Shown here: positions 1-64,000 of the stretch, in pieces
Layout of the letters: each line of letters opens with the position of its first letter
Position numbering within the stretch: position 1 is the stretch's first letter
Source of the DNA: Janthinobacterium agaricidamnosum
GTDB taxonomy: Bacteria > Pseudomonadota > Gammaproteobacteria > Burkholderiales > Burkholderiaceae_D
Reading direction: 5' to 3'
NCBI RefSeq assembly: GCF_003667705.1
Contig: NZ_CP033019.1
Span: 2,418,001 to 2,482,000 of the forward strand
DNA: 64,000 nucleotides
Made by a program: the position numbers and the translations under genes
Notes under the pieces: generated by a model
Told to the model about the DNA's origin: nothing
The model's database searches: none
The model's input: only the letters and a program-made list of their open reading frames with translations

Positions 1-9
1 ACATTTTTT

Positions 10-975
10 TTAAAATATTGATGCGGGTTCGATGGAAATCCACCAGCGGCTGTGGCGCTGCACGCGGATGGGTAGCGATGCTTGCAATAGTGATAACAAT
101 TGATCCGTATCATGCAATTGGTACACGCCCGACACGCGCAGCCGCGCCACGGCCGGGTCGCAGCGCACCACGCCGTGGCGGTAGCGGCTCAGCTGCGCCA
201 GCACGTCGGCCAGCGGCGTGTCGTCCGCGTACAGCAATCCCTTGGTCCACGTGGACGCATGCGGCGCCAGCGGCTGCTGTGCGCTGGCCGCCGCTTCGTC
301 GAAGCTGGCTTGCCAGCCCGCCTGCACGATGACGGGCAAGCCTTTCGCGGGCCGCACTTCGACGGCGCCCTGCGAAACGGCCACCTGAGTGCGCGCGCCG
401 AACAGGCTGTCTTCCTGGCGCACCGTGAAGCGCGTGCCGAGGGCACGGATGCTGCCGTTGCTGGTGCGCACGATGAACGGACGCTGGCGCGGATCGGGGC
501 TGGTCGCCACGTGCAGTTCGCCGGCGCGCAGCTGGACCAGGCGCAGCGCGTCGCTGAAACCGAGGTCGGCGGCGCTGGCCGTGTTCAGGCTCAAGGCGCT
601 GCCATCGGGCAAGGTGAGATGGCGGATTTCGCCCGTTGCCGTGCGCAGGTCCGCCGTCCAAGCCTGCCACGGCGGCACTTTCAGCATGGCCCAGCCGCCT
701 GGCCCGGCGGCGATCAGCAGGGCCAGGGTTTTCAGGGCGGCGCGGCGCGGCGCGCCGGACGGACGGTCGAGCACCGGCATGGCCAGCGGCGGGGGCAGCA
801 TGCCGAAGGTGCGGCAGACTTGCTCGGCCCGCTGCCAGGCAGTTTCATGGTCGGGGTGGGCGGCGCGCCAGCGGGCCAGGCCCTGCTGCGCATCAGCGTC
901 CAGTTCGCCTCCTTGCAGGCGCATCATCCAGTGCGCCGCCACGCGCGCGGCGCGCGCATCGAGGGTTGCGCCCAT
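10..975 (-). CDS. FecR-family anti-sigma / sigma regulator
   Basis: A 321-residue FecR-type transmembrane regulator, the usual partner of an iron-starvation ECF sigma factor. It has an N-terminal DUF4880-like segment (about residues 8-50, with the WRAAHPDHETAWQ pattern), one membrane stretch near residues 80-95, and a periplasmic FecR domain with the diagnostic LPDGSALSLNTAS segment. By analogy with FecR it relays occupancy of an outer-membrane receptor to the sigma factor. The start lies one base after the stop of the sigma gene, so the two are co-transcribed. The receptor expected next in this order would lie to the left of base 1 and is not seen. A second, independent FecI/FecR pair sits near 42.7-44.2 kb. 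Confidence 0.9.
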   Translation of the reverse strand: MGATLDARAARVAAHWMMRLQGGELDADAQQGLARWRAAHPDHETAWQRAEQVCRTFGMLPPPLAMPVLDRPSGAPRRAALKTLALLIAAGPGGWAMLKVPPWQAWTADLRTATGEIRHLTLPDGSALSLNTASAADLGFSDALRLVQLRAGELHVATSPDPRQRPFIVRTSNGSIRALGTRFTVRQEDSLFGARTQVAVSQGAVEVRPAKGLPVIVQAGWQASFDEAAASAQQPLAPHASTWTKGLLYADDTPLADVLAQLSRYRHGVVRCDPAVARLRVSGVYQLHDTDQLLSLLQASLPIRVQRHSRWWISIEPASIF

Positions 976-976
976 G

Positions 977-1489
977 TCAGGCCAGCAACAAAATACATTG
1001 TTCGAACGCCTGCACCATATAGCGCTTGACGGTGCGCTCGCTCACGTGCAGGCGCGCGGCGATGTCCGCATACGCCATGCCTTCGAGCTGCGACAGCAAA
1101 AAGGCCGTGCGCACCTTCGCGCCCAGGCCGTCGAGCATGGCATCGATCTGGTGCAGGGTTTCCAGGATCAGCAAACGCTCCTCCGCCGATGGCGCGGCGG
1201 GCGCGGGCAGCTGCGCCAGGGTGGCCAGCCAGGCTTGCTCCAGCGACTGGCGGCGGTAGTGGTCGATCAGCAGGCGCCGCGCCACAGTGGTCAGGTAGGC
1301 GCGCGGTTCGCGCAGAGTGGCGGCAGGTTCGCCAGGCGTGGCCAGCAGCTTGACGAAGGTATCCTGCGCCAGGTCGGCCGCATGATCGGTGCAGGACAAT
1401 TTGCCGCGCAGCCAGCGCAGCAGCCAGGGATGGTGCTGGCCATACAGCAGTGCGACAGGATCGGCGGCAGGGGATACGGCATACGTCAC
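977..1489 (-). CDS. ECF RNA polymerase sigma factor, FecI-like
   Basis: A 170-residue FecI-type ECF sigma factor. Region 2 is visible at about residues 15-80 (LAQDTFVKLLATP, RAYLTTVARRLLIDHYRR) and region 4 at about 110-165 (LSQLEGMAYADIAARL, SERTVKRYMVQAFEQC). The start is a GTG with a GGAG motif about 8 bases upstream. It should direct transcription of an iron-uptake receptor gene outside the window. A Fur-like box 58 bases upstream points to induction by iron starvation. The protein has the same length as the second FecI-like protein in this window when that one is read from its GTG start. Confidence 0.92.
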   Translation of the reverse strand: MTYAVSPAADPVALLYGQHHPWLLRWLRGKLSCTDHAADLAQDTFVKLLATPGEPAATLREPRAYLTTVARRLLIDHYRRQSLEQAWLATLAQLPAPAAPSAEERLLILETLHQIDAMLDGLGAKVRTAFLLSQLEGMAYADIAARLHVSERTVKRYMVQAFEQCILLLA

Positions 1490-1546
1490 GGCACACTCCA
1501 GTTGGCGCGGAAGTCCCGTGCCGCTGGCGCATGCAGGCCCTTCTTA

Positions 1547-1565
1547 AATGCGAATGGTTCTCATT
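1547..1565 (-). promoter_or_regulatory. Candidate Fur box upstream of the FecI-like gene
   Basis: On the minus strand this reads AATGAGAACCATTCGCATT, which agrees at 16 of 19 positions with the palindromic Fur-type pattern AATGAGAATTATTCTCATT. It lies 58 bases upstream of the GTG of the sigma gene, which is a normal place for Fur repression of fecI. It is assigned by motif only. Confidence 0.65.
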
Positions 1566-1676
1566 TTACATTGACGCGCCCGAATGTCAATGCGCTGGCT
1601 CAGTTGGCATGGCCATCATGGCATTTCCGCTATACTGGCCCCCCAATAATATTGCCGCCACCAGCCGAAAATCACC

Positions 1677-2663
1677 ATGGACCTCAGTACCCACGCCGCC
1701 GTCGTCAATTGCGAAGCGTATCGCGACGGCAGGAAGATCGCCCACTTCGACATCGACAAGGTGGGCGACTTTCTTGGCGACCCCGATTATTTCGTCTGGA
1801 TCGGCATGGCCAGCCCCGACGCCACGGCCATGCAGGCGCTGCAATCGGCCTTCGGCTTGCACGAACTGGCCGTCGAGGATGCGCAGGGTGCGCATGAGCG
1901 GCCCAAGCTGGAAGAGTACGGCGACACGCTGTTCATGGTGATGCACACGGCCACGCTGGACGGCGACGCCATCGTCTACGGCGAAACCCACGTCTTTCTC
2001 GGCCCCCGCTTCATCATCACGGTGCGCCACGGCCCTTCGGCCGGCTATGCGAAGCTGCGCGAGCGCAAGGAAAGCGTGCCCGAGAAGCTGGCCAGCGGCC
2101 CCGGCTACGTGCTGTATTCCATCATCGATTTCATCGTCGACCAGTACCAGCCGTGCATCGACCATTTGCAGGCCCGTTTCCAGCACTATGAATTGCAGCT
2201 GTTCAAGCCCAGCCTGAGCGAAGACAAGCTGCAGGATTTCTACCAGCTCAAGACGGAGCTGCTGAAACTCGATGCGGCCGTCAATCCCCTGCACGACATC
2301 TGCACCCAGCTGATCCGTTTCCATGGCGACATAGTGCCCAAGGAAAACCGCATCTATTACCGCGACATCCTCGACCACGTCAAACGGGTCACGCACACGG
2401 CGGGGCAGATGCGCGAGCTGGTCAATTCGGCCATGCAGGTGGCGCTGGGGCAAATTTCGATCCGCCAGAACGAGGTCGTCAAGCGCCTGGCCGCCTGGGC
2501 CGCCATCCTGGCCGTGCCCACCATGGTCTTCAGCCTGTACGGCATGAACTTCGAATTCATGCCGGAACTGAAGTGGCGCGGCAGCTATCCGGCCGTGATC
2601 GTCGTCATCATCGCCGGCTGCTACTGGCTGCACCGGCGCCTGAAGCGCGAACGGTGGCTGTAG
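1677..2663 (+). CDS. corA: CorA-family divalent metal (Mg2+) transporter
   Basis: A 328-residue CorA-type channel. The long soluble N-terminal domain is followed by two C-terminal membrane helices. The family signature YGMNF lies at residues 288-292 at the end of the first helix, and a short tail RRLKRERWL follows the second. The residue between helices is short and acidic (FEFMPELKW), as in metal-selecting CorA loops. Likely role: inner-membrane uptake of Mg2+ or a related divalent metal. The gene stands alone. A TATACT hexamer at 1631-1636 could be its -10 element, but no convincing -35 is spaced correctly. A strong terminator lies about 180 bases after the stop. Confidence 0.9.
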   Translation: MDLSTHAAVVNCEAYRDGRKIAHFDIDKVGDFLGDPDYFVWIGMASPDATAMQALQSAFGLHELAVEDAQGAHERPKLEEYGDTLFMVMHTATLDGDAIVYGETHVFLGPRFIITVRHGPSAGYAKLRERKESVPEKLASGPGYVLYSIIDFIVDQYQPCIDHLQARFQHYELQLFKPSLSEDKLQDFYQLKTELLKLDAAVNPLHDICTQLIRFHGDIVPKENRIYYRDILDHVKRVTHTAGQMRELVNSAMQVALGQISIRQNEVVKRLAAWAAILAVPTMVFSLYGMNFEFMPELKWRGSYPAVIVVIIAGCYWLHRRLKRERWL

Positions 2664-2840
2664 CGGCAGAAGGCCGGCATGCAAATATTGGAGAGTTTTG
2701 CCGCGCAATCAGCTGCTACGATGAAGTGGCATGGCAATGCGGTTGACGGCAGGTGGCTGAACCTCCTTGGCGTGGATAGCGGTCCGGCCGGCGCTGTACC
2801 CCAGAGCTGCCGGTGCGGACCACATTGCCTGTCCGGCGCC
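2664..2840 (+). other. Non-coding stretch between corA and a strong terminator
   Basis: No convincing gene is seen here. The stretch ends in a rho-independent terminator on the plus strand, so it is either a long 3' untranslated region of corA or an unrecognised small RNA. I do not recognise it as 6S RNA, SRP RNA or tmRNA, and no clear promoter was found inside it. The minus-strand reading frame across it has no supporting features. Confidence 0.3.
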
Positions 2841-2872
2841 AAAGGCTCCTGGTTTTCAGGAGCCTTTTTTTT
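2841..2872 (+). terminator. Rho-independent terminator downstream of corA
   Basis: The arms AAAGGCTCCTG and CAGGAGCCTTT pair perfectly around a GTTTT loop and are followed by a run of T that continues to 2872. The T tract appears to be where the neighbouring insertion sequence entered. Confidence 0.9.
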
Positions 2873-2875
2873 GGA

Positions 2876-3933
2876 GCTCTGTCCCCGACAAATAGGGGAA
2901 CTCAAGGAATCTTCCCCAGCCCCGGCTGTCTGACTGTGTATCGCAGACAAACGGGAACCATCCATGCAGCCAGCCGAATGGAAAACCTTCATCGCCCAGT
3001 TCGCCGTACTGAACCGTCGCCAGCGTCAGGCGAGCACTGCTCTGCTGCGCGGGGCAGGATCGCAGAACGCCGCCGTGGCACTGATCGAAAGCGTGGCCCG
3101 GCAGCGGTTACACTGTCCCGCCTGCAACAGCAGCCATGCGCATCGGCACGGTCATGCGCACGGACTGCAGCGCTACCGTTGCGTGCCGTGCGGGCGCACC
3201 TTCAATGCGCTCACCGGCACACCGCTGGCCCGCTTGCGCCACAAGACCTTGTGGCTCGACTACGCCGACTGCCTGCTCGAATCGGCTTCCGTGCGCAAGG
3301 CGGCAAGCCAGCTGGGCGTGCACCGCAACACCGCCTTTCGCTGGCGCCACCGGTTTTTAAGCCTGGCCAAGACGGACCGGCCCCATTGCCTGCATGGCAT
3401 CGCCGAAGCGGACGAGCTGTATGTGCTGGAGTCAGAAAAGGGCGCGCGGCATCTGACGCGTCCGGCGCGCCGCCGTGGCGGCCATGCCCACAAGCGCGGC
3501 ATTTCCAGTGAACAAGTCTGTATCCTGGTGGCGCGCGACCGCACGGGACAAACCCGCGATTTCGTCGCGGGAAAAGGGGCGCTGACGAAGGCGCAGCTGC
3601 ATGCCTGCCTGCCACCGGTGATCGACAAGGACATCTTGCTGATGACCGACGACCACGCTGCCTATCGCGCCTTTGCCAAGGAAGCGGGAATCAGCCACCA
3701 GGCCGTCAATGTGCGTGCCGGCATCCGCGTGCAGGGCGCCGCGCATGTACAGAACGTCAATGCATATCACAGCCGCCTGCGGGCATGGCTACGCTCCTTT
3801 CACGGCGTGGCGACGCGCTATCTGCCGAATTACCTGGGCTGGCGCTGGATACTGGACGCCGGGCGCATCCGCTCCCCGGAAACATTATTGAAGGCAACAT
3901 TGGGCGAGTTTCCACATTTGACGGTGACATAGC
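2876..3933 (+). mobile_element. IS1595-family insertion sequence, about 1.06 kb, apparently complete
   Basis: A single transposase gene is bracketed by imperfect terminal inverted repeats. The left end reads inward from GCTCTGTCCCCGACAAAT (from 2876), and the right end, read on the minus strand from 3933, gives GCTATGTCACCGTCAAAT; the similarity continues to about 2903 and 3906 (GGGGAACTC against TGGAAACTC). The flanks are similar: c-T8-g on the left (2864-2873) and c-T6-g on the right (3934-3941). This may be the 8-base target duplication that IS1595 elements make, altered in length within the T run. The exact outer ends are uncertain by a few bases. Confidence 0.72.
2964..3932 (+). CDS. IS1595-family transposase
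   Basis: A 322-residue transposase. A zinc ribbon is formed by C51, C54, C73 and C76 (CPAC and CVPC). A helix-turn-helix-like segment follows at about 105-130 (VRKAASQLGVHRNTAFRW). The catalytic core shows D150 in the EADELYVLE block, D229/D230 in LLMTDDHAAY, and N266 in the block HVQNVNAYHSRLRAWL, where many relatives have glutamate. The DDN variant is known within the IS1595 family, so this does not by itself mean inactivity. The open frame is intact. The TAG stop lies in the last bases of the right terminal repeat. Confidence 0.88.
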   Translation: MQPAEWKTFIAQFAVLNRRQRQASTALLRGAGSQNAAVALIESVARQRLHCPACNSSHAHRHGHAHGLQRYRCVPCGRTFNALTGTPLARLRHKTLWLDYADCLLESASVRKAASQLGVHRNTAFRWRHRFLSLAKTDRPHCLHGIAEADELYVLESEKGARHLTRPARRRGGHAHKRGISSEQVCILVARDRTGQTRDFVAGKGALTKAQLHACLPPVIDKDILLMTDDHAAYRAFAKEAGISHQAVNVRAGIRVQGAAHVQNVNAYHSRLRAWLRSFHGVATRYLPNYLGWRWILDAGRIRSPETLLKATLGEFPHLTVT

Positions 3934-3951
3934 CTTTTTTGCCCGTGCCGC

Positions 3952-4620
3952 CTATGCCTGCGCCACCGCGCTTGCCGCCTCCAGGATCAGCGCCGCCACC
4001 TCCACGGGACGCGAGGCCAGCGACGCATGGCTGGCGTTGAGCGTGATGACTTTGCGCGCTTGCAGGCGCACCGCCATGCGCTCCTGGTTGACGGGGGAAA
4101 TCATGCGGTCGGCGCTGGAAACCTGGTACCAGCTGGGCTTATGCTTCCAGGCCGGGTCGTTGACGGTGTCGCCGAAGGTGCTGGCCAGCGGTGCCTTCTG
4201 CACCACGCCCAGCACGGCGCCTTCTTCCGCGTCGAGGTCCTGGCAAAAGCTGTCATGGTATTGCTCGGGTTTGACCCACAGATAGCCGTCGCTGTCGCCT
4301 TCCAGATTGGCCGCACCCAGGGGCGGGTGTTCCTGCGTGATGCTGCCCGGGCTTTCGCCCGCATCGGGGGCGAAGGCGGCGATGTACACGAGGCCCGCCA
4401 CATTCGGCGCATTGCCGGCCACGCTGATGACGGCGCCGCCATAGGAGTGTCCTACCAGCAACACCGGGCCATTTACTTGCGCCACCATCTTGCGCGTGCG
4501 CTCGGCGTCGTCGGCCAGCGAGGTCAAGGGAAGTTCGACGGCGCGGATGGCCGTGTGGCCCTGCCGGCGCAATTCGACGATGACGCGGCTCCAGTGGGTG
4601 GCGCCGACGGGGTGCGACAC
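3952..4620 (-). CDS. Alpha/beta hydrolase, N-terminus apparently shortened
   Basis: The 222-residue product belongs to the small alpha/beta hydrolase (esterase-like) group. The nucleophile elbow GHSYGG is at about residues 58-63, and the C-terminal histidine is in the segment LNASHASLASRPVEVA. The reading frame opens at a GTG (4620) with the residues SHPVGATHWSRV. These align with the part just after the usual first strand and the HG oxyanion motif, and that motif is missing. Upstream in frame, only about 18 codons intervene before a TAG stop, and they do not restore it. The gene may therefore be 5'-truncated and decaying, or start unusually. It runs toward the right end of the insertion sequence with 18 bases between. 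Confidence 0.55.
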   Translation of the reverse strand: MSHPVGATHWSRVIVELRRQGHTAIRAVELPLTSLADDAERTRKMVAQVNGPVLLVGHSYGGAVISVAGNAPNVAGLVYIAAFAPDAGESPGSITQEHPPLGAANLEGDSDGYLWVKPEQYHDSFCQDLDAEEGAVLGVVQKAPLASTFGDTVNDPAWKHKPSWYQVSSADRMISPVNQERMAVRLQARKVITLNASHASLASRPVEVAALILEAASAVAQA

Positions 4621-4803
4621 AGGCCGCGCGGCCCGGCAACAGGCGGCCGCGCAGTGTCCAGCCTGGCTATTCTAGGCCGTTCCCCGGCTGCAAGCATCGC
4701 TTGTCGAATGAGCAATCCCGGTTAAAATATGATCTGGAGCGTTGCAGCGGCACTCACCGGGTTTGCCCTGCACCAGCTCCGATTGATATCAATAACAAAC
4801 TAC

Positions 4804-5187
4804 ATGACAATGAAATTAGTATTCACCGCTACGCTGGGCCTTTTATCGCTGCTTCGCACATCGTCTTCCTTCGCGGAGAATGTGAATGGAAAAAATCTCT
4901 ACATGCAGCGATGCGCCGTGTGCCACGGAGCCGAAATCAGAGGAACAGGGCCGTTGGCGAATAAAAGCAATCCCCGTACCCCCGATCTGACCACCTCCGC
5001 TTTCAAGAAACGGCTCAATGATTATCCCGGCGTGATCGTCTCGTCGGTCATCCTTCGTCCGAATGGCGACCTGATTCCGAAAACCTTGAAAGAAAATGGC
5101 GTCAAGATTGCGCCGCACGCCTGGAGCGTGCAGGATTTTCGCGATCTGAATCAATACATGAGCGGCGTGATTTTAAAAAACCGGTGA
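4804..5187 (+). CDS. Secreted c-type cytochrome, single heme
   Basis: A protein of about 127 residues read from ATG 4804 (MTMKLVFTATLGLL), which gives a clean signal peptide ending near residue 24; the frame is open further upstream to 4729 but adds residues unlike a leader. The heme-binding motif CAVCH lies at residues 37-41. A late methionine in NQYMSGVIL could be the sixth ligand. The segment KSNPRTPDLTTSAF is typical of small class I cytochromes with a G..L..K spacing. Likely a periplasmic electron carrier of unknown partner. It lies in a patch of less GC-rich accessory genes. Confidence 0.72.
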   Translation: MTMKLVFTATLGLLSLLRTSSSFAENVNGKNLYMQRCAVCHGAEIRGTGPLANKSNPRTPDLTTSAFKKRLNDYPGVIVSSVILRPNGDLIPKTLKENGVKIAPHAWSVQDFRDLNQYMSGVILKNR

Positions 5188-5244
5188 TGCGGCGATGAGC
5201 GGCGGGCATGGCAATCCGGAGCCATTCCGAATTGTCGACATGGC

Positions 5245-5709
5245 CTATTCTTTTGCCGCGGTTGCCCACGTCGTATCCGCAAATTTGCTGGCATGCGCCT
5301 TGGTCATGTCGGCAATCTTCAACGCCGTTATTTTAAACACCATGCCTGCTGGCGAGAAAGTGAATATCAAGGCCACGCCACAGCCTTCCTGCGAACTTGA
5401 GTATCCCTCATATAGTGTGGGGTCGGCCGAGTTCATCACTTTTTTTTCGCCACGAAAATAGCCGTCCACATACACCAGGACGTCTTTGCGTTCTTCCGCC
5501 AGGTAGGTCGCGAAGAACGGCGCTCCGAGCACGGCAATGATGTCATTGGAATTCCTGGCATTTTTCGGCAATTCAAAGCCCTTTAAGGGCCTGCCGACGG
5601 TGGTTTCTTCACATGCGCTGGTCGTTGCCGCATACGTATGCGGCACAACGACGCTCAATGCGCCGATGAGTGCCAGCGACAGTTGCCATTTATTTTTTTG
5701 AAAGACCAT
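5245..5709 (-). CDS. Secreted protein of unknown function
   Basis: Not recognised. Read from the ATG at 5709 it has 154 residues and starts with a plausible signal peptide (KNKWQLSLALIGALSVVVPHTYA). The mature part contains two cysteines (SACEET and EGCGVAL), a stretch NDIIAVLGAPFFATYLAEE and LVYVDGYF; this loosely resembles small outer-membrane assembly-type lipoproteins such as OmlA, but without a lipobox. The open frame extends upstream to 5814, inside the next gene. It overlaps the 3' end of the metallopeptidase gene by about 20 bases, which suggests translational coupling. Confidence 0.55.
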   Translation of the reverse strand: MVFQKNKWQLSLALIGALSVVVPHTYAATTSACEETTVGRPLKGFELPKNARNSNDIIAVLGAPFFATYLAEERKDVLVYVDGYFRGEKKVMNSADPTLYEGYSSSQEGCGVALIFTFSPAGMVFKITALKIADMTKAHASKFADTTWATAAKE

Positions 5710-6430
5710 ATAGCCGCATTCCCTTGTCAAAAGCTTGTTGTACATCGTGCATGCCGGACGTCGCCAGTTCATAGCCGCTTGACATGGCGTGCCTGCGCTG
5801 CTCGGGCGTACCATGATGGTCGCGATCGTTGAAGTTGGTATCGCCCATGGCGAAAAATTCCTGCTTTAATTCTTCATACGCAATTTTCATTCGTTGGCCT
5901 TTCATCCCCATGTACCAGCCGGCCAGAAAGTCCGCGTGTAGCTCCGATGGCGTGACGGGGGATGGAAATATCAGGCCCTGTTTGAATTGCAATACGTGGG
6001 CCCACTCATGTGCGATGACGCCGCCCATTGCCCCTTCCCACACTTCAGGGAATTTTTGCGGAATTTTTTTGTCCTCGACCGGGTTCAAGGTCCCGCTCAT
6101 GCGGTGCAGCATGCGGATCCCGAACATGACGCGATAGACGTCATGGCCCGGAGAGGCATAGGCATTCGCACCATCCAGATCGTTAATAAAACCAAAGTCC
6201 GCGCGAACGCCAAATGTGCTGGCGAGTTCTTCGATTTCATTCTTCACCCCTGAATCGACGCGAAACAGGCCACTTTCTTCCATTTTAAGGCGGTTTTCCC
6301 ACATGGCGCCGCCTTTTGTCGCGCTGACAAAGCAGCCAGTATCAAGGTGATTGCCGGGGCTTGCAGAACTGGCGCCAGTGCTTGCGGCCAAAGCCAAGGC
6401 CAGGTGGAAAGTCAAATAGTGTCTGAACAT
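5690..6430 (-). CDS. Secreted zinc metallopeptidase-like protein (HEWAH)
   Basis: A protein of about 246 residues read from ATG 6430, which gives a normal signal peptide (MFRHYLTFHLALALAAST). The zinc-binding HEWAH motif is at residues 141-145, and a glutamate-containing block SELHADFLAGWYMG (about 161-174) supplies the probable third ligand, as in gluzincins related to the YpfJ/neutral zinc metallopeptidase group. The product should act in the periplasm or outside the cell. The gene is followed by, and overlaps, a small secreted protein, which may be a partner or substrate-handling factor. The exact family is not certain. Confidence 0.65.
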   Translation of the reverse strand: MFRHYLTFHLALALAASTGASSASPGNHLDTGCFVSATKGGAMWENRLKMEESGLFRVDSGVKNEIEELASTFGVRADFGFINDLDGANAYASPGHDVYRVMFGIRMLHRMSGTLNPVEDKKIPQKFPEVWEGAMGGVIAHEWAHVLQFKQGLIFPSPVTPSELHADFLAGWYMGMKGQRMKIAYEELKQEFFAMGDTNFNDRDHHGTPEQRRHAMSSGYELATSGMHDVQQAFDKGMRLYGLSKK

Positions 6431-6506
6431 GCGTTCGCCAAGTTTGTTATTGATTGCCAATCATATTACATGATCAGTTCATGATGAAAAATTACCGCAC
6501 TGCGCC

Positions 6507-7352
6507 CTAGTGCGACACCAGCACCGGTAACGTCATCTCTTGCAGCACCGTGCGCGTGACGCCGCCCAGCAGCGCCTCGCGCAGGCGCATGTGGCCGTAG
6601 CAGCCCATCACGACCAGGTCGCAGTGCCGCTGGGCCGCCATGGCCAGCAGGGCCGTGCCCACGTCCTGGCCCGGCGGCGTGTCGTGCTGCAGCACCTCGA
6701 CGTTGACGCCGTGGCGCGCCAGGTACAGGGCCAGGTCGGCGCCCGGCTGCTCGCCGTGCGCGGCCGGCTGGGCGTGCGAATTGACGACGGCCAGGGTCAC
6801 TTGCCGGGCCCGCTGCAGCAGCGGCAGCGCATCGGTGATGGCGCGCAGCGCTTCGGCGCTGCCGTTCCAGGCCAGCAGCGGATGCTGCGCGATGGCCGCT
6901 GGCGCGGCGCAAGGCGCGTGCGGCACCATCAGCACGGGCCGGCCGCAATGGAGCATCAGGTATTCGGCCGTGCCGGCGATGACGCGCGACGGCGTATCCT
7001 GCGCATCCGTCTGGCCCAGGATCAGCAGGTCGCAATAGCGCGCCTGCAGCAGCAGCGCGCCTTGCGCATCGTCGTCGACGAAGCGCGTTTCGTAGGTGCC
7101 CAGGCCTTCCTCGCGGGCAATGCGCTCGAAGTCGTGCAATGCCTCGCTGGCCTGGGTGCGCAGCGCCTGCATCTGCGCCGGTGCAAACTGCAGCGCGTTG
7201 ACGCCGCCGCCATATGCGTAGCGCGAAATGCCGCTCATGGCCGAGCCGATCAGGTGCGCGCCTTCGGCAACGGCCAGGCGCACGGCCAGGCGGATGCGCT
7301 GGGCGCAATGGCGGGAATTGTCGACGTGGACCAGCAGGGTGGTGTAGGGCAT
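6507..7352 (-). CDS. Universal stress protein, tandem UspA domains
   Basis: A 281-residue protein with two UspA domains (about 1-145 and 155-281). The second ends with the nucleotide-binding pattern G-x2-G-x9-G-T as GCYGHMRLREALLGGVT. The same region in the first domain (LGQTDAQDTPSRVIAGT) is degenerate, so probably only one site binds ATP. It lies 24 bases downstream of phaC with no terminator, so both are probably expressed from the Anr-type promoter ahead of phaC. In several proteobacteria Anr/FNR controls both Usp proteins and PHA genes when oxygen is low. Confidence 0.9.
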   Translation of the reverse strand: MPYTTLLVHVDNSRHCAQRIRLAVRLAVAEGAHLIGSAMSGISRYAYGGGVNALQFAPAQMQALRTQASEALHDFERIAREEGLGTYETRFVDDDAQGALLLQARYCDLLILGQTDAQDTPSRVIAGTAEYLMLHCGRPVLMVPHAPCAAPAAIAQHPLLAWNGSAEALRAITDALPLLQRARQVTLAVVNSHAQPAAHGEQPGADLALYLARHGVNVEVLQHDTPPGQDVGTALLAMAAQRHCDLVVMGCYGHMRLREALLGGVTRTVLQEMTLPVLVSH

Positions 7353-7376
7353 GGCGTTTTCCTCGGTTGTTGGTTG

Positions 7377-9182
7377 TCAGGTCTGCAGCACGTAACTGCC
7401 CGGCGCATCGCCCAGGTCGGGTCCCATGGCCGGCGGCGCCGCTTGCGCGCCCGGGCGTTCTGCCAGCCAGGCTTGCCAGGCGGGCCACCACGAACCGTCA
7501 TGGTGCGCCACCTCGCGCTGCCAGCTGTCCGCGTCGATGTAGGGCGCGTCGTGGCGGTGCGTGGCCAGCTGGTAGCTGCGGTGCGGCTGGCCCGGCGGCG
7601 AGACCACGCCCGCATTGTGGCCGCCCGAGGTGAGCAAAAAAGTGACGTCCGTGTCGGTCAGCAGCTGCAGCTTGTAGACGGAGCGCCACGGCGCCACGTG
7701 GTCCGTCAGTGTGCCGACGGCGAAGACGGGCGCCTTGATGTCGGGCAGGGCGATGTGGCGGCCCGCCGTGCGGTAGCGCCCTTCGGCCAGGTCGTTGTGC
7801 AGGAACAGACGGCGCAGGTATTCCGAATGCATGCGGCAGGGCATGCGCGTGGCATCCGCATTCCAGGCCATCAGGTCGCTGTCCTGTTCGTCGAGGCCAA
7901 GCAGATAATGGCGCAGCTGGCGCGACCAGATCAGGTCGTTCGAGCGCAGCAGCTGGAAGGCGCCCGCCATCTGTTTCGTATCGAGATAACCCTGCTTCCA
8001 CATGGCCGCTTCCAGGAAACTGACCTGGCTCTCGTCGATGAACAGCGACAGTTCGCCCGGTTCCTTGAAGTCCACTTGCGAGGCCAGCATGGTCAGGCTG
8101 GCCAGGCGCATATCGCCGTCGCGCGCCATTGTCGCGGCGGCGATCGCCAGCAGGGTGCCGCCCAGGCAATAGCCGGCCGCGTGCACCTGCGGCGCGCCCG
8201 TGATGCGGATGACGGCGTCGAGCGCCTCCATCACGCCCAGCTGACGGTAGTCTTCCAGCGACAGCTCGCGGTCTTCTTCCAGCGGATTTTTCCAGGAAAT
8301 CATGAACACCGTGTGGCCCTGGCCCACCAGGTAGCGCACCAGCGAATTGTGCGGCGACAGGTCGAGAATATAGAACTTCATGATCCATGCCGGCACGAAC
8401 AGCAGGGGCGTCGCATGCACCCGGGCGGTCGCGGGCGCGTATTGGATCAATTCGATCAAGTCGTTGCGGTAGACCACCTTGCCCGGCGTGACGGCCACGT
8501 TCACGCCCACTTTATACGTGCGCCGGTCGGGCGCATGCGCGCCCATGGCGGCGCGCTGCCAGTCCTCGGCCGCGTGGATCATGCCGCGCGTCAGGTTGGC
8601 GCCGCCGCTTGCCAGGGTGGCTTGCTGCACCACGGGATTGGTCAGCAGGAAGTTCGACGGCGCCAGCATGTCGAGCCACTGGCGCACGGTGAACGTGACG
8701 ACATCCTCGTGGTGCGGCGCGACGCCGCGCACGCCCGTGGTGGCGCGGTGCCACCATTGCTGCTGCAGCAGGAAGCCCTGGTAGACCAGGTTGTAGGGCC
8801 AGCGCCGCCAGGCCGGGTCTTCGAAGCGCCGGTCCTGCGGCAGCGGCGCGATGCACGGCGGCTCGGCGGCGCCGCCAGCGATGGCCGATTGCATGGCGTA
8901 CTGTTGCCAGCGGCCGATCTTCTTCCACGCTTCCTGCAGCAGGGCTTGCTGCTTTGATGGCGCCAGCGCCAGATGGCTGAGCCAGTCGGCATAGGCGTTG
9001 CCCAGCGCGGCCGGCGAAATACCGCCCGTAAACTTGCCCAGCCAGGCATTCAGCAGCAGGTCCAGGGTGGCGCCTTCCGGCGCGCTTTCCGGGTAGTCGG
9101 GCGCCGGTACGCCTTGCCAGGCGCTGCCCAGGCGCTCATGTTCCACGTTGTGCTGCGCATCGCTCGGCTGCGTCTTGCTCAT
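7377..9182 (-). CDS. phaC: Class I poly(3-hydroxyalkanoate) synthase
   Basis: A 601-residue PHA synthase that polymerises hydroxyacyl-CoA into storage granules. The N-terminal PhaC domain spans about 60-235, followed by the alpha/beta hydrolase core. The lipase-like box GYCLGG puts the catalytic cysteine at C339, and the other triad residues are visible in GTLTDHVAPW (Asp) and SGGHNAGVV (His). The blocks FVPAWIMKFYILDLSPHNS and FMISWKNP are diagnostic of class I enzymes. AGGAG lies close upstream of the ATG. No phaA or phaB gene is adjacent. Expression probably depends on the Anr-type promoter directly upstream. Confidence 0.96.
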   Translation of the reverse strand: MSKTQPSDAQHNVEHERLGSAWQGVPAPDYPESAPEGATLDLLLNAWLGKFTGGISPAALGNAYADWLSHLALAPSKQQALLQEAWKKIGRWQQYAMQSAIAGGAAEPPCIAPLPQDRRFEDPAWRRWPYNLVYQGFLLQQQWWHRATTGVRGVAPHHEDVVTFTVRQWLDMLAPSNFLLTNPVVQQATLASGGANLTRGMIHAAEDWQRAAMGAHAPDRRTYKVGVNVAVTPGKVVYRNDLIELIQYAPATARVHATPLLFVPAWIMKFYILDLSPHNSLVRYLVGQGHTVFMISWKNPLEEDRELSLEDYRQLGVMEALDAVIRITGAPQVHAAGYCLGGTLLAIAAATMARDGDMRLASLTMLASQVDFKEPGELSLFIDESQVSFLEAAMWKQGYLDTKQMAGAFQLLRSNDLIWSRQLRHYLLGLDEQDSDLMAWNADATRMPCRMHSEYLRRLFLHNDLAEGRYRTAGRHIALPDIKAPVFAVGTLTDHVAPWRSVYKLQLLTDTDVTFLLTSGGHNAGVVSPPGQPHRSYQLATHRHDAPYIDADSWQREVAHHDGSWWPAWQAWLAERPGAQAAPPAMGPDLGDAPGSYVLQT

Positions 9183-9199
9183 CCACGGCTCCTGTCATT

Positions 9200-9244
9200 T
9201 TTTTACAGGATAGCAAGAGCTTGTTTAAAAAATTATGATCTACA

Positions 9245-9248
<4 letters not shown>
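9200..9248 (-). promoter_or_regulatory. Anr/FNR-type promoter ahead of phaC and the stress protein gene
   Basis: On the minus strand the 14-mer TTGATGTAGATCAT (9248 to 9235) matches the FNR/Anr pattern TTGAT-N4-ATCAA at 9 of 10 fixed positions. A -10 hexamer TATCCT lies at 9212-9207. The box centre is 29.5 bases from the -10, so it falls at -41.5 of a start near 9200, exactly the class II activator position. The box overlaps the stop codon of the upstream kinase gene. Confidence 0.75.
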
Positions 9249-12735
<3,487 letters not shown>

Positions 12736-12739
<4 letters not shown>

Positions 12740-13878
12740 GCTTCGCTCAACACAGTCACGGTCATCGTCTGGTTGTGCAGCTGGCAGCTGCCATGCGGCT
12801 GGGCGATGCCGATTTCGCCGTTGGAGTAAAAGCCGGCGATGCAGGACGCGCCGCCCAGCAGGTCGGCCACCGCTTCGACCTCTTCCTCGGCCCGGTCGCC
12901 CATCACCAGCTTGCGGCCCACGCAGCTGACCAGCAGGGCCAGCTGGTCGCCCTGCGCATCGGCATGGGGCACGACGCCGCGCGCGGCCGTCTCGGCCCCG
13001 TCGATCAGCCGGTTGGTACTGGAATGCATGAGCTTCAGGTAGCCGTCGGCGAGGATGTCGCCGGCCAGGGTCAGCGAACCCTGTTCTTCGTCGACGGCGA
13101 GGATGGTGCGGAAGACATTGCTTTTTTCATGCGCGGCCGTGAGCATTTCAAACGGGAACAGCAGGCCGGAAGCGGGCAGATCGCGCGCATGGTCGCCCAG
13201 GTACAGCTTGTAGATGTCGAGCGCCCGCGCGCCATCGAGGCCATACAGCACGTTGTCGACGCAGCGCGTCACCTTGCGCGCGGGGCCGAACGCTTCCCAG
13301 CCCGCATGGCTGCCGTAGCCGAGGCGGATATGCTCGCCGTACAGGCCGACGGCGACGATGGTATTGTCGGCCGCGCCGCGCGGACCCAGGGTCCAGGTCT
13401 GGCGAAAGGCGCCGCCGTCCGCCGCCAGCCCGCCCGACACCGTCACGCCCGGCGGCAGGTTCGCCTGCAGGCCGGCGATGAGCGCGCTGCCGTTGATGGC
13501 CACGCCCGTGCCCAGCATGAAGACGGCCGTCAGACCGTCCTGCGGCAGCGCCTGCGCCAGGCGCTCGCCCGCCTCGTGCGAATCGGCCATGTCGCAGATG
13601 ATGGCGTCGGCAATCGCCACCGTCGTGCGGGCGAAGCGGATGGCCGTGATGACGCAGCTGTCGTCGTAGACGCGCTTGCCGGCGATCTCGCCGGCCGTGG
13701 AGCAGCCGGCGATGACGGCGCCGGGCAGCTGGCGGCGCAGCGCCGCGTTCAGGCCGGGCGTGGCAAAGTAGGGGCAGGCGCCGAACACCAGCACCAGGTC
13801 GGGCGCCATGGCGGCCAGAGGTGCCAGGGCGGCATCGAAGTCGGCATGGTTTTTCAGGATCAGTTGTTGCACGCGCAT
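12736..13878 (-). CDS. FIST-domain sensor protein
   Basis: A 380-residue protein read from ATG 13878 (MRVQQLILKN); the frame is open further upstream but lacks homology-like sequence there. It has FIST_N (about 30-220, with VFGACPYF, GCSTAGEI and VSGGLAADGG) and FIST_C (about 225-365, with LYLGDHA and GFYSNGEIG). FIST proteins are thought to sense small ligands, perhaps amino acids, and to feed kinases or chemotaxis proteins. It overlaps the hybrid kinase gene by four bases and starts 14 bases after the response-regulator gene, so it is a stable part of this operon. Confidence 0.9.
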
Positions 13879-13892
13879 GGCGGGCTCCTCGC

Positions 13893-14951
13893 TTACAGTG
13901 GGTGGGCGTGTTGCGGGACGGGGTCGGGCAGGCTGTCGCGGATGGCCAGCACCTCGTCCCAGGCGCCCAGGAAGGCGTCGAGGCACAGCGGGCAGAAATG
14001 GCTGCCCCTGTTTTGCTCCAGGTACTGGCGTGCCTCGGCCAACGGCCAGGCCGGCTTGTACGGGCGCTCCGAACTCAGCGCGTCGAAGACGTCGGCCACG
14101 GCGACGATGCGCGCCGACAGCGGTATCTGCTCCTCCGCCAGGCCGTCCGGATAGCCGCTGCCGTCGTATTTTTCGTGGTGGCCGCAGGCGATTTCCTCGG
14201 CCAGGCGGATCAGCGGCGAGTCGCTGCCGGCGAGGATATGGCCGCCGATTTTCGCGTGCTGGCGCATGATGGCCATCTCATCGGGGTCCAGCCGCCCCGG
14301 CTTGAGCAGGATATGGTCGGGCGTGGCCAGCTTGCCCACGTCGTGCATGGGCGCCGCCTTGAGCAGCAGGTCCTGCCATTGTGCGTCGAGGCCCAGTTCC
14401 CTGGCGATCAGCGCCGAGTAGCGCGCCATGCGCATGATGTGGGCGCCCGTTTCGGGGTCGCGGAATTCGGCCGCCCGCGCCAGGCGCGTAACCAGTTCCA
14501 TCTCCCTGGCCGTGACGTTGGCGATCGCCTGTTCCACTTCGTGTTCGAGCAGCTTGGCGCGGTCGGCCAGCATGGTTTGCGCCGTGCGCAGGGCCAGCAG
14601 GTTGCGCACGCGCAGGCTGAACTCGATGGTGTCGACGGGCTTGGTGAGAAACTCCGTCACGCCCAGCGAAAAAGCCTGTTTGCGCACGGCGTGGTCGTTT
14701 TCGGTGGTCACCATGATGATGGGGATGTCGGCCATGCCCGGCATCTTGCGGAAAATGCTGAGGAACTCGTTGCCCGACAGGCTGGGCATCCGGTAGTCGA
14801 GCAAGACCAGGTCCGGCACATGCGACTCGCACCAGTACAGCGCATCGACGGGATCATTCATGCAGACGGGTTCGATGCTGCTGGCCTTGCCCGCCAGGGT
14901 CGCCAGCAGGCTCAGGTTGGTGTCGTTGTCATCGACGATCAGGATGCTCAT
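13893..14951 (-). CDS. Response regulator with HD-GYP c-di-GMP phosphodiesterase domain
   Basis: A 352-residue RpfG-type protein. The receiver domain has acidic residues D7/D8 and phospho-acceptor D52 (LVLLDYRMP), with K104 in FLTKP. A linker helix leads to the HD-GYP domain: HD at 203-204 (MHDVGK) and HHEKYDGSGYPDG at 258-270, with the typical FDALSSERPYKPAW. It should hydrolyse c-di-GMP when phosphorylated, opposing the diguanylate cyclase in the same operon. It is the natural output of the hybrid kinase encoded two genes later. Confidence 0.94.
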   Translation of the reverse strand: MSILIVDDNDTNLSLLATLAGKASSIEPVCMNDPVDALYWCESHVPDLVLLDYRMPSLSGNEFLSIFRKMPGMADIPIIMVTTENDHAVRKQAFSLGVTEFLTKPVDTIEFSLRVRNLLALRTAQTMLADRAKLLEHEVEQAIANVTAREMELVTRLARAAEFRDPETGAHIMRMARYSALIARELGLDAQWQDLLLKAAPMHDVGKLATPDHILLKPGRLDPDEMAIMRQHAKIGGHILAGSDSPLIRLAEEIACGHHEKYDGSGYPDGLAEEQIPLSARIVAVADVFDALSSERPYKPAWPLAEARQYLEQNRGSHFCPLCLDAFLGAWDEVLAIRDSLPDPVPQHAHPL

Positions 14952-15003
14952 GGTGTCTCCGGCGGATGGCGGTCAGGTGGCGGGCGGGACGGCGACAGCC
15001 GCC

Positions 15004-15507
15004 TCAGGCGGCCAGCTTGCCCATGGCGTGCATGCCCATGCCCGCCAGCAGGCTGTCGATGTCGAGCACGATCAGCATGCGCTCGTCGAGGGCGCCGATG
15101 GCCGTCACGTGGCCGGCCATGGCTGAACCGTGCAGTTGCGGCGGCGGCTTGATCTGCGCCGGCGCCAGCGGCACCACGTCGGCCACGCGGTCGACCACGA
15201 TGCCGGTGGCGCCATGCGCGAAGATCAGGATGATCACCACGGTCGAGGCGTCGTAAGCGGGTTCGGCCTGGCCCAGCGCGATGCGCAGGTCGACCAGCGG
15301 CACAATGCTGCCGCGCAGGTGGATGAACCCCTTGAGGAAGGCGGGTGCGTTGGCGATGCGGGTGACGGCGCCGTAGCCGCGGATTTCCTGCACCAGGCCG
15401 ATGTCGATCGCATATTCCTCCTTGCCGAGTCCGAAGACCAGCAATTCCCGGGCATCCGCTTGCGCCAGCTGGCTCGCTGCTGCGGCATGTGTCGTGATGG
15501 TTTCCAT
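15004..15507 (-). CDS. cheW: CheW-type coupling protein
   Basis: A CheW-domain protein of 167 residues read from METITTHAAA. The conserved FGLGKEEYAIDIGLVQEI start, the block GFIHLRGSIVPLVDLR and VVDRVADVVPL are all present. CheW normally links chemoreceptors to CheA. Here it sits alone between c-di-GMP genes with no CheA nearby, so it may couple a receptor (for example the Aer-like protein encoded divergently) to the local hybrid kinase, or serve the general chemotaxis array. The gap to the next gene is 52 bases and to the cyclase gene 60 bases. Confidence 0.9.
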   Translation of the reverse strand: METITTHAAAASQLAQADARELLVFGLGKEEYAIDIGLVQEIRGYGAVTRIANAPAFLKGFIHLRGSIVPLVDLRIALGQAEPAYDASTVVIILIFAHGATGIVVDRVADVVPLAPAQIKPPPQLHGSAMAGHVTAIGALDERMLIVLDIDSLLAGMGMHAMGKLAA

Positions 15508-15567
15508 GTGCTTGCTCCTGTCAGGTGCTGCGTGATGCATGAAACTGCGAAGGGTGTCGGGCGGGAT

Positions 15568-16470
15568 TCAAGCCTGCTCGACGCGGTTGCGGCCATTGTT
15601 CTTGGCCTGGTACAGCGCGGCGTCTGCTTGCATGAAGGCCGCCTTCCAGTCGCCGTTGTCGGGCAGCGGCGCCATTCCGATGCTGATCGTCACCGGAATG
15701 GACAGCTTGCCGAACTCGAAACGCGTCTCTTCCACGGCGCGGCGTATGCGCTCGGCCACCTGGCAGGCCATGCTCATGTTCGTATGCGGGAACAGGAAAC
15801 CGAATTCCTCGCCTCCCACGCGGGCGACGACGTCCGAGGCCCGCGCCTGGAACTGGAACACGGCGGCGATGGTTTGCAGGACGGCATCGCCGGCGGCATG
15901 GCCATGCTGGTCGTTGACGTGTTTGAAGAAGTCGATGTCGGCGATGCCGATGGCCAGTGGGGTGTGGGCGCGTCTGGCACGCGCGGCCGCGCGCACGGCT
16001 TCGACCTCGAAGGCGCGGCGGTTGGGCAGATGGGTCAGCGGGTCGCTCAGGGCGATGCGCTGCAACTGCTGCCAACGGGCCGCATTCTGCTGTTCGAGCG
16101 CGCGCTCGCGGCGCTGGTCGATAAAAAAGGCGCCCATGTAGTTTTCGTCGCCGAGCTTGCCCAGGTCCATGGCCTTGAGCACGATGGGCAGCATGGAGCC
16201 GTCGTGGTGGCGAATGGCGAAATGGCGTTTGTGCCCAAGTACCCTGGACTTCTTTTCGCCGGCCAGATAGGCGCCGATCTGCGCGCCATGCTGCTCGCGC
16301 ACGGCATCCGGCAGCAGCGCTTCGATCTGCTGGCCCGCCAGGCTGCCCTGCGCATAGCCGCTCAGCGCATACATGGCGTCGTTCGCATACTGGATGCGTG
16401 AAGCGGTGTCGATGATGACGGCAGCGTCTTCTGCGGCGTCGAGCAAGCGCAAGGCCAGGACTTTGTTCAT
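15568..16470 (-). CDS. PAS-GGDEF diguanylate cyclase
   Basis: A 300-residue protein read from ATG 16470 (MNKVLALRLL). A PAS domain covers about 8-125. The GGDEF domain begins near residue 135 (ALSDPLTHLPNRRAF) and has the active-site motif GGEEF at 219-223. The inhibitory I-site RASD lies at 210-213, exactly five residues before the active site, so product inhibition is expected. It makes c-di-GMP. It is the first gene of the minus-strand signalling operon and the divergent neighbour of a chemoreceptor gene. Confidence 0.93.
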   Translation of the reverse strand: MNKVLALRLLDAAEDAAVIIDTASRIQYANDAMYALSGYAQGSLAGQQIEALLPDAVREQHGAQIGAYLAGEKKSRVLGHKRHFAIRHHDGSMLPIVLKAMDLGKLGDENYMGAFFIDQRRERALEQQNAARWQQLQRIALSDPLTHLPNRRAFEVEAVRAAARARRAHTPLAIGIADIDFFKHVNDQHGHAAGDAVLQTIAAVFQFQARASDVVARVGGEEFGFLFPHTNMSMACQVAERIRRAVEETRFEFGKLSIPVTISIGMAPLPDNGDWKAAFMQADAALYQAKNNGRNRVEQA

Positions 16471-16942
16471 GCGTATCTCCCTACATTGGTGCGGATTTCC
16501 CGAGTGGCGAAAGGCACGATGTCGTCGCATCGTTTTCGGTTCCCCATATCAATCATCATACCTCAAATAAAATAGAATGCAATGAATTTCATGATTTTAA
16601 TGATTTGTGTTTGCCGTGCAACTGCCGTCCTGTTTGCGATATTGCCTCGAGACGCTTTGTTTTTCCTCTGTTGAGGCGAAAATCTATCCATTTGTCATCA
16701 TTTCAAAAGTGATAAATTCGTTTAAATTTTTCATTTAAATGTTGTAATTGGTTAAATCATGGAGCAAAATGAATTTGATCTAAGTCAAAAAGATGGCAAA
16801 TAGAGGCAAGTTGTTGGCAAGGCGCCTCTCGTCACTTGTCAGGATCTGTGCAGGAAAGAGCAGTGTTGTTCAGGCCAGGGCGCGAGCCCGCTTCTTTTCG
16901 GGTGGCGCCGCCATTCGCTTGTGTAGGACAGGGGAGACAGAA
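16471..16942. other. Divergent intergenic region between diguanylate cyclase and chemoreceptor
   Basis: These 472 bases are strikingly AT-rich compared with the surroundings, especially 16550-16790, and should hold the promoters of both divergent units. The only motif I can support is the Anr-type box at 16775-16788. No convincing small gene is seen; the chemoreceptor frame is open through 16793-16942 but the sequence there is not protein-like. Confidence 0.5.
16775..16788 (+). promoter_or_regulatory. Candidate Anr/FNR box upstream of Aer-like chemoreceptor
   Basis: TTGATCTAAGTCAA fits the Anr pattern TTGAT-N4-GTCAA perfectly and the FNR pattern at 9 of 10 positions. It is 155 bases before the chosen start of the chemoreceptor. 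No good -10 element is seen 41.5 bases downstream of its centre, so its mode of action is unclear. Anr control of an aerotaxis receptor is known in Pseudomonas. Confidence 0.5.
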
Positions 16943-18601
16943 ATGCGTACAAATATGCCGGTAACGAACAGGGAATATGTGCTTCATGACGGTCAGACGG
17001 TGGTATCGAAGACTGACCTGAAGGGCAACATCACCTATGTCAACCAGGATTTCATCGATATCAGCGGCTTTTCGGCCGAGGAGCTGATCGGCGCGCCGCA
17101 AAACATCGTGCGCCATCCGGATATGCCGGCCGAGGCCTTCGCCGACTTCTGGCGCACCATCAAGAGCGGCAAGGCGTGGACGGGCATGGTCAAGAACCGC
17201 TGCAAGAATGGCGATTACTACTGGGTGGAAGCGAATGCCGCGCCGATGCTGGAAAATGGCCAGATGGTGGGCTACACCTCGATCCGCGTCAAGCCCAGCC
17301 GGGAACAGGTGGCCGCTGCCGAGCAGGCATACCAGGCCATCAAGCAAGGCGGCACGACGCTGGAAGTGCGCGAGGGCGTGGCCGTGCACCGCTCGCTCGT
17401 GCGGCGCCTGAATCCGCTGGCGCAACTGACGCTGCGCGCCCGGATGTCCCTCGTGTTCGGCTCGCTGGCGCTGCTGTTCGTTGCCGCGCCGGCCATCTCC
17501 TATGTGGCGTCGGGACACGCCGGCATGCCGATGCTGTTCAGCACTCTCTGCGGCGTGGTGTCGTGCGCGGCCGGCGGCTACACCGTGCAGCGCGCGGCCG
17601 TGGTGCCGCTGGAGCGCATGCGCGGCGATATCGAGCGCATGAGCGCGGGCGACCTGTCGGGCAACATCAGCGCCAGCGGCAACGACGAACTGACGGCGGT
17701 GGCGCAGGCGCTGCGCGTCCTGCAGACGAACGTCAAGCTGCTGGTCGGGCAAATCAAGGAATCGACGGGCGTGGTGGGCCGCGGCGCGGAGGAAATCGCC
17801 GCAGGCAATGCGAACCTGTCGCGGCGCACGGAGTCGCAGGCCAGCGCACTGGAAGAGACGGCGTCGTCCATGGAAGAACTGACCGGCACGGTCAGGCAGA
17901 ATGCCGACAATGCGCGCGAGGCGAACCGCCTCGTCAGTACCGCCTCCGAGACCGCGCACAAGGGCGAACAAGCCATGTCGCAGGTGATTGCCACCATGGG
18001 CTCGATCCAGGACAGCTCGCGCAAGATCGTCGACATCATCGGCGTGATCGACGGCATCGCCTTCCAGACGAATATCCTGGCGCTGAATGCGGCCGTCGAG
18101 GCGGCGCGGGCCGGGGAACAGGGGCGCGGCTTTGCCGTGGTGGCGTCCGAGGTGCGCAGCCTGGCGCACCGCTCGGCGCAGGCGGCCAAGGAAATCAAGG
18201 TGCTGATCGGCGATTCGGTGGACAAGGTGGGGGCGGGCAGCCGGCTGGTGCAGGACGCCGGCAAGACGATGGGCGATATCGAGCAGTCGGTGCGCCAGGT
18301 GGCCGGCTACATGGCGGACATTACGGCGGCCAGCCAGGAGCAGAGCGAGGGTATCGAACAAATCAACCAGGCCATCACGCAGATGGACGACGTGACGCAG
18401 CAAAATGCGGCCCTGGTCGAGCAGGCCGCCGCCGCCGCGGCCGGCATGCAGCAGCAGGCCGTGCAACTGGCGACGCTGGTCGATTCCTTCCAGCTGGTGC
18501 GCAGTGTGGCGGCCGGCGCGGCGGCCCGGCCGGCAGCCCGGGCTGCCGCGCCGCGCAAGCAGTTATCAGTGACGAGCCTGCTGAAACCGCAGCTGGCGTG
18601 A
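16943..18601 (+). CDS. Aer-like PAS methyl-accepting chemotaxis protein
   Basis: A 552-residue chemoreceptor read from ATG 16943, which follows GGGGAGA. The N-terminal PAS domain (about 20-120) has the Aer-type pattern ([41 protein letters not shown]), which in Aer binds FAD and senses redox state or oxygen. Two membrane segments lie at about 165-205 ([19 protein letters not shown] and the following one). Then come a HAMP domain and a long signalling domain with the conserved tip [18 protein letters not shown]. There is no periplasmic sensor domain, consistent with intracellular redox sensing. Probable role: aerotaxis. Confidence 0.9.
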
Positions 18602-18635
18602 TGCCGCGCCAGGCGCTGGCGCTGGAAAAGCCCGC

Positions 18636-19922
18636 TTACACCGCCTGGCTGACGGCATGAATCAGCAGGCCGGCCAGGCCGCCCACGATGGTGCCGTTGA
18701 TGCGGATGAATTGCAGGTCGCGCCCGATGGCCAGTTCGATGCGCTCGCTCATTTCTTCCTTGCTCCACAAGTCCAGGCGGGCGGCGATGAAGGCGCCCAC
18801 TTCGCCCCGGTAGCGCCGCACCAGCGCGCCGCTGCCGGCGACGATGGCGCCGTTCAGCCATGCCCGGGCATGCTCGTCCTTGCCCAGCACCTGACCCGTG
18901 TTGCGCGCCAGGCTGGCGACGGCTTGCGCCAGCACGGGCGCGTCGGCGTGCAGGTCGGCCAGCACGCGCGCGCGGATGGCGTCCCACAGCTCGCCAAGCA
19001 TCGCTTGCACCGTATCGCTGGCGATCAGCTGCAGCTGGTAGCGGCGCACCGTGTCCTGCCACTGCGGATCGGCCTTCAGGTGCAGCGCGCTGTCGGCGAT
19101 CCAGCCGGCGATGCGCTGGCGCAGCGGGTGGGCCGGGTCGATGCGCACGGCGAGGGCGAATTTTTGCAGCGAGGCGATCATGCGCGGCTCGTACGCTTTC
19201 ACGGCCTTTTTCACGAGCGCGTTCTCGATCTGGAAGGCGCCCAGCACGAAGTCGCCGATGGCGGCGTGGTGCGCCTCGTCGTCCAGGTAGGCGGCGCCCC
19301 GGTCGAGCAGGAAGTCCAGCAGCTGCTGCGGCTTGCCGTCGGCGATCAGCGCGTCGATGCAGTCGGCCGCCACGTCCGATACGTTCAGCTGGCCCAGGTA
19401 GCTGCTGGCCTGCTCGCGCAGCAGGCGGCCCAGCGTGTCGTGGTCGGCCATCGCCAGCAGCTGTTTCACCACGCCGGCGCTGGCCATCCCCAGTTGCCGC
19501 GCGTGGACCTCGTCACTGAGCCAGGCGCCCAGGCGCGCGGCGGGATCGGCTTGCACGATGCGCTCGGCGATGCCTTGCTCGGTAATGAAATGGTTTTCCA
19601 CGAAGGTGCCCAGGCTGCGCCCGATGTCGGCCTTGCTGTTCGGGATGATGGCCGTATGCCACAGGGGGATGCCCAGCGGGTGGCGGAACAGGGCGACGAC
19701 GGCGAACCAGTCGGCGATCGCGCCCACCATGGATGCTTCGGCGAATGCCTCCACATAGCCCCAGGCGGGGTGGCCGCCCCGTTGCAAGCGGGCCACGGCG
19801 AAGACCAGCGCGGCGAGCAGCAGCAGGCCGGCGGCCAGCAGCTGCATGCTGCGCAGGCGCGCGCGCTTGAGCTGGTCCGTGCTCTGGTCCAGCTGGGCGA
19901 TAAGGTCGGGGGAAGGTTGCAT
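18636..19922 (-). CDS. DUF445 membrane protein
   Basis: A 428-residue DUF445-family protein read from ATG 19922. A membrane helix lies at about 25-42 (MQLLAAGLLLLAALVFAVA). The family hallmark block ASMVGAIADWFAVVALFRHP follows at about 60-80, then NSKADIGRSLGTFVENHF. A second hydrophobic segment (ATIVGGLAGLLIHAV) closes the C-terminus. The function of the family is unknown. The frame stays open upstream through the permease gene in another reading frame, but that extension is only a GC-rich shadow. Confidence 0.88.
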   Translation of the reverse strand: MQPSPDLIAQLDQSTDQLKRARLRSMQLLAAGLLLLAALVFAVARLQRGGHPAWGYVEAFAEASMVGAIADWFAVVALFRHPLGIPLWHTAIIPNSKADIGRSLGTFVENHFITEQGIAERIVQADPAARLGAWLSDEVHARQLGMASAGVVKQLLAMADHDTLGRLLREQASSYLGQLNVSDVAADCIDALIADGKPQQLLDFLLDRGAAYLDDEAHHAAIGDFVLGAFQIENALVKKAVKAYEPRMIASLQKFALAVRIDPAHPLRQRIAGWIADSALHLKADPQWQDTVRRYQLQLIASDTVQAMLGELWDAIRARVLADLHADAPVLAQAVASLARNTGQVLGKDEHARAWLNGAIVAGSGALVRRYRGEVGAFIAARLDLWSKEEMSERIELAIGRDLQFIRINGTIVGGLAGLLIHAVSQAV

Positions 19923-19981
19923 GGATGGCGGTCTGCACGGTTGCGAGACCGCCATCTTACTGCGATGGCGCAGTGACGGGC

Positions 19982-21379
19982 TTACTGTTGCGGATGCAGC
20001 AGCGAACGGCGGCGCGCGTAGCCGAAATAGATGGCCAGGCCGATCACCAGCCAGATGGAAAAGGCCATCCAGGTGACCCAGCTGAGGAAGGTCATCAGGC
20101 CCACGCACAGGATCACGGCCAGCGCCGGCACGAACGGCACGCCGGGGCAGCGGAAGGCGCGCGGCAGGTCGGGGCGCTTCTTGCGCAGCACCACCACGGC
20201 GACGGAGACCATGGTGAAGGCGGCCAGGGTGCCGATGTTGATCAGCTCGGCGAGGATGTTGAGCGGGATCGTGGCGGCGATCAGGCCGAAGACGATGCCG
20301 ACCAGCCAGGTGGCGAAGAACGGCGTGTGGAAGCGCGGGTGCACGGTCGACAGGCGCTTGGGCAGCAAGCCGTCGCGCGACATGGCGAAGATGATGCGCG
20401 TCTGGCCGAAGGCCATCACGAGGATCACGGTGGTCATGCCGAGGATGGCGCCCAGGTCGACGAAGCCGGCGATCCAGTTTTCGCCCGCATACTGCAGGGC
20501 CAGCGAGACGGGATGGTCGACACCGAGGAATTTCTGGTACGGCACGATGCCCGTCATGATGGCCGAGACCACCACGTACAGTACGGCGCACACGGCCAGC
20601 GAGCCGATGATGCCGATGGGCAGGTCGCGCGACGGTTTCTTGACTTCCTCGGCGGCCGAGGTGACGGCGTCGAAGCCGATGAAGGCGAAGAAGACGAGGG
20701 CGGCGGCGCTCAGCATGCCGTGGTAGCCGAACGGCATGTAGGGCTGCCAGTTGGCCGGCTGCACGTGGCGCGCGCCGAAGATGATGAACAGCAGCACCAC
20801 GCCCACCTTGATGGCCACCATGATGTTGTTCAGGCGCGCCGATTCGCGCACGCCCCAGCCCAGCATGGCCGTCAGCAGCAGCATGATGACGAGGGCCGGC
20901 AGGTTGATGAAGGTCGTCACGCCGGGCAGCGCGCCCGGCGCGGCCGTCAGGGCCACGGGCAGGGCGATGCCAAAGCCCGACAGCAGCGACTGGAAATAGC
21001 CGGACCAGCCGACGGAGACGGCGGCCGCGGCCAGGCCGTATTCGAGCAGCAAGTCCCAGCCTATCATCCAGGCCGCCAGCTCGCCCAGGGTGGCATAGCT
21101 GTAGGTGTAGATGGAGCCGGCCACGGGCACGGTGGAGGCGAATTCCGCATAGCACAGGGCGGCGAAGCAGCAGGCGACGGCCGCCACGACGAACGACAGC
21201 GACAGGGCGGGACCGGCCGTCAGCGCGCCCGTGCCGGTGAGTACGAAAATACCGGTGCCGACGATGGCGCCGATGCCCATGAGCACAAGGTCGAACGGTC
21301 CCAGCACCTTGGCCAGACCTCCCGGCTTCTTGCTGTGGGCAATCATGTCATCCAAATTCTTGGTTCTAAATAAGCTCAC
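19982..21379 (-). CDS. APC-superfamily amino acid permease
   Basis: A 465-residue permease with about 12 membrane segments. The first helix carries the substrate/sodium-site pattern GIGAIVGTGIFVLTG, and the N-terminus (FRTKNLDDM) and the overall size match the YfnA/cationic amino acid group. Likely a proton-coupled amino acid importer in the inner membrane; the substrate cannot be told from sequence. It is followed by DUF445 after 59 bases, possibly co-transcribed. Confidence 0.9.
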   Translation of the reverse strand: MSLFRTKNLDDMIAHSKKPGGLAKVLGPFDLVLMGIGAIVGTGIFVLTGTGALTAGPALSLSFVVAAVACCFAALCYAEFASTVPVAGSIYTYSYATLGELAAWMIGWDLLLEYGLAAAAVSVGWSGYFQSLLSGFGIALPVALTAAPGALPGVTTFINLPALVIMLLLTAMLGWGVRESARLNNIMVAIKVGVVLLFIIFGARHVQPANWQPYMPFGYHGMLSAAALVFFAFIGFDAVTSAAEEVKKPSRDLPIGIIGSLAVCAVLYVVVSAIMTGIVPYQKFLGVDHPVSLALQYAGENWIAGFVDLGAILGMTTVILVMAFGQTRIIFAMSRDGLLPKRLSTVHPRFHTPFFATWLVGIVFGLIAATIPLNILAELINIGTLAAFTMVSVAVVVLRKKRPDLPRAFRCPGVPFVPALAVILCVGLMTFLSWVTWMAFSIWLVIGLAIYFGYARRRSLLHPQQ

Positions 21380-21525
21380 TGTGTCTCCTGGTGGTTTTTG
21401 TCATGGCGCCATTGCCGCCTCGTGAGTAGCACGACGCAGCCAGATTCTAGCCCACGCGCCCGTGATTCCAGAAGGAAAACCGTACGCTACCGTGCGCGCC
21501 GGCCCTGTCAACTTGACCGGCAGGC

Positions 21526-21558
21526 AAAAAAACAGCCCCGGACGGTGGGCCGGGGCTG
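21526..21558 (-). terminator. Rho-independent terminator of the aga operon
   Basis: Read on the minus strand, CAGCCCCGG and CCGGGGCTG pair around a short loop and are followed by seven T. It closes the aga/nag operon after the MFS transporter gene, 33 bases past its stop. Confidence 0.88.
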
Positions 21559-21590
21559 GAAAGGAGACTGCTACAGTTGGTTACTCGGGC

Positions 21591-23384
21591 TTACTTGGAA
21601 AAGTGCGCTTCGATCTCTTCCAGGGTCTTGCCCTTGGTCTCAGGCAACAAAAACGCGGCCGCCAGGAAGTACAGCACGGTGCAGCCGGCGCCGAAGAAGA
21701 ACAGGGTCGAATAACCGTGCAAGCCCACGGTCGGCAGGAAGATGGCGGCGATCACGGTCGAGACGAACTGGTTGACCAGCAGCGCGATGCTCATGCCGTT
21801 CGAGCGGATGCGGGTCGGCATCAGCTCGGACAGGGCCAGCCACACGCACACGCCCGGTCCCACGGCAAAGCTGGAGACGAACACGCAGATGGCGATCGCC
21901 ACCAGCCAGCCGTGCGTGGACGGGGGCACGGGGCCCAGGCTGGCCTTCTCGATGCGCAGCGGCGCCTCGCGTCCGGCGGCCGGGTCGGCGAACGGGTTCA
22001 GGTGCAGCTTGCGGAAGAACACGCCGATCACGCTGTCGGCCTGTACGGCGTCTTCGCGGGCGATCGTCACCTGGCGCAGTACGGGGTCGTCGCTGCGCAG
22101 GCTTTTCACGTTGGTGAACGGACCGTAGGCGTAGGCGATGGTCAGCTGCTGCGGCGTGCCGTCGGCGGCCGCGCCCAGGGCCGTCAAGGTGGCCGCATCG
22201 AGGTGCACGGCCAGGCCGTCGTTTTGCACCTGGGCGGCGATGGCGGGGCGCACGTCGGCCAGGTGGGCTTCGGCGCCGCGGAACAGCAGCCCGGCCGCCA
22301 GCAGCGAGACGACGATGCCGCCCGTGCCCAGCATCAGCAGGAACTTGCGGCCCTTGCGGTCGACCAGCAGCACGGCCACCACCGTCATCACGGCGTTCAG
22401 CACTTTCAGCAAGACGTCCGCCATATTGGCCGAGGCGCCCGACAGGCCGGCCTGGTTCAGGATATTGACGACATAGGCGAGGATGGAATTGATGCCCGTC
22501 GCCTGCGTGCAGGCGAGGATCAGGCAGGCCAGCAGGAAGGGCAGCACGTAGCGGCGGCTCAAGAGCGGGTCTTTTGCCCTGGCATTGCCGCTGGCCTTGG
22601 CCGCGTTCTCGGGCGTATCGAGCATTTCGCGCAGTTCCAGGTCGGCGGCGGCGGGCAGGCGCGTGCGCAGCAGCGACTGGCGCGCCTGTTCGACGCGGCC
22701 GCGGCGCGCCAGCCAGCGCGGCGACTCGGCCAGCAGCAGGGCGCCGATGGTGAATACGAGGCCAGGCGCCAGGCAGACCCAGAAGATGCTGCGCCAGGCG
22801 TGGTCCTTGGCCGCGAAGATGGCGGCGATGCGGCCCGCTTCCGGCAACGACTGCGCCGCCTGCGTGGCCGTTTCCACCGTCTGCGCCTGCAGCAGGCCGA
22901 TCAGGGCGGCCGCTACCAGGCCGATGGTCAGCAGCAGCTGGAACAGGGCGGCACCGCGCCCACGCTGTTGCGCGGGCAGGCATTCGGCCAGGTACAGGGG
23001 CACGACGACGCCGATCAAGCCGCCGCTGATGCCTTGCAGCAGGCGGCCCAGCAGCAGCGGCGTGTAGCCGTCGGCCAGGGCGATCAGCGGGATGCTGGCG
23101 CTGAACAGGGCGCCGGCCAGGAACATTACCCAGCGCCGGCCCAGGATATCGGCCAGGGCGCCGGCGAACAGCGACGACAGCACCGAACCCAGGAGCACGG
23201 CGGCGACGATAAAGCTCAGCTGCTGGGCCGTCAGTTTCCAGGCCACGGAGGCCGTCGATTCCAGGTAGGGCAGGGCGCCGGCGATGATGCCGATGTCTAT
23301 GCCGTACAGCAATCCCCCCATGCCGGCAATAAATAGCAGGTAGCGCATGGCCCACACGGGGGCCTTGTGTGACGTGTCGTGCAT
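21591..23384 (-). CDS. MFS sugar porter with a large extracytoplasmic insert
   Basis: A 597-residue major facilitator of the sugar porter family read from ATG 23384 (MHDTSHKAPVWAM). Signature segments include GGLLYGIDIGIIAGALP, the DILGRRWVM loop motif, LLGRLLQGISGGL and ESPRWLARRGR. It is about 100 residues longer than common sugar porters. The extra sequence lies between about residues 380 and 490 (from LFRGAEAHLADV to PPSTHGW) and should form a large external loop. As the last gene of the aga operon it is the probable inner-membrane importer of GalNAc or a related amino sugar. It is not the typical NagP/AgaP type. Confidence 0.82.
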   Translation of the reverse strand: MHDTSHKAPVWAMRYLLFIAGMGGLLYGIDIGIIAGALPYLESTASVAWKLTAQQLSFIVAAVLLGSVLSSLFAGALADILGRRWVMFLAGALFSASIPLIALADGYTPLLLGRLLQGISGGLIGVVVPLYLAECLPAQQRGRGAALFQLLLTIGLVAAALIGLLQAQTVETATQAAQSLPEAGRIAAIFAAKDHAWRSIFWVCLAPGLVFTIGALLLAESPRWLARRGRVEQARQSLLRTRLPAAADLELREMLDTPENAAKASGNARAKDPLLSRRYVLPFLLACLILACTQATGINSILAYVVNILNQAGLSGASANMADVLLKVLNAVMTVVAVLLVDRKGRKFLLMLGTGGIVVSLLAAGLLFRGAEAHLADVRPAIAAQVQNDGLAVHLDAATLTALGAAADGTPQQLTIAYAYGPFTNVKSLRSDDPVLRQVTIAREDAVQADSVIGVFFRKLHLNPFADPAAGREAPLRIEKASLGPVPPSTHGWLVAIAICVFVSSFAVGPGVCVWLALSELMPTRIRSNGMSIALLVNQFVSTVIAAIFLPTVGLHGYSTLFFFGAGCTVLYFLAAAFLLPETKGKTLEEIEAHFSK

Positions 23385-23422
23385 GGTAACTCCGGGACGG
23401 GGTTGAGGTAAGTTGAGGTGGT

Positions 23423-24517
23423 CTAGCGGGTGGAAAGATCGATGGCCGCGCCTTCGACGAAGACGGACACTGGCTGTAGTGACGAATCGAGGACGACGAT
23501 ATCGGCCCAGGCGCCCGGTGCCAAACGGCCCCGTTCGGATTCGCCCAGATAATCGGCCGGGTACAGCGAGAGGCGGTTCGAGGCGTCGGCCAGGTCCAGG
23601 CCCAGGTCGACGAAATTGCGCAGGGCCTGGTCCATGGTCAGCACGCTGCCGGCCAGCGAGCCCGTGGCCAGGCGCACGCAACCCATGCATTTATAGACGC
23701 GCTGCGTGCCCAGGCCGTATTCGCCGTCGGGCATGCCGGTGGCCGAGGTGGCGTCGGTCACGCCGTACAGGCGCGGGATGGCGCGCAGGGCCGCGCGCAG
23801 GGCGCCCTTGGCCACGTGCTGCAGGTCGGGGATGATTTCCGCGTATTCGGCATGCGCGAGCGCCGCGCCCACCATGCCCGGGTCGTAGTGCGTCATGCCC
23901 GTCATGCCGTTGTACAGGTGGGTAAAGCCCGAGACCCCGGCCTTGAGCGCGGCCACGCCATCGTCATACGTGCCGGCGCTATGGCCGATCTGCACGCGGA
24001 TGCCCATCGCCGCCAGCTGCGGGATCAGCTCCAGGTGACCGGGGATTTCCGGCGCCATGGTCAAGACCTTGATCGGGGCGATGGCGTGAAAGCGCTGCAC
24101 CAGCGCCAGGCTCGCCTGCACCACGTCGGGCGGCTGCGCGCCCAGGCGGTGCAGGTTCAAAAACGGTCCTTCCAGATGCACGCCCAGCATGCGCGCGCCG
24201 TTGGCGGGGCGCTCGGCGATGACGCCGGCCAGTCCTTGCAGCGCGCGCACGATCGACGGCTCCTTGGCCGTCAGTGTGGTGCCCAGCAGGGCCGTGGTGC
24301 CGTGGCGCGCGTGTACCTGCGCCACGGTGGCGCCCGCGTTTGCGCCTTCCATGATGTCGACGCCGGCCGCGCCGTGCACGTGCAGGTCGATGAAGCCGGG
24401 CAGGATGGTGAGCGCGCTGTCGGCGGCAGGGTCTTCTTGTATCTGGACGATGCGCTGGTCAAAAGTGATGGTGCCCGTGATCCAGCCAGATGGGGTAAGG
24501 ATTCTGCCGCTCAGCAT
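23423..24517 (-). CDS. nagA: N-acetylglucosamine/galactosamine-6-phosphate deacetylase
   Basis: A 364-residue amidohydrolase of the NagA family. H46 and H48 in DLHVHGAAG, metal ligand E116 in HLEGPF, H179 in GHSAG and H200 in FTHLYNGM are all present, and the late block GVTDATSATGMPDG carries the catalytic aspartate. It removes acetate from an N-acetylhexosamine 6-phosphate in the cytoplasm. Because its neighbours are agaS, a ROK kinase and kbaZ, the natural substrate is probably GalNAc-6-phosphate (the AgaA role). It starts 3 bases after agaR. Confidence 0.9.
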   Translation of the reverse strand: MLSGRILTPSGWITGTITFDQRIVQIQEDPAADSALTILPGFIDLHVHGAAGVDIMEGANAGATVAQVHARHGTTALLGTTLTAKEPSIVRALQGLAGVIAERPANGARMLGVHLEGPFLNLHRLGAQPPDVVQASLALVQRFHAIAPIKVLTMAPEIPGHLELIPQLAAMGIRVQIGHSAGTYDDGVAALKAGVSGFTHLYNGMTGMTHYDPGMVGAALAHAEYAEIIPDLQHVAKGALRAALRAIPRLYGVTDATSATGMPDGEYGLGTQRVYKCMGCVRLATGSLAGSVLTMDQALRNFVDLGLDLADASNRLSLYPADYLGESERGRLAPGAWADIVVLDSSLQPVSVFVEGAAIDLSTR

Positions 24518-24520
24518 GTG

Positions 24521-25288
24521 TTATTCCGCTATAAAAAGTTCGATGCCCAGCTTGTGCAGCCCTTCGCGGTATTCCTGGCTGATGCTGGCATCGGTGATGA
24601 CGGTATCGACGCGGTCCAGCTGCACGATACGGTGCAGGCTGACGCGGCCGAACTTCGAGGCGTCCGTGAGGACGATGATTTTCTTGGCCCGTTCCACCAT
24701 CTTGTGGTTCAGGCTCGCTTCCGCTTCGTGGTGGGTGGTGACGCCGAACTGCAGGTCGAAGCCGTCCACGCCCAGGAACAGCTTGTCGAAGCTGTAGGCC
24801 TGCAGACAGGTTTCGGCCTGGCTGCCCTGGATCGACAGCGACTGCTTGCGCAGCAGGCCGCCCGTGAGGATCAGGTCCACGCCGGGCGCGTCGGCCAGCT
24901 CCCACGCGATGTTCAGGCCATTCGTGGCCACCGTCACGCCGGTGGCGTCGCGCAGATGGCGCGCCAGCGAGATGGTGGTGGTGCCCGAGTCGATGATGAT
25001 GTTGTCGCCCGGTTCCACCAGCCGCGCCGCGTAGGCGCCGATGCGCTCCTTCTGCTCGTGGTTGATGGCATCCTTCTGGCGTATCGTATGCTCGGGCGGC
25101 GGCGTGCGCGTCAGGGTCGCGCCGCCGTGGCTGCGCGTGGCCATGCCTTGCGCTTCCAGCGCATTCAAGTCGCTGCGGATGGTGACCGCGGACACGCCGA
25201 GCTTTTCCACCAGATCGGTCACCTGCACCGAGCCCTGCTGGGCAAGCATTTGGAGGATGGATTCACGGCGTTGGCTGGTATTTCGCAT
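24521..25288 (-). CDS. agaR: DeoR-family repressor, AgaR-like
   Basis: A 255-residue DeoR-type regulator read from ATG 25288 (MRNTSQRRESIL). The N-terminal helix-turn-helix covers about 5-55 (VTDLVEKLGVSAVTIRSDL). The sugar-phosphate sensing domain has NIIIDSGTTT at about 95-104, TNGLNIAWEL, and LTGGLLRKQSLS. AgaR of enterobacteria represses GalNAc genes and is released by a pathway sugar phosphate. The repeated CGAAAG/CTTTC motifs in front of agaS, the GH31 gene and the second TonB receptor are the likely operators. The open frame extends upstream into the kbaZ gene, but that part is a shadow. Confidence 0.88.
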   Translation of the reverse strand: MRNTSQRRESILQMLAQQGSVQVTDLVEKLGVSAVTIRSDLNALEAQGMATRSHGGATLTRTPPPEHTIRQKDAINHEQKERIGAYAARLVEPGDNIIIDSGTTTISLARHLRDATGVTVATNGLNIAWELADAPGVDLILTGGLLRKQSLSIQGSQAETCLQAYSFDKLFLGVDGFDLQFGVTTHHEAEASLNHKMVERAKKIIVLTDASKFGRVSLHRIVQLDRVDTVITDASISQEYREGLHKLGIELFIAE

Positions 25289-25323
25289 GGTGGCGGGCTC
25301 AGTAAAAAATGAAAATACCGAGC

Positions 25324-26670
25324 TTAACAGATTGCCGCTTCGGCAATGACAGCCACTGCCGCATTGCGGTTGCAGGCGCGCGCATATTGCGCCAGCAAGC
25401 TGCCGATCTTGTGCTCGATCAAGGCTGGCGCCTGCGCTGGCAGGCTGCCCTGCACCACGGCCAGATACTGTTCCGGCAAATGCTGGCTCAGCAGCGGCAG
25501 TGGAATCGCCACGGCATCGAGGTTGGCCAGCAGCTTGCCGACGGCGGCCGCCACTTCCGGCTCGCCCCAGTAATAGCGGCAACGGTCGCTCAAGCCGTAG
25601 CGGCGCATCAATCGCTGTTCTTCCGGCGTGCCCAGGTAATGCTTGATCCAGTTCTTCGGCTTGGCCACCATCACGTCGTCGAGCACCTGCATCAGCTGCG
25701 AGGTGGCGTGCGCCGGCAGCAGTTCTTCCTCGATCTGGCACAGGGCGAACAGCGCTTCGCGCAGGGCGAAGGTGGCGGCCGGGCCCACTTTCAGGATGGC
25801 GAAATGGTCGCGCACCATGGCGTGCAGGGCCGATTCGCGCTGGTAGTCGGTCGAGTGGGCTTCGAACACGAGGCCAGGCTGCTCGGCCACGAAGGCCGAC
25901 AGCTCGGCGGCGGCCTGCGCATCGTAGTGCTGGATGCTGCTCTGGTCGAAATCGACGCCCGGCTGCACCACCATGGCGATGACGCGGCGCCAGGCGCTAT
26001 GCAGCTCGTTTTCCATGAAGGCGCGGCGGTGGACGTCCAGCGTACGGCGCGCGGCCTGCGGGCTGGTGACGGCGCCGGCCTGCGCCAAGGACGCTTCGCC
26101 GCCGGGAACCGGCACTTCCGTGCCGATCACGTAGACGGGCGGCGCGAAGCCGGCGGCGGCGGCCGCCGTTTCGGCGACGATGCACAGGCGCGCCGAACGG
26201 GCGGCCACGGTTTCATCGTCGAGCTGCAGGGGATCATCGGCACAGCGCATGCTGCAATCGAGGTGGATTTTATGGAAGCCGGCCGACGCATACGCGGCGA
26301 TCAGGGTCTCGGCGTGGGCCATGGCGGTGGCCGCGTCGAGGTGCTGCCAGGCGTTCGGACCCAGATGGTCGCCGCCCAGCACCAGGCGCTCGGTCGGGAA
26401 ACCCTGTTCCCGGGCCAGTGCCAGCATGGTGTCGCGGAAAACGTTTGGTGTCATGCCCGTGTAGCCGCCGAACTGGTCGACCTGGTTCGAGGTCGCTTCG
26501 ACCAGCAGCACGGTGTCGTAGTCGCTGGCCACGCGCATGGCGGCGCGCAGCACGCTCGGCTGGCTGCAGCAGACGGCGTACAAGCCCACGCGCTCGCCGC
26601 GGCGGTGCGCCTTGATCACTTGCTGGATGGGCGACAGGGTAAAACTCGGGTTTTCCGCTTGCTTCATCAT
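25324..26670 (-). CDS. kbaZ: KbaZ/GatZ-type tagatose-bisphosphate aldolase subunit
   Basis: A 448-residue protein of the GatZ/KbaZ (AgaZ) family. Conserved blocks are LYAVCCSQPSVLRAA, LLVEATSNQVDQFGGYTGM, LGGDHLGPNAW, FHKIHLDCSM and FEAHSTDYQ. In E. coli these proteins stabilise the catalytic tagatose-1,6-bisphosphate aldolase subunit. In other proteobacteria a role in the tagatose-6-phosphate kinase step has been proposed. No catalytic partner (KbaY/AgaY) and no separate tagatose-6-phosphate kinase gene is in this locus. It overlaps the kinase gene by four bases. Confidence 0.9.
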   Translation of the reverse strand: MMKQAENPSFTLSPIQQVIKAHRRGERVGLYAVCCSQPSVLRAAMRVASDYDTVLLVEATSNQVDQFGGYTGMTPNVFRDTMLALAREQGFPTERLVLGGDHLGPNAWQHLDAATAMAHAETLIAAYASAGFHKIHLDCSMRCADDPLQLDDETVAARSARLCIVAETAAAAAGFAPPVYVIGTEVPVPGGEASLAQAGAVTSPQAARRTLDVHRRAFMENELHSAWRRVIAMVVQPGVDFDQSSIQHYDAQAAAELSAFVAEQPGLVFEAHSTDYQRESALHAMVRDHFAILKVGPAATFALREALFALCQIEEELLPAHATSQLMQVLDDVMVAKPKNWIKHYLGTPEEQRLMRRYGLSDRCRYYWGEPEVAAAVGKLLANLDAVAIPLPLLSQHLPEQYLAVVQGSLPAQAPALIEHKIGSLLAQYARACNRNAAVAVIAEAAIC

Positions 26671-27620
26671 GTTGACGCCTTTATATGTTGTCGTATCAAA
26701 AGGGCCGCGCCGCGCGCGCCGCCGGCGTCGCCAAAGCGGGGCGGCAGGATGGGCGGCACGTGCACGCCGGGGAACAGGTGGCGTTTCACGGCGGCCGGCA
26801 GCTTGTCGTACAGGTGCGGCAATTTGGACAGGCCGCCGCCAAGCACGATGACGTGCGGGTCGTAGGCCAGCACCAGGCCGGCCAGCGCGTGGCCCAGCAC
26901 GTCGAGGTGCACGGCCACCGTGCGTTCGGCCACGGCGTCGCCCATGTTGGCGCGTGCCACGATGGCCAGCGGCTCGGCGCCGTCGCCGCCGAAATGCGCG
27001 TGGAGTTTACTCATGGCGGGTCCGGAAACGTAGCGTTCCAGGCAGCCCGCCTTGCCGCACGGGCAGGCGTAATCGATCAGGCCATGCTGCGCCAGCAGGG
27101 AGGCGGGCAGGCTCCAGTGGCCCCATTCGCCGGCCACGCCGTTCAAGCCGCGCAGCAGCTGGCCGCCCACGCAATAGCCGCCGCCGGCGCCCGTGCCGAG
27201 GATGGCGCCGAACATGCTGGCGGCATGGTCGGCCGTGCCGCCTTGCGCTTCCGACAAGGCGAAGCACTGGCAATCGTTGCCGATGGCGACAGGGCGCTGC
27301 AAGGCTTGCTGCAGGGTTTGCGCCACCAGGCGGCCGTTCAGGGCCGGCACGTTGGAGCTCAGTTGCCGGCCGCTGGCGCTGTCGATCACGCCGGGCAAGC
27401 CGATGCCGACGGGCGCCGTCGTGCCCAGCGCGGCGTCGCCGCGCGCCACCAGGTCGACGATCGCCTGCACGAAGGCGCTAAAATCGTCGCCCGGCGTGGC
27501 CACGCGCTCGCGGAACGTTTCGGTCAGCGCGCCGTCGCGGTCGGCAAAGGCGACCAGCTCCATCTTGCTGCCGCCGATGTCGATGCCGTGAAAGCCCTGG
27601 ATGGAATTAGAATTGGTCAT
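26667..27620 (-). CDS. agaK: ROK-family amino sugar kinase, probable GalNAc kinase
   Basis: A 317-residue ROK kinase read from ATG 27620 (MTNSNSIQGF). The ATP-binding start GIDIGGSKMEL is at about 10-20, the sugar-binding block VAIGNDCQCFALSEA near 130-145, the glycine-rich GTGAGGGYCVGG near 160-172, and the zinc motif CPCGKAGCLE near 200-210. By context it phosphorylates imported GalNAc at position 6, the AgaK step. The start overlaps the end of agaS by 14 bases and its end overlaps kbaZ by four, so the genes are tightly coupled. Confidence 0.85.
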   Translation of the reverse strand: MTNSNSIQGFHGIDIGGSKMELVAFADRDGALTETFRERVATPGDDFSAFVQAIVDLVARGDAALGTTAPVGIGLPGVIDSASGRQLSSNVPALNGRLVAQTLQQALQRPVAIGNDCQCFALSEAQGGTADHAASMFGAILGTGAGGGYCVGGQLLRGLNGVAGEWGHWSLPASLLAQHGLIDYACPCGKAGCLERYVSGPAMSKLHAHFGGDGAEPLAIVARANMGDAVAERTVAVHLDVLGHALAGLVLAYDPHVIVLGGGLSKLPHLYDKLPAAVKRHLFPGVHVPPILPPRFGDAGGARGAALLIRQHIKAST

Positions 27621-28755
27621 AGCCATAGATGGTGACGCCCTGCACGACACGGTTGACGATGCCGCCGGCGAATGGATTGTCGGGGCGCAGTTGCAGCAGC
27701 GCGGACTGGTGCAGCGCATATTGCTGCGCCATCAGCAGCCACAGCGGGGCCAGCCAGGCGTCGGGCCAGGCCGGCGCGTCGGCCGCCAAGTTGGCAGATA
27801 AGTCGCCGCCGATGCCCACCGTCAGGCACGTCTGCGCCACGCTGTCGCGCTGCAGTTCCTGCAGTAAGTCGTCTTCGTACTGGCGCGCCAATGGCTTGCT
27901 GCTGCGCAGCAGGATCACCAAGGACTCCGTGGTGACTGCCGATTTCGGGCCATGGCGGAAGCCCAGCGGCGTATTCGCCATGGCCATCACGCGCCCGCCC
28001 GTCAGTTCCAGAATTTTCAATGCCGCTTCCTTGGCCAGCGCTTCCAGCGGGCCGCTGCCCAGGTAAACGACGCGCTGCACCGGCTGCGAGCCCAGGTCCG
28101 CCACGGGAGCCGACCAGTCGCGCAGGGCGTCTTCGCCCAGCTGCGCCAGGGTCTCGAGGCGCGCCACGTCGACGTCCTTGCCCAGTACCGACAGGGCCGC
28201 CAGCAGCATGCTGCTAAAGCTGCTGGTCATGGCGAAGCCGCGGTCGCAGCTGCCTTCCGGCATCAGCAAGTTATATGTATTGCTGTCGTTGGCGCCTTGG
28301 CGCGCCAGCTTGCCATCGGCGTTGCAAGTGATGTTCAGGAAGCGCGCACCGGGCACGACCTGGCGCAGCAGTTCCACGGCCGCCAGGCTTTCCGGGCTGT
28401 CGCCGCTGCGGGCAAACGAGACGAGCAGGGTGGGCGCATCCGCTTCCAGGTACAGCTCATGGTGCGTCAGCAAAGTCGTGGTGGCGATGGCGCGGATCTG
28501 CGCGGGCCAGGCGGCATTCAGGGTGTCGACGACGATTTCGCCCACATACGCCGAGCTGCCGGCACCCGTCAGGATCACGCGCTGCTGTGGATGGGACAGC
28601 GCATCGCCCAGAAAGGCGGCCAGGCTGGCTTGCTCGCTGCGCAAAATGCCGGCCAGCGCGCGCCAGATGGCGGGCTGATGGGCGATTTCCTCGGCCGTGT
28701 GCAGGCCGCCGATGTCGCGCCAGGTTTGAATGTCACGCTGAAGAAGGGTAGTCAT
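27607..28755 (-). CDS. agaS: AgaS, SIS-domain galactosamine-6-phosphate deaminase/isomerase
   Basis: A 382-residue protein with two SIS domains (about 40-190 and 215-350). The sugar-phosphate pocket is marked by LTGAGSSAYVGE and by SFARSGDSPES, and the family-typical YLGSGPLEALAKEAALK is present. AgaS converts galactosamine-6-phosphate to tagatose-6-phosphate with release of ammonia. It is the first gene of the aga operon. No clear Shine-Dalgarno motif precedes the ATG; the predicted transcript leader is only about 23 bases. Confidence 0.9.
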   Translation of the reverse strand: MTTLLQRDIQTWRDIGGLHTAEEIAHQPAIWRALAGILRSEQASLAAFLGDALSHPQQRVILTGAGSSAYVGEIVVDTLNAAWPAQIRAIATTTLLTHHELYLEADAPTLLVSFARSGDSPESLAAVELLRQVVPGARFLNITCNADGKLARQGANDSNTYNLLMPEGSCDRGFAMTSSFSSMLLAALSVLGKDVDVARLETLAQLGEDALRDWSAPVADLGSQPVQRVVYLGSGPLEALAKEAALKILELTGGRVMAMANTPLGFRHGPKSAVTTESLVILLRSSKPLARQYEDDLLQELQRDSVAQTCLTVGIGGDLSANLAADAPAWPDAWLAPLWLLMAQQYALHQSALLQLRPDNPFAGGIVNRVVQGVTIYGYDQF

Positions 28756-28784
28756 GAGAGGTCAGTAAAGTGTTTGTTGGAGAA

Positions 28785-28834
28785 AGCATAAATACTAAAT
28801 TTCGAAAAGTCAAATACGAAAGTAAAACGAAAGT
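28785..28834 (-). promoter_or_regulatory. agaS promoter with paired AgaR-type operators
   Basis: On the minus strand TTGACT (28813-28808) and TATGCT (28790-28785) are separated by 17 bases. Directly upstream are two CTTTCG repeats (CGAAAG on the plus strand at 28817-28822 and 28828-28833), 11 bases apart, one helical turn. CTTTC-rich sequences are the known targets of E. coli AgaR. Confidence 0.72.
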
Positions 28835-28948
28835 AAATAGTTGTGTGGCTTGCGAAATAATGGCGTCGGACTGGTGCTTTTCTGGACGCAAATCATGTTG
28901 CGCTGCCGCATGAAACCCAGTCGTGCCGCCGCCTGTCGCTGAAATACG

Positions 28949-29079
28949 ACGATAACGAAAGTATGTTTTGTGACATTTTGTTGAAACGTAAGAAAAATGC
29001 GCCAATTCTGGGCATTTTATTAATAAATCGGTCTAAGAACTTTCTTTTGATTGACGATATTTATTTTTCTTCTTAAAGT
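28949..29079 (+). promoter_or_regulatory. Promoter and AgaR-type operators of the GH31 gene
   Basis: TTGACG at 29051-29056 and TAAAGT at 29074-29079 have a 17-base spacer. Operator-like elements precede it: ACGATAACGAAAGT at 28949-28962, CGTAAG at 28987 and ACTTTC at 29039. All keep the same distance to the -35 as in the copy before the second TonB receptor. Confidence 0.75.
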
Positions 29080-29113
29080 ATTTCCATCACTTCGATTTTC
29101 TGAAAGCCCGCAG

Positions 29114-32100
29114 ATGAAACCTCTCCCGCTTCCCCGCCGCGCCCTTGCCGCCTGTGTCCTCGCCGCCCTTGCCACCCTGGCCGCTCCTGGCTTGCAAGCC
29201 GCGCCTATCGGCAATCTGCAGTCGCTCTCCGCCGTGCATGCGGCCGACGTGGCCAAGGGCGAGGCGCTGGGATGGGATCTGCGCAGCGACACGGGCGTGC
29301 AGCTGCGTATCAGCCTGCCGCAGGCGGACGTGTTGCGCATCCAGGCGGGCGGCAAGGGGGGCTTGACGGGTCCCGGCGACAAGGCCGCGCCCATCGTCGT
29401 GGGCCAGCCCGCCGCGCAAGTGGCATACGAGATCAGCGAGCATCCCGACCATATCCTGATCAGCACCGAAGCCCTGAACCTGCGCATCGACCGCAAACCC
29501 TTGCGCCTTACCTTGTACCGCAAGGGCGATGCGGTGCCGCTGTGGCGCGAAGTGCAGCCGCTGTCGCTCGACGACAAGCAGGGCGTGCAGGTGCTATCGA
29601 GCTTGCCGGGTGAGCGTTACTTCGGCGGCGGGCAGCAAAATGGGCGCTTCGAGTTCAAGGGCAAGCAGGTGCCCGTGTCGTATTCGGGCGGCTGGGAAGA
29701 GGGCGACCGGCCGAATCCCGCGCCATTCCTCATGAGTTCACGGGGCTGGGGCATGCTGCGCAATACCTGGTCCGACGGGCACTACGATTTGCGCGACAAG
29801 GAACAGATCTCGCTGCAGCACGCGGAAGGGCGCTTCGATGCGTATTTCTTCGTCGGCAAGGACTTGCGCGACGTCGTCGCCCGCTACACGGACTTGACGG
29901 GCCGCGCGCGCATGCTGCCCCGCTGGGCGCTCGAATACGGCGACGCCGATTGCTACAACGATGGCGACAACGTGAAAAAGCCCGGTTCCGTGCCCAAAGG
30001 CTGGAGCGACGGCCCCACCGGCAAGACGCCGGACGTGGTGGAAACCGTGGCGCGCCAGTACCGCGAACACGACATGCCAGGCGGCTGGATCTTGCCCAAC
30101 GACGGCTATGGCTGCGGCTACACGAACTTGCCGGAAACGGTGAAGGGCCTGGCCGGCTATGGCTTCCGCACGGGCCTGTGGACGGAAAACGGCGTCGACA
30201 AGATCGCCTGGGAAGTGGGCCAGGCGGGCAGCCGCGTGCAAAAGCTGGACGTGGCGTGGACGGGCAAGGGATATCAATTTGCCATGGATGCGAACAAGTC
30301 TGCGTATGACGGCATCCTGAACAACTCCGACAGCCGCCCCTTCCTCTGGACGGTGATGGGCTGGGCCGGCATCCAGCGCTATGCCGTGGCGTGGACGGGC
30401 GACCAGAGCGCCAGCTGGGACTACATCCGCTGGCACATTCCGACCCTGATCGGCTCGGGCCTGTCCGGCCAGGCATATGCCTCGGGCGACGTGGATGCCA
30501 TCTTCGGCGGCAGCCCGGAAACCTATCTGCGCGACTTGCAGTGGAAAAGCTTTACGCCCGTGCTGATGGGCATGTCCGGCTGGGCCGCGGCCGAGCGCAA
30601 GCATCCGTGGTGGTTCGAGCAACCGTACCGCGACATCAACCGCCGCTATCTGAAGCTCAAGATGCGTTTGACGCCATATATGTACACCCTGGTGCGCGAA
30701 GCGGAGCAATCGGGCGCGCCGCTGGTGCGCGGCCTGATGTGGGATTATCCGCAAGACCCGGCCGCCTACACGGAAGCGTATAAATATCAATTCCTGCTGG
30801 GCCGCGACGTGCTGGTGGCGCCCGTCTACCGCAGCCAGGCCGTCAGCGGCGGCTGGCGCAAGGGCATCCACCTGCCGCAGGGTACGTGGTATGACTACTG
30901 GGATGGCCGCCAGGTCACGGCGGACGCGAAAGGGCGCGACCTCGATATGCAGGTGACCCTGGACAAGCTGCCCGTGTTCGTGCGCGCCGGCGCCATCCTG
31001 CCCATGTATCCGGAAATGCTGTACGACGGCCAGAAACCGAAGGACCAGCTGACGTTCGATATCTACCCGCACGGCGATTCCGAATACACCCTGTATGAAG
31101 ACGACGGCAACACGCGCCAGTACCAGGGCGGCGCCTTCAGCCAGCAAATCATCCGCATGCACCAGACGGGCGCCGACGTGCAGGTCGACATCGGCGCCGT
31201 CGATGGCAAGTACCAGGGCCAGGAAGCGCGCCGCGGCTATGCGCTGCGCATGCTGGCAGGCCAGGCACCGGCCGCCGTCAAGGCGGGCGAACGGCTGCTC
31301 GCGGCATCCGCCGACCGTGCCGCCTACGACAAGGCGCTTGATGCCTGGTTCTTCGATCCTGCCGACCGCCAGGGCACCCTGCACGTGAAGGTGGCGGCGC
31401 AGGATATCCGCCAGCCCCTGGCCTTGCAGGTGGCCGGCGCGCTGGCCGTGGCGCGTATCGATGCCGACTTCCCCGTCGCCCCCGTGCCGGGCCGCGCCTT
31501 GCCGGCTGACGCCATGCAGGTGGTGTCGCGTCCTGCGGAAGAAAGCGGCTATCCGCTGGAAAACGCCTTCGACGGCAAGCCCGAGACCTGGTTCCGCACC
31601 GTGCGCAGCCCGTCCGTGAAAAGCGGTCCCCATGAATGGGTGATCGGCTTTTCGGAACGCCGCCTCGTCGATGGCATCGAACTGGCGCCGCGCAACGATC
31701 AGCACTGGAAGCATGGCCAGGTGCGGGATTACGAAATCTACATTGGCGACAACAACGGCGAGTGGGGCGCGGCGCTTGCGCGCGGCACGCTCAAATTGCA
31801 AGAGGGTACGCAGACGATCAATTTCCCCGCCACGGCCGGGCGCTTGCTGCGCTTCCGCGTGATGAGAACGCAAAATCCGGAAGGCGATGGCGCCGCATCC
31901 ACCGACCCGATGGTGACGGCGGCGCAAGCCGGGCCGGTGGCGCGCGCGTTCGACGCGGCGCTGGCGAGCGACGTGGCGCCCGTGACCTTGTCCGCATTCC
32001 GCGTGCTCGAACACCGCGTGGCCGAAGCAGAAGAGGTGCAGCGCTATCTGTCGGACCTGGCGCTGCCGAAGACTGTCGCGAAAGACCGGCCGGCCGGCAA

Positions 32101-32464
32101 GGCCGCCGAGATGCGCATGAACGGGCTGTGGTTCCGCAAGGGCCTCGGCGTGGGACCCGCCAGCCGCATCGACTTGCAGCTGGCGGGCAACTGGAATCTG
32201 CTGCGCGCCGACCTGGGCGTGGACGATAGCTGCCGCAGCGCGGGCGGCTTGCAATTCCAGGTCTGGAGCGGTGAACGGCTGCTGTATGACAGCGGCCTGG
32301 TCACGGCTCCCGGGGTGGTCAAACCCGAAATCGACGTGCGCGGCCTGAGCCAGCTCAGTTTGCGCACCCTGGGCGCGCGCGGCGCCCACCCGGCCCAGGT
32401 CTGCGGCAACTGGGCCAACGCCGTGCTGACCGGCACGGAGGGCGCGACAGTCAAGCCGCGCTAA
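29114..32464 (+). CDS. Secreted GH31 alpha-N-acetylgalactosaminidase-like enzyme with F5/8C and NPCBM modules
   Basis: A 1116-residue secreted enzyme read from ATG 29114, which gives a clean signal peptide (to about residue 29). A GH31 N-terminal beta domain precedes the catalytic barrel (about 230-600). The nucleophile is probably D379 (KLDVAWTG) and the acid/base D430 (WTGDQSASWDY). The DVAW motif and overall pattern resemble the GH31 subfamily that includes alpha-N-acetylgalactosaminidases rather than alpha-glucosidases. After a C-terminal beta domain come an F5/8 type C module (about 800-930) and an NPCBM module (about 960-1110, with FRKGLGVGPASRIDLQL), both glycan-binding. The subfamily assignment rests on motifs and on the aga neighbourhood. 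Expected role: release of terminal alpha-GalNAc outside the cytoplasm. Confidence 0.82.
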   Translation: MKPLPLPRRALAACVLAALATLAAPGLQAAPIGNLQSLSAVHAADVAKGEALGWDLRSDTGVQLRISLPQADVLRIQAGGKGGLTGPGDKAAPIVVGQPAAQVAYEISEHPDHILISTEALNLRIDRKPLRLTLYRKGDAVPLWREVQPLSLDDKQGVQVLSSLPGERYFGGGQQNGRFEFKGKQVPVSYSGGWEEGDRPNPAPFLMSSRGWGMLRNTWSDGHYDLRDKEQISLQHAEGRFDAYFFVGKDLRDVVARYTDLTGRARMLPRWALEYGDADCYNDGDNVKKPGSVPKGWSDGPTGKTPDVVETVARQYREHDMPGGWILPNDGYGCGYTNLPETVKGLAGYGFRTGLWTENGVDKIAWEVGQAGSRVQKLDVAWTGKGYQFAMDANKSAYDGILNNSDSRPFLWTVMGWAGIQRYAVAWTGDQSASWDYIRWHIPTLIGSGLSGQAYASGDVDAIFGGSPETYLRDLQWKSFTPVLMGMSGWAAAERKHPWWFEQPYRDINRRYLKLKMRLTPYMYTLVREAEQSGAPLVRGLMWDYPQDPAAYTEAYKYQFLLGRDVLVAPVYRSQAVSGGWRKGIHLPQGTWYDYWDGRQVTADAKGRDLDMQVTLDKLPVFVRAGAILPMYPEMLYDGQKPKDQLTFDIYPHGDSEYTLYEDDGNTRQYQGGAFSQQIIRMHQTGADVQVDIGAVDGKYQGQEARRGYALRMLAGQAPAAVKAGERLLAASADRAAYDKALDAWFFDPADRQGTLHVKVAAQDIRQPLALQVAGALAVARIDADFPVAPVPGRALPADAMQVVSRPAEESGYPLENAFDGKPETWFRTVRSPSVKSGPHEWVIGFSERRLVDGIELAPRNDQHWKHGQVRDYEIYIGDNNGEWGAALARGTLKLQEGTQTINFPATAGRLLRFRVMRTQNPEGDGAASTDPMVTAAQAGPVARAFDAALASDVAPVTLSAFRVLEHRVAEAEEVQRYLSDLALPKTVAKDRPAGKAAEMRMNGLWFRKGLGVGPASRIDLQLAGNWNLLRADLGVDDSCRSAGGLQFQVWSGERLLYDSGLVTAPGVVKPEIDVRGLSQLSLRTLGARGAHPAQVCGNWANAVLTGTEGATVKPR

Positions 32465-32489
32465 CTACTTCAATCATTTCACTAACAAC

Positions 32490-32518
32490 GAGCCCCTCTT
32501 CGGACCGGGGAGGGGCTC
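32490..32518 (+). terminator. Intergenic hairpin after the GH31 gene
   Basis: GAGCCCCTC and GAGGGGCTC form a perfect 9-base stem around an 11-base loop, followed by only TT. It may attenuate rather than stop transcription, because the TonB receptor gene starts soon after and has no obvious promoter of its own. Confidence 0.6.
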
Positions 32519-32556
32519 TTGCAGCCTGACGAAAACAAATCACTTATAAAAGGGAG

Positions 32557-35523
32557 ATGGGAATGCACTTGAAAAAACTGATGTCCGCCATGGTGGCGGT
32601 CGGACTTGGCTCAACCGCGTTGGCGTCGACGGCGCTCGCGGCGGAGGAGGAAAAACTGGCGCGCGTCGAAGTGACGGGTTCCAGCCTGAAGCGCATCAAT
32701 GCGGAAACGGCGTCGCCCGTGCAGGTGATCAACGCCAAGCAGATCGAAAACATGGGCGCGCTCACCTTGCTGCAGGTGCTCGACAACCTGCCCGCGGCCC
32801 GTCCGGCGCAGCAGGACTTCCGCTCGATGTTCACGGGTTCCGATGGCGGCTCGCAGGCGAACTTGCGCGGCATGGGCGCGCAGGGCACGCTGGTGCTGCT
32901 CAATGGCCGCCGCCTGTCGTTCTACGGCGCGCCGGCCGGCTTCCAGACCATGTTCGTCAATATCGACGCCATTCCCGCCGCCGCCATCGAGCGCATGGAG
33001 ATTTTGACGGATGGCGCGTCGGCCGTGTATGGCTCCGATGCCGTCGCCGGCGTCATCAACGTGATCACCAAGAAGTCGTATCAAGGGCTGGAGGCGCGCG
33101 CCAACGGCGAGTTTTCGCCCAGCGTGAAAGCGTACGGCGAACGCCAGGCCAGCGTGCTGTATGGCGTGGGCGACCTGGCCAGCGACGGCTACAACATCTA
33201 CGGTTCCGTCAACGTCTACCAGCGCGACCGCATTGCGCTGGCCGATACCTGGCAGAAGCGCCCCTCGTATTTTTATGTGAACAATCCCAATTTCATCCCG
33301 AACATGCGCGTGGGCGTGGGCAGCGAACCGGGCGTGATGAATCCGGGGACCTTCTTTGTCTTCGACAAGGCCAACAACAATGCCCGCACCCAGCGCGCCG
33401 CCCCCGGCTGCAACAACAGCATCACCGAAGCGTCGGGCACGCGCTGCGTGTGGAATGCGCTGCCCAACCAGCTCGATACGGGCCCCACCTCGGAGCGCGC
33501 CACGGCCTACCTGAGCGGCCGGCTGAAGCTGGGCGGCGACATGGAAGCGTTCGCGGAAGGTGCGTTCACCCACATCAAGATGCGCGGCGAGAATGGCCCC
33601 TCCAGCTTCAACAGCGGCAGCACGAACAACTGGTTCGCGCGCAATACGGGCACTACCCTGAACACCTTCGCCACGCCTTTCCTGAGTCCCAACAACGTCT
33701 ACCTGAAGGGCAAGCTCGATGCTGACATGGTGGCCAAGATGGGTGGCGCCGCCGGCTTGAACTACCTGCTGCAGGATGCCACGGGCCACTTCGGCCAGAA
33801 GAATGTCGATGAAAACTACCGCGCGCTCGTCGGCCTGCGCGGCAGCATCGGCGGCGGCTGGGATTTTGAAACGGCGCTCAGTGTGGCGGGCAGCCATTCC
33901 ACGCTGTTCCAGACGGCGAACGTGAATATCAATGGCTTCAAGCAGGCGTTCGGCCCGTTCACGAAAGATCCCGTCAGCGGCCGCACGTATATCTCCGACA
34001 ATCCCGCCTACAAGTTCGGCGAAATCAGCGAGGCCAATGCGGCGCTGCTGCGCGCCGCCTATCCGACCTTCGCCATCGAATCGTGGACCAAATTGATGAC
34101 CTGGGACGCCAAGCTGGAAGGCACCCTGTTCAAGCTGGGCGAGCGCGAAGTGCGCGCCGCCGTGGGCACCAACGTCATGCGCGAAAGCTTCCTCACGCCC
34201 GGCAACGCGGATGCGGCCAATGGCCTGATCACGCAGCAGGGCGGTTCCTGGTTCGATGGCAAGCGCACCATCGCCGCCGTGTTTGGCGAAGTGGTGGTGC
34301 CGCTTTCCGACACCCTGGAAGTCAATGCGGCCGCGCGCCTGGACAAATACCCGCATTTCTCGGCCAACCTGGCGCCCAAGCTGGGCGTGATCTGGCGCGC
34401 GCGTCCCGACCTGATGCTGCGCGGGACGTATTCGGAAGGCTTCCGCGCGCCCAACCTGGCTGAATCGGGCTCGGGCGGCGTCTTTGCCCAGGTGGGCGGC
34501 ATCCGCGATACGGTGCGCTGCGATGAGACGAATGCCATGGCGCGCGCCCTGATGAAGTCCAGGGTGGCGACGGACGCGGACCTGGGCAAGAGCCTGCTCA
34601 ATTCGAACTGCTCGACGACGGTGGGCGGCCTGACGCCGCCGAACCAGAACCTGCGTCCGGAAAAGGCCAAGATTTCCACCGTGGGCCTGGTCCTGCAGCC
34701 GGCCAAGGACGTGAGCATCTCCATCGATTACTGGTTCATCAACCGCCGCGACGAGATCGTGCGCCAGGACTTCAACGAACTGTTTACGGAACTGGTGGAC
34801 AAGTACGGCCCGACCCTGGCCGGTACATCGAGCGCCATCCGCAACGACTTGACGGACACGGACCGGGGCAATATGGCGGCGGTGGCGGCCATGTGCGCCA
34901 ATCCCGCCAACGCGGGCGTGTGCGCGGGCGGCGTGCCGGGCTACTCGGTGGGCAACCTGGGTGGCTTGATCAACTCGTATTCGAACCGCGGCCGCACCCT
35001 CATGGACGGCGTGGACATCGACGCGCGCACGCGCTTTGCGCTCGGCGACTGGGGCAAGCTGAGTACCGGCATCGCCGCCACCATCCGCAAGCGCGACACC
35101 CACGACAGCGAAGACGGCAGCGATATCAAGGGCAATACCGTCGGCTACTACGATTCGCCGCGCTACCGCGCCACCGTCAACGCCGACTGGAGCTACCGCA
35201 ATTTCGTCAGCAGCGTCTTCATCAACTATTCTGGCAAGACGCGCTGGGCCTACGGTCCGTGGGACAAGGACAACACGCCGGAAAACTGCACCGCCGCCTC
35301 GGTATCGCTGCCGGCCGGCCAGTGCAAGGGCGCGCCGTCGTACACCACGGTGAACCTGGCCTTCAGCTGGAAGCCGCTCAAGAACCTGGACGTGGGCCTG
35401 AACGTGAAGAACGCGTTCAACAAGCAGCCGTACTACGACCCGAACGGCTGGGAAGGCTACAACCATAGCCAGGACCTGTTCGGCCGCCAGTTTGCCCTGT
35501 CGGCCAGCTACAAGTTCTTTTAA
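32557..35523 (+). CDS. TonB-dependent outer-membrane receptor (first of the aga locus)
   Basis: A 988-residue TonB-dependent receptor with a signal peptide (KKLMSAMVAVGLGSTALA) and a TonB-box-like stretch KLARVEVTGS right after it. The plug domain covers about 45-190 (ASPVQVINAKQIENMG, GSQANLRGMGAQGTLVLLNG, LTDGASAVYGSDAVAGVIN) and the beta barrel the rest, ending with aromatic F as usual (SASYKFF). The plug pattern is that of the large carbohydrate or oligomer receptor group common in Oxalobacteraceae and Xanthomonadaceae. By context it imports GalNAc-containing glycan fragments. It lies 92 bases after the GH31 gene. Confidence 0.88.
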   Translation: MGMHLKKLMSAMVAVGLGSTALASTALAAEEEKLARVEVTGSSLKRINAETASPVQVINAKQIENMGALTLLQVLDNLPAARPAQQDFRSMFTGSDGGSQANLRGMGAQGTLVLLNGRRLSFYGAPAGFQTMFVNIDAIPAAAIERMEILTDGASAVYGSDAVAGVINVITKKSYQGLEARANGEFSPSVKAYGERQASVLYGVGDLASDGYNIYGSVNVYQRDRIALADTWQKRPSYFYVNNPNFIPNMRVGVGSEPGVMNPGTFFVFDKANNNARTQRAAPGCNNSITEASGTRCVWNALPNQLDTGPTSERATAYLSGRLKLGGDMEAFAEGAFTHIKMRGENGPSSFNSGSTNNWFARNTGTTLNTFATPFLSPNNVYLKGKLDADMVAKMGGAAGLNYLLQDATGHFGQKNVDENYRALVGLRGSIGGGWDFETALSVAGSHSTLFQTANVNINGFKQAFGPFTKDPVSGRTYISDNPAYKFGEISEANAALLRAAYPTFAIESWTKLMTWDAKLEGTLFKLGEREVRAAVGTNVMRESFLTPGNADAANGLITQQGGSWFDGKRTIAAVFGEVVVPLSDTLEVNAAARLDKYPHFSANLAPKLGVIWRARPDLMLRGTYSEGFRAPNLAESGSGGVFAQVGGIRDTVRCDETNAMARALMKSRVATDADLGKSLLNSNCSTTVGGLTPPNQNLRPEKAKISTVGLVLQPAKDVSISIDYWFINRRDEIVRQDFNELFTELVDKYGPTLAGTSSAIRNDLTDTDRGNMAAVAAMCANPANAGVCAGGVPGYSVGNLGGLINSYSNRGRTLMDGVDIDARTRFALGDWGKLSTGIAATIRKRDTHDSEDGSDIKGNTVGYYDSPRYRATVNADWSYRNFVSSVFINYSGKTRWAYGPWDKDNTPENCTAASVSLPAGQCKGAPSYTTVNLAFSWKPLKNLDVGLNVKNAFNKQPYYDPNGWEGYNHSQDLFGRQFALSASYKFF

Positions 35524-36014
35524 GACGTGACGCCGCCCCGGCCTGCCAGCGGGCCGGGGTATCGTCATGAAAAGAAAAAGACAATATTCCGAAATGCGCA
35601 ATACGAAAGATAAACGTAAGTGAAAGGGGATTGCCATGGCTACTTTCGCGTTTTTCCATCGGGATTGCCGTGTGGAATGTCTCCTGCGGGCCGCCTTCTT
35701 GCCGGCGCGTGTATCCGCCACGCCACGATAACGAAAGTTATTTGCCGCATCACGGATTGAATCGAAAGATAAAACGTCTTTATTTACTGAATTTAGCGAT
35801 AAATTTGCGCTGTAACTTTCTTTTTGTTGACGATACTTATTTTTCTTTTTAAAGTAATCCCAAGAAAACGAAAATCAGCCAAGACGGACTGATTTCCCGG
35901 AAGGAACGGCTGCCTGGCTCTCCCTTCCGACGCTCACCATAAAAATTGCATCCCCCCGACTTCGCCCTGGAGCGGGGAGGGCGCGTATAACCCTCGATAT
36001 AGACGGAGAGACAC
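35524..36014. other. Intergenic control region duplicated from the agaS-GH31 region
   Basis: No gene is seen in these 491 bases. A GC-rich hairpin (CCCCGGCC/GGCCGGGG, 35534-35560) follows the first receptor. Then come CGAAAG at 35604 and CGTAAG at 35615 (11 apart), the box ACGATAACGAAAGT at 35725, CGAAAG at 35763, ACTTTC at 35815 and a promoter at 35827-35855. The order and spacing repeat those of 28756-29113, although no divergent gene exists here. Confidence 0.7.
35725..35855 (+). promoter_or_regulatory. Promoter and AgaR-type operators of the second TonB receptor
   Basis: TTGACG at 35827-35832 and TAAAGT at 35850-35855 have a 17-base spacer. ACGATAACGAAAGT at 35725, CGAAAG at 35763 and ACTTTC at 35815 start 102, 64 and 12 bases before the -35, the same three distances as in front of the GH31 gene. 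The predicted leader is about 150 bases. Confidence 0.75.
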
Positions 36015-39000
36015 ATGCATACCACCCGACTCAAATTGCGCGACATCAGCCGCGCCGCCGCGATCGTGATCGCCCTGGCGGCCGGCGTGCCAGGCCAGGC
36101 CTGGGCACAGTCGAACGCCACCAGCACCATCTTCGGCGAAGTGAGCGCGCCCGCCGGCGCCACCGTGGTGCTGGAAAACCTGGCGACGGGCGTGCAGCGC
36201 ACCCTGACGCCGGATACGTCGGGCCGCTATGTGGCCAACTCCATGCCGCCGGGCCGTTACGCGGTGCGCGTGCTGCGCGCCGGGTCGGTCGAAGCGTCGC
36301 AGGAAGTCGAAGCCCTGATCGGCGCGGGCGCCGAAGCGAACTTCGGCCCGGCCAGCGCGGCCGGCCCCGTGGGCCAGGAACAGACCGTCGTGGTGAAGGC
36401 GTCGCGCAATCCGATCGACGTGTCGAACACGAACAATGGCGTGATCTTCACGGCCAAGGAATTGAAAGCGCTGCCGGTCGGCAATGACGTGGCCTCCATC
36501 GTGCAGCTGACGCCGGGCGTGTCGCGCGGCACCAATAGCGTGTACGGCAATGCGCCATCGATCGGCGGCTCGGGCCAGTCGGAAAACGCGTTCTACGTCA
36601 ACGGCTTCCCCATCACCAACATCCTGACCCAGGTGGGCGCGTCGGAACTGCCGTTTGGCGCGATCTCCAACCTGCAGGTGCTGTCGGGCGGCTATGGTTC
36701 GGAATTCGGCCGCTCCACGGGCGGCGTGATCAATATCACCACCAAGAGCGGCGGCAACAAGGTCGAATTCGGCGGCAAGGTCTCCATCATTCCCCGTTCG
36801 CTGAAAGGCGAGCCGGAAAACACGTATTACCCGAACACGGGCGCCAATCCCAAGACGGACGGCAATCTGCTGTACTGGAACCGCGACAACGGCAGCACCA
36901 GCAAGGTGGTGGGCCTGTACGGCAGCGGTCCCCTGATCAAGAACAAGCTGTTCGCCTTCGTGGCGCTGGAACAGACGCGCACCGACAGCCAGGCCGTCGC
37001 CGCCACCGCCGACTCGGGCACGGCCCTGGCGCGCGGCTGGAGCACGAGCCAGAGCAAGGTGGACCGCATGACGGCCAAGCTCGATTTCAACCTGACGGAC
37101 GACCATCACTTCGAATATACCAAGCTGTATGACCGCACGAAGACGGACAGCCAGGCGTATGGCTACAGCTACGCCACGCATGCGAGCAACGGCGTACAGG
37201 CAGGCAAGGGCGAGACGACGGTCAACTGCTGCGGCTCGTCGGCCGCGCCGGGCGCCAACATCGACATTTTCAAATATACGGGCTACCTGACGGACAACCT
37301 GACCGTGACGGCCATGATGGGCGAATCGCGCACCTCGCACACGCGCACGCCGAATGGCTACAATCCGCTGCTGGCGCAAACGTCGTCGAACGCATCGACC
37401 CAGGTGCCGGGCCTGAGCTATGCCAATCCGCAGACGGTGACGGGCACCCTGGTCGACCCGTCGTCGGAAGACCGCCAGAAAGCCAAGCGACTCGATCTCG
37501 AATACAAGCTGGGCAAGCATTCGCTGCGCGGCGGCATCGACCGCATCGACGTGGAATCGAAAGTGGGCCTGAGCCTGGCCGGCGGCTACCGCTGGAGCTA
37601 CCAGCGCGCGACCGATCCGAACCGCCCGATCAACGGCGCGTTTGAAACGCCGGCCCAGGGCGGCGGCTACGGCGCGCAAGGCTACTACGTCAGCAAGGAC
37701 TTGAACGCCAACCTGGCGCGTCCGACCAGCGTGCAATCGGCGCAATACATCCAGGATCACTACCAGGTTACGGAACGGGTGCTGCTGGACCTGGGCCTGC
37801 GCCGCGAACAGTTCACCAACTACAGCACCGATGGCGTGGCCTTCATTTCGCAGCGCAACATGATCGCTCCGCGCGTGGGCGCCACCTGGGATTACCTGGG
37901 CGACGGCACCCTGAAATTCTTCGCCAACGGCGGCCGCTACCACCTGCCGGTGCCATCGAATTTGTCGAGCAACATGGCCAGCCCTTTCCTGGCCACCAGC
38001 GAGATGTACACTTACACGGGCGTCGATCCAGTCACGGGCGCGCCGACGGGCCTGCACGCGATCAGCAAGCCGTATTCGGCCAACAACGCGTATGGCCAGA
38101 GCCGCGATGCGCGCGAAGTGACGGCCATCGGCTTGAAGCCGCTGTCGCAGGATGAATTCTCGCTCGGTTTCGAACGCGCCCTGAGCAAGAAGCTGGTGGT
38201 GGGCGCCAGCGTCCTGTACCGCAAGCTGAACGACACCAACGACGACACCTGCGACGCGCGTCCGCTGCAAGCCTGGGCCACGCGCAACAGCGTCGACACG
38301 AGCAACTGGGGCGGCTTCCAGTGCGCCATCATCAACCCGGGCCGCGACAACAGCCTGATGGTGGACTTCGACGACGGCAAGGGCTTGCGCCGCGTGGATA
38401 TTTCGGCGGCCGAGTGGGGCAACCCGCTGCCATCGCGCACCTACCGCGCCCTGAACCTGTTCGTCGAGCACCCGTACACGAACGGCTGGTACGGCAAGCT
38501 GACCTACACCCTGTCTGCGCTGAAGGGCAATATGGAAGGCCAGACGGACAGCATCGGCGGCGGCGACGTGGGCCTGACGGTCAGCGACGACCACAAGGAA
38601 CTGATGTACAACGCCTATGGCTACCTGCCGGGCGACCACCGCCATGCGTTCAAGGCCTACGGCTTCATGCAGGTGATCCCGGACGTGACGGTCGGCGCCA
38701 ACCTGTCGCTGACCTCGGGCGCGCCGCGCAACTGCATCGGCGCGCTGCCCGATAACCTGAGGTTCGAGAACGACTACGGCGATTCCTACTTCTATTGCAA
38801 TGGCAAGCCGGCGCCGCGCGGCAGCCAGGGCCGCCTGCCATGGCAAGCCCAGCTGGACATGAATCTGGCCTATACTCCCAGCGCCGTCAAGGGCCTGAGC
38901 CTGAAAGTGGACGTGTTCAATGTGTTCAACAGCCAGACCGTGACCCGCTACAACGAAACGCGCGAAGACCACGGCGCCATCGCCCGCAGCTATCTGCAGG

Positions 39001-39056
39001 TGGCCGGCCGCACGGCGCCGCGTTCCGTGCGCTTCACGGCGGAATACACTTATTAA
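36015..39056 (+). CDS. TonB-dependent receptor with N-terminal carboxypeptidase-regulatory-like domain
   Basis: A 1013-residue Oar-type receptor. A signal peptide ends near residue 32 (QAWAQ). A small beta-sandwich domain (about 38-95, with VVLENLATGVQRTLTPDTSGRY) of the carboxypeptidase-regulatory type precedes a TonB-box-like EQTVVVKAS. The plug covers about 130-240 (ELKALPVGNDVASIVQLTPG, YGSEFGRSTGGVINITTKSG) and the barrel follows, ending in FTAEYTY. Such receptors take up large ligands, often glycans or glycopeptides. It has its own AgaR-type promoter and is followed by the GH109 gene after a hairpin, so the two probably form one transcript. Confidence 0.88.
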   Translation: MHTTRLKLRDISRAAAIVIALAAGVPGQAWAQSNATSTIFGEVSAPAGATVVLENLATGVQRTLTPDTSGRYVANSMPPGRYAVRVLRAGSVEASQEVEALIGAGAEANFGPASAAGPVGQEQTVVVKASRNPIDVSNTNNGVIFTAKELKALPVGNDVASIVQLTPGVSRGTNSVYGNAPSIGGSGQSENAFYVNGFPITNILTQVGASELPFGAISNLQVLSGGYGSEFGRSTGGVINITTKSGGNKVEFGGKVSIIPRSLKGEPENTYYPNTGANPKTDGNLLYWNRDNGSTSKVVGLYGSGPLIKNKLFAFVALEQTRTDSQAVAATADSGTALARGWSTSQSKVDRMTAKLDFNLTDDHHFEYTKLYDRTKTDSQAYGYSYATHASNGVQAGKGETTVNCCGSSAAPGANIDIFKYTGYLTDNLTVTAMMGESRTSHTRTPNGYNPLLAQTSSNASTQVPGLSYANPQTVTGTLVDPSSEDRQKAKRLDLEYKLGKHSLRGGIDRIDVESKVGLSLAGGYRWSYQRATDPNRPINGAFETPAQGGGYGAQGYYVSKDLNANLARPTSVQSAQYIQDHYQVTERVLLDLGLRREQFTNYSTDGVAFISQRNMIAPRVGATWDYLGDGTLKFFANGGRYHLPVPSNLSSNMASPFLATSEMYTYTGVDPVTGAPTGLHAISKPYSANNAYGQSRDAREVTAIGLKPLSQDEFSLGFERALSKKLVVGASVLYRKLNDTNDDTCDARPLQAWATRNSVDTSNWGGFQCAIINPGRDNSLMVDFDDGKGLRRVDISAAEWGNPLPSRTYRALNLFVEHPYTNGWYGKLTYTLSALKGNMEGQTDSIGGGDVGLTVSDDHKELMYNAYGYLPGDHRHAFKAYGFMQVIPDVTVGANLSLTSGAPRNCIGALPDNLRFENDYGDSYFYCNGKPAPRGSQGRLPWQAQLDMNLAYTPSAVKGLSLKVDVFNVFNSQTVTRYNETREDHGAIARSYLQVAGRTAPRSVRFTAEYTY

Positions 39057-39063
39057 ATTGCAA

Positions 39064-39087
39064 CCGGCCCGCCGTGCGGCGGGCCGG
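39064..39087 (+). other. Strong intercistronic hairpin between receptor and GH109 genes
   Basis: CCGGCCCGCC and GGCGGGCCGG pair perfectly around GTGC with no T run after it. It lies 8 bases past the receptor stop and likely acts as an RNA-stability or processing element that lets receptor and enzyme levels differ within one transcript. Confidence 0.6.
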
Positions 39088-39122
39088 CGACGATCATTAC
39101 CAATGGAAGCGAGAAGAGACCA

Positions 39123-40514
39123 ATGACGACACAATTCAATCGACGCAATTTCCTTTCCGCCAGCGCCGCGCTGGCCGGTGGCGCCATGGCAGGCAGCGCC
39201 TTGCTGCCTGGCGACGCCAACGCCGCACCCGCCGCCGGCCGCGACAAGGTTCGCCTGGGCCTGATCGGCACGGGCATGCGCGGGCAGGTGCTGCTGGCCG
39301 AACTGGTGCGCCGCGACGACGTGGAAGTCGTTGCCCTGTGCGATATCGAACCGATCATGCTGAAACATGCGCTGGGCCAGGTGGAAAAAGCCGGCAAGCC
39401 GCGCCCGCGCACTTATGGCGAAGACCGCGACCAGAAAGCCTACAAGCGCATGCTGGACGCGGGCGGCCTCGACGGCGTGATCATCGCCACGCCGTGGGAA
39501 TTCCATGCGCCGATGGCGATCGCCGCCATGCAGGCGAAGATCGCCGTCGGCTGCGAAGTGGTGGCCGGCATCACCCTGCAAGACCACTGGGATGTCCTGA
39601 ATACCCAGCTGAAGACGGGCACGCCGTACATGTTGCTGGAAAACGTGTGCTACCGCCGCGACGTGATGGCGGCGCTGCAGATGGTGCGCGCGGGCCTGTT
39701 CGGCGAACTGCTGCACCTGCAAGGCGGCTACCAGCACGATCTGCGCGCCGTCAAATTCAACAGCGGCAATCCGGCCAAGCCGTACGGCGGCGGCGTGGAA
39801 TTCGGAGAGAAGGGCTGGTCCGAAGCCCATTGGCGCACGCAGCACTCGGTCGAGCGCAACGGCGAACTGTATCCGAGCCATGGCATCGGCCCCTGCGCCA
39901 TGTACACCAACATCAACCGCGGCAACCGTTTTACGCGCATCAACGCCTTCGCCACCAAGGCGCGCGGCTTGCACGACTACATCGTCAAGCAGCCGGGCGG
40001 CGCGCAGCATGCGAACGCCAAGGTGAAATTCAAGCTGGGCGACGTGGTCACCACGACCCTGGCGTGCGAAAACGGCGAAACCATCATCCTGCAGCACGAT
40101 ACGAGTCTGCCGCGCCCGTATTCGCTGGGCTTCCGCGTGCAAGGCACGGACGGCCTGTGGATGGACCTGAACAATTCCATCCATATCGAGGGCGTCAGCA
40201 AGCCGCACCAGTGGGACGACTTCAAGGCTTACCAGGACAAGTATGAACACCCCGTCTGGCGCAAGTATGCGGCGCAAGCCGAGGGCGCGGGCCACGGCGG
40301 CATGGACTTCTTCGTCATCCACGCCTTTGTCGAAGCATTGAAGGCCAACGCGCCGATGCCGATCGATATCTACGATGCCGTGACGTGGAGCGCCATCACG
40401 CCGCTGTCCGAGCAATCGATCGCCGCCAACTTCCAGACCCTGGACTTCCCGGACTTCACGGGCGGGCAGTGGAAATCGCGCAAGCCGATCTTCGCCCTCG
40501 ACGGCAAGTACTAA
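39123..40514 (+). CDS. Tat-exported GH109 alpha-N-acetylgalactosaminidase-like protein
   Basis: A 463-residue Gfo/Idh/MocA-fold protein. The N-terminus carries a twin-arginine signal (DRRNFL-like RRNFLSASAALAGG), expected for an enzyme exported with its NAD. The Rossmann start VRLGLIGTGMRGQ is at about 43-55, followed by CDIEP and the block CEVVAGITLQDHWDVL. The segment YPSHGIGPCAMYTNINRGNRF is typical of GH109 enzymes such as the Elizabethkingia alpha-N-acetylgalactosaminidase. These use NAD in a redox-assisted cleavage of alpha-GalNAc. Specificity is inferred from family and context. Followed by a clear terminator. Confidence 0.85.
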   Translation: MTTQFNRRNFLSASAALAGGAMAGSALLPGDANAAPAAGRDKVRLGLIGTGMRGQVLLAELVRRDDVEVVALCDIEPIMLKHALGQVEKAGKPRPRTYGEDRDQKAYKRMLDAGGLDGVIIATPWEFHAPMAIAAMQAKIAVGCEVVAGITLQDHWDVLNTQLKTGTPYMLLENVCYRRDVMAALQMVRAGLFGELLHLQGGYQHDLRAVKFNSGNPAKPYGGGVEFGEKGWSEAHWRTQHSVERNGELYPSHGIGPCAMYTNINRGNRFTRINAFATKARGLHDYIVKQPGGAQHANAKVKFKLGDVVTTTLACENGETIILQHDTSLPRPYSLGFRVQGTDGLWMDLNNSIHIEGVSKPHQWDDFKAYQDKYEHPVWRKYAAQAEGAGHGGMDFFVIHAFVEALKANAPMPIDIYDAVTWSAITPLSEQSIAANFQTLDFPDFTGGQWKSRKPIFALDGKY

Positions 40515-40523
40515 GCCTTAACG

Positions 40524-40559
40524 ACCCGCTACCGCACCAGTTGCCGTAGCGGGTTTTTT
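40524..40559 (+). terminator. Rho-independent terminator after the GH109 gene
   Basis: ACCCGCTAC and GTAGCGGGT form a perfect 9-base stem around a 13-base loop, followed by a run of six T. Confidence 0.88.
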
Positions 40560-40644
40560 CTTTCCCTATCCATTTTTCAACCGCGGCGCAGGCGCGCAGG
40601 CCCTTGTTCGTCCGCCGCAAGCCGTACCACACCAGGAGACGTTG

Positions 40645-41952
40645 ATGAAGCACACAAGTTCATTGCTCTTTGCATTCCTTCCCGCCATGCCGATGCTGCT
40701 GGCGGCCTGCGGTGGCGCCACCGCCACCGGCTCGGGCGGCACCGCCTTGCTGGCCGCCACCGTGGCCGCGCCCGCCACGTCCGCCACCGTGGAACTGGCC
40801 GGCAACGCCTTCATCACCAGCGGGAATGAGGGCGCCGTCATCAGCGAGCGCGGCCTGTCTGGCTGGAGCAATCCCGCTGCCGTCGCCAGCACCTACTTCC
40901 GCGTGGGCGGGGCGGGACCCGTGCAGGTGGCGCTCGACGCCAGCCTGGCCGATGGCGGCAACAGCACCATCCGCGTGAAGGTCAACGGCACGCCGTTCGA
41001 CGTCAAGCTGGCCGGCAAGGAACGCAAGACCTATGCCGTGGGCACGGTGAACGTGGCGGCGGCCGGCTATGTGAAGGTGGACTTGCAGGGACTGTCGCGC
41101 GTGAAGGACACGTTCGGCGACGTCTCCGCGCTGAAGGTGACGGCCAGCGCCGCGCTCACCTACGCCAACGACCCCGCCAATTACTACTGGTCGCGGCGCG
41201 GCCCGTCCGTGCACATGGGCTACACGGTGCCCGCCAATACCGAGTATTTCTATAACGAGATGACGATTCCCCAGGGCCAGGACGCGATCGGCTCCTACTT
41301 CATGGCCAACGGCTTCAGCCAAGGCTACATGGGCATCCAGGTGAAATCGCCGAGCGAGCGCTGGATCTTGTTCTCCGTGTGGGATGCCGACAATGGCGCG
41401 AAAACCACCCTGGTCAGCAAGGGCGCCGGCGTGGTCGACAATGCGTTCGGCGGCGAGGGCACGGGCGGCCAGACCTATCTGTCGTATAACTGGGCGGCCG
41501 GCACGACGTACCGTTTCATCACGCGCGCGCGGCCCGACGGCAATGGCGGCAGCGATTACTCGGCCTGGTTCTTCGCGCCCGAGACGGGCAAGTGGCGCTA
41601 CATCGCCACCTGGAAGCGGCCGGCGATTGCCACGTATTTGACGGGCGTGCATTCCTTCCTCGAGAATTTCATCGATACCCTGGGCTACACGGAGCGCCGC
41701 GTCCAGTTCGGCAACCAGTGGGCGAGGAACGTTGCCGGCACCTGGTCGGAAGTGACGGCGGGGCGCTTCACGGGCGACGCCACGGCCACCAATGCGCAGC
41801 GCATGGATTACGCGGGCGGCGTGGAAAACGGCAGGTTCTACCTGCATAACGGCGGCTTCTTTGCCGATGTCGTGAAAAGCAGCCAGAACTTCACGCGCCC
41901 CGCGACAGGCCAGGCGCCCGCCGTCGATGTGAGCGCCTTGCCGATGCAATAG
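40645..41952 (+). CDS. Lipoprotein with DUF5077- and DUF3472-like domains
   Basis: A 435-residue protein read from ATG 40645 after an AGGAG motif. It has a lipoprotein signal with lipobox LAAC (C22). The first part (about 50-165) resembles DUF5077 (STYFRVGGAG, IRVKVNGTPFDVKLAG) and the second (about 175-350) resembles DUF3472 (YYWSRRGPSVHMGYTVP, EYFYNEMTIPQG, WILFSVWDADNG). Proteins of this type occur with glycan-use genes but their biochemical role is not known. It follows the aga locus but sits behind a terminator, so it may be a separate unit. Confidence 0.75.
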   Translation: MKHTSSLLFAFLPAMPMLLAACGGATATGSGGTALLAATVAAPATSATVELAGNAFITSGNEGAVISERGLSGWSNPAAVASTYFRVGGAGPVQVALDASLADGGNSTIRVKVNGTPFDVKLAGKERKTYAVGTVNVAAAGYVKVDLQGLSRVKDTFGDVSALKVTASAALTYANDPANYYWSRRGPSVHMGYTVPANTEYFYNEMTIPQGQDAIGSYFMANGFSQGYMGIQVKSPSERWILFSVWDADNGAKTTLVSKGAGVVDNAFGGEGTGGQTYLSYNWAAGTTYRFITRARPDGNGGSDYSAWFFAPETGKWRYIATWKRPAIATYLTGVHSFLENFIDTLGYTERRVQFGNQWARNVAGTWSEVTAGRFTGDATATNAQRMDYAGGVENGRFYLHNGGFFADVVKSSQNFTRPATGQAPAVDVSALPMQ

Positions 41953-41962
41953 GCGTGGGTGC

Positions 41963-42475
41963 TTAGCCCGGCCGCTTGCCCGCCATCGCTTCGATGCCGC
42001 GATAGTAGGTAAGCGGCCGGCCTATCGTCACGCCCATCAAGGCCGCCGCCTGGATGATGTCGTTTGTATCGCGCCGGTACACGAGCAGCGCATCCATTTC
42101 GTCGGAGCCGTTGCCGTCGATCTGGATCAGCTCATAGCCGCCTTCGTCCACGGCGCGCTGCGCCAGTTCCGTATCGAGCCACTCGAAGTACGGCAGCGCG
42201 CTGCCGCGGCCTGCCTTGAGCAGTTCGTACGGGAAGTCGGGGAATTCGTCGAACATGTCCTGTATCTGTTCGTGCAGCTCATCGAGCTTGTCGCTAGACG
42301 CCATATAGCCGCCCAGCTGCGAGAGGATCTCCAGCGCATAGGCCTGGGCATCGCTGTCGATCCACTCGTCGCGTGGCGCGGAGGGCGCAGCGGTGATGGC
42401 GGCGACGGCCTCGTCGAGCTCCTCGCCTTCGAGGTCACCGCAGGTCAGTTTGGTCAGCAATTCGGATAGCAGCAT
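41963..42475 (-). CDS. Acidic protein of unknown function
   Basis: Not recognised. The 170-residue product is strongly acidic in its N-terminal half (DLEGEELDEAVAAI, DELHEQIQDMFDEFPDFPYELL), has no signal peptide or membrane segment and is probably cytoplasmic. The composition and clean ATG suggest a real gene. It is convergent with the lipoprotein gene, with 10 bases between the stops. Confidence 0.6.
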   Translation of the reverse strand: MLLSELLTKLTCGDLEGEELDEAVAAITAAPSAPRDEWIDSDAQAYALEILSQLGGYMASSDKLDELHEQIQDMFDEFPDFPYELLKAGRGSALPYFEWLDTELAQRAVDEGGYELIQIDGNGSDEMDALLVYRRDTNDIIQAAALMGVTIGRPLTYYRGIEAMAGKRPG

Positions 42476-42683
42476 GTTCGCCTTTCAATGGGGGATGCAT
42501 GGCCAGGGTGGCCGGCTTGTCGATGATGTTGCCGATACTATCATTGCCGCGTAGCCGGGCGCGTTCTGCTGAATTTGCAATGCAGGCTACGCCACCGGAT
42601 ACGATCAGCAAGGAAATTTTGGAAAGAAGCGCGTCAAACAAGCGCTGGCAGGGCGCTTGCGCCGCAGCAGCGTATGGATATAG

Positions 42684-42702
42684 AATGCGAATCATTATTA
42701 TT
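42684..42702 (+). promoter_or_regulatory. Candidate Fur box before the second FecI-like gene
   Basis: AATGCGAATCATTATTATT matches the palindromic Fur-type pattern AATGAGAATTATTCTCATT at 15 of 19 positions, and a further overlapping ATTATTTGCGAAT half follows. It lies about 22 bases before the GTG start, in the expected promoter area. Confidence 0.68.
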
Positions 42703-42724
42703 TGCGAATCGGGGAGTATGCGAC

Positions 42725-43237
42725 GTGTCGGCGGCCCAACCCGGCGCTCACCAGGAGGTGGGCAGCCTGTATCACGAACACCACCGGTGGCTGCAAGGCT
42801 GGCTGCGGCACAAGCTGGGCAACGCCTTTGACGCGGCCGACGTGGCGCACGACACCTTCATGCGCCTGCTCAATCGCGACGAAGCCATCGCCGCGCGCGC
42901 GCCTCGCGCCTTTTTGACGACGGTGGCCAAGGGCGTGCTGGGCAATCTGTACCGCCGGCGCGACCTGGAGGCGGCTTACCTGGAAACGCTGGCCAGCCTG
43001 CCGGCGCAGCACGCGCCCGATCCCGAGGCGCAGGCGATCCTGCTCGAAGCCCTGTTCGACATCGACCGCCGCCTCGATGGCCTGGCGCCTGCCGTGCGCC
43101 GCGCGTTCCTGCTGTCGCAGCTCGATGGCATGCCGCAGGCGGCCATCGCGCTGGAACTGAATGTCTCGCTGGCGACCGTGCAGCGCTACCTGGTCAAAGC
43201 CATGCACCAGTGTTTCTTTACCCATCCGGCATCGTGA
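42725..43237 (+). CDS. ECF RNA polymerase sigma factor, FecI-like (second copy)
   Basis: A 170-residue FecI-type sigma factor read from the GTG at 42725 (MSAAQPGAHQEVGSLY), which has GGGGAG nine or so bases upstream. The frame is open to 42575, but the added residues cross the Fur box. Region 2 (VAHDTFMRLLNRDEA, FLTTVAKGVLGNLYRR) and region 4 (LSQLDGMPQAAIALEL, SLATVQRYLVKAMHQC) are clear. The stop overlaps the FecR start by one base (TGATG). It should control the siderophore receptor gene downstream. Confidence 0.9.
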   Translation: MSAAQPGAHQEVGSLYHEHHRWLQGWLRHKLGNAFDAADVAHDTFMRLLNRDEAIAARAPRAFLTTVAKGVLGNLYRRRDLEAAYLETLASLPAQHAPDPEAQAILLEALFDIDRRLDGLAPAVRRAFLLSQLDGMPQAAIALELNVSLATVQRYLVKAMHQCFFTHPAS

Positions 43238-44211
43238 TGGGCGCCTTCACGCCGGAAGCGGCCAGCCTGCAAGCGGTGGAATGGCTGGTGCGCCTGCAGG
43301 CCGGCGACGCCACGCCGGAAGTGGAGCAGGCCTGGCGCGCCTGGCGCGACAGCGACCCCGAACATGAGCAAGCCTGGCAGCATGTGGAGGGCTGCATGGC
43401 GCGCATGCGTGCCTTGCCCGCGCCGCTGGCGCACGGCACGCTGGCGCGCAAGCCGGTCCATGCGCAGGCGAATGCGGCGCGCCGGCAGTCGCTCAAGCTG
43501 CTGGCGCTGCTGGCCGTGGGCGGCGGCGCCTGGCTGGCGGGCGGCGATGAGCAGGCGCGCTTCTGGCTTGCCGACTACCGCACGGGCACGGGAGAATTAC
43601 GCCACGTCGTGCTGGACGACGGCACGCGCATCGCGCTCAATACGGCATCCAGCATCGACGTGCGCTATGACGCGGGCCAGCGCCTGGTGACGGTAGTCAA
43701 AGGCGAGATCATGGTCAGCACGGCGCGCGATCAGGCCGGCCGGCCATTTGTCGTGCAAACGGCGCAAGGCCGCTTGCAACCGGTGGGCACGCGCTTTGCC
43801 GTGCGCGTGGACGGAGAGCGCACGCAGCTGGGCGTGTTCGCCGGTGCCGTCGACATTCAACTGGAACAGGCGCCCGATGCTGCGCGCAGGCTGCAGGCAG
43901 GCCAGCAAACCAGCTTTACGGCGGCGCAGATCGGCGCCGTTCGGACCTTGGCTGCCGGCGCGGATGCCTGGACGGCCGGCATGCTGGTGGCGCACGACAT
44001 GCCGCTGGCGGAATTTATCGGCGAGCTGGCCCGTTACCGCCATGGGCGTCTGGCCTGCGATCCGGCCATTGCCCACTTGCGCGTGTCGGGCATCTATCCG
44101 CTGGCCGACACGACGCAAGTGCTCGACATGCTGACGCGCACCTTGCCCGTCGACGTGCGCCAGACCACGCGCTTCTGGGTGAGCGTGGTGCCGCATCGGC
44201 AGCATGCATGA
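43237..44211 (+). CDS. FecR-family regulator (second copy)
   Basis: A 324-residue FecR protein read from ATG 43237. It has the DUF4880-like start (LVRLQAGDATPEVEQAWRAWRDSDPEHEQAWQ region, about 14-50), a membrane segment at about 85-105 and the periplasmic FecR domain with LDDGTRIALNTASSIDV. It passes the ligand signal from the downstream receptor to the sigma factor. The pair is unlike the first FecI/FecR pair in that its receptor gene is present. Confidence 0.9.
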   Translation: MGAFTPEAASLQAVEWLVRLQAGDATPEVEQAWRAWRDSDPEHEQAWQHVEGCMARMRALPAPLAHGTLARKPVHAQANAARRQSLKLLALLAVGGGAWLAGGDEQARFWLADYRTGTGELRHVVLDDGTRIALNTASSIDVRYDAGQRLVTVVKGEIMVSTARDQAGRPFVVQTAQGRLQPVGTRFAVRVDGERTQLGVFAGAVDIQLEQAPDAARRLQAGQQTSFTAAQIGAVRTLAAGADAWTAGMLVAHDMPLAEFIGELARYRHGRLACDPAIAHLRVSGIYPLADTTQVLDMLTRTLPVDVRQTTRFWVSVVPHRQHA

Positions 44212-44259
44212 ATATTTTTTGAAAAGTGAGGGGTTTGCGATTTTCGCGTGACATAGCAA

Positions 44260-46758
44260 GTGAACCCTCCATTCACTTTCAGGAAAACAGTCCGCATGCC
44301 CAGCACACCACTTATTCACGTTTCTTCCGCCTCCCGTACCTGCCGCCGCAGCGTGGCGGCGCTGGCCGTCAGTCAGGCCCTGTGGCTGCTCGCCGCCAGC
44401 GGCGCCACCATCTTCGCTCCTGCGGCCCAGGCCGCGAATGCGGTGCGCATCGCGCTGGCGATACCGGCCGGCTCCCTGGAACAGGTGCTGGTGCGTTTCG
44501 GCCAGGAGACGGGCACCATGATTTCCTACCAGGCCGCCGCCTTGGCGGGCAAGCGCAGCGCCGGCCTGACCGGTAGCTACAGCGTGCCTGAAGCGCTGGG
44601 CGCCATCGTCGCCGGCTCGGGCTTGCGCGCCGTGCCGCAGGCCAATGGCGGTTATGTGCTCGACGCGGCAGCGGCCGATGGCGGTCAGACCATGCCCGAG
44701 ATGAAGGTCAGCGCCAGCTTTGATGCGAACGGCGCGACGGAAGGCAGCGGCGCCTATACGACGCAGACCATGCGCTCGGCCACGCGCCTGGGCCTGTCCG
44801 TGCGCGAGACGCCGCAAGCCGTCAGCGTGGTCACGCGCCAGCAGATGGATGACCAGAACCTGCAAACGGTGGAAGAGGTGCTGCAAAACGCAGCCGGCAT
44901 CGCCATCAACCGCTACGACAGCGACCGCACCTCGTTCTTCGCGCGCGGCTTTTCCATCGCCAGCTACCAGTACGACGGCATTCCCACCACGGTCGACAAT
45001 GCGTTCAATGTGGGCGACAGCACGCTGGACATGACGGCCTACGACCGGGTCGAGATCGTGCGCGGCGCCACGGGCCTGCTGACGGGCGCGGGCGAACCGT
45101 CGGCCACCATCAACCTGGTACGCAAGCGCGCATTGTCGGCGCAGCTGGCCGGGAATGCGGCCCTGAGCCTGGGTTCCTGGCAGAATGCGCGCGCCAGCGC
45201 GGACCTGTCCACACCCCTGAGTGCTGATGGCAAGGTGCGCGGAAGAGTCGTGGCCAGCTACCAGGACAGCGAATCGTATGTGAATCTGTATCATGGCAAG
45301 AAGGCCATGGCTTACGCCACCGTGGAGGCGGATCTGGCGCCCGGCAGCGTGCTGATCGCCGGCTATGAATACCAGGACAACCGCCCGCGCGGCGGCATGT
45401 ACGGCGGCCTGCCGCTGTGGTACGCGGATGGCGAACGGGCCACGTTTTCCCGCTCCACCACCACGGCCACCACCTGGAGCCGCTGGTTCAGCACCAGCCA
45501 GACGGCCTTCCTGCGCCTGGAGCAGCAACTGGGCAAGGGCTGGAACCTGACGGCCATGCTGAATCACGGCTGGGGCAATTACTCGGCGGCCGAACTCTTC
45601 GCCAATACCTGGCCGGACAAGGCCACGGGCCAGGGCGTGACGGGCTACGCCGGCTTTTACTCGGGCACGCGGCGCCAGGACAGCGTCGACGCCTATGTGC
45701 AGGGGCCGCTGCAGCTGTTGGGCCGCACGCACGACCTGGCGTTCGGCGTTTCGGGCAGCAACCAGTTCGCCAGCAACCCCGGCATTGCCGGCGGCAGCGT
45801 CGACTACGGCAATTTTCATCAGTGGCAGGGCGTGACGCCGGAGCCGGACTGGAACGACCCGAATTTCTCGCGCTGGAAGCTGCTCGACACGGTGCAGCAG
45901 CGCGGCATCTATGGCACGGCGCGGTTTTCGCTGGCCGATCCCCTGAAGCTGATCGTCGGCGCGCGCTACAGCCGCTACAAGGCGGACCACGTCGATGACT
46001 GGGGCGGCGGCTACGCCTATGCCAAGCACGCCGTCACGCCATATGCTGGCCTGGTATGGGATATCGATGCGCAGCATGCGCTGTACACCAGCTACAGCAA
46101 GATCTTCAAGCCGCAGGGCTACCAGGACCGGTTTGGCCGCTATCTCGACCCCGTGCAAGGCAAGAATGTGGAAGCGGGCGTGAAGGGCGAGTATTTCGGC
46201 GGCAAACTCAATGCGGCGCTGGCCGTGTTCCGCATCGCGCAGGATGGCCTGGCGCAGGAAGACACGGGCCATTTTGTCGGCAATTCGCTGACGCAGGCGT
46301 ACTACGCGGCCTCGGGCACCACCAGCAAGGGGGTGGAACTGGACGTGTCGGGCGAGCTGGCCAAGGGCTGGAACGTCTCGGCCAGCGTGTCGCATGCGGC
46401 GGCCGAGGACAACACGGGCGCGCGCCTGAACAGCTATGTGCCGCAGACCCTGGCGCGCGTGTTTTCCACGTACCATCTGCCTGGCGGCTGGCGCGCCTTG
46501 TCCGTGGGCGGCGGCGTGAACTGGCAGAGCGGCGCCTACCGCGACGCCACGGGACCGAACGGTGTCGAGCGCGTGGAGCAGGGCGGCTATGCCGTGGCCA
46601 GCCTGATGGCGAAATACGCGCTGTCGCGCCAGCTGTCCCTGCAGGCGAACATCAACAACGTGTTCGACAAGCATTACTACAGCCAGCTCGGCATGTACAA
46701 CCAGGGGTACTGGGGTGCGCCGCGCAACGCCAGCGTTACCCTGCGCTACCTCTTCTGA
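44260..46758 (+). CDS. TonB-dependent siderophore receptor with STN signalling domain
   Basis: An 832-residue FecA/FpvA-type receptor. A long signal region ends near residue 59 (APAAQAAN). The STN signalling domain (about 62-135: RIALAIPAGSLEQVLVRFGQETG, GSYSVPEALGAIVAGSGLRA) contacts FecR in the periplasm. The plug follows (SVRETPQAVSVVTRQQMDDQ, RGATGLLTGAGEPSATINLVRKR), then the barrel with C-terminal LRYLF. The plug matches ferric-siderophore receptors. It is the target of the FecI/FecR pair just upstream. The actual siderophore cannot be deduced, and no biosynthesis genes are nearby. Confidence 0.9.
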   Translation: MNPPFTFRKTVRMPSTPLIHVSSASRTCRRSVAALAVSQALWLLAASGATIFAPAAQAANAVRIALAIPAGSLEQVLVRFGQETGTMISYQAAALAGKRSAGLTGSYSVPEALGAIVAGSGLRAVPQANGGYVLDAAAADGGQTMPEMKVSASFDANGATEGSGAYTTQTMRSATRLGLSVRETPQAVSVVTRQQMDDQNLQTVEEVLQNAAGIAINRYDSDRTSFFARGFSIASYQYDGIPTTVDNAFNVGDSTLDMTAYDRVEIVRGATGLLTGAGEPSATINLVRKRALSAQLAGNAALSLGSWQNARASADLSTPLSADGKVRGRVVASYQDSESYVNLYHGKKAMAYATVEADLAPGSVLIAGYEYQDNRPRGGMYGGLPLWYADGERATFSRSTTTATTWSRWFSTSQTAFLRLEQQLGKGWNLTAMLNHGWGNYSAAELFANTWPDKATGQGVTGYAGFYSGTRRQDSVDAYVQGPLQLLGRTHDLAFGVSGSNQFASNPGIAGGSVDYGNFHQWQGVTPEPDWNDPNFSRWKLLDTVQQRGIYGTARFSLADPLKLIVGARYSRYKADHVDDWGGGYAYAKHAVTPYAGLVWDIDAQHALYTSYSKIFKPQGYQDRFGRYLDPVQGKNVEAGVKGEYFGGKLNAALAVFRIAQDGLAQEDTGHFVGNSLTQAYYAASGTTSKGVELDVSGELAKGWNVSASVSHAAAEDNTGARLNSYVPQTLARVFSTYHLPGGWRALSVGGGVNWQSGAYRDATGPNGVERVEQGGYAVASLMAKYALSRQLSLQANINNVFDKHYYSQLGMYNQGYWGAPRNASVTLRYLF

Positions 46759-46773
46759 TGCGCTTGCCTGGTG

Positions 46774-47151
46774 CTACAGCGGCCAGGCCTGCTTGGTGAC
46801 GGCCACGGCGACGATGTAGGCGAAGACCAGCACGGCGAGGGCGAAGGCGGCGCCGCGCACGGCCGGCGTCTTGCCCCGCTTCAGGGCGATGGTGCCCAGC
46901 GCGATGTAGGCCACCAGCGCGCACAGCTTGGCGGCCAGCCAGGGCTGGCTGCCCGGCGACTGGCCGCTCCACACGGCCAGGGCGATGGCGCTGGCCAGCA
47001 GGGCCGTGTCGACCAGGTGCGGCAGGATTTTCACCCAGCGCTGCTGCAAGGCGGGCGAGGCGCGCAGCATCCAGGCGCCGCGCAACAGGAAAAGACAGCC
47101 GCTGGCGGCGGCGCAGCCCATGTGGAAATGTTTGAGGCTCAGATAATCCAT
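46774..47151 (-). CDS. SirB2-family membrane protein
   Basis: A 125-residue protein read from ATG 47151 (MDYLSLKHFHMG). It has four membrane helices and the family-typical LKHFHMGCA start, LRGAWML and PHLVDTALLASA. SirB family members have no firmly known function. It is convergent with the siderophore receptor gene. Confidence 0.85.
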   Translation of the reverse strand: MDYLSLKHFHMGCAAASGCLFLLRGAWMLRASPALQQRWVKILPHLVDTALLASAIALAVWSGQSPGSQPWLAAKLCALVAYIALGTIALKRGKTPAVRGAAFALAVLVFAYIVAVAVTKQAWPL

Positions 47152-47236
47152 GCGTGATGTTGTGCGGTGATTGATGGTGGTGCCAGCATAGCCGCCTTTG
47201 GCCTTCCGCACCATACGCCGTCGGGATGAGACGAGC

Positions 47237-47683
47237 CTAAGGCAGGAATTTCACGTACACGAACTCCGGATCGCCCTCATCGAGATGGTCGATCCGGCCG
47301 CTGCGCACGAAGCCCGCGCCGGCGAACAGCCGTTGCGCGGCGCCGTTCGACCGGTTCGTCGAGGTGAATAGCTTCCCTGTCTGGCACGCGTCCGCGGCGG
47401 CCGCCAGCAGGCGCAATCCCACGCCGCAGCGCTGGTGCACGGGCGAGACCACCACCAGCGAGACAAAATCGTGGCCGAAGAAGTCGCCGTGCGTGAGGAT
47501 ATAGCCAGCCACCTGGCCGGCCCGGAGGGCCACCTGGCAGTGGCCCTTGCCGACGGCGGCGCGCACGGCCTCGCCGCGCTCCGGGTGCGTCTGGGCATAG
47601 GCATCGCAAGCCAGCATGGCTTTCACATCGCCAGCTTGGGCCACGCGCGTGATGATCTCGTCTGTTTCGTGCCTGTTCTGCAT
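47237..47683 (-). CDS. GNAT-family N-acetyltransferase
   Basis: A 148-residue protein read from ATG 47683, preceded by AAGGAG. The GNAT fold is supported by VSLVVVSPVHQRCGVGLRLL (acetyl-CoA-binding Q/RxxGxG/A as QRCGVG) and by STNRSNGAAQRLFAGAGFVRSG near the C-terminus. The substrate is unknown. The upstream start at 47740 is possible but has no ribosome-binding site. Confidence 0.85.
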   Translation of the reverse strand: MQNRHETDEIITRVAQAGDVKAMLACDAYAQTHPERGEAVRAAVGKGHCQVALRAGQVAGYILTHGDFFGHDFVSLVVVSPVHQRCGVGLRLLAAAADACQTGKLFTSTNRSNGAAQRLFAGAGFVRSGRIDHLDEGDPEFVYVKFLP

Positions 47684-47909
47684 GCCGCTCCTTTTCTCCA
47701 GGCGCCGAGTGTGCCAAAAATGCGCCGGTTTGTAAAACACCCGCCATCCAGGCTAGGCGCGCACCCCCGTCATCTAGTCACTTTTGCCGATGCGGCTATC
47801 CAGATTGCCTTCCCGGAATCACCCTGTGGCCGATAGTGCCTTTCGCCGCTGCCACGTAAGCTGATCGGGACGGCTGGCCAGACGGCCAGTGCATTCATGG
47901 AGAAACATC

Positions 47910-49217
47910 GTGGCTACCCTAGATGGCACTAACAAGAACAGTAACAGCAGTAACAAGGCAGTCGAACCGGGCATGCGGCGCAAGCAGGCGTCCGTATTAA
48001 TCAGCAGTACCTTCGCATTTACCATCTGCTTTGCAGTCTGGATGATGTTTGCCGTACTGGGCATCCCCATCAAGACCAGCCTGGGCTTGACTGAAACGCA
48101 ATTCGGCCTGCTGGCCGCCATGCCCGTGCTGACGGGCTCCCTCGTGCGCGTGCCGCTGGGCATCTGGACAGACAAATACGGCGGACGCCGCGTCTTCTTC
48201 CTGCTGATGCTGGCCAGCGTGGTGCCGATCTACCTGATTTCCTACGCCACCGCCTACTGGCATTTCCTTGTGCTGGGCATGTTCGTGGGCCTGGCGGGCG
48301 GTTCGTTTTCCGTCGGCACGCCGTACGTGGCGCGCTGGTACGAAAAGGAGCGCCGCGGCCTGGCGATGGGCATTTTCGGCGCCGGTAACTCCGGTTCCGC
48401 GCTGACCAAGTTCGTTGCGCCGGGCATCGTCGCCGCCTTCGGCTGGCAGATGCTGCCCAAGGTGTATGCGGTGGCCATGCTGGCCACGGCCATCATCTTC
48501 TGGCTGTTTTCGTACACGGACAAATCGCACCTGGCGCCATCGGGCGAAAGTTTTTCGGCCCAGATGAAGGTGCTGAAGGATCCGCGCGTGTGGCGCTACT
48601 GCCAGTACTACTCGGTGGTGTTCGGCGGCTATGTGGCGCTGGCCCTGTGGATGACGAAGTATTACGTGGCCGAATACGGTTTTGATCTGAAGCACGCGGC
48701 GCTGCTGGCCGCCTGCTTCTCGCTGCCGGGCGGCGTGCTGCGCGCGCTGGGCGGCTGGATCTCCGACAAATACGGTGCGGCGAAAGTCACCTGGGCCGTG
48801 ATGTGGGTGTGCTGGGTGTGCTTCTTCCTGCTGTCGTATCCGCAAACGCAGATGGTGATCGAGACCGTCACGGGGCCGCTGGCCTTCCATATCGGCCTGT
48901 CGCCGCTGTGGTTCACCGTGCTGCTGTTCATCGTCGGCATCGCCATGGCTGTCGGCAAGGCGTCCGTCTTCAAGTTCATCGGCGATGATTTTTCCGACAA
49001 CATCGGTGCCGTCTCGGGCGTGGTGGGTCTGGCCGGCGGCCTGGGCGGCTTCATCCTGCCCGTGATGTTCGGCGCCCTGGTGGACTTCACGGGCGTGCGT
49101 TCGAGCTCCTTCATGCTCCTGTACGGCACCGTCTGCGTTTCCCTCGTCTGGATGCATTTCTCGTTCAAGCCGCTGCGTGCGGCACCAACTACTCAACCTG
49201 CAGGAGTTAAAGCATGA
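47910..49217 (+). CDS. narK: Nitrate/H+ symporter, NarK1 type
   Basis: A 435-residue major facilitator read from a GTG at 47910 with GGAGAA upstream; the ATG at 47889 would place the ribosome-binding site inside the gene. It has about 12 helices. The nitrate signature GxxxGxGNSGSA-like block GIFGAGNSGSALTKF and GVVGLAGGLGGFILP are the nitrate porter motifs. The short type without a long central loop fits NarK1, the proton-driven nitrate importer of NarK1-NarK2 pairs. Its end overlaps narK2 by four bases. Confidence 0.9.
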   Translation: MATLDGTNKNSNSSNKAVEPGMRRKQASVLISSTFAFTICFAVWMMFAVLGIPIKTSLGLTETQFGLLAAMPVLTGSLVRVPLGIWTDKYGGRRVFFLLMLASVVPIYLISYATAYWHFLVLGMFVGLAGGSFSVGTPYVARWYEKERRGLAMGIFGAGNSGSALTKFVAPGIVAAFGWQMLPKVYAVAMLATAIIFWLFSYTDKSHLAPSGESFSAQMKVLKDPRVWRYCQYYSVVFGGYVALALWMTKYYVAEYGFDLKHAALLAACFSLPGGVLRALGGWISDKYGAAKVTWAVMWVCWVCFFLLSYPQTQMVIETVTGPLAFHIGLSPLWFTVLLFIVGIAMAVGKASVFKFIGDDFSDNIGAVSGVVGLAGGLGGFILPVMFGALVDFTGVRSSSFMLLYGTVCVSLVWMHFSFKPLRAAPTTQPAGVKA

Positions 49218-50611
49218 GCCGCTATATGATCAATACCTGGGAGCCGGAAACCCCGAGCTTCTGGCAAAGCACGGGCAAGGCCACGGCCGCGCGCAATCTG
49301 TGGATCTCGATTCCCGCGCTGCTGCTGGCGTTTGCCGTGTGGATGGTGTGGAGCGTGGTGGTGGTCAACCTGCCCAACATCGGTTTCACCTACAGTAACA
49401 ACCAGCTGTTCTGGCTGACGGCCTTGCCGGGCCTGTCCGGCGCCACCTTGCGCATCTTTTACTCGTTCATGGTGCCAATCTTCGGCGGCCGGCGCTGGAC
49501 GGCCATTTCCACGGGTTCCCTGCTGATTCCCGCCATCGGCATCGGCCTGGCCGTGCAGGACGTGAACACCGGTTATCCGACCATGCTGATCCTGGCGCTG
49601 CTGTGCGGTTTCGGCGGCGGCAATTTCGCCTCGTCGATGGCCAACATCAGCTTTTTCTATCCAAAGGCGAGCAAGGGCTTCGCGCTGGGCATGAATGCGG
49701 GCCTGGGCAACCTGGGCGTGTCGGTGGTGCAGTTCGTCGTGCCGCTGGTGATCACGTTCGCCGTCTTCGGCGCCTGGGGCGGCGATTCGCTCACCTGGGT
49801 CAAGAATGGCGTGAGCAAGGAGATGTGGCTGCAAAACGCGGGCTTCATCTGGGTGCCGTTCATCGCGCTGTCGACTTTACTGGCCTGGTTCGGCATGAAT
49901 GACCTGGCGTCGGCCAAGGCGTCGTTTTCCGAACAGGCCGTGATCTTCAAGCGCAAGCACAACTGGCTCATGTGCTGGCTGTACACGGGCACCTTCGGCT
50001 CCTTCATCGGTTACTCGGCCGCGTTCCCGCTGCTGATCAAGATCCAGTTCCCCGACGTCAACCCGCTCGATTACGCCTTCCTGGGACCGTTGGTCGGCGC
50101 CCTGGCGCGCGTGGCCGGCGGCGTGATTTCCGACAAACTGGGCGGCGCCCGCGTCACCCTGTGGTCGTTCCTCCTGATGATAGGCGCCGTGCTGGGCGTG
50201 CTGTACTTCATGCCGCAAGCGGGCGGAAGTGTGCACACTGCGGGCAGTTTCAACGGCTTCTTCTGGATGTTCATGCTGCTGTTCGCCGGCACGGGTATCG
50301 GCAATGCCTCGACCTTCCGCATGATCCCCGTGATCTTCCTGACGGAGCACCAGCGCGCGGCCGCCGGCAAGGGCAAGGCGGCGCAGGAACAAGCGATCGT
50401 CGACGCCAACAAGGAAGGCGCGGCCGTGCTGGGCTTCACGTCGGCCGTGGCGGCCTACGGCGCCTTCTTCATCCCGAAAAGCTATGGCACGTCGATTGCG
50501 CTGACGGGCAGCCCCGACGCGGCCCTGTGGTGCTTCATCGGCTTTTATGTCAGCTGCATCGCCATCACCTGGTGGTGCTATGCGCGCAAGAATGCGCCGA
50601 TGCCTTGCTAA
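49214..50611 (+). CDS. narK: Nitrate/nitrite antiporter, NarK2 type
   Basis: A 465-residue NarK-type porter with about 12 helices. The first nitrate signature is GGGNFASSMANISFFYPKASKG and GMNAGLGNLGVSVVQ, and a second conserved region occurs near FTSAVAAYGAFFIPKS. It resembles the NarK2 nitrate/nitrite exchanger, which exports nitrite made by NarGHI. The start ATGA overlaps the stop of narK1, so the two are translationally coupled, as in the fused NarK1-NarK2 of Paracoccus. Confidence 0.9.
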   Translation: MSRYMINTWEPETPSFWQSTGKATAARNLWISIPALLLAFAVWMVWSVVVVNLPNIGFTYSNNQLFWLTALPGLSGATLRIFYSFMVPIFGGRRWTAISTGSLLIPAIGIGLAVQDVNTGYPTMLILALLCGFGGGNFASSMANISFFYPKASKGFALGMNAGLGNLGVSVVQFVVPLVITFAVFGAWGGDSLTWVKNGVSKEMWLQNAGFIWVPFIALSTLLAWFGMNDLASAKASFSEQAVIFKRKHNWLMCWLYTGTFGSFIGYSAAFPLLIKIQFPDVNPLDYAFLGPLVGALARVAGGVISDKLGGARVTLWSFLLMIGAVLGVLYFMPQAGGSVHTAGSFNGFFWMFMLLFAGTGIGNASTFRMIPVIFLTEHQRAAAGKGKAAQEQAIVDANKEGAAVLGFTSAVAAYGAFFIPKSYGTSIALTGSPDAALWCFIGFYVSCIAITWWCYARKNAPMPC

Positions 50612-50620
50612 AGTTGGAAT

Positions 50621-50645
50621 GTCTGGCAAGTCGTTCTTGCCAGAC
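50621..50645 (+). other. Intercistronic hairpin between narK2 and the carbonic anhydrase gene
   Basis: GTCTGGCAAG and CTTGCCAGAC form a perfect 10-base stem around TCGTT with no T run. It sits 10 bases after narK2 and may tune mRNA stability or attenuate read-through. Confidence 0.55.
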
Positions 50646-50667
50646 GTTGAGGAAATGAGAGTATGTC

Positions 50668-51360
50668 ATGGAAGAACTGGAAAAATTCGTCAACGGCTTC
50701 AGCCTGTTTCAGCAGCAGTATTTCAGCGAGCCGCAAACCTTGTACGACAGCCTGCGCGACGGGCAGCGGCCCACGACCCTGCTGATCGGCTGCTGCGATT
50801 CGCGGGTCGATCCGATGCTGCTGACGGGCAGCGACCCGGGCGACATGTTCGTCGTGCGCAATATCGCCAACCTGGTGCCGCCGTGCACGCCAGACGCGCC
50901 GCCCGGCGTCAGTTCGGCCATCGAATTCGCCGTCTGCAAGCTCGAAGTGGCCAGGGTCATCGTGCTGGGCCATGCGCGCTGCGGCGGCATCCGCGCGCTG
51001 CTGGAACCGCAGCCGCGCGCGGAAGGGCAGGAAACGGACTTCGTGGGACAGTGGATGCGCATCGCCGAACCGGTGGCGCAGCGCGTGCGGCGTGACCTGG
51101 CGCACCGCTCGTCGGAGGAACAGCACCATGCGTGCGAACTGGCCAGCATCCTGCAGTCGCTGGACAACCTGCTCACCTACCCGTGGCTCAAGCGCCGGGT
51201 GGAGCAGGGCGTATTGAAACTGCATGGCTGGTATTTTGACATCGACAGCGGGGCGCTGATGGCCTATTCGGCGCGCCAGCAGCAGTTTTTGCCGCTTGTC
51301 TGTCCGATAGAGCGGGCGCGCCATCTGCATGAGCGCCCTTGGCCGGATGCGGCCAGGTAA
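50668..51360 (+). CDS. Beta-class carbonic anhydrase
   Basis: A 230-residue beta-carbonic anhydrase. Zinc ligands C43 (in CCDSRVDP, with the D44-R46 dyad), H102 and C105 (GHARCGG) are all present. It interconverts carbon dioxide and bicarbonate in the cytoplasm. It lies between narK2 and narG in the same direction, 57 bases after narK2, so it is probably co-expressed with nitrate uptake. Its role there is not established; it may buffer pH changes linked to proton-coupled nitrate import. Confidence 0.9.
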   Translation: MEELEKFVNGFSLFQQQYFSEPQTLYDSLRDGQRPTTLLIGCCDSRVDPMLLTGSDPGDMFVVRNIANLVPPCTPDAPPGVSSAIEFAVCKLEVARVIVLGHARCGGIRALLEPQPRAEGQETDFVGQWMRIAEPVAQRVRRDLAHRSSEEQHHACELASILQSLDNLLTYPWLKRRVEQGVLKLHGWYFDIDSGALMAYSARQQQFLPLVCPIERARHLHERPWPDAAR

Positions 51361-51384
51361 TCCGAAACGTGCCGCCAACAATGT

Positions 51385-51467
51385 GTCGGATTACGCTACG
51401 CTAATCCGACCTGCATCTGGTAGGTCGGATTAGGCGGGGCTGCCGAGGCCGCAGGCCGTAATCCGAC
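51385..51467. repeat. Pair of GTCGGATTA palindromes (REP-like)
   Basis: Two inverted repeats stand side by side. GTCGGATTA...TAATCCGAC spans 51385-51410 and a second copy with a longer loop spans 51424-51467. Such units are dispersed in many proteobacterial genomes. Here they lie between the convergent carbonic anhydrase and small minus-strand genes and can act as a bidirectional terminator. Confidence 0.75.
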
Positions 51468-51475
51468 AAATTCCC

Positions 51476-51847
51476 TCAGCTAAAACGCAATAAATCCCCG
51501 CTGCGGTCAAACGCCAGCAGGCTGTCGATGCGGCCTTGCTCGATCGCCGTCACCATGGCGCGCAGGGGCGCTTCGCATTCCTGCGCGGCGGGCGGCTGGC
51601 CCTCGCGACCCGCCAGTCCCGCCACGAAGACCACGTCCCAGTGCGTCTGCATCTGTTTCGACTCTTCCTTCAATGTCTCGAAGCTGCCCAGTTCATCGGG
51701 CAGCTTGTCGGCGCACATCACGGGCGTGAGGGACTTGCCCTGGCCGCCAGGCTGGGCCTGCGCCTGGGTAAAGGTGAACAGCAGGCGTTGCGGCTGCTCC
51801 TGGTTGCGGGCGCTGTGCAGCAGGCTGGCGTAATCGGTAATCGACAT
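51476..51847 (-). CDS. Small protein of the family often labelled 'ribonucleotide reductase subunit alpha'
   Basis: A 123-residue protein read from ATG 51847 (MSITDYASLLHSA). The blocks QPQRLLFTFTQA, VMCADKLPDELGSF, WDVVFVAGLAGREGQPP and LRAMVTAIEQGRIDSLLAFDRSGD match a small family that databases often name ribonucleotide reductase subunit alpha. It is far too short for that enzyme and has none of its catalytic cysteines, so the name is not informative. Its function is unknown. It is encoded against the direction of the nar genes. Confidence 0.7.
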   Translation of the reverse strand: MSITDYASLLHSARNQEQPQRLLFTFTQAQAQPGGQGKSLTPVMCADKLPDELGSFETLKEESKQMQTHWDVVFVAGLAGREGQPPAAQECEAPLRAMVTAIEQGRIDSLLAFDRSGDLLRFS

Positions 51848-51907
51848 GGTGCTCTTTCTCTGTGTTGAACGATGACGACAGGTATACCGCAGCACGGTCG
51901 CGGCGCC

Positions 51908-51947
51908 CATAGGCAATAGTGACTATCCGGGTGACTACGTGCCTATG
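51908..51947. promoter_or_regulatory. Nested inverted repeats in the narG upstream region
   Basis: CATAGGCA (51908-51915) and TGCCTATG (51940-51947) are perfect inverted arms, and between them lies the palindrome ATAGTGACTAT (51916-51926). The inner seven bases TGCCTAT match the NarL heptamer TACYYMT at six of seven positions in both arms. It is a candidate regulatory site for narG or for the divergent small gene. Confidence 0.4.
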
Positions 51948-51995
51948 CATTCCTGGTGCCGGAAACCGACTTCTTGCCAATACCGCCGGGCACGG

Positions 51996-52024
51996 CGCGT
52001 CGATAGACTGTTTGTATCGACGCG
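51996..52024. promoter_or_regulatory. Perfect 10-base inverted repeat before narG
   Basis: CGCGTCGATA and TATCGACGCG are separated by nine bases, 67 bases before the narG start. It could be an operator or a leader hairpin; no protein can be assigned. No FNR-type box was found in this intergenic region. Confidence 0.45.
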
Positions 52025-52090
52025 TGGGCCATCCGGCTTGCAGCGTTTTTATGACCTGGCGCCGCTCCGGCGGCGCAATGTGGAGGTAGC

Positions 52091-55000
52091 ATGAGTCACT
52101 TTCTGGACCGTCTTAAATTTTTTAGCAAGCCCGCCGAGCCGTTTTCGAACGGCCATGGCACCGTGGTCGACGAAGACCGCACCTGGGAAAACGCCTACCG
52201 CCAGCGCTGGCAGCACGACAAGATCGTGCGCTCCACGCATGGCGTGAACTGTACCGGCTCGTGCAGCTGGAAGGTGTACGTCAAGAATGGCCTGATCACC
52301 TGGGAAACCCAGCAAACCGATTACCCGCGCACGCGGCCCGACCTGCCCAACCACGAACCGCGCGGCTGCCCGCGCGGCGCCAGCTATTCCTGGTACGTGT
52401 ATTCGGCCCAGCGCGTGAAATACCCGATGGTGCGGGGCCGCCTGATGGAAATGTGGCGCGAAGCGCGCAAGACCATGGACCCCGTCACGGCCTGGGACTG
52501 GATCAGCCAGGACCCCGTGCGCTCGCAGCAATACAAATCCATCCGCGGCCTGGGCGGCTTCGTGCGCGCCACGTGGGAAGAATCGAATGAAATCATCGCC
52601 GCCGCGAACGCGCTGACGATCAAGAAATACGGCCCGGACCGCATCGTCGGCTTCTCGCCGATTCCCGCCATGTCCATGGTCAGCTATGCTTCCGGCACGC
52701 GCTACCTGTCGCTGATCGGCGGCGTGGCCCTGAGCTTCTACGACTGGTATTGCGACTTGCCGCCGGCCAGCCCGCAAGTGTGGGGAGAACAGACGGACGT
52801 GCCGGAATCGGCCGACTGGTACAACTCGACCTATCTGATGGTGTGGGGCTCGAACGTGCCGATGACGCGCACGCCGGACGCCCACTTCTACACGGAAGTG
52901 CGCTACAAAGGCACGAAAACCGTGGCCATCTCGCCCGACTACGGCGAAATGGTGAAGTTCGGCGACATCTGGCTGGCGCCGAAACAGGGCACGGACGCCG
53001 CGCTGGCGCTGGCCATGGGCCACGTCATCCTCAAGGAATTCCACTCGGAAGGCCAGAGCGCCTACTTCCGCGACTATGCGCGCCAGTACACGGACTTCCC
53101 CATGCTGGTGCTGCTCAAGGAGCATAACGGCACCCTGGTGCCCGATTACTTCCTGCGCGCTTCGCACCTGGACAACAACCTCGACGAAACCAACAACCCG
53201 GAATGGAAAACCCTGGTCATCGACGAAACCACGGGCGCCATCACCGCGCCGGCCGGCTCCATCGGCTTCCGCTGGGGCGAGTCGGGCAAGTGGAACCTGG
53301 AACAGAAGGCCGGCGGCAGCGGCGCGCCCATCGTGCCGATGCTCTCCATGATCAACGACAGCGACGCCGTCACGGAAGTGGGTTTTGCCTACTTCGGCGG
53401 CAAGGACGCGTCCGACATGCTGCTGCGCAAGGTGCCGGTGAAAACCATCCGCCTGGCCGACGGCACGACGGGCCTAGTCACCACCGTATTCGACCTGACC
53501 CTGGCCAACTACGGCATCGACCGTGGCCTGGGCGGCGAGAACGTGGCCGAGAGCTATGACGACGACGTGCCGTACACCCCCGCGTGGCAAGAGAAGCACA
53601 CGGGCGTGAAACGCGCCGACGTCATCACCGTGGCGCGCCAGTTCGCAGAAAACGCGGACCAGACGCGCGGCAAGAGCATGGTCATCGTGGGCGCCGGCCT
53701 GAATCACTGGTACCACATGGACATGACCTACCGCGGCATCATCAACATGCTGATGATGTGCGGCTGTATCGGCCAGTCGGGCGGCGGCTGGGCCCATTAC
53801 GTGGGCCAGGAAAAACTGCGTCCGCAAACGGGCTGGACGCCTTTGGCCTTCGCCCAGGACTGGGTGCGCCCGATGCGCCAGATGAACGGCACCTCGTTCT
53901 TCTATGCCCACACGAGCCAGTGGCGCCATGAAAAGCTGGAAACGGGCGACATCGCCTCGCCATCGGCGGCCGGCGGCACGGGCGACCTGACCCTGCTCGA
54001 TTACAACGCCAAGGCCGAGCGCATGGGCTGGCTGCCATCGGCGCCGCAGCTGCAGACCAATCCGCTGGAGGTGGCCAAGGCCGCCAAGGCGGCAGGGCAG
54101 GCGCCGGCCGCGTATGCGCTCGACCAGATCAAGGCGGGCCAGCTGCAGTTCTCGTGCGACGATCCGGACAATCCGGCCAACTTCCCGCGCAATATGTTTG
54201 TCTGGCGCTCGAACATCCTGGGCAGCTCGGGCAAGGGCCACGAGTACTTCCTGAAATACCTGCTGGGCACGCAGAACGGCTTGCTCAGCGACGAAGACGA
54301 CTGCATCACGCCGAAACAGGTGAAAGTGCGCCCGGCCGCCGAAGGCAAGCTCGATCTGCTGGTGGTGCTCGATTTCCGCATGTCGACCACCTGCCTGTAT
54401 GGCGATGTAGTGCTGCCGACGGCCACCTGGTATGAAAAAGACGATCTGAATACGTCGGACATGCATCCGTTCATCCATCCGCTGTCCGAAGCCGTGCAGC
54501 CGCTGTGGCAATCGAAGTCGGACTGGGAAATCTACAAGGGGCTGGCAGAGAAATTCTCGGAAATCGGCGGCGAGCTGCTGGGCACCCAGCAAGACATCAT
54601 CCTCACCCCGCTGATGCACGACACGCCGGGCGAACTGGGCCAGCCCTTCGATCCCAAGGATTGGCGCGCAGGCGAATGCGATGCGATTCCCGGCAAGACC
54701 ATGCCGAACATGACGGTGGTCGAGCGCAATTACCGCGACGTCTACAAGAAGTTCACCTCGATCGGACCGCTGCTGGAAACCATCGGCAATGGCGGCAAGG
54801 GCATTTCCTGGAAAACGGGCCATGAAGTCGAGGTATTGCGGGGCATCAACCGCACGGTGCTGGAAGATGGCGTGTCGAAGGGCCAGCCGCGCCTCGATAC
54901 GGCCATCGATGCAGCCGAAATGATTCTGTCGCTGGCGCCGGAAACGAATGGCCACGTGGCCGTCAAGGCCTGGGCCGCGCTGTCCGCCATCACGGGACGC

Positions 55001-55789
55001 GAGCACACACATCTGGCGCTGCCGCGCGAGCATGACAGCATCCGCTTCCGCGACGTGCAGGCGCAGCCGCGCAAGATCATTTCTTCGCCCACCTGGTCGG
55101 GCCTGGAAAGCGAGGAAGTCAGCTACACGGCCGGCTATACCAACGTGCATGAACTGATTCCATGGCGCACCCTGACGGGCCGTCAGCAGTTCTACCAGGA
55201 TCACCTGTGGATGCGCGACTTCGGCGAGGGACTGTGCGTGTACAAGCCGGCCATCAACACGAAGACGACGGAAGCGCTGCTGGGCACCAAGCCGAACGGC
55301 AACAAGGAGCTGGCGCTGAACTTTTTGACGCCGCACCAGAAATGGGGCATCCACTCCACGTATTCGGACAACCTGCGCATGCTGACCCTGTCGCGCGGCG
55401 GACCGCACGTGTGGCTGTCGGAGACCGACGCGCAAGCTGCCGGCATCGTCGACAACGACTGGATCGAGGTCTTCAACGTGAACGGCAGCCTGACGGCGCG
55501 CGCCATCGTCAGCCAGCGCATCCCGGCCGGCATGACGATGATGTACCACGCCCAGGAAAAGATCATCAACGTGCCCGGCGCGGAGATGACGGGCAAGCGG
55601 GGCGGCATCCATAACTCGGTGACGCGCGCCGTGCCCAAGCCGACGCACATGATCGGCGGCTACGCCCAGCTGGCCTACGGCTTCAATTACTACGGCACGG
55701 TGGGCTCCAACCGCGATGAATTCGTATTGGTGCGCAAGATGAACAAGGTCGACTGGCTCGAAGGCCCGTTGCAGGAAGAAGGAGCATAG
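52091..55789 (+). CDS. narG: Respiratory nitrate reductase alpha subunit
   Basis: A 1232-residue molybdenum bis-MGD subunit that reduces nitrate to nitrite at the cytoplasmic face of the membrane. The N-terminal FS0 cluster ligands are H50, C54, C58 (HGVNCTGSC) and C93 (RGCPRG), one residue offset from E. coli NarG. The segment FYDWYCDLPPASPQVWGEQ near 216-234 carries the conserved aspartate region that binds molybdenum. The dinucleotide domain (about 1060-1190) is complete. Length equals the usual 1230-1250. First gene of narGHJI; narH starts one base after its stop. Confidence 0.97.
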   Translation: MSHFLDRLKFFSKPAEPFSNGHGTVVDEDRTWENAYRQRWQHDKIVRSTHGVNCTGSCSWKVYVKNGLITWETQQTDYPRTRPDLPNHEPRGCPRGASYSWYVYSAQRVKYPMVRGRLMEMWREARKTMDPVTAWDWISQDPVRSQQYKSIRGLGGFVRATWEESNEIIAAANALTIKKYGPDRIVGFSPIPAMSMVSYASGTRYLSLIGGVALSFYDWYCDLPPASPQVWGEQTDVPESADWYNSTYLMVWGSNVPMTRTPDAHFYTEVRYKGTKTVAISPDYGEMVKFGDIWLAPKQGTDAALALAMGHVILKEFHSEGQSAYFRDYARQYTDFPMLVLLKEHNGTLVPDYFLRASHLDNNLDETNNPEWKTLVIDETTGAITAPAGSIGFRWGESGKWNLEQKAGGSGAPIVPMLSMINDSDAVTEVGFAYFGGKDASDMLLRKVPVKTIRLADGTTGLVTTVFDLTLANYGIDRGLGGENVAESYDDDVPYTPAWQEKHTGVKRADVITVARQFAENADQTRGKSMVIVGAGLNHWYHMDMTYRGIINMLMMCGCIGQSGGGWAHYVGQEKLRPQTGWTPLAFAQDWVRPMRQMNGTSFFYAHTSQWRHEKLETGDIASPSAAGGTGDLTLLDYNAKAERMGWLPSAPQLQTNPLEVAKAAKAAGQAPAAYALDQIKAGQLQFSCDDPDNPANFPRNMFVWRSNILGSSGKGHEYFLKYLLGTQNGLLSDEDDCITPKQVKVRPAAEGKLDLLVVLDFRMSTTCLYGDVVLPTATWYEKDDLNTSDMHPFIHPLSEAVQPLWQSKSDWEIYKGLAEKFSEIGGELLGTQQDIILTPLMHDTPGELGQPFDPKDWRAGECDAIPGKTMPNMTVVERNYRDVYKKFTSIGPLLETIGNGGKGISWKTGHEVEVLRGINRTVLEDGVSKGQPRLDTAIDAAEMILSLAPETNGHVAVKAWAALSAITGREHTHLALPREHDSIRFRDVQAQPRKIISSPTWSGLESEEVSYTAGYTNVHELIPWRTLTGRQQFYQDHLWMRDFGEGLCVYKPAINTKTTEALLGTKPNGNKELALNFLTPHQKWGIHSTYSDNLRMLTLSRGGPHVWLSETDAQAAGIVDNDWIEVFNVNGSLTARAIVSQRIPAGMTMMYHAQEKIINVPGAEMTGKRGGIHNSVTRAVPKPTHMIGGYAQLAYGFNYYGTVGSNRDEFVLVRKMNKVDWLEGPLQEEGA

Positions 55790-55790
55790 T

Positions 55791-57341
55791 ATGAAAATCA
55801 GAGCGCAAATCGGCATGGTGCTGAACCTGGACAAGTGCATCGGCTGCCACACCTGTTCCGTCACCTGCAAGAACGTGTGGACCAGCCGCGACGGCGTCGA
55901 GTACGCATGGTTCAACAACGTGGAAACCAAGCCCGGCATCGGCTATCCGAAGCAGTGGGAAAACCAGGACAAGTGGAATGGCGGCTGGCGCCGCACGGAC
56001 TCTGGCAAGATCGAGCCGCGCCAGGGCAGCCGTTTGAAGATCCTGGCCAATATCTTCGCCAATCCGAACCTGCCCGCCATCGACGAGTACTACGAGCCGT
56101 TCACCTACGACTACGAGCACCTGCAAAGCGCGCCGCTGTCGCAGACGCCGCCGACGGCCCGTCCGATCTCCGTGCTGACGGGGAAAAAGATGGAAAAAAT
56201 CGAGTGGGGCCCGAACTGGGAAGATGACTTGGGCGGCGAGTTTGCCCAGCGCAGCAAGGACAAGCTGTTCGACAACATGCAGAAGGAGATGTACGGCACG
56301 TTCGAAAACACCTTCATGATGTATCTGCCGCGTCTGTGCGAGCATTGCCTCAATCCGACGTGCGTGGCGTCTTGCCCGTCCGGCTCCGTGTACAAGCGCG
56401 AAGACGACGGCATCGTGCTGATCGACCAGGACAAGTGCCGCGGCTGGCGCATGTGCATCTCCGGTTGCCCGTACAAGAAGATTTACTACAATTGGTCGTC
56501 CGGCAAGGCGGAGAAGTGCACGTTCTGCTTCCCCCGCATCGAGGCCGGCCAGCCTACCGTGTGCTCGGAAACGTGCGTGGGCCGCATCCGCTACCTGGGC
56601 GTGCTGCTGTACGACGCCGACAAGATCGAGGCTGCCGCCTCCGTGCCGCAGGAGCAGGACCTGTACCAGGCGCAATTGGGCCTGTTCCTCGATCCGCACG
56701 ACCCGGCCATCATCGCCGAGGCGCGCCGCCAGGGCATCCCGGACCTTTGGCTCGATGCTGCCGTCAAGTCGCCCGTCTACAAGATGGCCGTCGAGTGGAA
56801 AGTGGCGTTCCCGCTGCATCCCGAATACCGCACCTTGCCGATGGTGTGGTACGTGCCGCCGCTGTCGCCGATCCAGGCAGCCGCCGAATCTGGCAAGCTG
56901 GGCGTGAACGGCATGCTGCCCGACACCCAAAGCCTGCGCATTCCCGTGCAGTACCTGGCCAATTTGCTGACGGCCGGCGACCAGCCGCCCATCGTCACGG
57001 CGCTGGACCGCATGCTGGCCATGCGTGCCTACATGCGCAGCAAGACGGTCGAGAAGGTGGAGAACCTCACGGTGCTCAAGCAAGTGGGATTGACCCAGGC
57101 GCAGGTGGAGGACATGTACCACATCATGGCCATCGCCAATTACGAAGACCGCTTCGTTATCCCCAGCAGCCACAAGGAAATGGCCGAGGACAGCTTCAAC
57201 GAGAAGGGTTCGTGCGGCTTCAGTTTCGGCAACGGCTGCTCGGACGGCAGCAGCGAACCGACCTTGTTCGGCAAGAAAAAACACGGTTCGGCCATCTTCA
57301 TGCAGATGCCGAAGTCGCGCAAAACGGCGCCTGGCGCCTAA
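55791..57341 (+). CDS. narH: Respiratory nitrate reductase beta subunit
   Basis: A 516-residue iron-sulfur electron-transfer subunit. Four cluster-binding groups are visible: CIGCHTCSVTCKNVW near 16-30, CEHCLNPTCVASCP near 184-197, CRGWRMCISGCP near 216-228, and CTFCFPRIEAG with CSETC near 244-265. The tryptophan in CRGWRMC replaces a cysteine and gives the [3Fe-4S] cluster, as in all NarH proteins. It carries electrons from NarI to NarG. Confidence 0.97.
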   Translation: MKIRAQIGMVLNLDKCIGCHTCSVTCKNVWTSRDGVEYAWFNNVETKPGIGYPKQWENQDKWNGGWRRTDSGKIEPRQGSRLKILANIFANPNLPAIDEYYEPFTYDYEHLQSAPLSQTPPTARPISVLTGKKMEKIEWGPNWEDDLGGEFAQRSKDKLFDNMQKEMYGTFENTFMMYLPRLCEHCLNPTCVASCPSGSVYKREDDGIVLIDQDKCRGWRMCISGCPYKKIYYNWSSGKAEKCTFCFPRIEAGQPTVCSETCVGRIRYLGVLLYDADKIEAAASVPQEQDLYQAQLGLFLDPHDPAIIAEARRQGIPDLWLDAAVKSPVYKMAVEWKVAFPLHPEYRTLPMVWYVPPLSPIQAAAESGKLGVNGMLPDTQSLRIPVQYLANLLTAGDQPPIVTALDRMLAMRAYMRSKTVEKVENLTVLKQVGLTQAQVEDMYHIMAIANYEDRFVIPSSHKEMAEDSFNEKGSCGFSFGNGCSDGSSEPTLFGKKKHGSAIFMQMPKSRKTAPGA

Positions 57342-57350
57342 GGAACCGAT

Positions 57351-58007
57351 ATGAACAACGCTATGCATCACTATCAAGTCCTCTCGCGCCTGCTGCTGTA
57401 TCCCGAGCCCGAGCTGATCGCGCACCTGCCGCAACTGGAGGCCGCGCTGGCGGCCGTGCCGGAGCAGCAGGCGCTGTTGCGGCCCTTGCTGGCGCACCTG
57501 GAAAGCAGCAGCCTGATCGACCTGCAGCAGCAGTACGTGGCCACATTCGACCGCAATCCCTCGCACTCGCTGCACCTGTTCGAGCATATCCACGGCGAAT
57601 CGCGCGACCGGGGCCAGGCCATGGTCGACCTGATGGAGGAATACAAGCGCCACGGCCTGCAGATGGTGGGCGACGACTTGCCCGACTTCGTGCCCCTGTT
57701 CCTGGAGTTTTTGGCGCAGCTCGACGAGGCAGTCTCGGCGCCGCTGCTGGGCGACGCCGTCCACGTGCTGGCCCACATCGGCCGCAAGCTGACGGCCAAC
57801 GGCAGCCCGTATGCGCCCGTCTTCACCGTGCTCGAACGCCTGAGTCCCGTGGCGGCCGAAATGCTGGCCGAACCGCCGGTGCGCGACATGGATGAAGCGC
57901 TGGAAACCTTCGGTCCCGGTGCGGATGGCGTCGAGCCCTTGCTGCGTCAAGCCCCGGGCGGCGTCCATCCCGTGCATTTTCACCCGCAGCCGCGCCGCGC
58001 CGCTTGA
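57351..58007 (+). CDS. narJ: Nitrate reductase assembly chaperone
   Basis: A 218-residue NarJ protein, needed for insertion of the molybdenum cofactor into NarG and for membrane attachment. The typical region SHSLHLFEHIHGESRDRGQAMVDL is at about 60-85, followed by DLPDFVPLFLEFLA. The remainder is alpha-helical. It lies 9 bases after narH and 27 before narI. Confidence 0.93.
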   Translation: MNNAMHHYQVLSRLLLYPEPELIAHLPQLEAALAAVPEQQALLRPLLAHLESSSLIDLQQQYVATFDRNPSHSLHLFEHIHGESRDRGQAMVDLMEEYKRHGLQMVGDDLPDFVPLFLEFLAQLDEAVSAPLLGDAVHVLAHIGRKLTANGSPYAPVFTVLERLSPVAAEMLAEPPVRDMDEALETFGPGADGVEPLLRQAPGGVHPVHFHPQPRRAA

Positions 58008-58034
58008 AGCGCGCCCGCATGAGGAGAGTACATC

Positions 58035-58721
58035 ATGAGTAATTATTTGCATCAATTTGTGTATGGCATTTATCCATACATCGCGCTGGCCATCTTTTTT
58101 CTCGGCAGCCTGATCCGTTTCGACCGCGAGCAATACACGTGGAAGTCCGATTCCAGCCAGCTGCTGCACCGCGGCAGCCTGCGTTTGGGCAATATCCTGT
58201 TCCACATCGGCATCATCGGCCTGCTGTTCGGCCATGCGGCCGGCTTGCTGACCCCAGTCTGGGTGTGGGATACCTTGGGCGTGTCGCATAGCCTGAAGCA
58301 GGGCGTGGCCATGGCGGCCGGCGGCGTGATGGGCGGCCTGTGCCTGGCCGGCATCCTGATCCTGCTGGCGCGCCGCTTCGGCAATGCACGGCTGCGCGCC
58401 GTCACCACGGCCGGCGACAAGCTGGTGATGGTGTGGATCTTGCTGACCTTGCTGCTGGGCCTGTCGTCAATCTTCGTCTCGGCATCGCACATGGATGGCC
58501 ACATGATGGTCTTGCTGATGAACTGGGCGCAGCACATCGTCACCCTCCGCGGCGACGCCGCCAGCTTCATCGTCGATGCGCCGCTGGTGTTCAAGCTGCA
58601 CCTGTTCATGGGCATGTCGCTGTTCGTCATCTTCCCGTTCACCCGTCTGGTGCACGTGTGGAGCGGCTTTGGCGCCATCGGTTACCTGGGACGCGCCTAT
58701 CAACTGGTGCGCCGCCGTTAA
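58035..58721 (+). CDS. narI: Respiratory nitrate reductase gamma subunit (cytochrome b)
   Basis: A 228-residue membrane subunit with five helices. Heme-binding histidines are available in HIGIIGLLFGHAAGL (about 52-66) and in the C-terminal block (ASHMDGHMM region near 165 and PFTRLVHVWS near 205). It oxidises quinol at the periplasmic side and sends electrons to NarH. Length and start (SNYLHQFVYGIYPYIA) match the family. Confidence 0.95.
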   Translation: MSNYLHQFVYGIYPYIALAIFFLGSLIRFDREQYTWKSDSSQLLHRGSLRLGNILFHIGIIGLLFGHAAGLLTPVWVWDTLGVSHSLKQGVAMAAGGVMGGLCLAGILILLARRFGNARLRAVTTAGDKLVMVWILLTLLLGLSSIFVSASHMDGHMMVLLMNWAQHIVTLRGDAASFIVDAPLVFKLHLFMGMSLFVIFPFTRLVHVWSGFGAIGYLGRAYQLVRRR

Positions 58722-58736
58722 GAAAGGAATCACATC

Positions 58737-59483
58737 ATGGGAATCTCCGTCAATGGCATCGATATCGACGATGCCGACATCGCGCAGGAACTGCCGCATC
58801 ACGACGGTGCCGGCAATCCGCTGAAACAGGCCGTGCATGAACTGGTGCTGCGCCGGCTGCTGCTGGCCGAGGCGCAGCGCCTCGGCGTGCAGGGCGGCAG
58901 CGATGACGACCGCATCGAGGCGCTGTTTGCGCAGGAAGTGCGCGTGCCGCCCGCCGACGATGCGGCTTGCCGCACCTTTTATGCACAGCGCCCGCAGCTG
59001 TTTCGCAGCGGGGCGCTGGTCGAGGCGCGCCACATCCTGTTTCAGGTGACGCCGGAGGCGCCTTTGGAGCTGCTGCGCACGACGGCGCAAGCCGTGCTCG
59101 ATGCCCTGAAACTGGCGCCCGAGCGCTTCGCCGAACTGGCGGCGCAGTATTCGAACTGTCCGTCGGGCGCCCTGGGCGGTAGCCTGGGCCAGCTGTCGCC
59201 GGGCCAGAGCGTGCCGGAATTCGACGCCCTCGTGTTCCGCCTGGAGGCAGGCGCGCTGGCCGGCCATTTGCTGGAAACGCGCTTCGGCTACCACATCGTG
59301 CAGGTGCTGCGCCGGGTCGAAGGCCAGGCCATCCCGTACGAAGCGGTGCAGGCGCAGATCGCCGACCGCCTGGCGCGGGCGGCGTGGCAGCGCGCCGTGC
59401 ACCAGTATCTGCACCTGCTCGTGGGGCGCGCGGACATCGCCGGTATCGAGCTCGAAGGCACTGCCAGCCCGCTGGTTCAGTAA
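58737..59483 (+). CDS. PpiC-type peptidyl-prolyl isomerase (parvulin)
   Basis: A 248-residue protein with an N-terminal helical chaperone region and a parvulin domain at about 105-210: EARHILFQV, FAELAAQYSNCPSGALGGSLGQLSPGQSVPEFD and TRFGYHIVQVLRR. There is no signal peptide, so it should work in the cytoplasm, like NifM. It lies 15 bases after narI, and a parvulin in this place is a recurrent feature of nar operons; it probably helps to fold or mature the reductase. Confidence 0.9.
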   Translation: MGISVNGIDIDDADIAQELPHHDGAGNPLKQAVHELVLRRLLLAEAQRLGVQGGSDDDRIEALFAQEVRVPPADDAACRTFYAQRPQLFRSGALVEARHILFQVTPEAPLELLRTTAQAVLDALKLAPERFAELAAQYSNCPSGALGGSLGQLSPGQSVPEFDALVFRLEAGALAGHLLETRFGYHIVQVLRRVEGQAIPYEAVQAQIADRLARAAWQRAVHQYLHLLVGRADIAGIELEGTASPLVQ

Positions 59484-59524
59484 GTAGAAATACGTAGCTA
59501 AAAAGGCGTAGGCCGCTAGGTCTT

Positions 59525-59551
59525 CTGGGGCACAGCCAGATCGTGCCCCAG
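59525..59551 (+). terminator. Terminator-like hairpin between ppiC and moaA
   Basis: CTGGGGCAC and GTGCCCCAG form a perfect 9-base stem around a nine-base loop, followed by CCTTT. The T run is weak, so termination may be partial. Confidence 0.6.
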
Positions 59552-59585
59552 CCTTTACAATCACGGAAGAATCAGGAGTAGCGTC

Positions 59586-60572
59586 ATGGGTAGCGTCAAG
59601 TTGCAGGACCGTTTTGGCCGTTCGATCGATTATGTGCGGCTGTCCGTCACCGACCGCTGCGATTTGCGCTGCGGTTATTGCATGCCCAAGGGATTTCGCG
59701 GCTTCGAGGAGCCGAAGGACTGGCTGACGTTCGACGAGATCGAGCGCCTGCTGGGCATTTTCGTGCGCCTCGGCACGCGCCGCGTGCGGCTGACGGGCGG
59801 CGAACCGCTGTTGCGGCGCAATCTGCCGCAGCTGGCGCAAAGGCTGTCCGCGCTGCCCGGTCTGGACGACCTGTCGCTGTCGACCAACGCCACCCAACTG
59901 GGCAAGCATGCCGTGGCCTTGCGCGCGGCCGGCGTGGACCGCATCAACGTCAGCCTCGATTCGCTCGACCGCGCCTGCATGCAGCAGATCACGGGGCGCG
60001 ACAGCCTGCAGCCCATTCTGGATGGCCTGATGGCGGGCAAGGCGGCCGGTTTCGACCCGATCAAGATCAATATGGTGGCCATGCGCGGCGTCAATGACGG
60101 CCAGATCGAGGCCATGGCGGCCTTCTGCATCGAGCAGCAGTTCATCCTGCGCCTGATCGAAGCCATGCCGATGGGCAGCACGGGCCGCAATGCCAGCTAC
60201 ATGCCGCTGGGTCCCGTGCGCGAACGCCTGGCGGCCCGCTTCGGCCTGGTGCCACAGGCGATGGAACTGGGGGGAGGGCCGGCGCGCTACATGGCGACCC
60301 CCGACGGACGCTCGAGCATCGGCTTCATTACGCCCATGTCGCAGCATTTTTGCGCCACCTGCAACCGCGTGCGCCTGTCCGTCGACGGCACCCTGTATTT
60401 GTGCCTGGGACAGGAAGAGAAATTCGCGTTTGGCCCCATGCTGCGCGGCGGGGCCACGGATGCGCAGATCGAGGCGGCGATCCGCGCCGCCATCGAACTG
60501 AAGCCGCAGCAGCATGATTTCAATACGCAGCCCGATAAAATTATCAGGTTCATGGCGCAGACGGGCGGCTGA
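59586..60572 (+). CDS. moaA: GTP 3',8-cyclase (molybdenum cofactor synthesis)
   Basis: A 328-residue radical-SAM enzyme that starts molybdopterin synthesis. The N-terminal cluster ligands are C25, C29 and C32 (CDLRCGYC) and the C-terminal cluster is formed in FCATCNRVRLSVDGTLYLC. The essential C-terminal di-glycine is present (TGG). Supplying the cofactor for NarG explains its place in the cluster. No other moa or moe gene is visible, so this may be a dedicated second copy. Confidence 0.95.
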   Translation: MGSVKLQDRFGRSIDYVRLSVTDRCDLRCGYCMPKGFRGFEEPKDWLTFDEIERLLGIFVRLGTRRVRLTGGEPLLRRNLPQLAQRLSALPGLDDLSLSTNATQLGKHAVALRAAGVDRINVSLDSLDRACMQQITGRDSLQPILDGLMAGKAAGFDPIKINMVAMRGVNDGQIEAMAAFCIEQQFILRLIEAMPMGSTGRNASYMPLGPVRERLAARFGLVPQAMELGGGPARYMATPDGRSSIGFITPMSQHFCATCNRVRLSVDGTLYLCLGQEEKFAFGPMLRGGATDAQIEAAIRAAIELKPQQHDFNTQPDKIIRFMAQTGG

Positions 60573-60590
60573 GTGGAGGTGTCACTGCTG

Positions 60591-60617
60591 GGGTCAGACC
60601 CGCCGGGTCTGACCCCG
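60591..60617. repeat. GGGGTCAGACCC palindrome, copy 1
   Basis: GGGGTCAGACCC and GGGTCTGACCCC are perfect 12-base arms around GCC. A near-identical copy lies at 63292-63318; the two bracket narX-narL. Dispersed palindromes of this sequence are familiar from Janthinobacterium and relatives (from memory, not checked). It may also act as a transcription stop after moaA. Confidence 0.8.
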
Positions 60618-60694
60618 GATCTTTGCCTGTGGGTGGAGTGATGTCGCTGACTTGACTGCATAGGGGCCACAAACAGGCATTCATTAGGGGTAGT

Positions 60695-62596
60695 ATGAAA
60701 TTCAAGGCGATGTTTTCCTCCTGGCAGAAGCTGTCGACCAAGATCGTCGGCGCGCTGCTGCTCATGCTGGTGCTGGCCTTGAGCGCCATCGGCTGCACCC
60801 TGTTTTTGTCGTGGCAGCTCGAAGGCAGTTCGGCCGCCATCAACGAGACGGGCCGGCTGCGCATGCAGACCTACCGCCTGACCCTGCTGCTTGCCAGCGA
60901 CGCCCGCGAGCAGGCGCGCCAGCAAGTGCTGCTGATCGACGAGACCCTGGCCAAGATCGGCCACGGCGACCCGCAGCGTCCCCTGTTCCTGCCCCCCAGC
61001 ACGGCTATCAAGTCCGAATTCGAACGCATCGGCGTCGCCTGGCGCAGTGCCTTGCGTCCGGCCGCCCTGGCCGCCGATTCCATTGTGCGCGCGCGCCAGT
61101 TCGAGCATGACGCCGACACCTTCGTGGGACAGGTGGACCAGCTGGTGCGCCTGATCGAGCACGACAGCGAACAGCGCACCTTCTGGCTGCGCGCCTCGCA
61201 GCTGATCCTCGTCGGCATGGCCGTCATCGGCACGGTCAGCATGATTTACCTGATGTTCATGCTCATCATCGAACCGGTGACGCGGCTGCGCCTGGGCATG
61301 CAGCGCATGAAGGAGCGCGACTTCAGCGTGCGCCTGGCCGTCGAGAGCAATGACGAATTTGGCCAGCTGGCCAGCGGCTTCAACCAGATGGCCGACCGCC
61401 TGCAGGCGCTGTACGGCAACCTGGAAGAGGGCGTGCGCAGCAAGACGGCCACGCTCGAATACCGCAACCGCGAGCTTGCGCTGCTGTATGAAAGCGCCGC
61501 CTTTTTGCAGCGCCCGCAGCCGCTGGAAGACATCTGCGGCGGTTTCATGCAGCGCATCGTCGATTATTTCGAGGCCGACGGCTCCACCGTGCGCGTGCTC
61601 GACGCCGAGCGGGGCAACCTGCACATGGTGGTGCATACGGGCCTGTCCGAAGAACTGGTGGCGTCCGAGCATTGCCTGAAGGTGGGCGACTGCCTGTGCG
61701 GCACGGCCGTCGAGATGAAGGTGGCGAAAGTGCACGACATGCGGCGCATCGACAAGGCGCACGAGCTGCGCTGCCACCGCGAGGGCTTTGCCACCGTCTC
61801 CGTTTTCCATATCCACGCGCACGAACAGCACCTGGGCTTTTTCAACCTGCATTTCCGCCATGCGCGCGTGTTTTCCGCGCGCGAGCTGGCCTTGCTGGAA
61901 ACCCTGGGCCAGCTGCTGGGCATCGCGCTGGAAAACCTGCGCCTGGCCGCGCGCGAACGCGAGATGGCCATTTCCGAAGAGCGCAACCTGGTGGCGCAGG
62001 GTCTGCACGACAGCATCGCGCAAAGCCTCAACTTCCTCAACCTGCAGGTGCAGATGCTCGACGACTCCGTGCGCAATGCGCGTTTCGACGAGGTGGCGGG
62101 CATCGTGCCGGCCCTGCACGCGGGCGTGAAGGAAAGCTACGAGGACGTGCGCGAACTGCTGGCCAATTTCCGCAGCCGCCTGATGGAAGATGACCTGATC
62201 GGCTCCCTGCGCGCGGCGCTCGAGAAATTCCGCCGCCAGACGGGCATCGACGCCGAGCTGCTGGCCGACGTCGACGGCGCGCCATTCCCCCGCGAGCAGC
62301 AATTGCAGTTATTATTCATCGTGCAGGAAGCGCTGTCGAACATCCGCAAGCACGCGCAGGCCAGCCACGTCGAGGTGCGTCTCGCCGATCACCAGGATTT
62401 TACGCTGACGATCAGCGACAATGGCGTCGGCTTCGACGCTGCCGCCGTGCTGGAAAAGGGCGACAGCCATGTCGGCATCCATATCATGCGCGAGCGCGCG
62501 CAGCGCATCGACGCCACGTTCGACGTGCATGCCTGCCCCGGTGGCGGCACGACCGTCGAACTGCATTTGTCGCGCGAGCAGCGCCGCGCCGCCTAA
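60695..62596 (+). CDS. narX: Nitrate/nitrite sensor histidine kinase
   Basis: A 633-residue NarX/NarQ-type kinase. Membrane helices at about 15-40 and 168-190 flank a periplasmic sensor domain. Just after the first helix is the nitrate-binding P-box, seen as INETGRLRMQTYRL (about 49-62). A HAMP segment, a GAF-like domain (about 265-410) and a HisKA_3 domain with H438 (QGLHDSIAQSLN) follow, then the ATPase (NGVGFDAA, GGGTTVELH). It senses nitrate and phosphorylates the NarL encoded 24 bases downstream. Confidence 0.94.
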   Translation: MKFKAMFSSWQKLSTKIVGALLLMLVLALSAIGCTLFLSWQLEGSSAAINETGRLRMQTYRLTLLLASDAREQARQQVLLIDETLAKIGHGDPQRPLFLPPSTAIKSEFERIGVAWRSALRPAALAADSIVRARQFEHDADTFVGQVDQLVRLIEHDSEQRTFWLRASQLILVGMAVIGTVSMIYLMFMLIIEPVTRLRLGMQRMKERDFSVRLAVESNDEFGQLASGFNQMADRLQALYGNLEEGVRSKTATLEYRNRELALLYESAAFLQRPQPLEDICGGFMQRIVDYFEADGSTVRVLDAERGNLHMVVHTGLSEELVASEHCLKVGDCLCGTAVEMKVAKVHDMRRIDKAHELRCHREGFATVSVFHIHAHEQHLGFFNLHFRHARVFSARELALLETLGQLLGIALENLRLAAREREMAISEERNLVAQGLHDSIAQSLNFLNLQVQMLDDSVRNARFDEVAGIVPALHAGVKESYEDVRELLANFRSRLMEDDLIGSLRAALEKFRRQTGIDAELLADVDGAPFPREQQLQLLFIVQEALSNIRKHAQASHVEVRLADHQDFTLTISDNGVGFDAAAVLEKGDSHVGIHIMRERAQRIDATFDVHACPGGGTTVELHLSREQRRAA

Positions 62597-62620
62597 GCCA
62601 CTATCTGAAAGTATAAAAAA

Positions 62621-63283
62621 ATGGAGACTCCCGATAAACCGATCACCGTCATGCTGGTGGACGACCACGCGCTGTTCCGCAGCGGCATACGCTCGCTGCT
62701 GCAGCGCCATACGGATTTTTCCGTCGTCGGCGAGGCGGCCGATGGCGTGGAAGGCATCAAGCGCGCCATCCAGCTGCAGCCCGACGTGGTGCTGCTGGAC
62801 CTGAACATGGCCGGCATGTCCGGCGTGGAAGCGCTGCAGCTGATGCAGCACGACTGCCCCGATACGGCCATCGTCATGCTGACCGTGTCGGAAGACGCAG
62901 AAGACCTGGCCACGGCCCTGCGCGCGGGCGCCTGCGGCTATTTGATCAAGAATATCGACGCCGACTACCTGGTGCGCGCCATCCGCCGCGCGGCGGCCGG
63001 CGAAGTCGTCATCGCCGAAGCGATGACGGGCAAGCTGGTGGCGCAGCTGCAGGCGGGCACGCGGCGCGAGGAACCCGTGTCGGAACTCGACAAGCTCACC
63101 CCGCGCGAAAAGGAAATCATCGACTGCCTGTCGCGCGGCGAGAGCAACAAGGGCATCGCCCGCACCCTGGACCTGGCCGAAAGCACGGTCAAGATCCACG
63201 TGCAGAACGTGCTGAAAAAACTCAACCTCACGAGCCGCGTGCAGGCGGCCGTGTACGCGGTCGAGCACCGCCAGGGCAAGTAG
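62621..63283 (+). CDS. narL: NarL-type response regulator
   Basis: A 220-residue LuxR/NarL-type regulator. The receiver has D14/D15 and phospho-acceptor D60 (VVLLDLNMAGMSG); the HTH domain near 150-215 (LTPREKEIIDCLSRGESNKGIA, STVKIHVQNVLKKLNL) is complete. With NarX it should activate nar genes in nitrate. Candidate target heptamers before narG are listed separately. Confidence 0.95.
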   Translation: METPDKPITVMLVDDHALFRSGIRSLLQRHTDFSVVGEAADGVEGIKRAIQLQPDVVLLDLNMAGMSGVEALQLMQHDCPDTAIVMLTVSEDAEDLATALRAGACGYLIKNIDADYLVRAIRRAAAGEVVIAEAMTGKLVAQLQAGTRREEPVSELDKLTPREKEIIDCLSRGESNKGIARTLDLAESTVKIHVQNVLKKLNLTSRVQAAVYAVEHRQGK

Positions 63284-63291
63284 CCCGAGTC

Positions 63292-63318
63292 GGGGTCGGA
63301 CCCGCCGGGTCAGACCCC
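63292..63318. repeat. GGGGTCAGACCC palindrome, copy 2
   Basis: Arms GGGGTCGGACCC and GGGTCAGACCCC around GCC, with one mismatch in the stem. It has the same arm length and the same loop as the copy at 60591-60617. It lies 9 bases past the narL stop and may serve as its terminator. Confidence 0.8.
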
Positions 63319-63377
63319 ATGGTGACTTCTCGCTATCTCTCTAGTCCTTTATGCCGATGGCGGCATCTGCGCTTTTA

Positions 63378-63400
63378 AAGTAGTATATTGAATATATCTT
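63378..63400 (+). promoter_or_regulatory. Candidate NsrR operator before nnrS
   Basis: AAGTAGTATATTGAATATATCTT (23 bases, key arms AAG-TAGTAT and ATATAT-CTT) agrees with the NsrR pattern AAGATGYATTTNAAATRCATCTT at 17 of 22 defined positions. It lies 16 bases before the nnrS start. NsrR represses nitric-oxide-response genes, of which nnrS is a common member. Confidence 0.6.
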
Positions 63401-63416
63401 TAAAGGCGACTCCATC

Positions 63417-64000
63417 ATGGCCATCACCCCGATCAGCGAACCTTCTCCACCTTCCACGACAGCAGGCGCCGCTCCCTGGCATGCCGGCCACGCCGTCTGG
63501 CAACTGGGCTTCCGCCCGTTCTACCTGCTGGCGGCCGTGTTTGCGGCCATCGCCATTCCCCTGTGGCTGGCCAGCTATGCGGGCCTGCTGCCGGGCGGTC
63601 TGCAGGTGGGTCTGGGATGGCACATGCATGAAATGGTGTTCGGCTTCGCGCTGGCCGTCGTCGTCGGTTTCCTCTATACGGCGGGGCGCAACTGGACGGG
63701 CTTGCCCACGCCGCACGGTGCGCAGCTGATGGCGCTGGCGGGGCTGTGGCTGGCGGGACGCGTGGCCATGCTGTGCGGTCCCGGCCTGCTGCCGGCGCTG
63801 GTCGACTGGCTGTTCCTGCCGCTGGCCGCCTGGCCCCTGTACCAGGTGCTGCGCCGCTCGGGCAATACGCGCAATCTGTTCCTCGTCGGTCTGCTGGCCT
63901 TGCTGGCGCTGGCCAATGCCCTGTTCCACGCGGCCGTGCTGGGCGCTCTGCCGCTGTCGCTGTTTGTGCCCGTGCAGGCGGCCATCTTCATCATCGTGCT
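63417..64000 (+). CDS. nnrS: NnrS-family heme-copper membrane protein, 3' end outside the window
   Basis: Only the first 194 residues are visible; the frame is still open at the window edge. The N-terminus has the NnrS hallmarks AVWQLGFRPFYLLAAVFA, LGWHMHEMVFGFALAVVVGFLYTAGRNWTG and several hydrophobic helices. NnrS proteins bind heme and copper and protect cells against nitric oxide stress. Its place after narXL fits removal of nitric oxide formed during nitrate respiration. Start ATG 63417 is preceded by a weak ribosome site. Confidence 0.9.
   Translation, partial: MAITPISEPSPPSTTAGAAPWHAGHAVWQLGFRPFYLLAAVFAAIAIPLWLASYAGLLPGGLQVGLGWHMHEMVFGFALAVVVGFLYTAGRNWTGLPTPHGAQLMALAGLWLAGRVAMLCGPGLLPALVDWLFLPLAAWPLYQVLRRSGNTRNLFLVGLLALLALANALFHAAVLGALPLSLFVPVQAAIFIIV

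Follow-up and report, generated by a model that had tools for sequence, protein, structure and literature searches.

In the loops formed by LacI and GalR, repression needs whole helical turns between the operators, as seen when spacers were engineered in one species; most of what is known about the effect of helical phase on repression loops comes from such engineered spacers in E. coli. Within the DeoR family, the E. coli repressors DeoR and UlaR loop between operators, several of which are placed around the promoters (divergent ones in the case of UlaR). The closest described system to the locus considered here is the aga/gam regulon of E. coli, where deletion of agaR is described as making agaA and agaS constitutive (PMC3668189); the available sections of the sources on this regulon held no description of phasing or looping at the AgaR operators that we could find. 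A comparative reconstruction of the proteobacterial GalNAc genes and their regulation (Leyn et al., 2012) is cited in PMC4694137. Among titles and abstract beginnings of the open-licence literature, we found nothing that describes operator spacing quantised by the helix in nature, or looping by AgaR, which is no proof of absence.

The window analysed is a stretch of 64,000 nt from Janthinobacterium agaricidamnosum (NZ_CP033019.1, 2,418,001-2,482,000), and all coordinates are positions within it. As in the E. coli aga/gam regulon, a gene for a DeoR-family AgaR (24521..25282, minus strand; Pfam DeoRC and HTH_DeoR) lies next to GalNAc genes. Its identity is established by a family model, the NCBIfam AgaR equivalog NF040755, matched over its full length with 331.8 bits (cut-off 260), and the product also scores 364.9 bits with NF007316 (cut-off 351). 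Among the neighbouring GalNAc catabolic genes, which comprise agaS, agaZ/kbaZ and a deacetylase gene, the agaZ_gatZ model exceeds its cut-off and the agaS_fam and nagA models fall short; agaS itself (27607..28755, minus strand), a SIS-domain sugar isomerase gene divergent from the promoter P1, reaches 404.4 bits with TIGR02815 agaS_fam, under the cut-off of 529.2. P1 (29051..29079, plus strand) stands in front of genes for a GH31 enzyme with NPCBM and F5/8 type C domains (29114..32464, plus strand) and a TonB-dependent receptor, TBDT1 (32557..35523, plus strand). A second promoter, P2 (35827..35855, plus strand), precedes a second receptor, TBDT2 (36015..39056, plus strand; CarboxypepD_reg, plug and OMP_b-brl_4), a GH109 family protein (39123..40514, plus strand; Glyco_hydro_109_C), by its family name likely an alpha-N-acetylgalactosaminidase, and DUF3472. 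The locus differs from the E. coli regulon in that GH31, the TonB receptors and GH109 are also candidate targets, as well as in a conserved 31-bp operator pair, a distal spacing in phase with the helix and a second copy of the control region that has no divergent gene.

We refer to the agaS-side distal operator as D, to the promoter-side pair as A/B and to the promoter as P. The initial annotation had reported an identical TTGACG-17-TAAAGT core at both promoters, which is exact (-35 at 29051 and 35827), and common elements at fixed distances from the -35, all of which were recovered on the plus strand: ACGATAACGAAAGT at -102 (A1, 28949..28962; A2, 35725..35738), CG(T/A)AAG at -64 (B1, CGTAAG, 28987..28992, 31 bp past the CGAAAG of A1; B2, CGAAAG, 35763..35768) and ACTTTC adjoining the -35 at -12 (29039..29044 and 35815..35820). 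The P2 region has one additional ACTTTC at -185. A distal pair of words 11 bp apart also lies where it had been described, at -234/-223 from P1 and -223/-212 from P2, and the agaR/kbaZ region of E. coli likewise has CTTTCG words that recur every 11 bp. Together with an extra CGAAA 14 bp to the left of each pair, unlisted in that annotation, these words make up two arrays to which no strand is assigned. D1 (28803..28833; CGAAA at 28803, CGAAAG at 28817 and 28828) is flush with the -35 of the divergent agaS promoter (TTGACT, 28808..28813, minus strand), whose -10 was read from the sequence as TATGCT at 17-bp spacing (28785..28790, minus strand). D2 (35590..35620; CGAAA at 35590, CGAAAG at 35604, CGTAAG at 35615) has neither a divergent gene nor an agaS-type promoter.

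A chance likeness of two AT-rich regions was ruled out by genome-wide pattern counts and by conservation in Janthinobacterium. In the 6.36-Mb genome the 14-mer ACGATAACGAAAGT has 2 exact occurrences, and a further 2 places differ from it by one base and 16 by two. Tolerating up to 3 mismatches, the 41-bp promoter core is found at two places, and a search for the distal pattern CGAAAGNNAAACGNAAG, as had been suggested, returned 2 exact occurrences and 2 further ones at one mismatch. Conservation of the motifs in relatives was looked for and found, in 13 and then in 24 Janthinobacterium genomes, and the three D1 words are identical in 13/13 aligned loci of the genus. The D element was recognised in all 70 Oxalobacteraceae loci first measured, where the agaS -35 reads TTGACT in 47 and TTGACA in 23. 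Nine held-out loci (15 stretches less 5 duplicates of known loci and 1 cut by a contig end) brought the set to 79, in which D, A and B share one hexamer as sequence words, some copies being degenerate. The measurement itself had admitted A-B spacings of 30-32 bp; in an unconstrained check, the spacing was 31 bp in 58 of the 59 loci in which D is followed, at a distance of over 40 bp, by two such words. Four loci of other Burkholderiales (L059, L070, L071, L086) were measured and kept out of the phase tests, and L074, L087 and L089 were dropped from the counts because no D element could be recognised in them (5-7 mismatches). AgaS paralogues (54-60% identity; 11 stretches, L279-L289) were discarded as extra P-type loci, their best D match having 3-5 mismatches in 12 fixed bases.

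Over the 79 Oxalobacteraceae loci, the D-A distance ranges from 65 to 139 bp and clusters in classes separated by about 10.4 bp. The first 70 loci form seven classes that follow a period of 10.41 bp with residuals of at most 0.6 bp, a regularity equalled by none of 20,000 random sets. When changes were counted by parsimony on one gene tree (agaS), all 16 large D-A changes (at least 5 bp) were no more than 1.5 bp away from a multiple of 10.5 bp (p<=5e-6). B-P changes were in phase in 5/5 cases and large D-P changes in 14/16, the exceptions being 7 and 19 bp. Control spacers, in contrast, vary by irregular sizes and do not keep to whole turns: out-of-phase sizes made up 19/75 of their changes versus 0/28 of the D-A changes (Fisher p=0.0014). 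The controls comprised 20 large changes for the comparison of periods and the 75 changes of any size for the out-of-phase comparison; four Xanthomonadaceae changes are left out of their pool, three of P-GH31start (-74, -24, 36) and the only one of agaSstart-D. For the held-out loci, several of which are near relatives of known ones, the spacing prediction was fixed beforehand; D-P fell within 2 bp in 8/9 (p=0.003), including a predicted and previously unseen 162-bp class, and D-A within 1.5 bp in 7/9 (p=0.003), the misses being L269 (+1.9) and L278 (-1.55, with a degenerate distal word placed by hand). Operator distances that evolve almost only by whole turns suggest that the repressor must hold distant copies of its site on one face of the DNA.

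One such step is visible in the window. The 11-bp difference between the two regions noted by the initial annotation is real here, but it is not a property of P1 versus P2: it reflects an insertion that 7 of the 26 P1 loci of Janthinobacterium carry. Among these 26 distinct loci (the D1 motif is present in 26 of 40 genomes sampled), the D-A distance is 128 bp in 18, as at P2, 127 bp in one and, because of the 11-bp insertion, 139 bp in seven including the window. The inserted turn maps to 28879..28889 in the D1-A1 spacer, its exact placement being alignment-dependent; 9 of the 13 aligned Janthinobacterium rows are gapped there, and L025 and L030 carry another 11-bp insertion elsewhere in the spacer.

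The same annotation had suggested a recent duplication of the control region. A duplication in the Janthinobacterium lineage is supported by our comparison, but the presence of P2 in 24 of the 25 P1-bearing genomes checked shows that the event is not a recent one in this genus; the exception (G157) has neither P2 nor TBDT1. The check left out G146, where the contig ends, and the 14 of 40 genomes without the D1 motif; two-mismatch motif matches in G011, G234 and G348 were dropped as chance, the promoter being absent. P2 is a second copy with the elements, order and spacing of P1, and a scan of the window and 80 GH31 loci, with one mismatch as the threshold in the two words, found A-B-P cassettes away from agaS only in Janthinobacterium (13 hits, with the Janthinobacterium-type core). 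The distance from the TBDT1 stop to D2 varies between 80 and 100 bp, while that from D2 to P2 is 223 bp in 21 genomes, 222 in two and 224 in one. The P2 leader, measured between the -35 and the motif that precedes the TBDT2 start, is near-constant too (159-161 bp in Janthinobacterium), so that the constant D2-P2 length alone proves little, and the case for D2 function comes from its conservation together with the family-wide steps. Pairwise identity is 0.94-0.98 in the D2, A2, B2 and P cores versus 0.59 in the spacer, and 0.98 in the D2 core versus 0.59-0.79 in its surroundings. An agaS-type promoter is present at P1 in 26/26 Janthinobacterium loci (5/6 plus 4/6 match). At D2, the -35 register holds 12 different hexamers in the 24 genomes, none matching 5/6, and when every register near D2 was scanned in these genomes, the best pair never had a 5/6 -35. 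The retention of D2 looks to be under selection, and its persistence after loss of the agaS-type promoter indicates that D serves the distant promoter; P2 would then be a case of a distal operator kept after losing its own promoter.

On the comparative evidence, these observations are probably best read as an AgaR-controlled switch present in two copies, in which AgaR-AgaR contact ties D to A/B across a short repression loop. AgaR would bind the CGAAAG words of the distal array and of the upstream pair, whose members lie about 31 bp, or three turns, apart, and the CTTTC next to the -35 may be a further site. Contact over 65-139 bp would form a loop too short to twist freely, which is our proposed reason why spacer lengths changed only by whole turns, in steps of about 10.4 bp. 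At P1 the same array would cover the divergent agaS promoter as well. Once the Janthinobacterium lineage had acquired a duplicate of the region in front of TBDT2, the agaS promoter of that copy would have decayed, with the D2 array and its spacing kept because a loop onto P2 still matters. Release of repression would follow a metabolite of the GalNAc pathway. The binding of AgaR to D, A and B, its multimerisation, the loop and its repressive effect are all parts of this proposal, and looping in particular, which the initial annotation had put forward for a multimeric AgaR as its alternative to a duplication, appears to have strong, if indirect, support from helical phasing across Oxalobacteraceae. 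DeoR and UlaR belong to the same protein family, and AgaR looping is derived here from comparative spacing at natural operator distances; the comparison with LacI and GalR differs in that the spacers are natural ones of many species.

The wider reading, to which we give an even chance, is that the Oxalobacteraceae GalNAc switch offers, in nature, a graded set of AgaR repression loops whose lengths differ by whole helical turns, in which operator-operator contact is selected and P2 separates the distal operator from a divergent promoter. Nature would seem to have repeated the insertion experiment under one regulator, with 28 inferred D-A changes and none of an out-of-phase size. If so, the phasing of loops could be read directly from genome comparison, a comparative criterion would be gained for spotting loops in other regulons, and the natural spacers would be ready-made material for direct tests of AgaR looping.

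Phase-locking could also arise if the DNA from D to A/B were wrapped or coated by AgaR as one extended complex, perhaps together with IHF, HU or a similar bending protein; the sites would then need a common face of the helix, but no protein would bridge a loop. The phase data are equally compatible with such a complex, and the three-turn spacing of A and B is reminiscent of adjacent sites on the same side of the helix; however, 19 representative architectures contain no exact forward CGWAAG between the D array and A, so that evident sites for a continuous coat are missing, and we regard this arrangement as unlikely. We think it rather unlikely, too, that the distal element acts on RNA polymerase in the manner of an activator or enhancer, the phase being needed for contact at P and not with AgaR at A/B. 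The phasing of D-P and B-P and the retention of D2 where the divergent promoter is absent would fit such an action, whereas the tighter phasing of D-A than of D-P (16/16 versus 14/16) points to operator-operator contact, and AgaR is described as a repressor in E. coli (PMC3668189).

Independent sites with no functional coupling, their 10-11-bp steps produced either by common descent or by a mutational bias that adds or removes an 11-bp repeat unit, appear improbable. The operators are themselves 10-12-bp repeats and the lineages, including several held-out loci, are related; but the 11-mers inserted in Janthinobacterium are not operator repeats and sit at two different places, spacers of different lineages mostly align no better than shuffled ones, and the phasing survives on bootstrap trees and with a single Janthinobacterium retained (11/11 large changes). 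The irregular changes of control spacers and the retention of D2 without agaS speak against it as well. Finally, the steps could reflect how the two divergent promoters, and not the operators, are placed relative to each other, through two polymerases or through coupling by supercoiling, the agaS -35 being fixed relative to D at P1 so that D-P phase equals promoter-promoter phase, but this is hardly credible given that in 24 genomes P2 has no agaS-type promoter and yet keeps D2 and the D2-P2 distance.

Xanthomonadaceae, which have a different proximal element, were considered as a second, independent proof of phasing and are not used as support, the signal obtained with 33 loci (p=0.004) having weakened with 84. 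The larger test used 84 of 94 rows, leaving out L070, L071, L086 and L088 as well as six rows in which agaS does not adjoin the motif (L087, L089, L192, L214, L215, L259); no promoter was obtained for L218. Its 12 large D-P changes gave a weak phase signal, with a mean cosine of 0.31 at 10.5 bp (p=0.068), and the best period was 11.0 bp (p=0.015).

The GalNAc locus carries on its minus strand, in order, agaS and the genes for a ROK kinase, AgaZ, AgaR, a NagA-like deacetylase and a sugar transporter, and on its plus strand those for GH31, TonB receptor 1 (TBDT1), TonB receptor 2 (TBDT2), GH109 and a DUF3472 protein. The regulator scores above the cut-off of the AgaR equivalog model, and the GH31 protein is 94-96% identical to its counterparts in 10 of 12 Janthinobacterium loci and 90% identical to the other two. 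The motif positions proposed in the initial annotation for the promoter divergent from agaS (P1, before GH31-TBDT1) and its second copy before TBDT2 (P2) were exact to the base. Both regions have a distal array (D; D1 at P1, D2 at P2) of two hexamers at 11 bp spacing with a third word 14 bp further left, a proximal pair consisting of A (ACGATAACGAAAGT) and B (CGTAAG or CGAAAG), and a common promoter core. Across the whole genome (6.36 Mb, single contig), the promoter core with up to 3 mismatches and the D pair as an exact match were each found at P1 and P2 only. A T-rich stretch with CTTTC, also present in many relatives, lies immediately 5' of the -35 (29040-29082 at P1, 35816-35858 at P2), and could serve as an UP element, as an AgaR half-site or in both roles.

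Conservation of D at P1 is ambiguous, because D there serves the control of both agaS and GH31. P2 is present in 24 of the 25 distinct P1-bearing Janthinobacterium genomes examined; in the exception (G157), TBDT1 and P2 are missing and TBDT2 comes right after GH31. The GH31/TBDT2 junction of that genome (L185) contains a hairpin-like stretch similar to those that, in the window, follow GH31 and precede TBDT2, and looks as if these two had recombined. Among the 24 genomes, pairwise identity is 0.981 in the D2 core, 0.947 in A2, 0.936 in B2 and 0.967 in the promoter core; it drops to 0.593 in the spacer between D2 and A2, to 0.671 upstream, and to 0.786 and 0.698 in the 20 bp to the left and right of D2. 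Where P1 has the agaS -35, the 24 P2 regions carry 12 different hexamers, none with a 5/6 match, and when every register near D2 was scanned, no best minus-strand pair included a 5/6 -35; the same scan of P1 gave a 5/6 -35 plus a 4/6 -10 in 26/26 regions.

The distance from D2 to the -35 of P2 is 223 bp in 21 of these genomes, 222 bp in two and 224 bp in one, while that from the TBDT1 stop codon to D2 varies (80-100 bp). Constant length is not peculiar to this interval, since the P2 leader hardly varies either (159-161 bp). What is peculiar to P2 is the conservation of a distal array with neither promoter nor gene of its own, placed at a distance that agrees with classes found family-wide.

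These classes emerged from a sample that started with 80 GH31 loci and was extended through pattern searches. Of 392 family genomes searched, 60 had the D motif (three of the 60 being chance matches), including 26/40 in Janthinobacterium; searches of genus g40 and genus g18 found it in 31/74 and 6/62 (genomes partly overlap). Once duplicates were taken out, 70 Oxalobacteraceae loci were measured. The agaS -35 adjoining D is TTGACT or TTGACA in all 70, and of the 59 loci with two CGWAAG words located over 40 bp downstream of D, 58 have a spacing of exactly 31 bp between the last two. Distances among the 70 loci fall into discrete series: 65-66, 76, 87, 96-98, 106-108, 127-128 and 139 bp for D-A; 44-45, 54 and 64-65 bp for B to the -35 (B-P); and 140-141, 172, 182-184, 192-193, 202-204, 222-223 and 234 bp for D to the -35 (D-P). 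The period fitted to the D-A classes is 10.41 bp with residuals of at most 0.6 bp, a regularity equalled by none of 20,000 random sets.

As counted by parsimony on a single gene tree (agaS), the 10 large D-A changes (at least 5 bp) among the 70 loci all lie within 0.6 bp of whole turns, and the 12 large D-P changes within 1.5 bp. With the 9 held-out loci described below included (79 loci), 16/16 large D-A, 14/16 D-P and 5/5 B-P changes were within 1.5 bp of multiples of 10.5 bp; with only one Janthinobacterium kept (54 loci), 11/11 D-A and 9/11 D-P changes were in phase. D-A is thus held tighter than the distance from D to the promoter. Bootstrap trees (40 for the 70 loci, 30 for the 79) gave similar values. 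Whole-turn phasing was absent from the three control spacers tested, the remaining ones having too few large changes: the GH31-TBDT1 gap (9 large changes, p=0.42), the distance from the -35 to the GH31 start (6, p=0.72) and agaZ-agaR in Xanthomonadaceae (4, p=0.92). When the test changes were permuted with a pool of 20 control changes, p was 2e-5. Out-of-phase changes (3-8 or 12-18 bp) numbered 0/28 for D-A versus 19/75 in controls (Fisher p=0.0014), or 13/61 in Oxalobacteraceae controls alone (p=0.008).

The expected classes were written down before held-out loci were fetched. An AgaS protein search of two genera provided 15 orthologous loci that did not belong to the motif set, of which 9 were new and complete, although not all independent, because several are near relatives of known loci. 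D-P lay no more than 2 bp from a predicted class in 8/9 (p=0.003), with one locus (L264, 162 bp) filling a class previously empty, and D-A within 1.5 bp in 7/9 (p=0.003); the misses were L269 (+1.9 bp) and L278 (-1.55 bp), whose degenerate distal word was positioned manually.

Within Janthinobacterium, the D-A spacer of P1 is 128 bp in 18 of 26 loci, 127 bp in one and 139 bp in seven. The 11-bp difference between P1 and P2 noted initially is therefore real but does not distinguish the two promoters, since P1 spacers themselves vary in this way. Among the 139-bp spacers that were aligned, 11-bp insertions lie at two separate places (one in the window, L023, L029 and L062, the other in L025 and L030), and the difference therefore represents one whole-turn step.

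Xanthomonadaceae (L063-L102, L190-L263) have the same D element as Oxalobacteraceae, but in most of them the A/B pair is replaced by one inverted CTTTCG some 44 bp upstream of the -35, and the promoter reads TTGAC...CTAGAGT. Their D-P phasing is weak (84 loci; p=0.068 at 10.5 bp, p=0.015 at 11.0 bp), and we limit the phasing claim to Oxalobacteraceae.

AgaR is the likely binder of the D, A and B words, because the same hexamer recurs at all three, agaR lies in the locus, and the word is that of E. coli aga, whose intergenic DNA repeats it at 11 bp as in the operators studied here. Published work describes E. coli AgaR as a DeoR-family protein (PMC4694137) and a repressor binding upstream of agaR, kbaZ (agaZ) and agaS (PMC3668189, PMC4694137). 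Between agaR and kbaZ of E. coli K-12 (L186:3167-3414), CTTTCG occurs at intergenic positions 9, 20 and 159, and TTTCG also at 31; the distance from 20 to 159 is 139 bp, equal to D-A of P1 in the window, perhaps by chance.

Repression loops and their dependence on helical phase are known. The sequence between D and A mostly fails to align across lineages, and operators phase-locked at 65-139 bp around such DNA are what selection for a short repression loop would produce. A wrapped complex would need phase as well, as would contact with RNA polymerase; the tighter phasing of D-A than of D-P favours contact between operators, which would join D to A/B. A literature search (open-licence papers, titles and starts of abstracts) found no quantised series of natural spacings across a bacterial family, together with a duplicated control copy stripped of its divergent promoter.

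In some Duganella (L033, L039, L044, L049), TBDT2 rather than GH31 follows the same D-A-B-P region as the divergent neighbour of agaS; receptor and hydrolase genes have changed their order there, and the control region is still beside agaS. Eleven g40 genomes (L279-L289) have a second AgaS-like gene, 54-60% identical and without a D element, which perhaps belongs to another amino-sugar locus. A Stenotrophomonas-like GalNAc locus (L085) lies inside a record titled Bacillus subtilis SK7B5, an assembly that is probably contaminated or mislabelled. Near the GalNAc locus of the window, positions 42575-46758 hold a set of sigma factor, FecR and TonB receptor genes.
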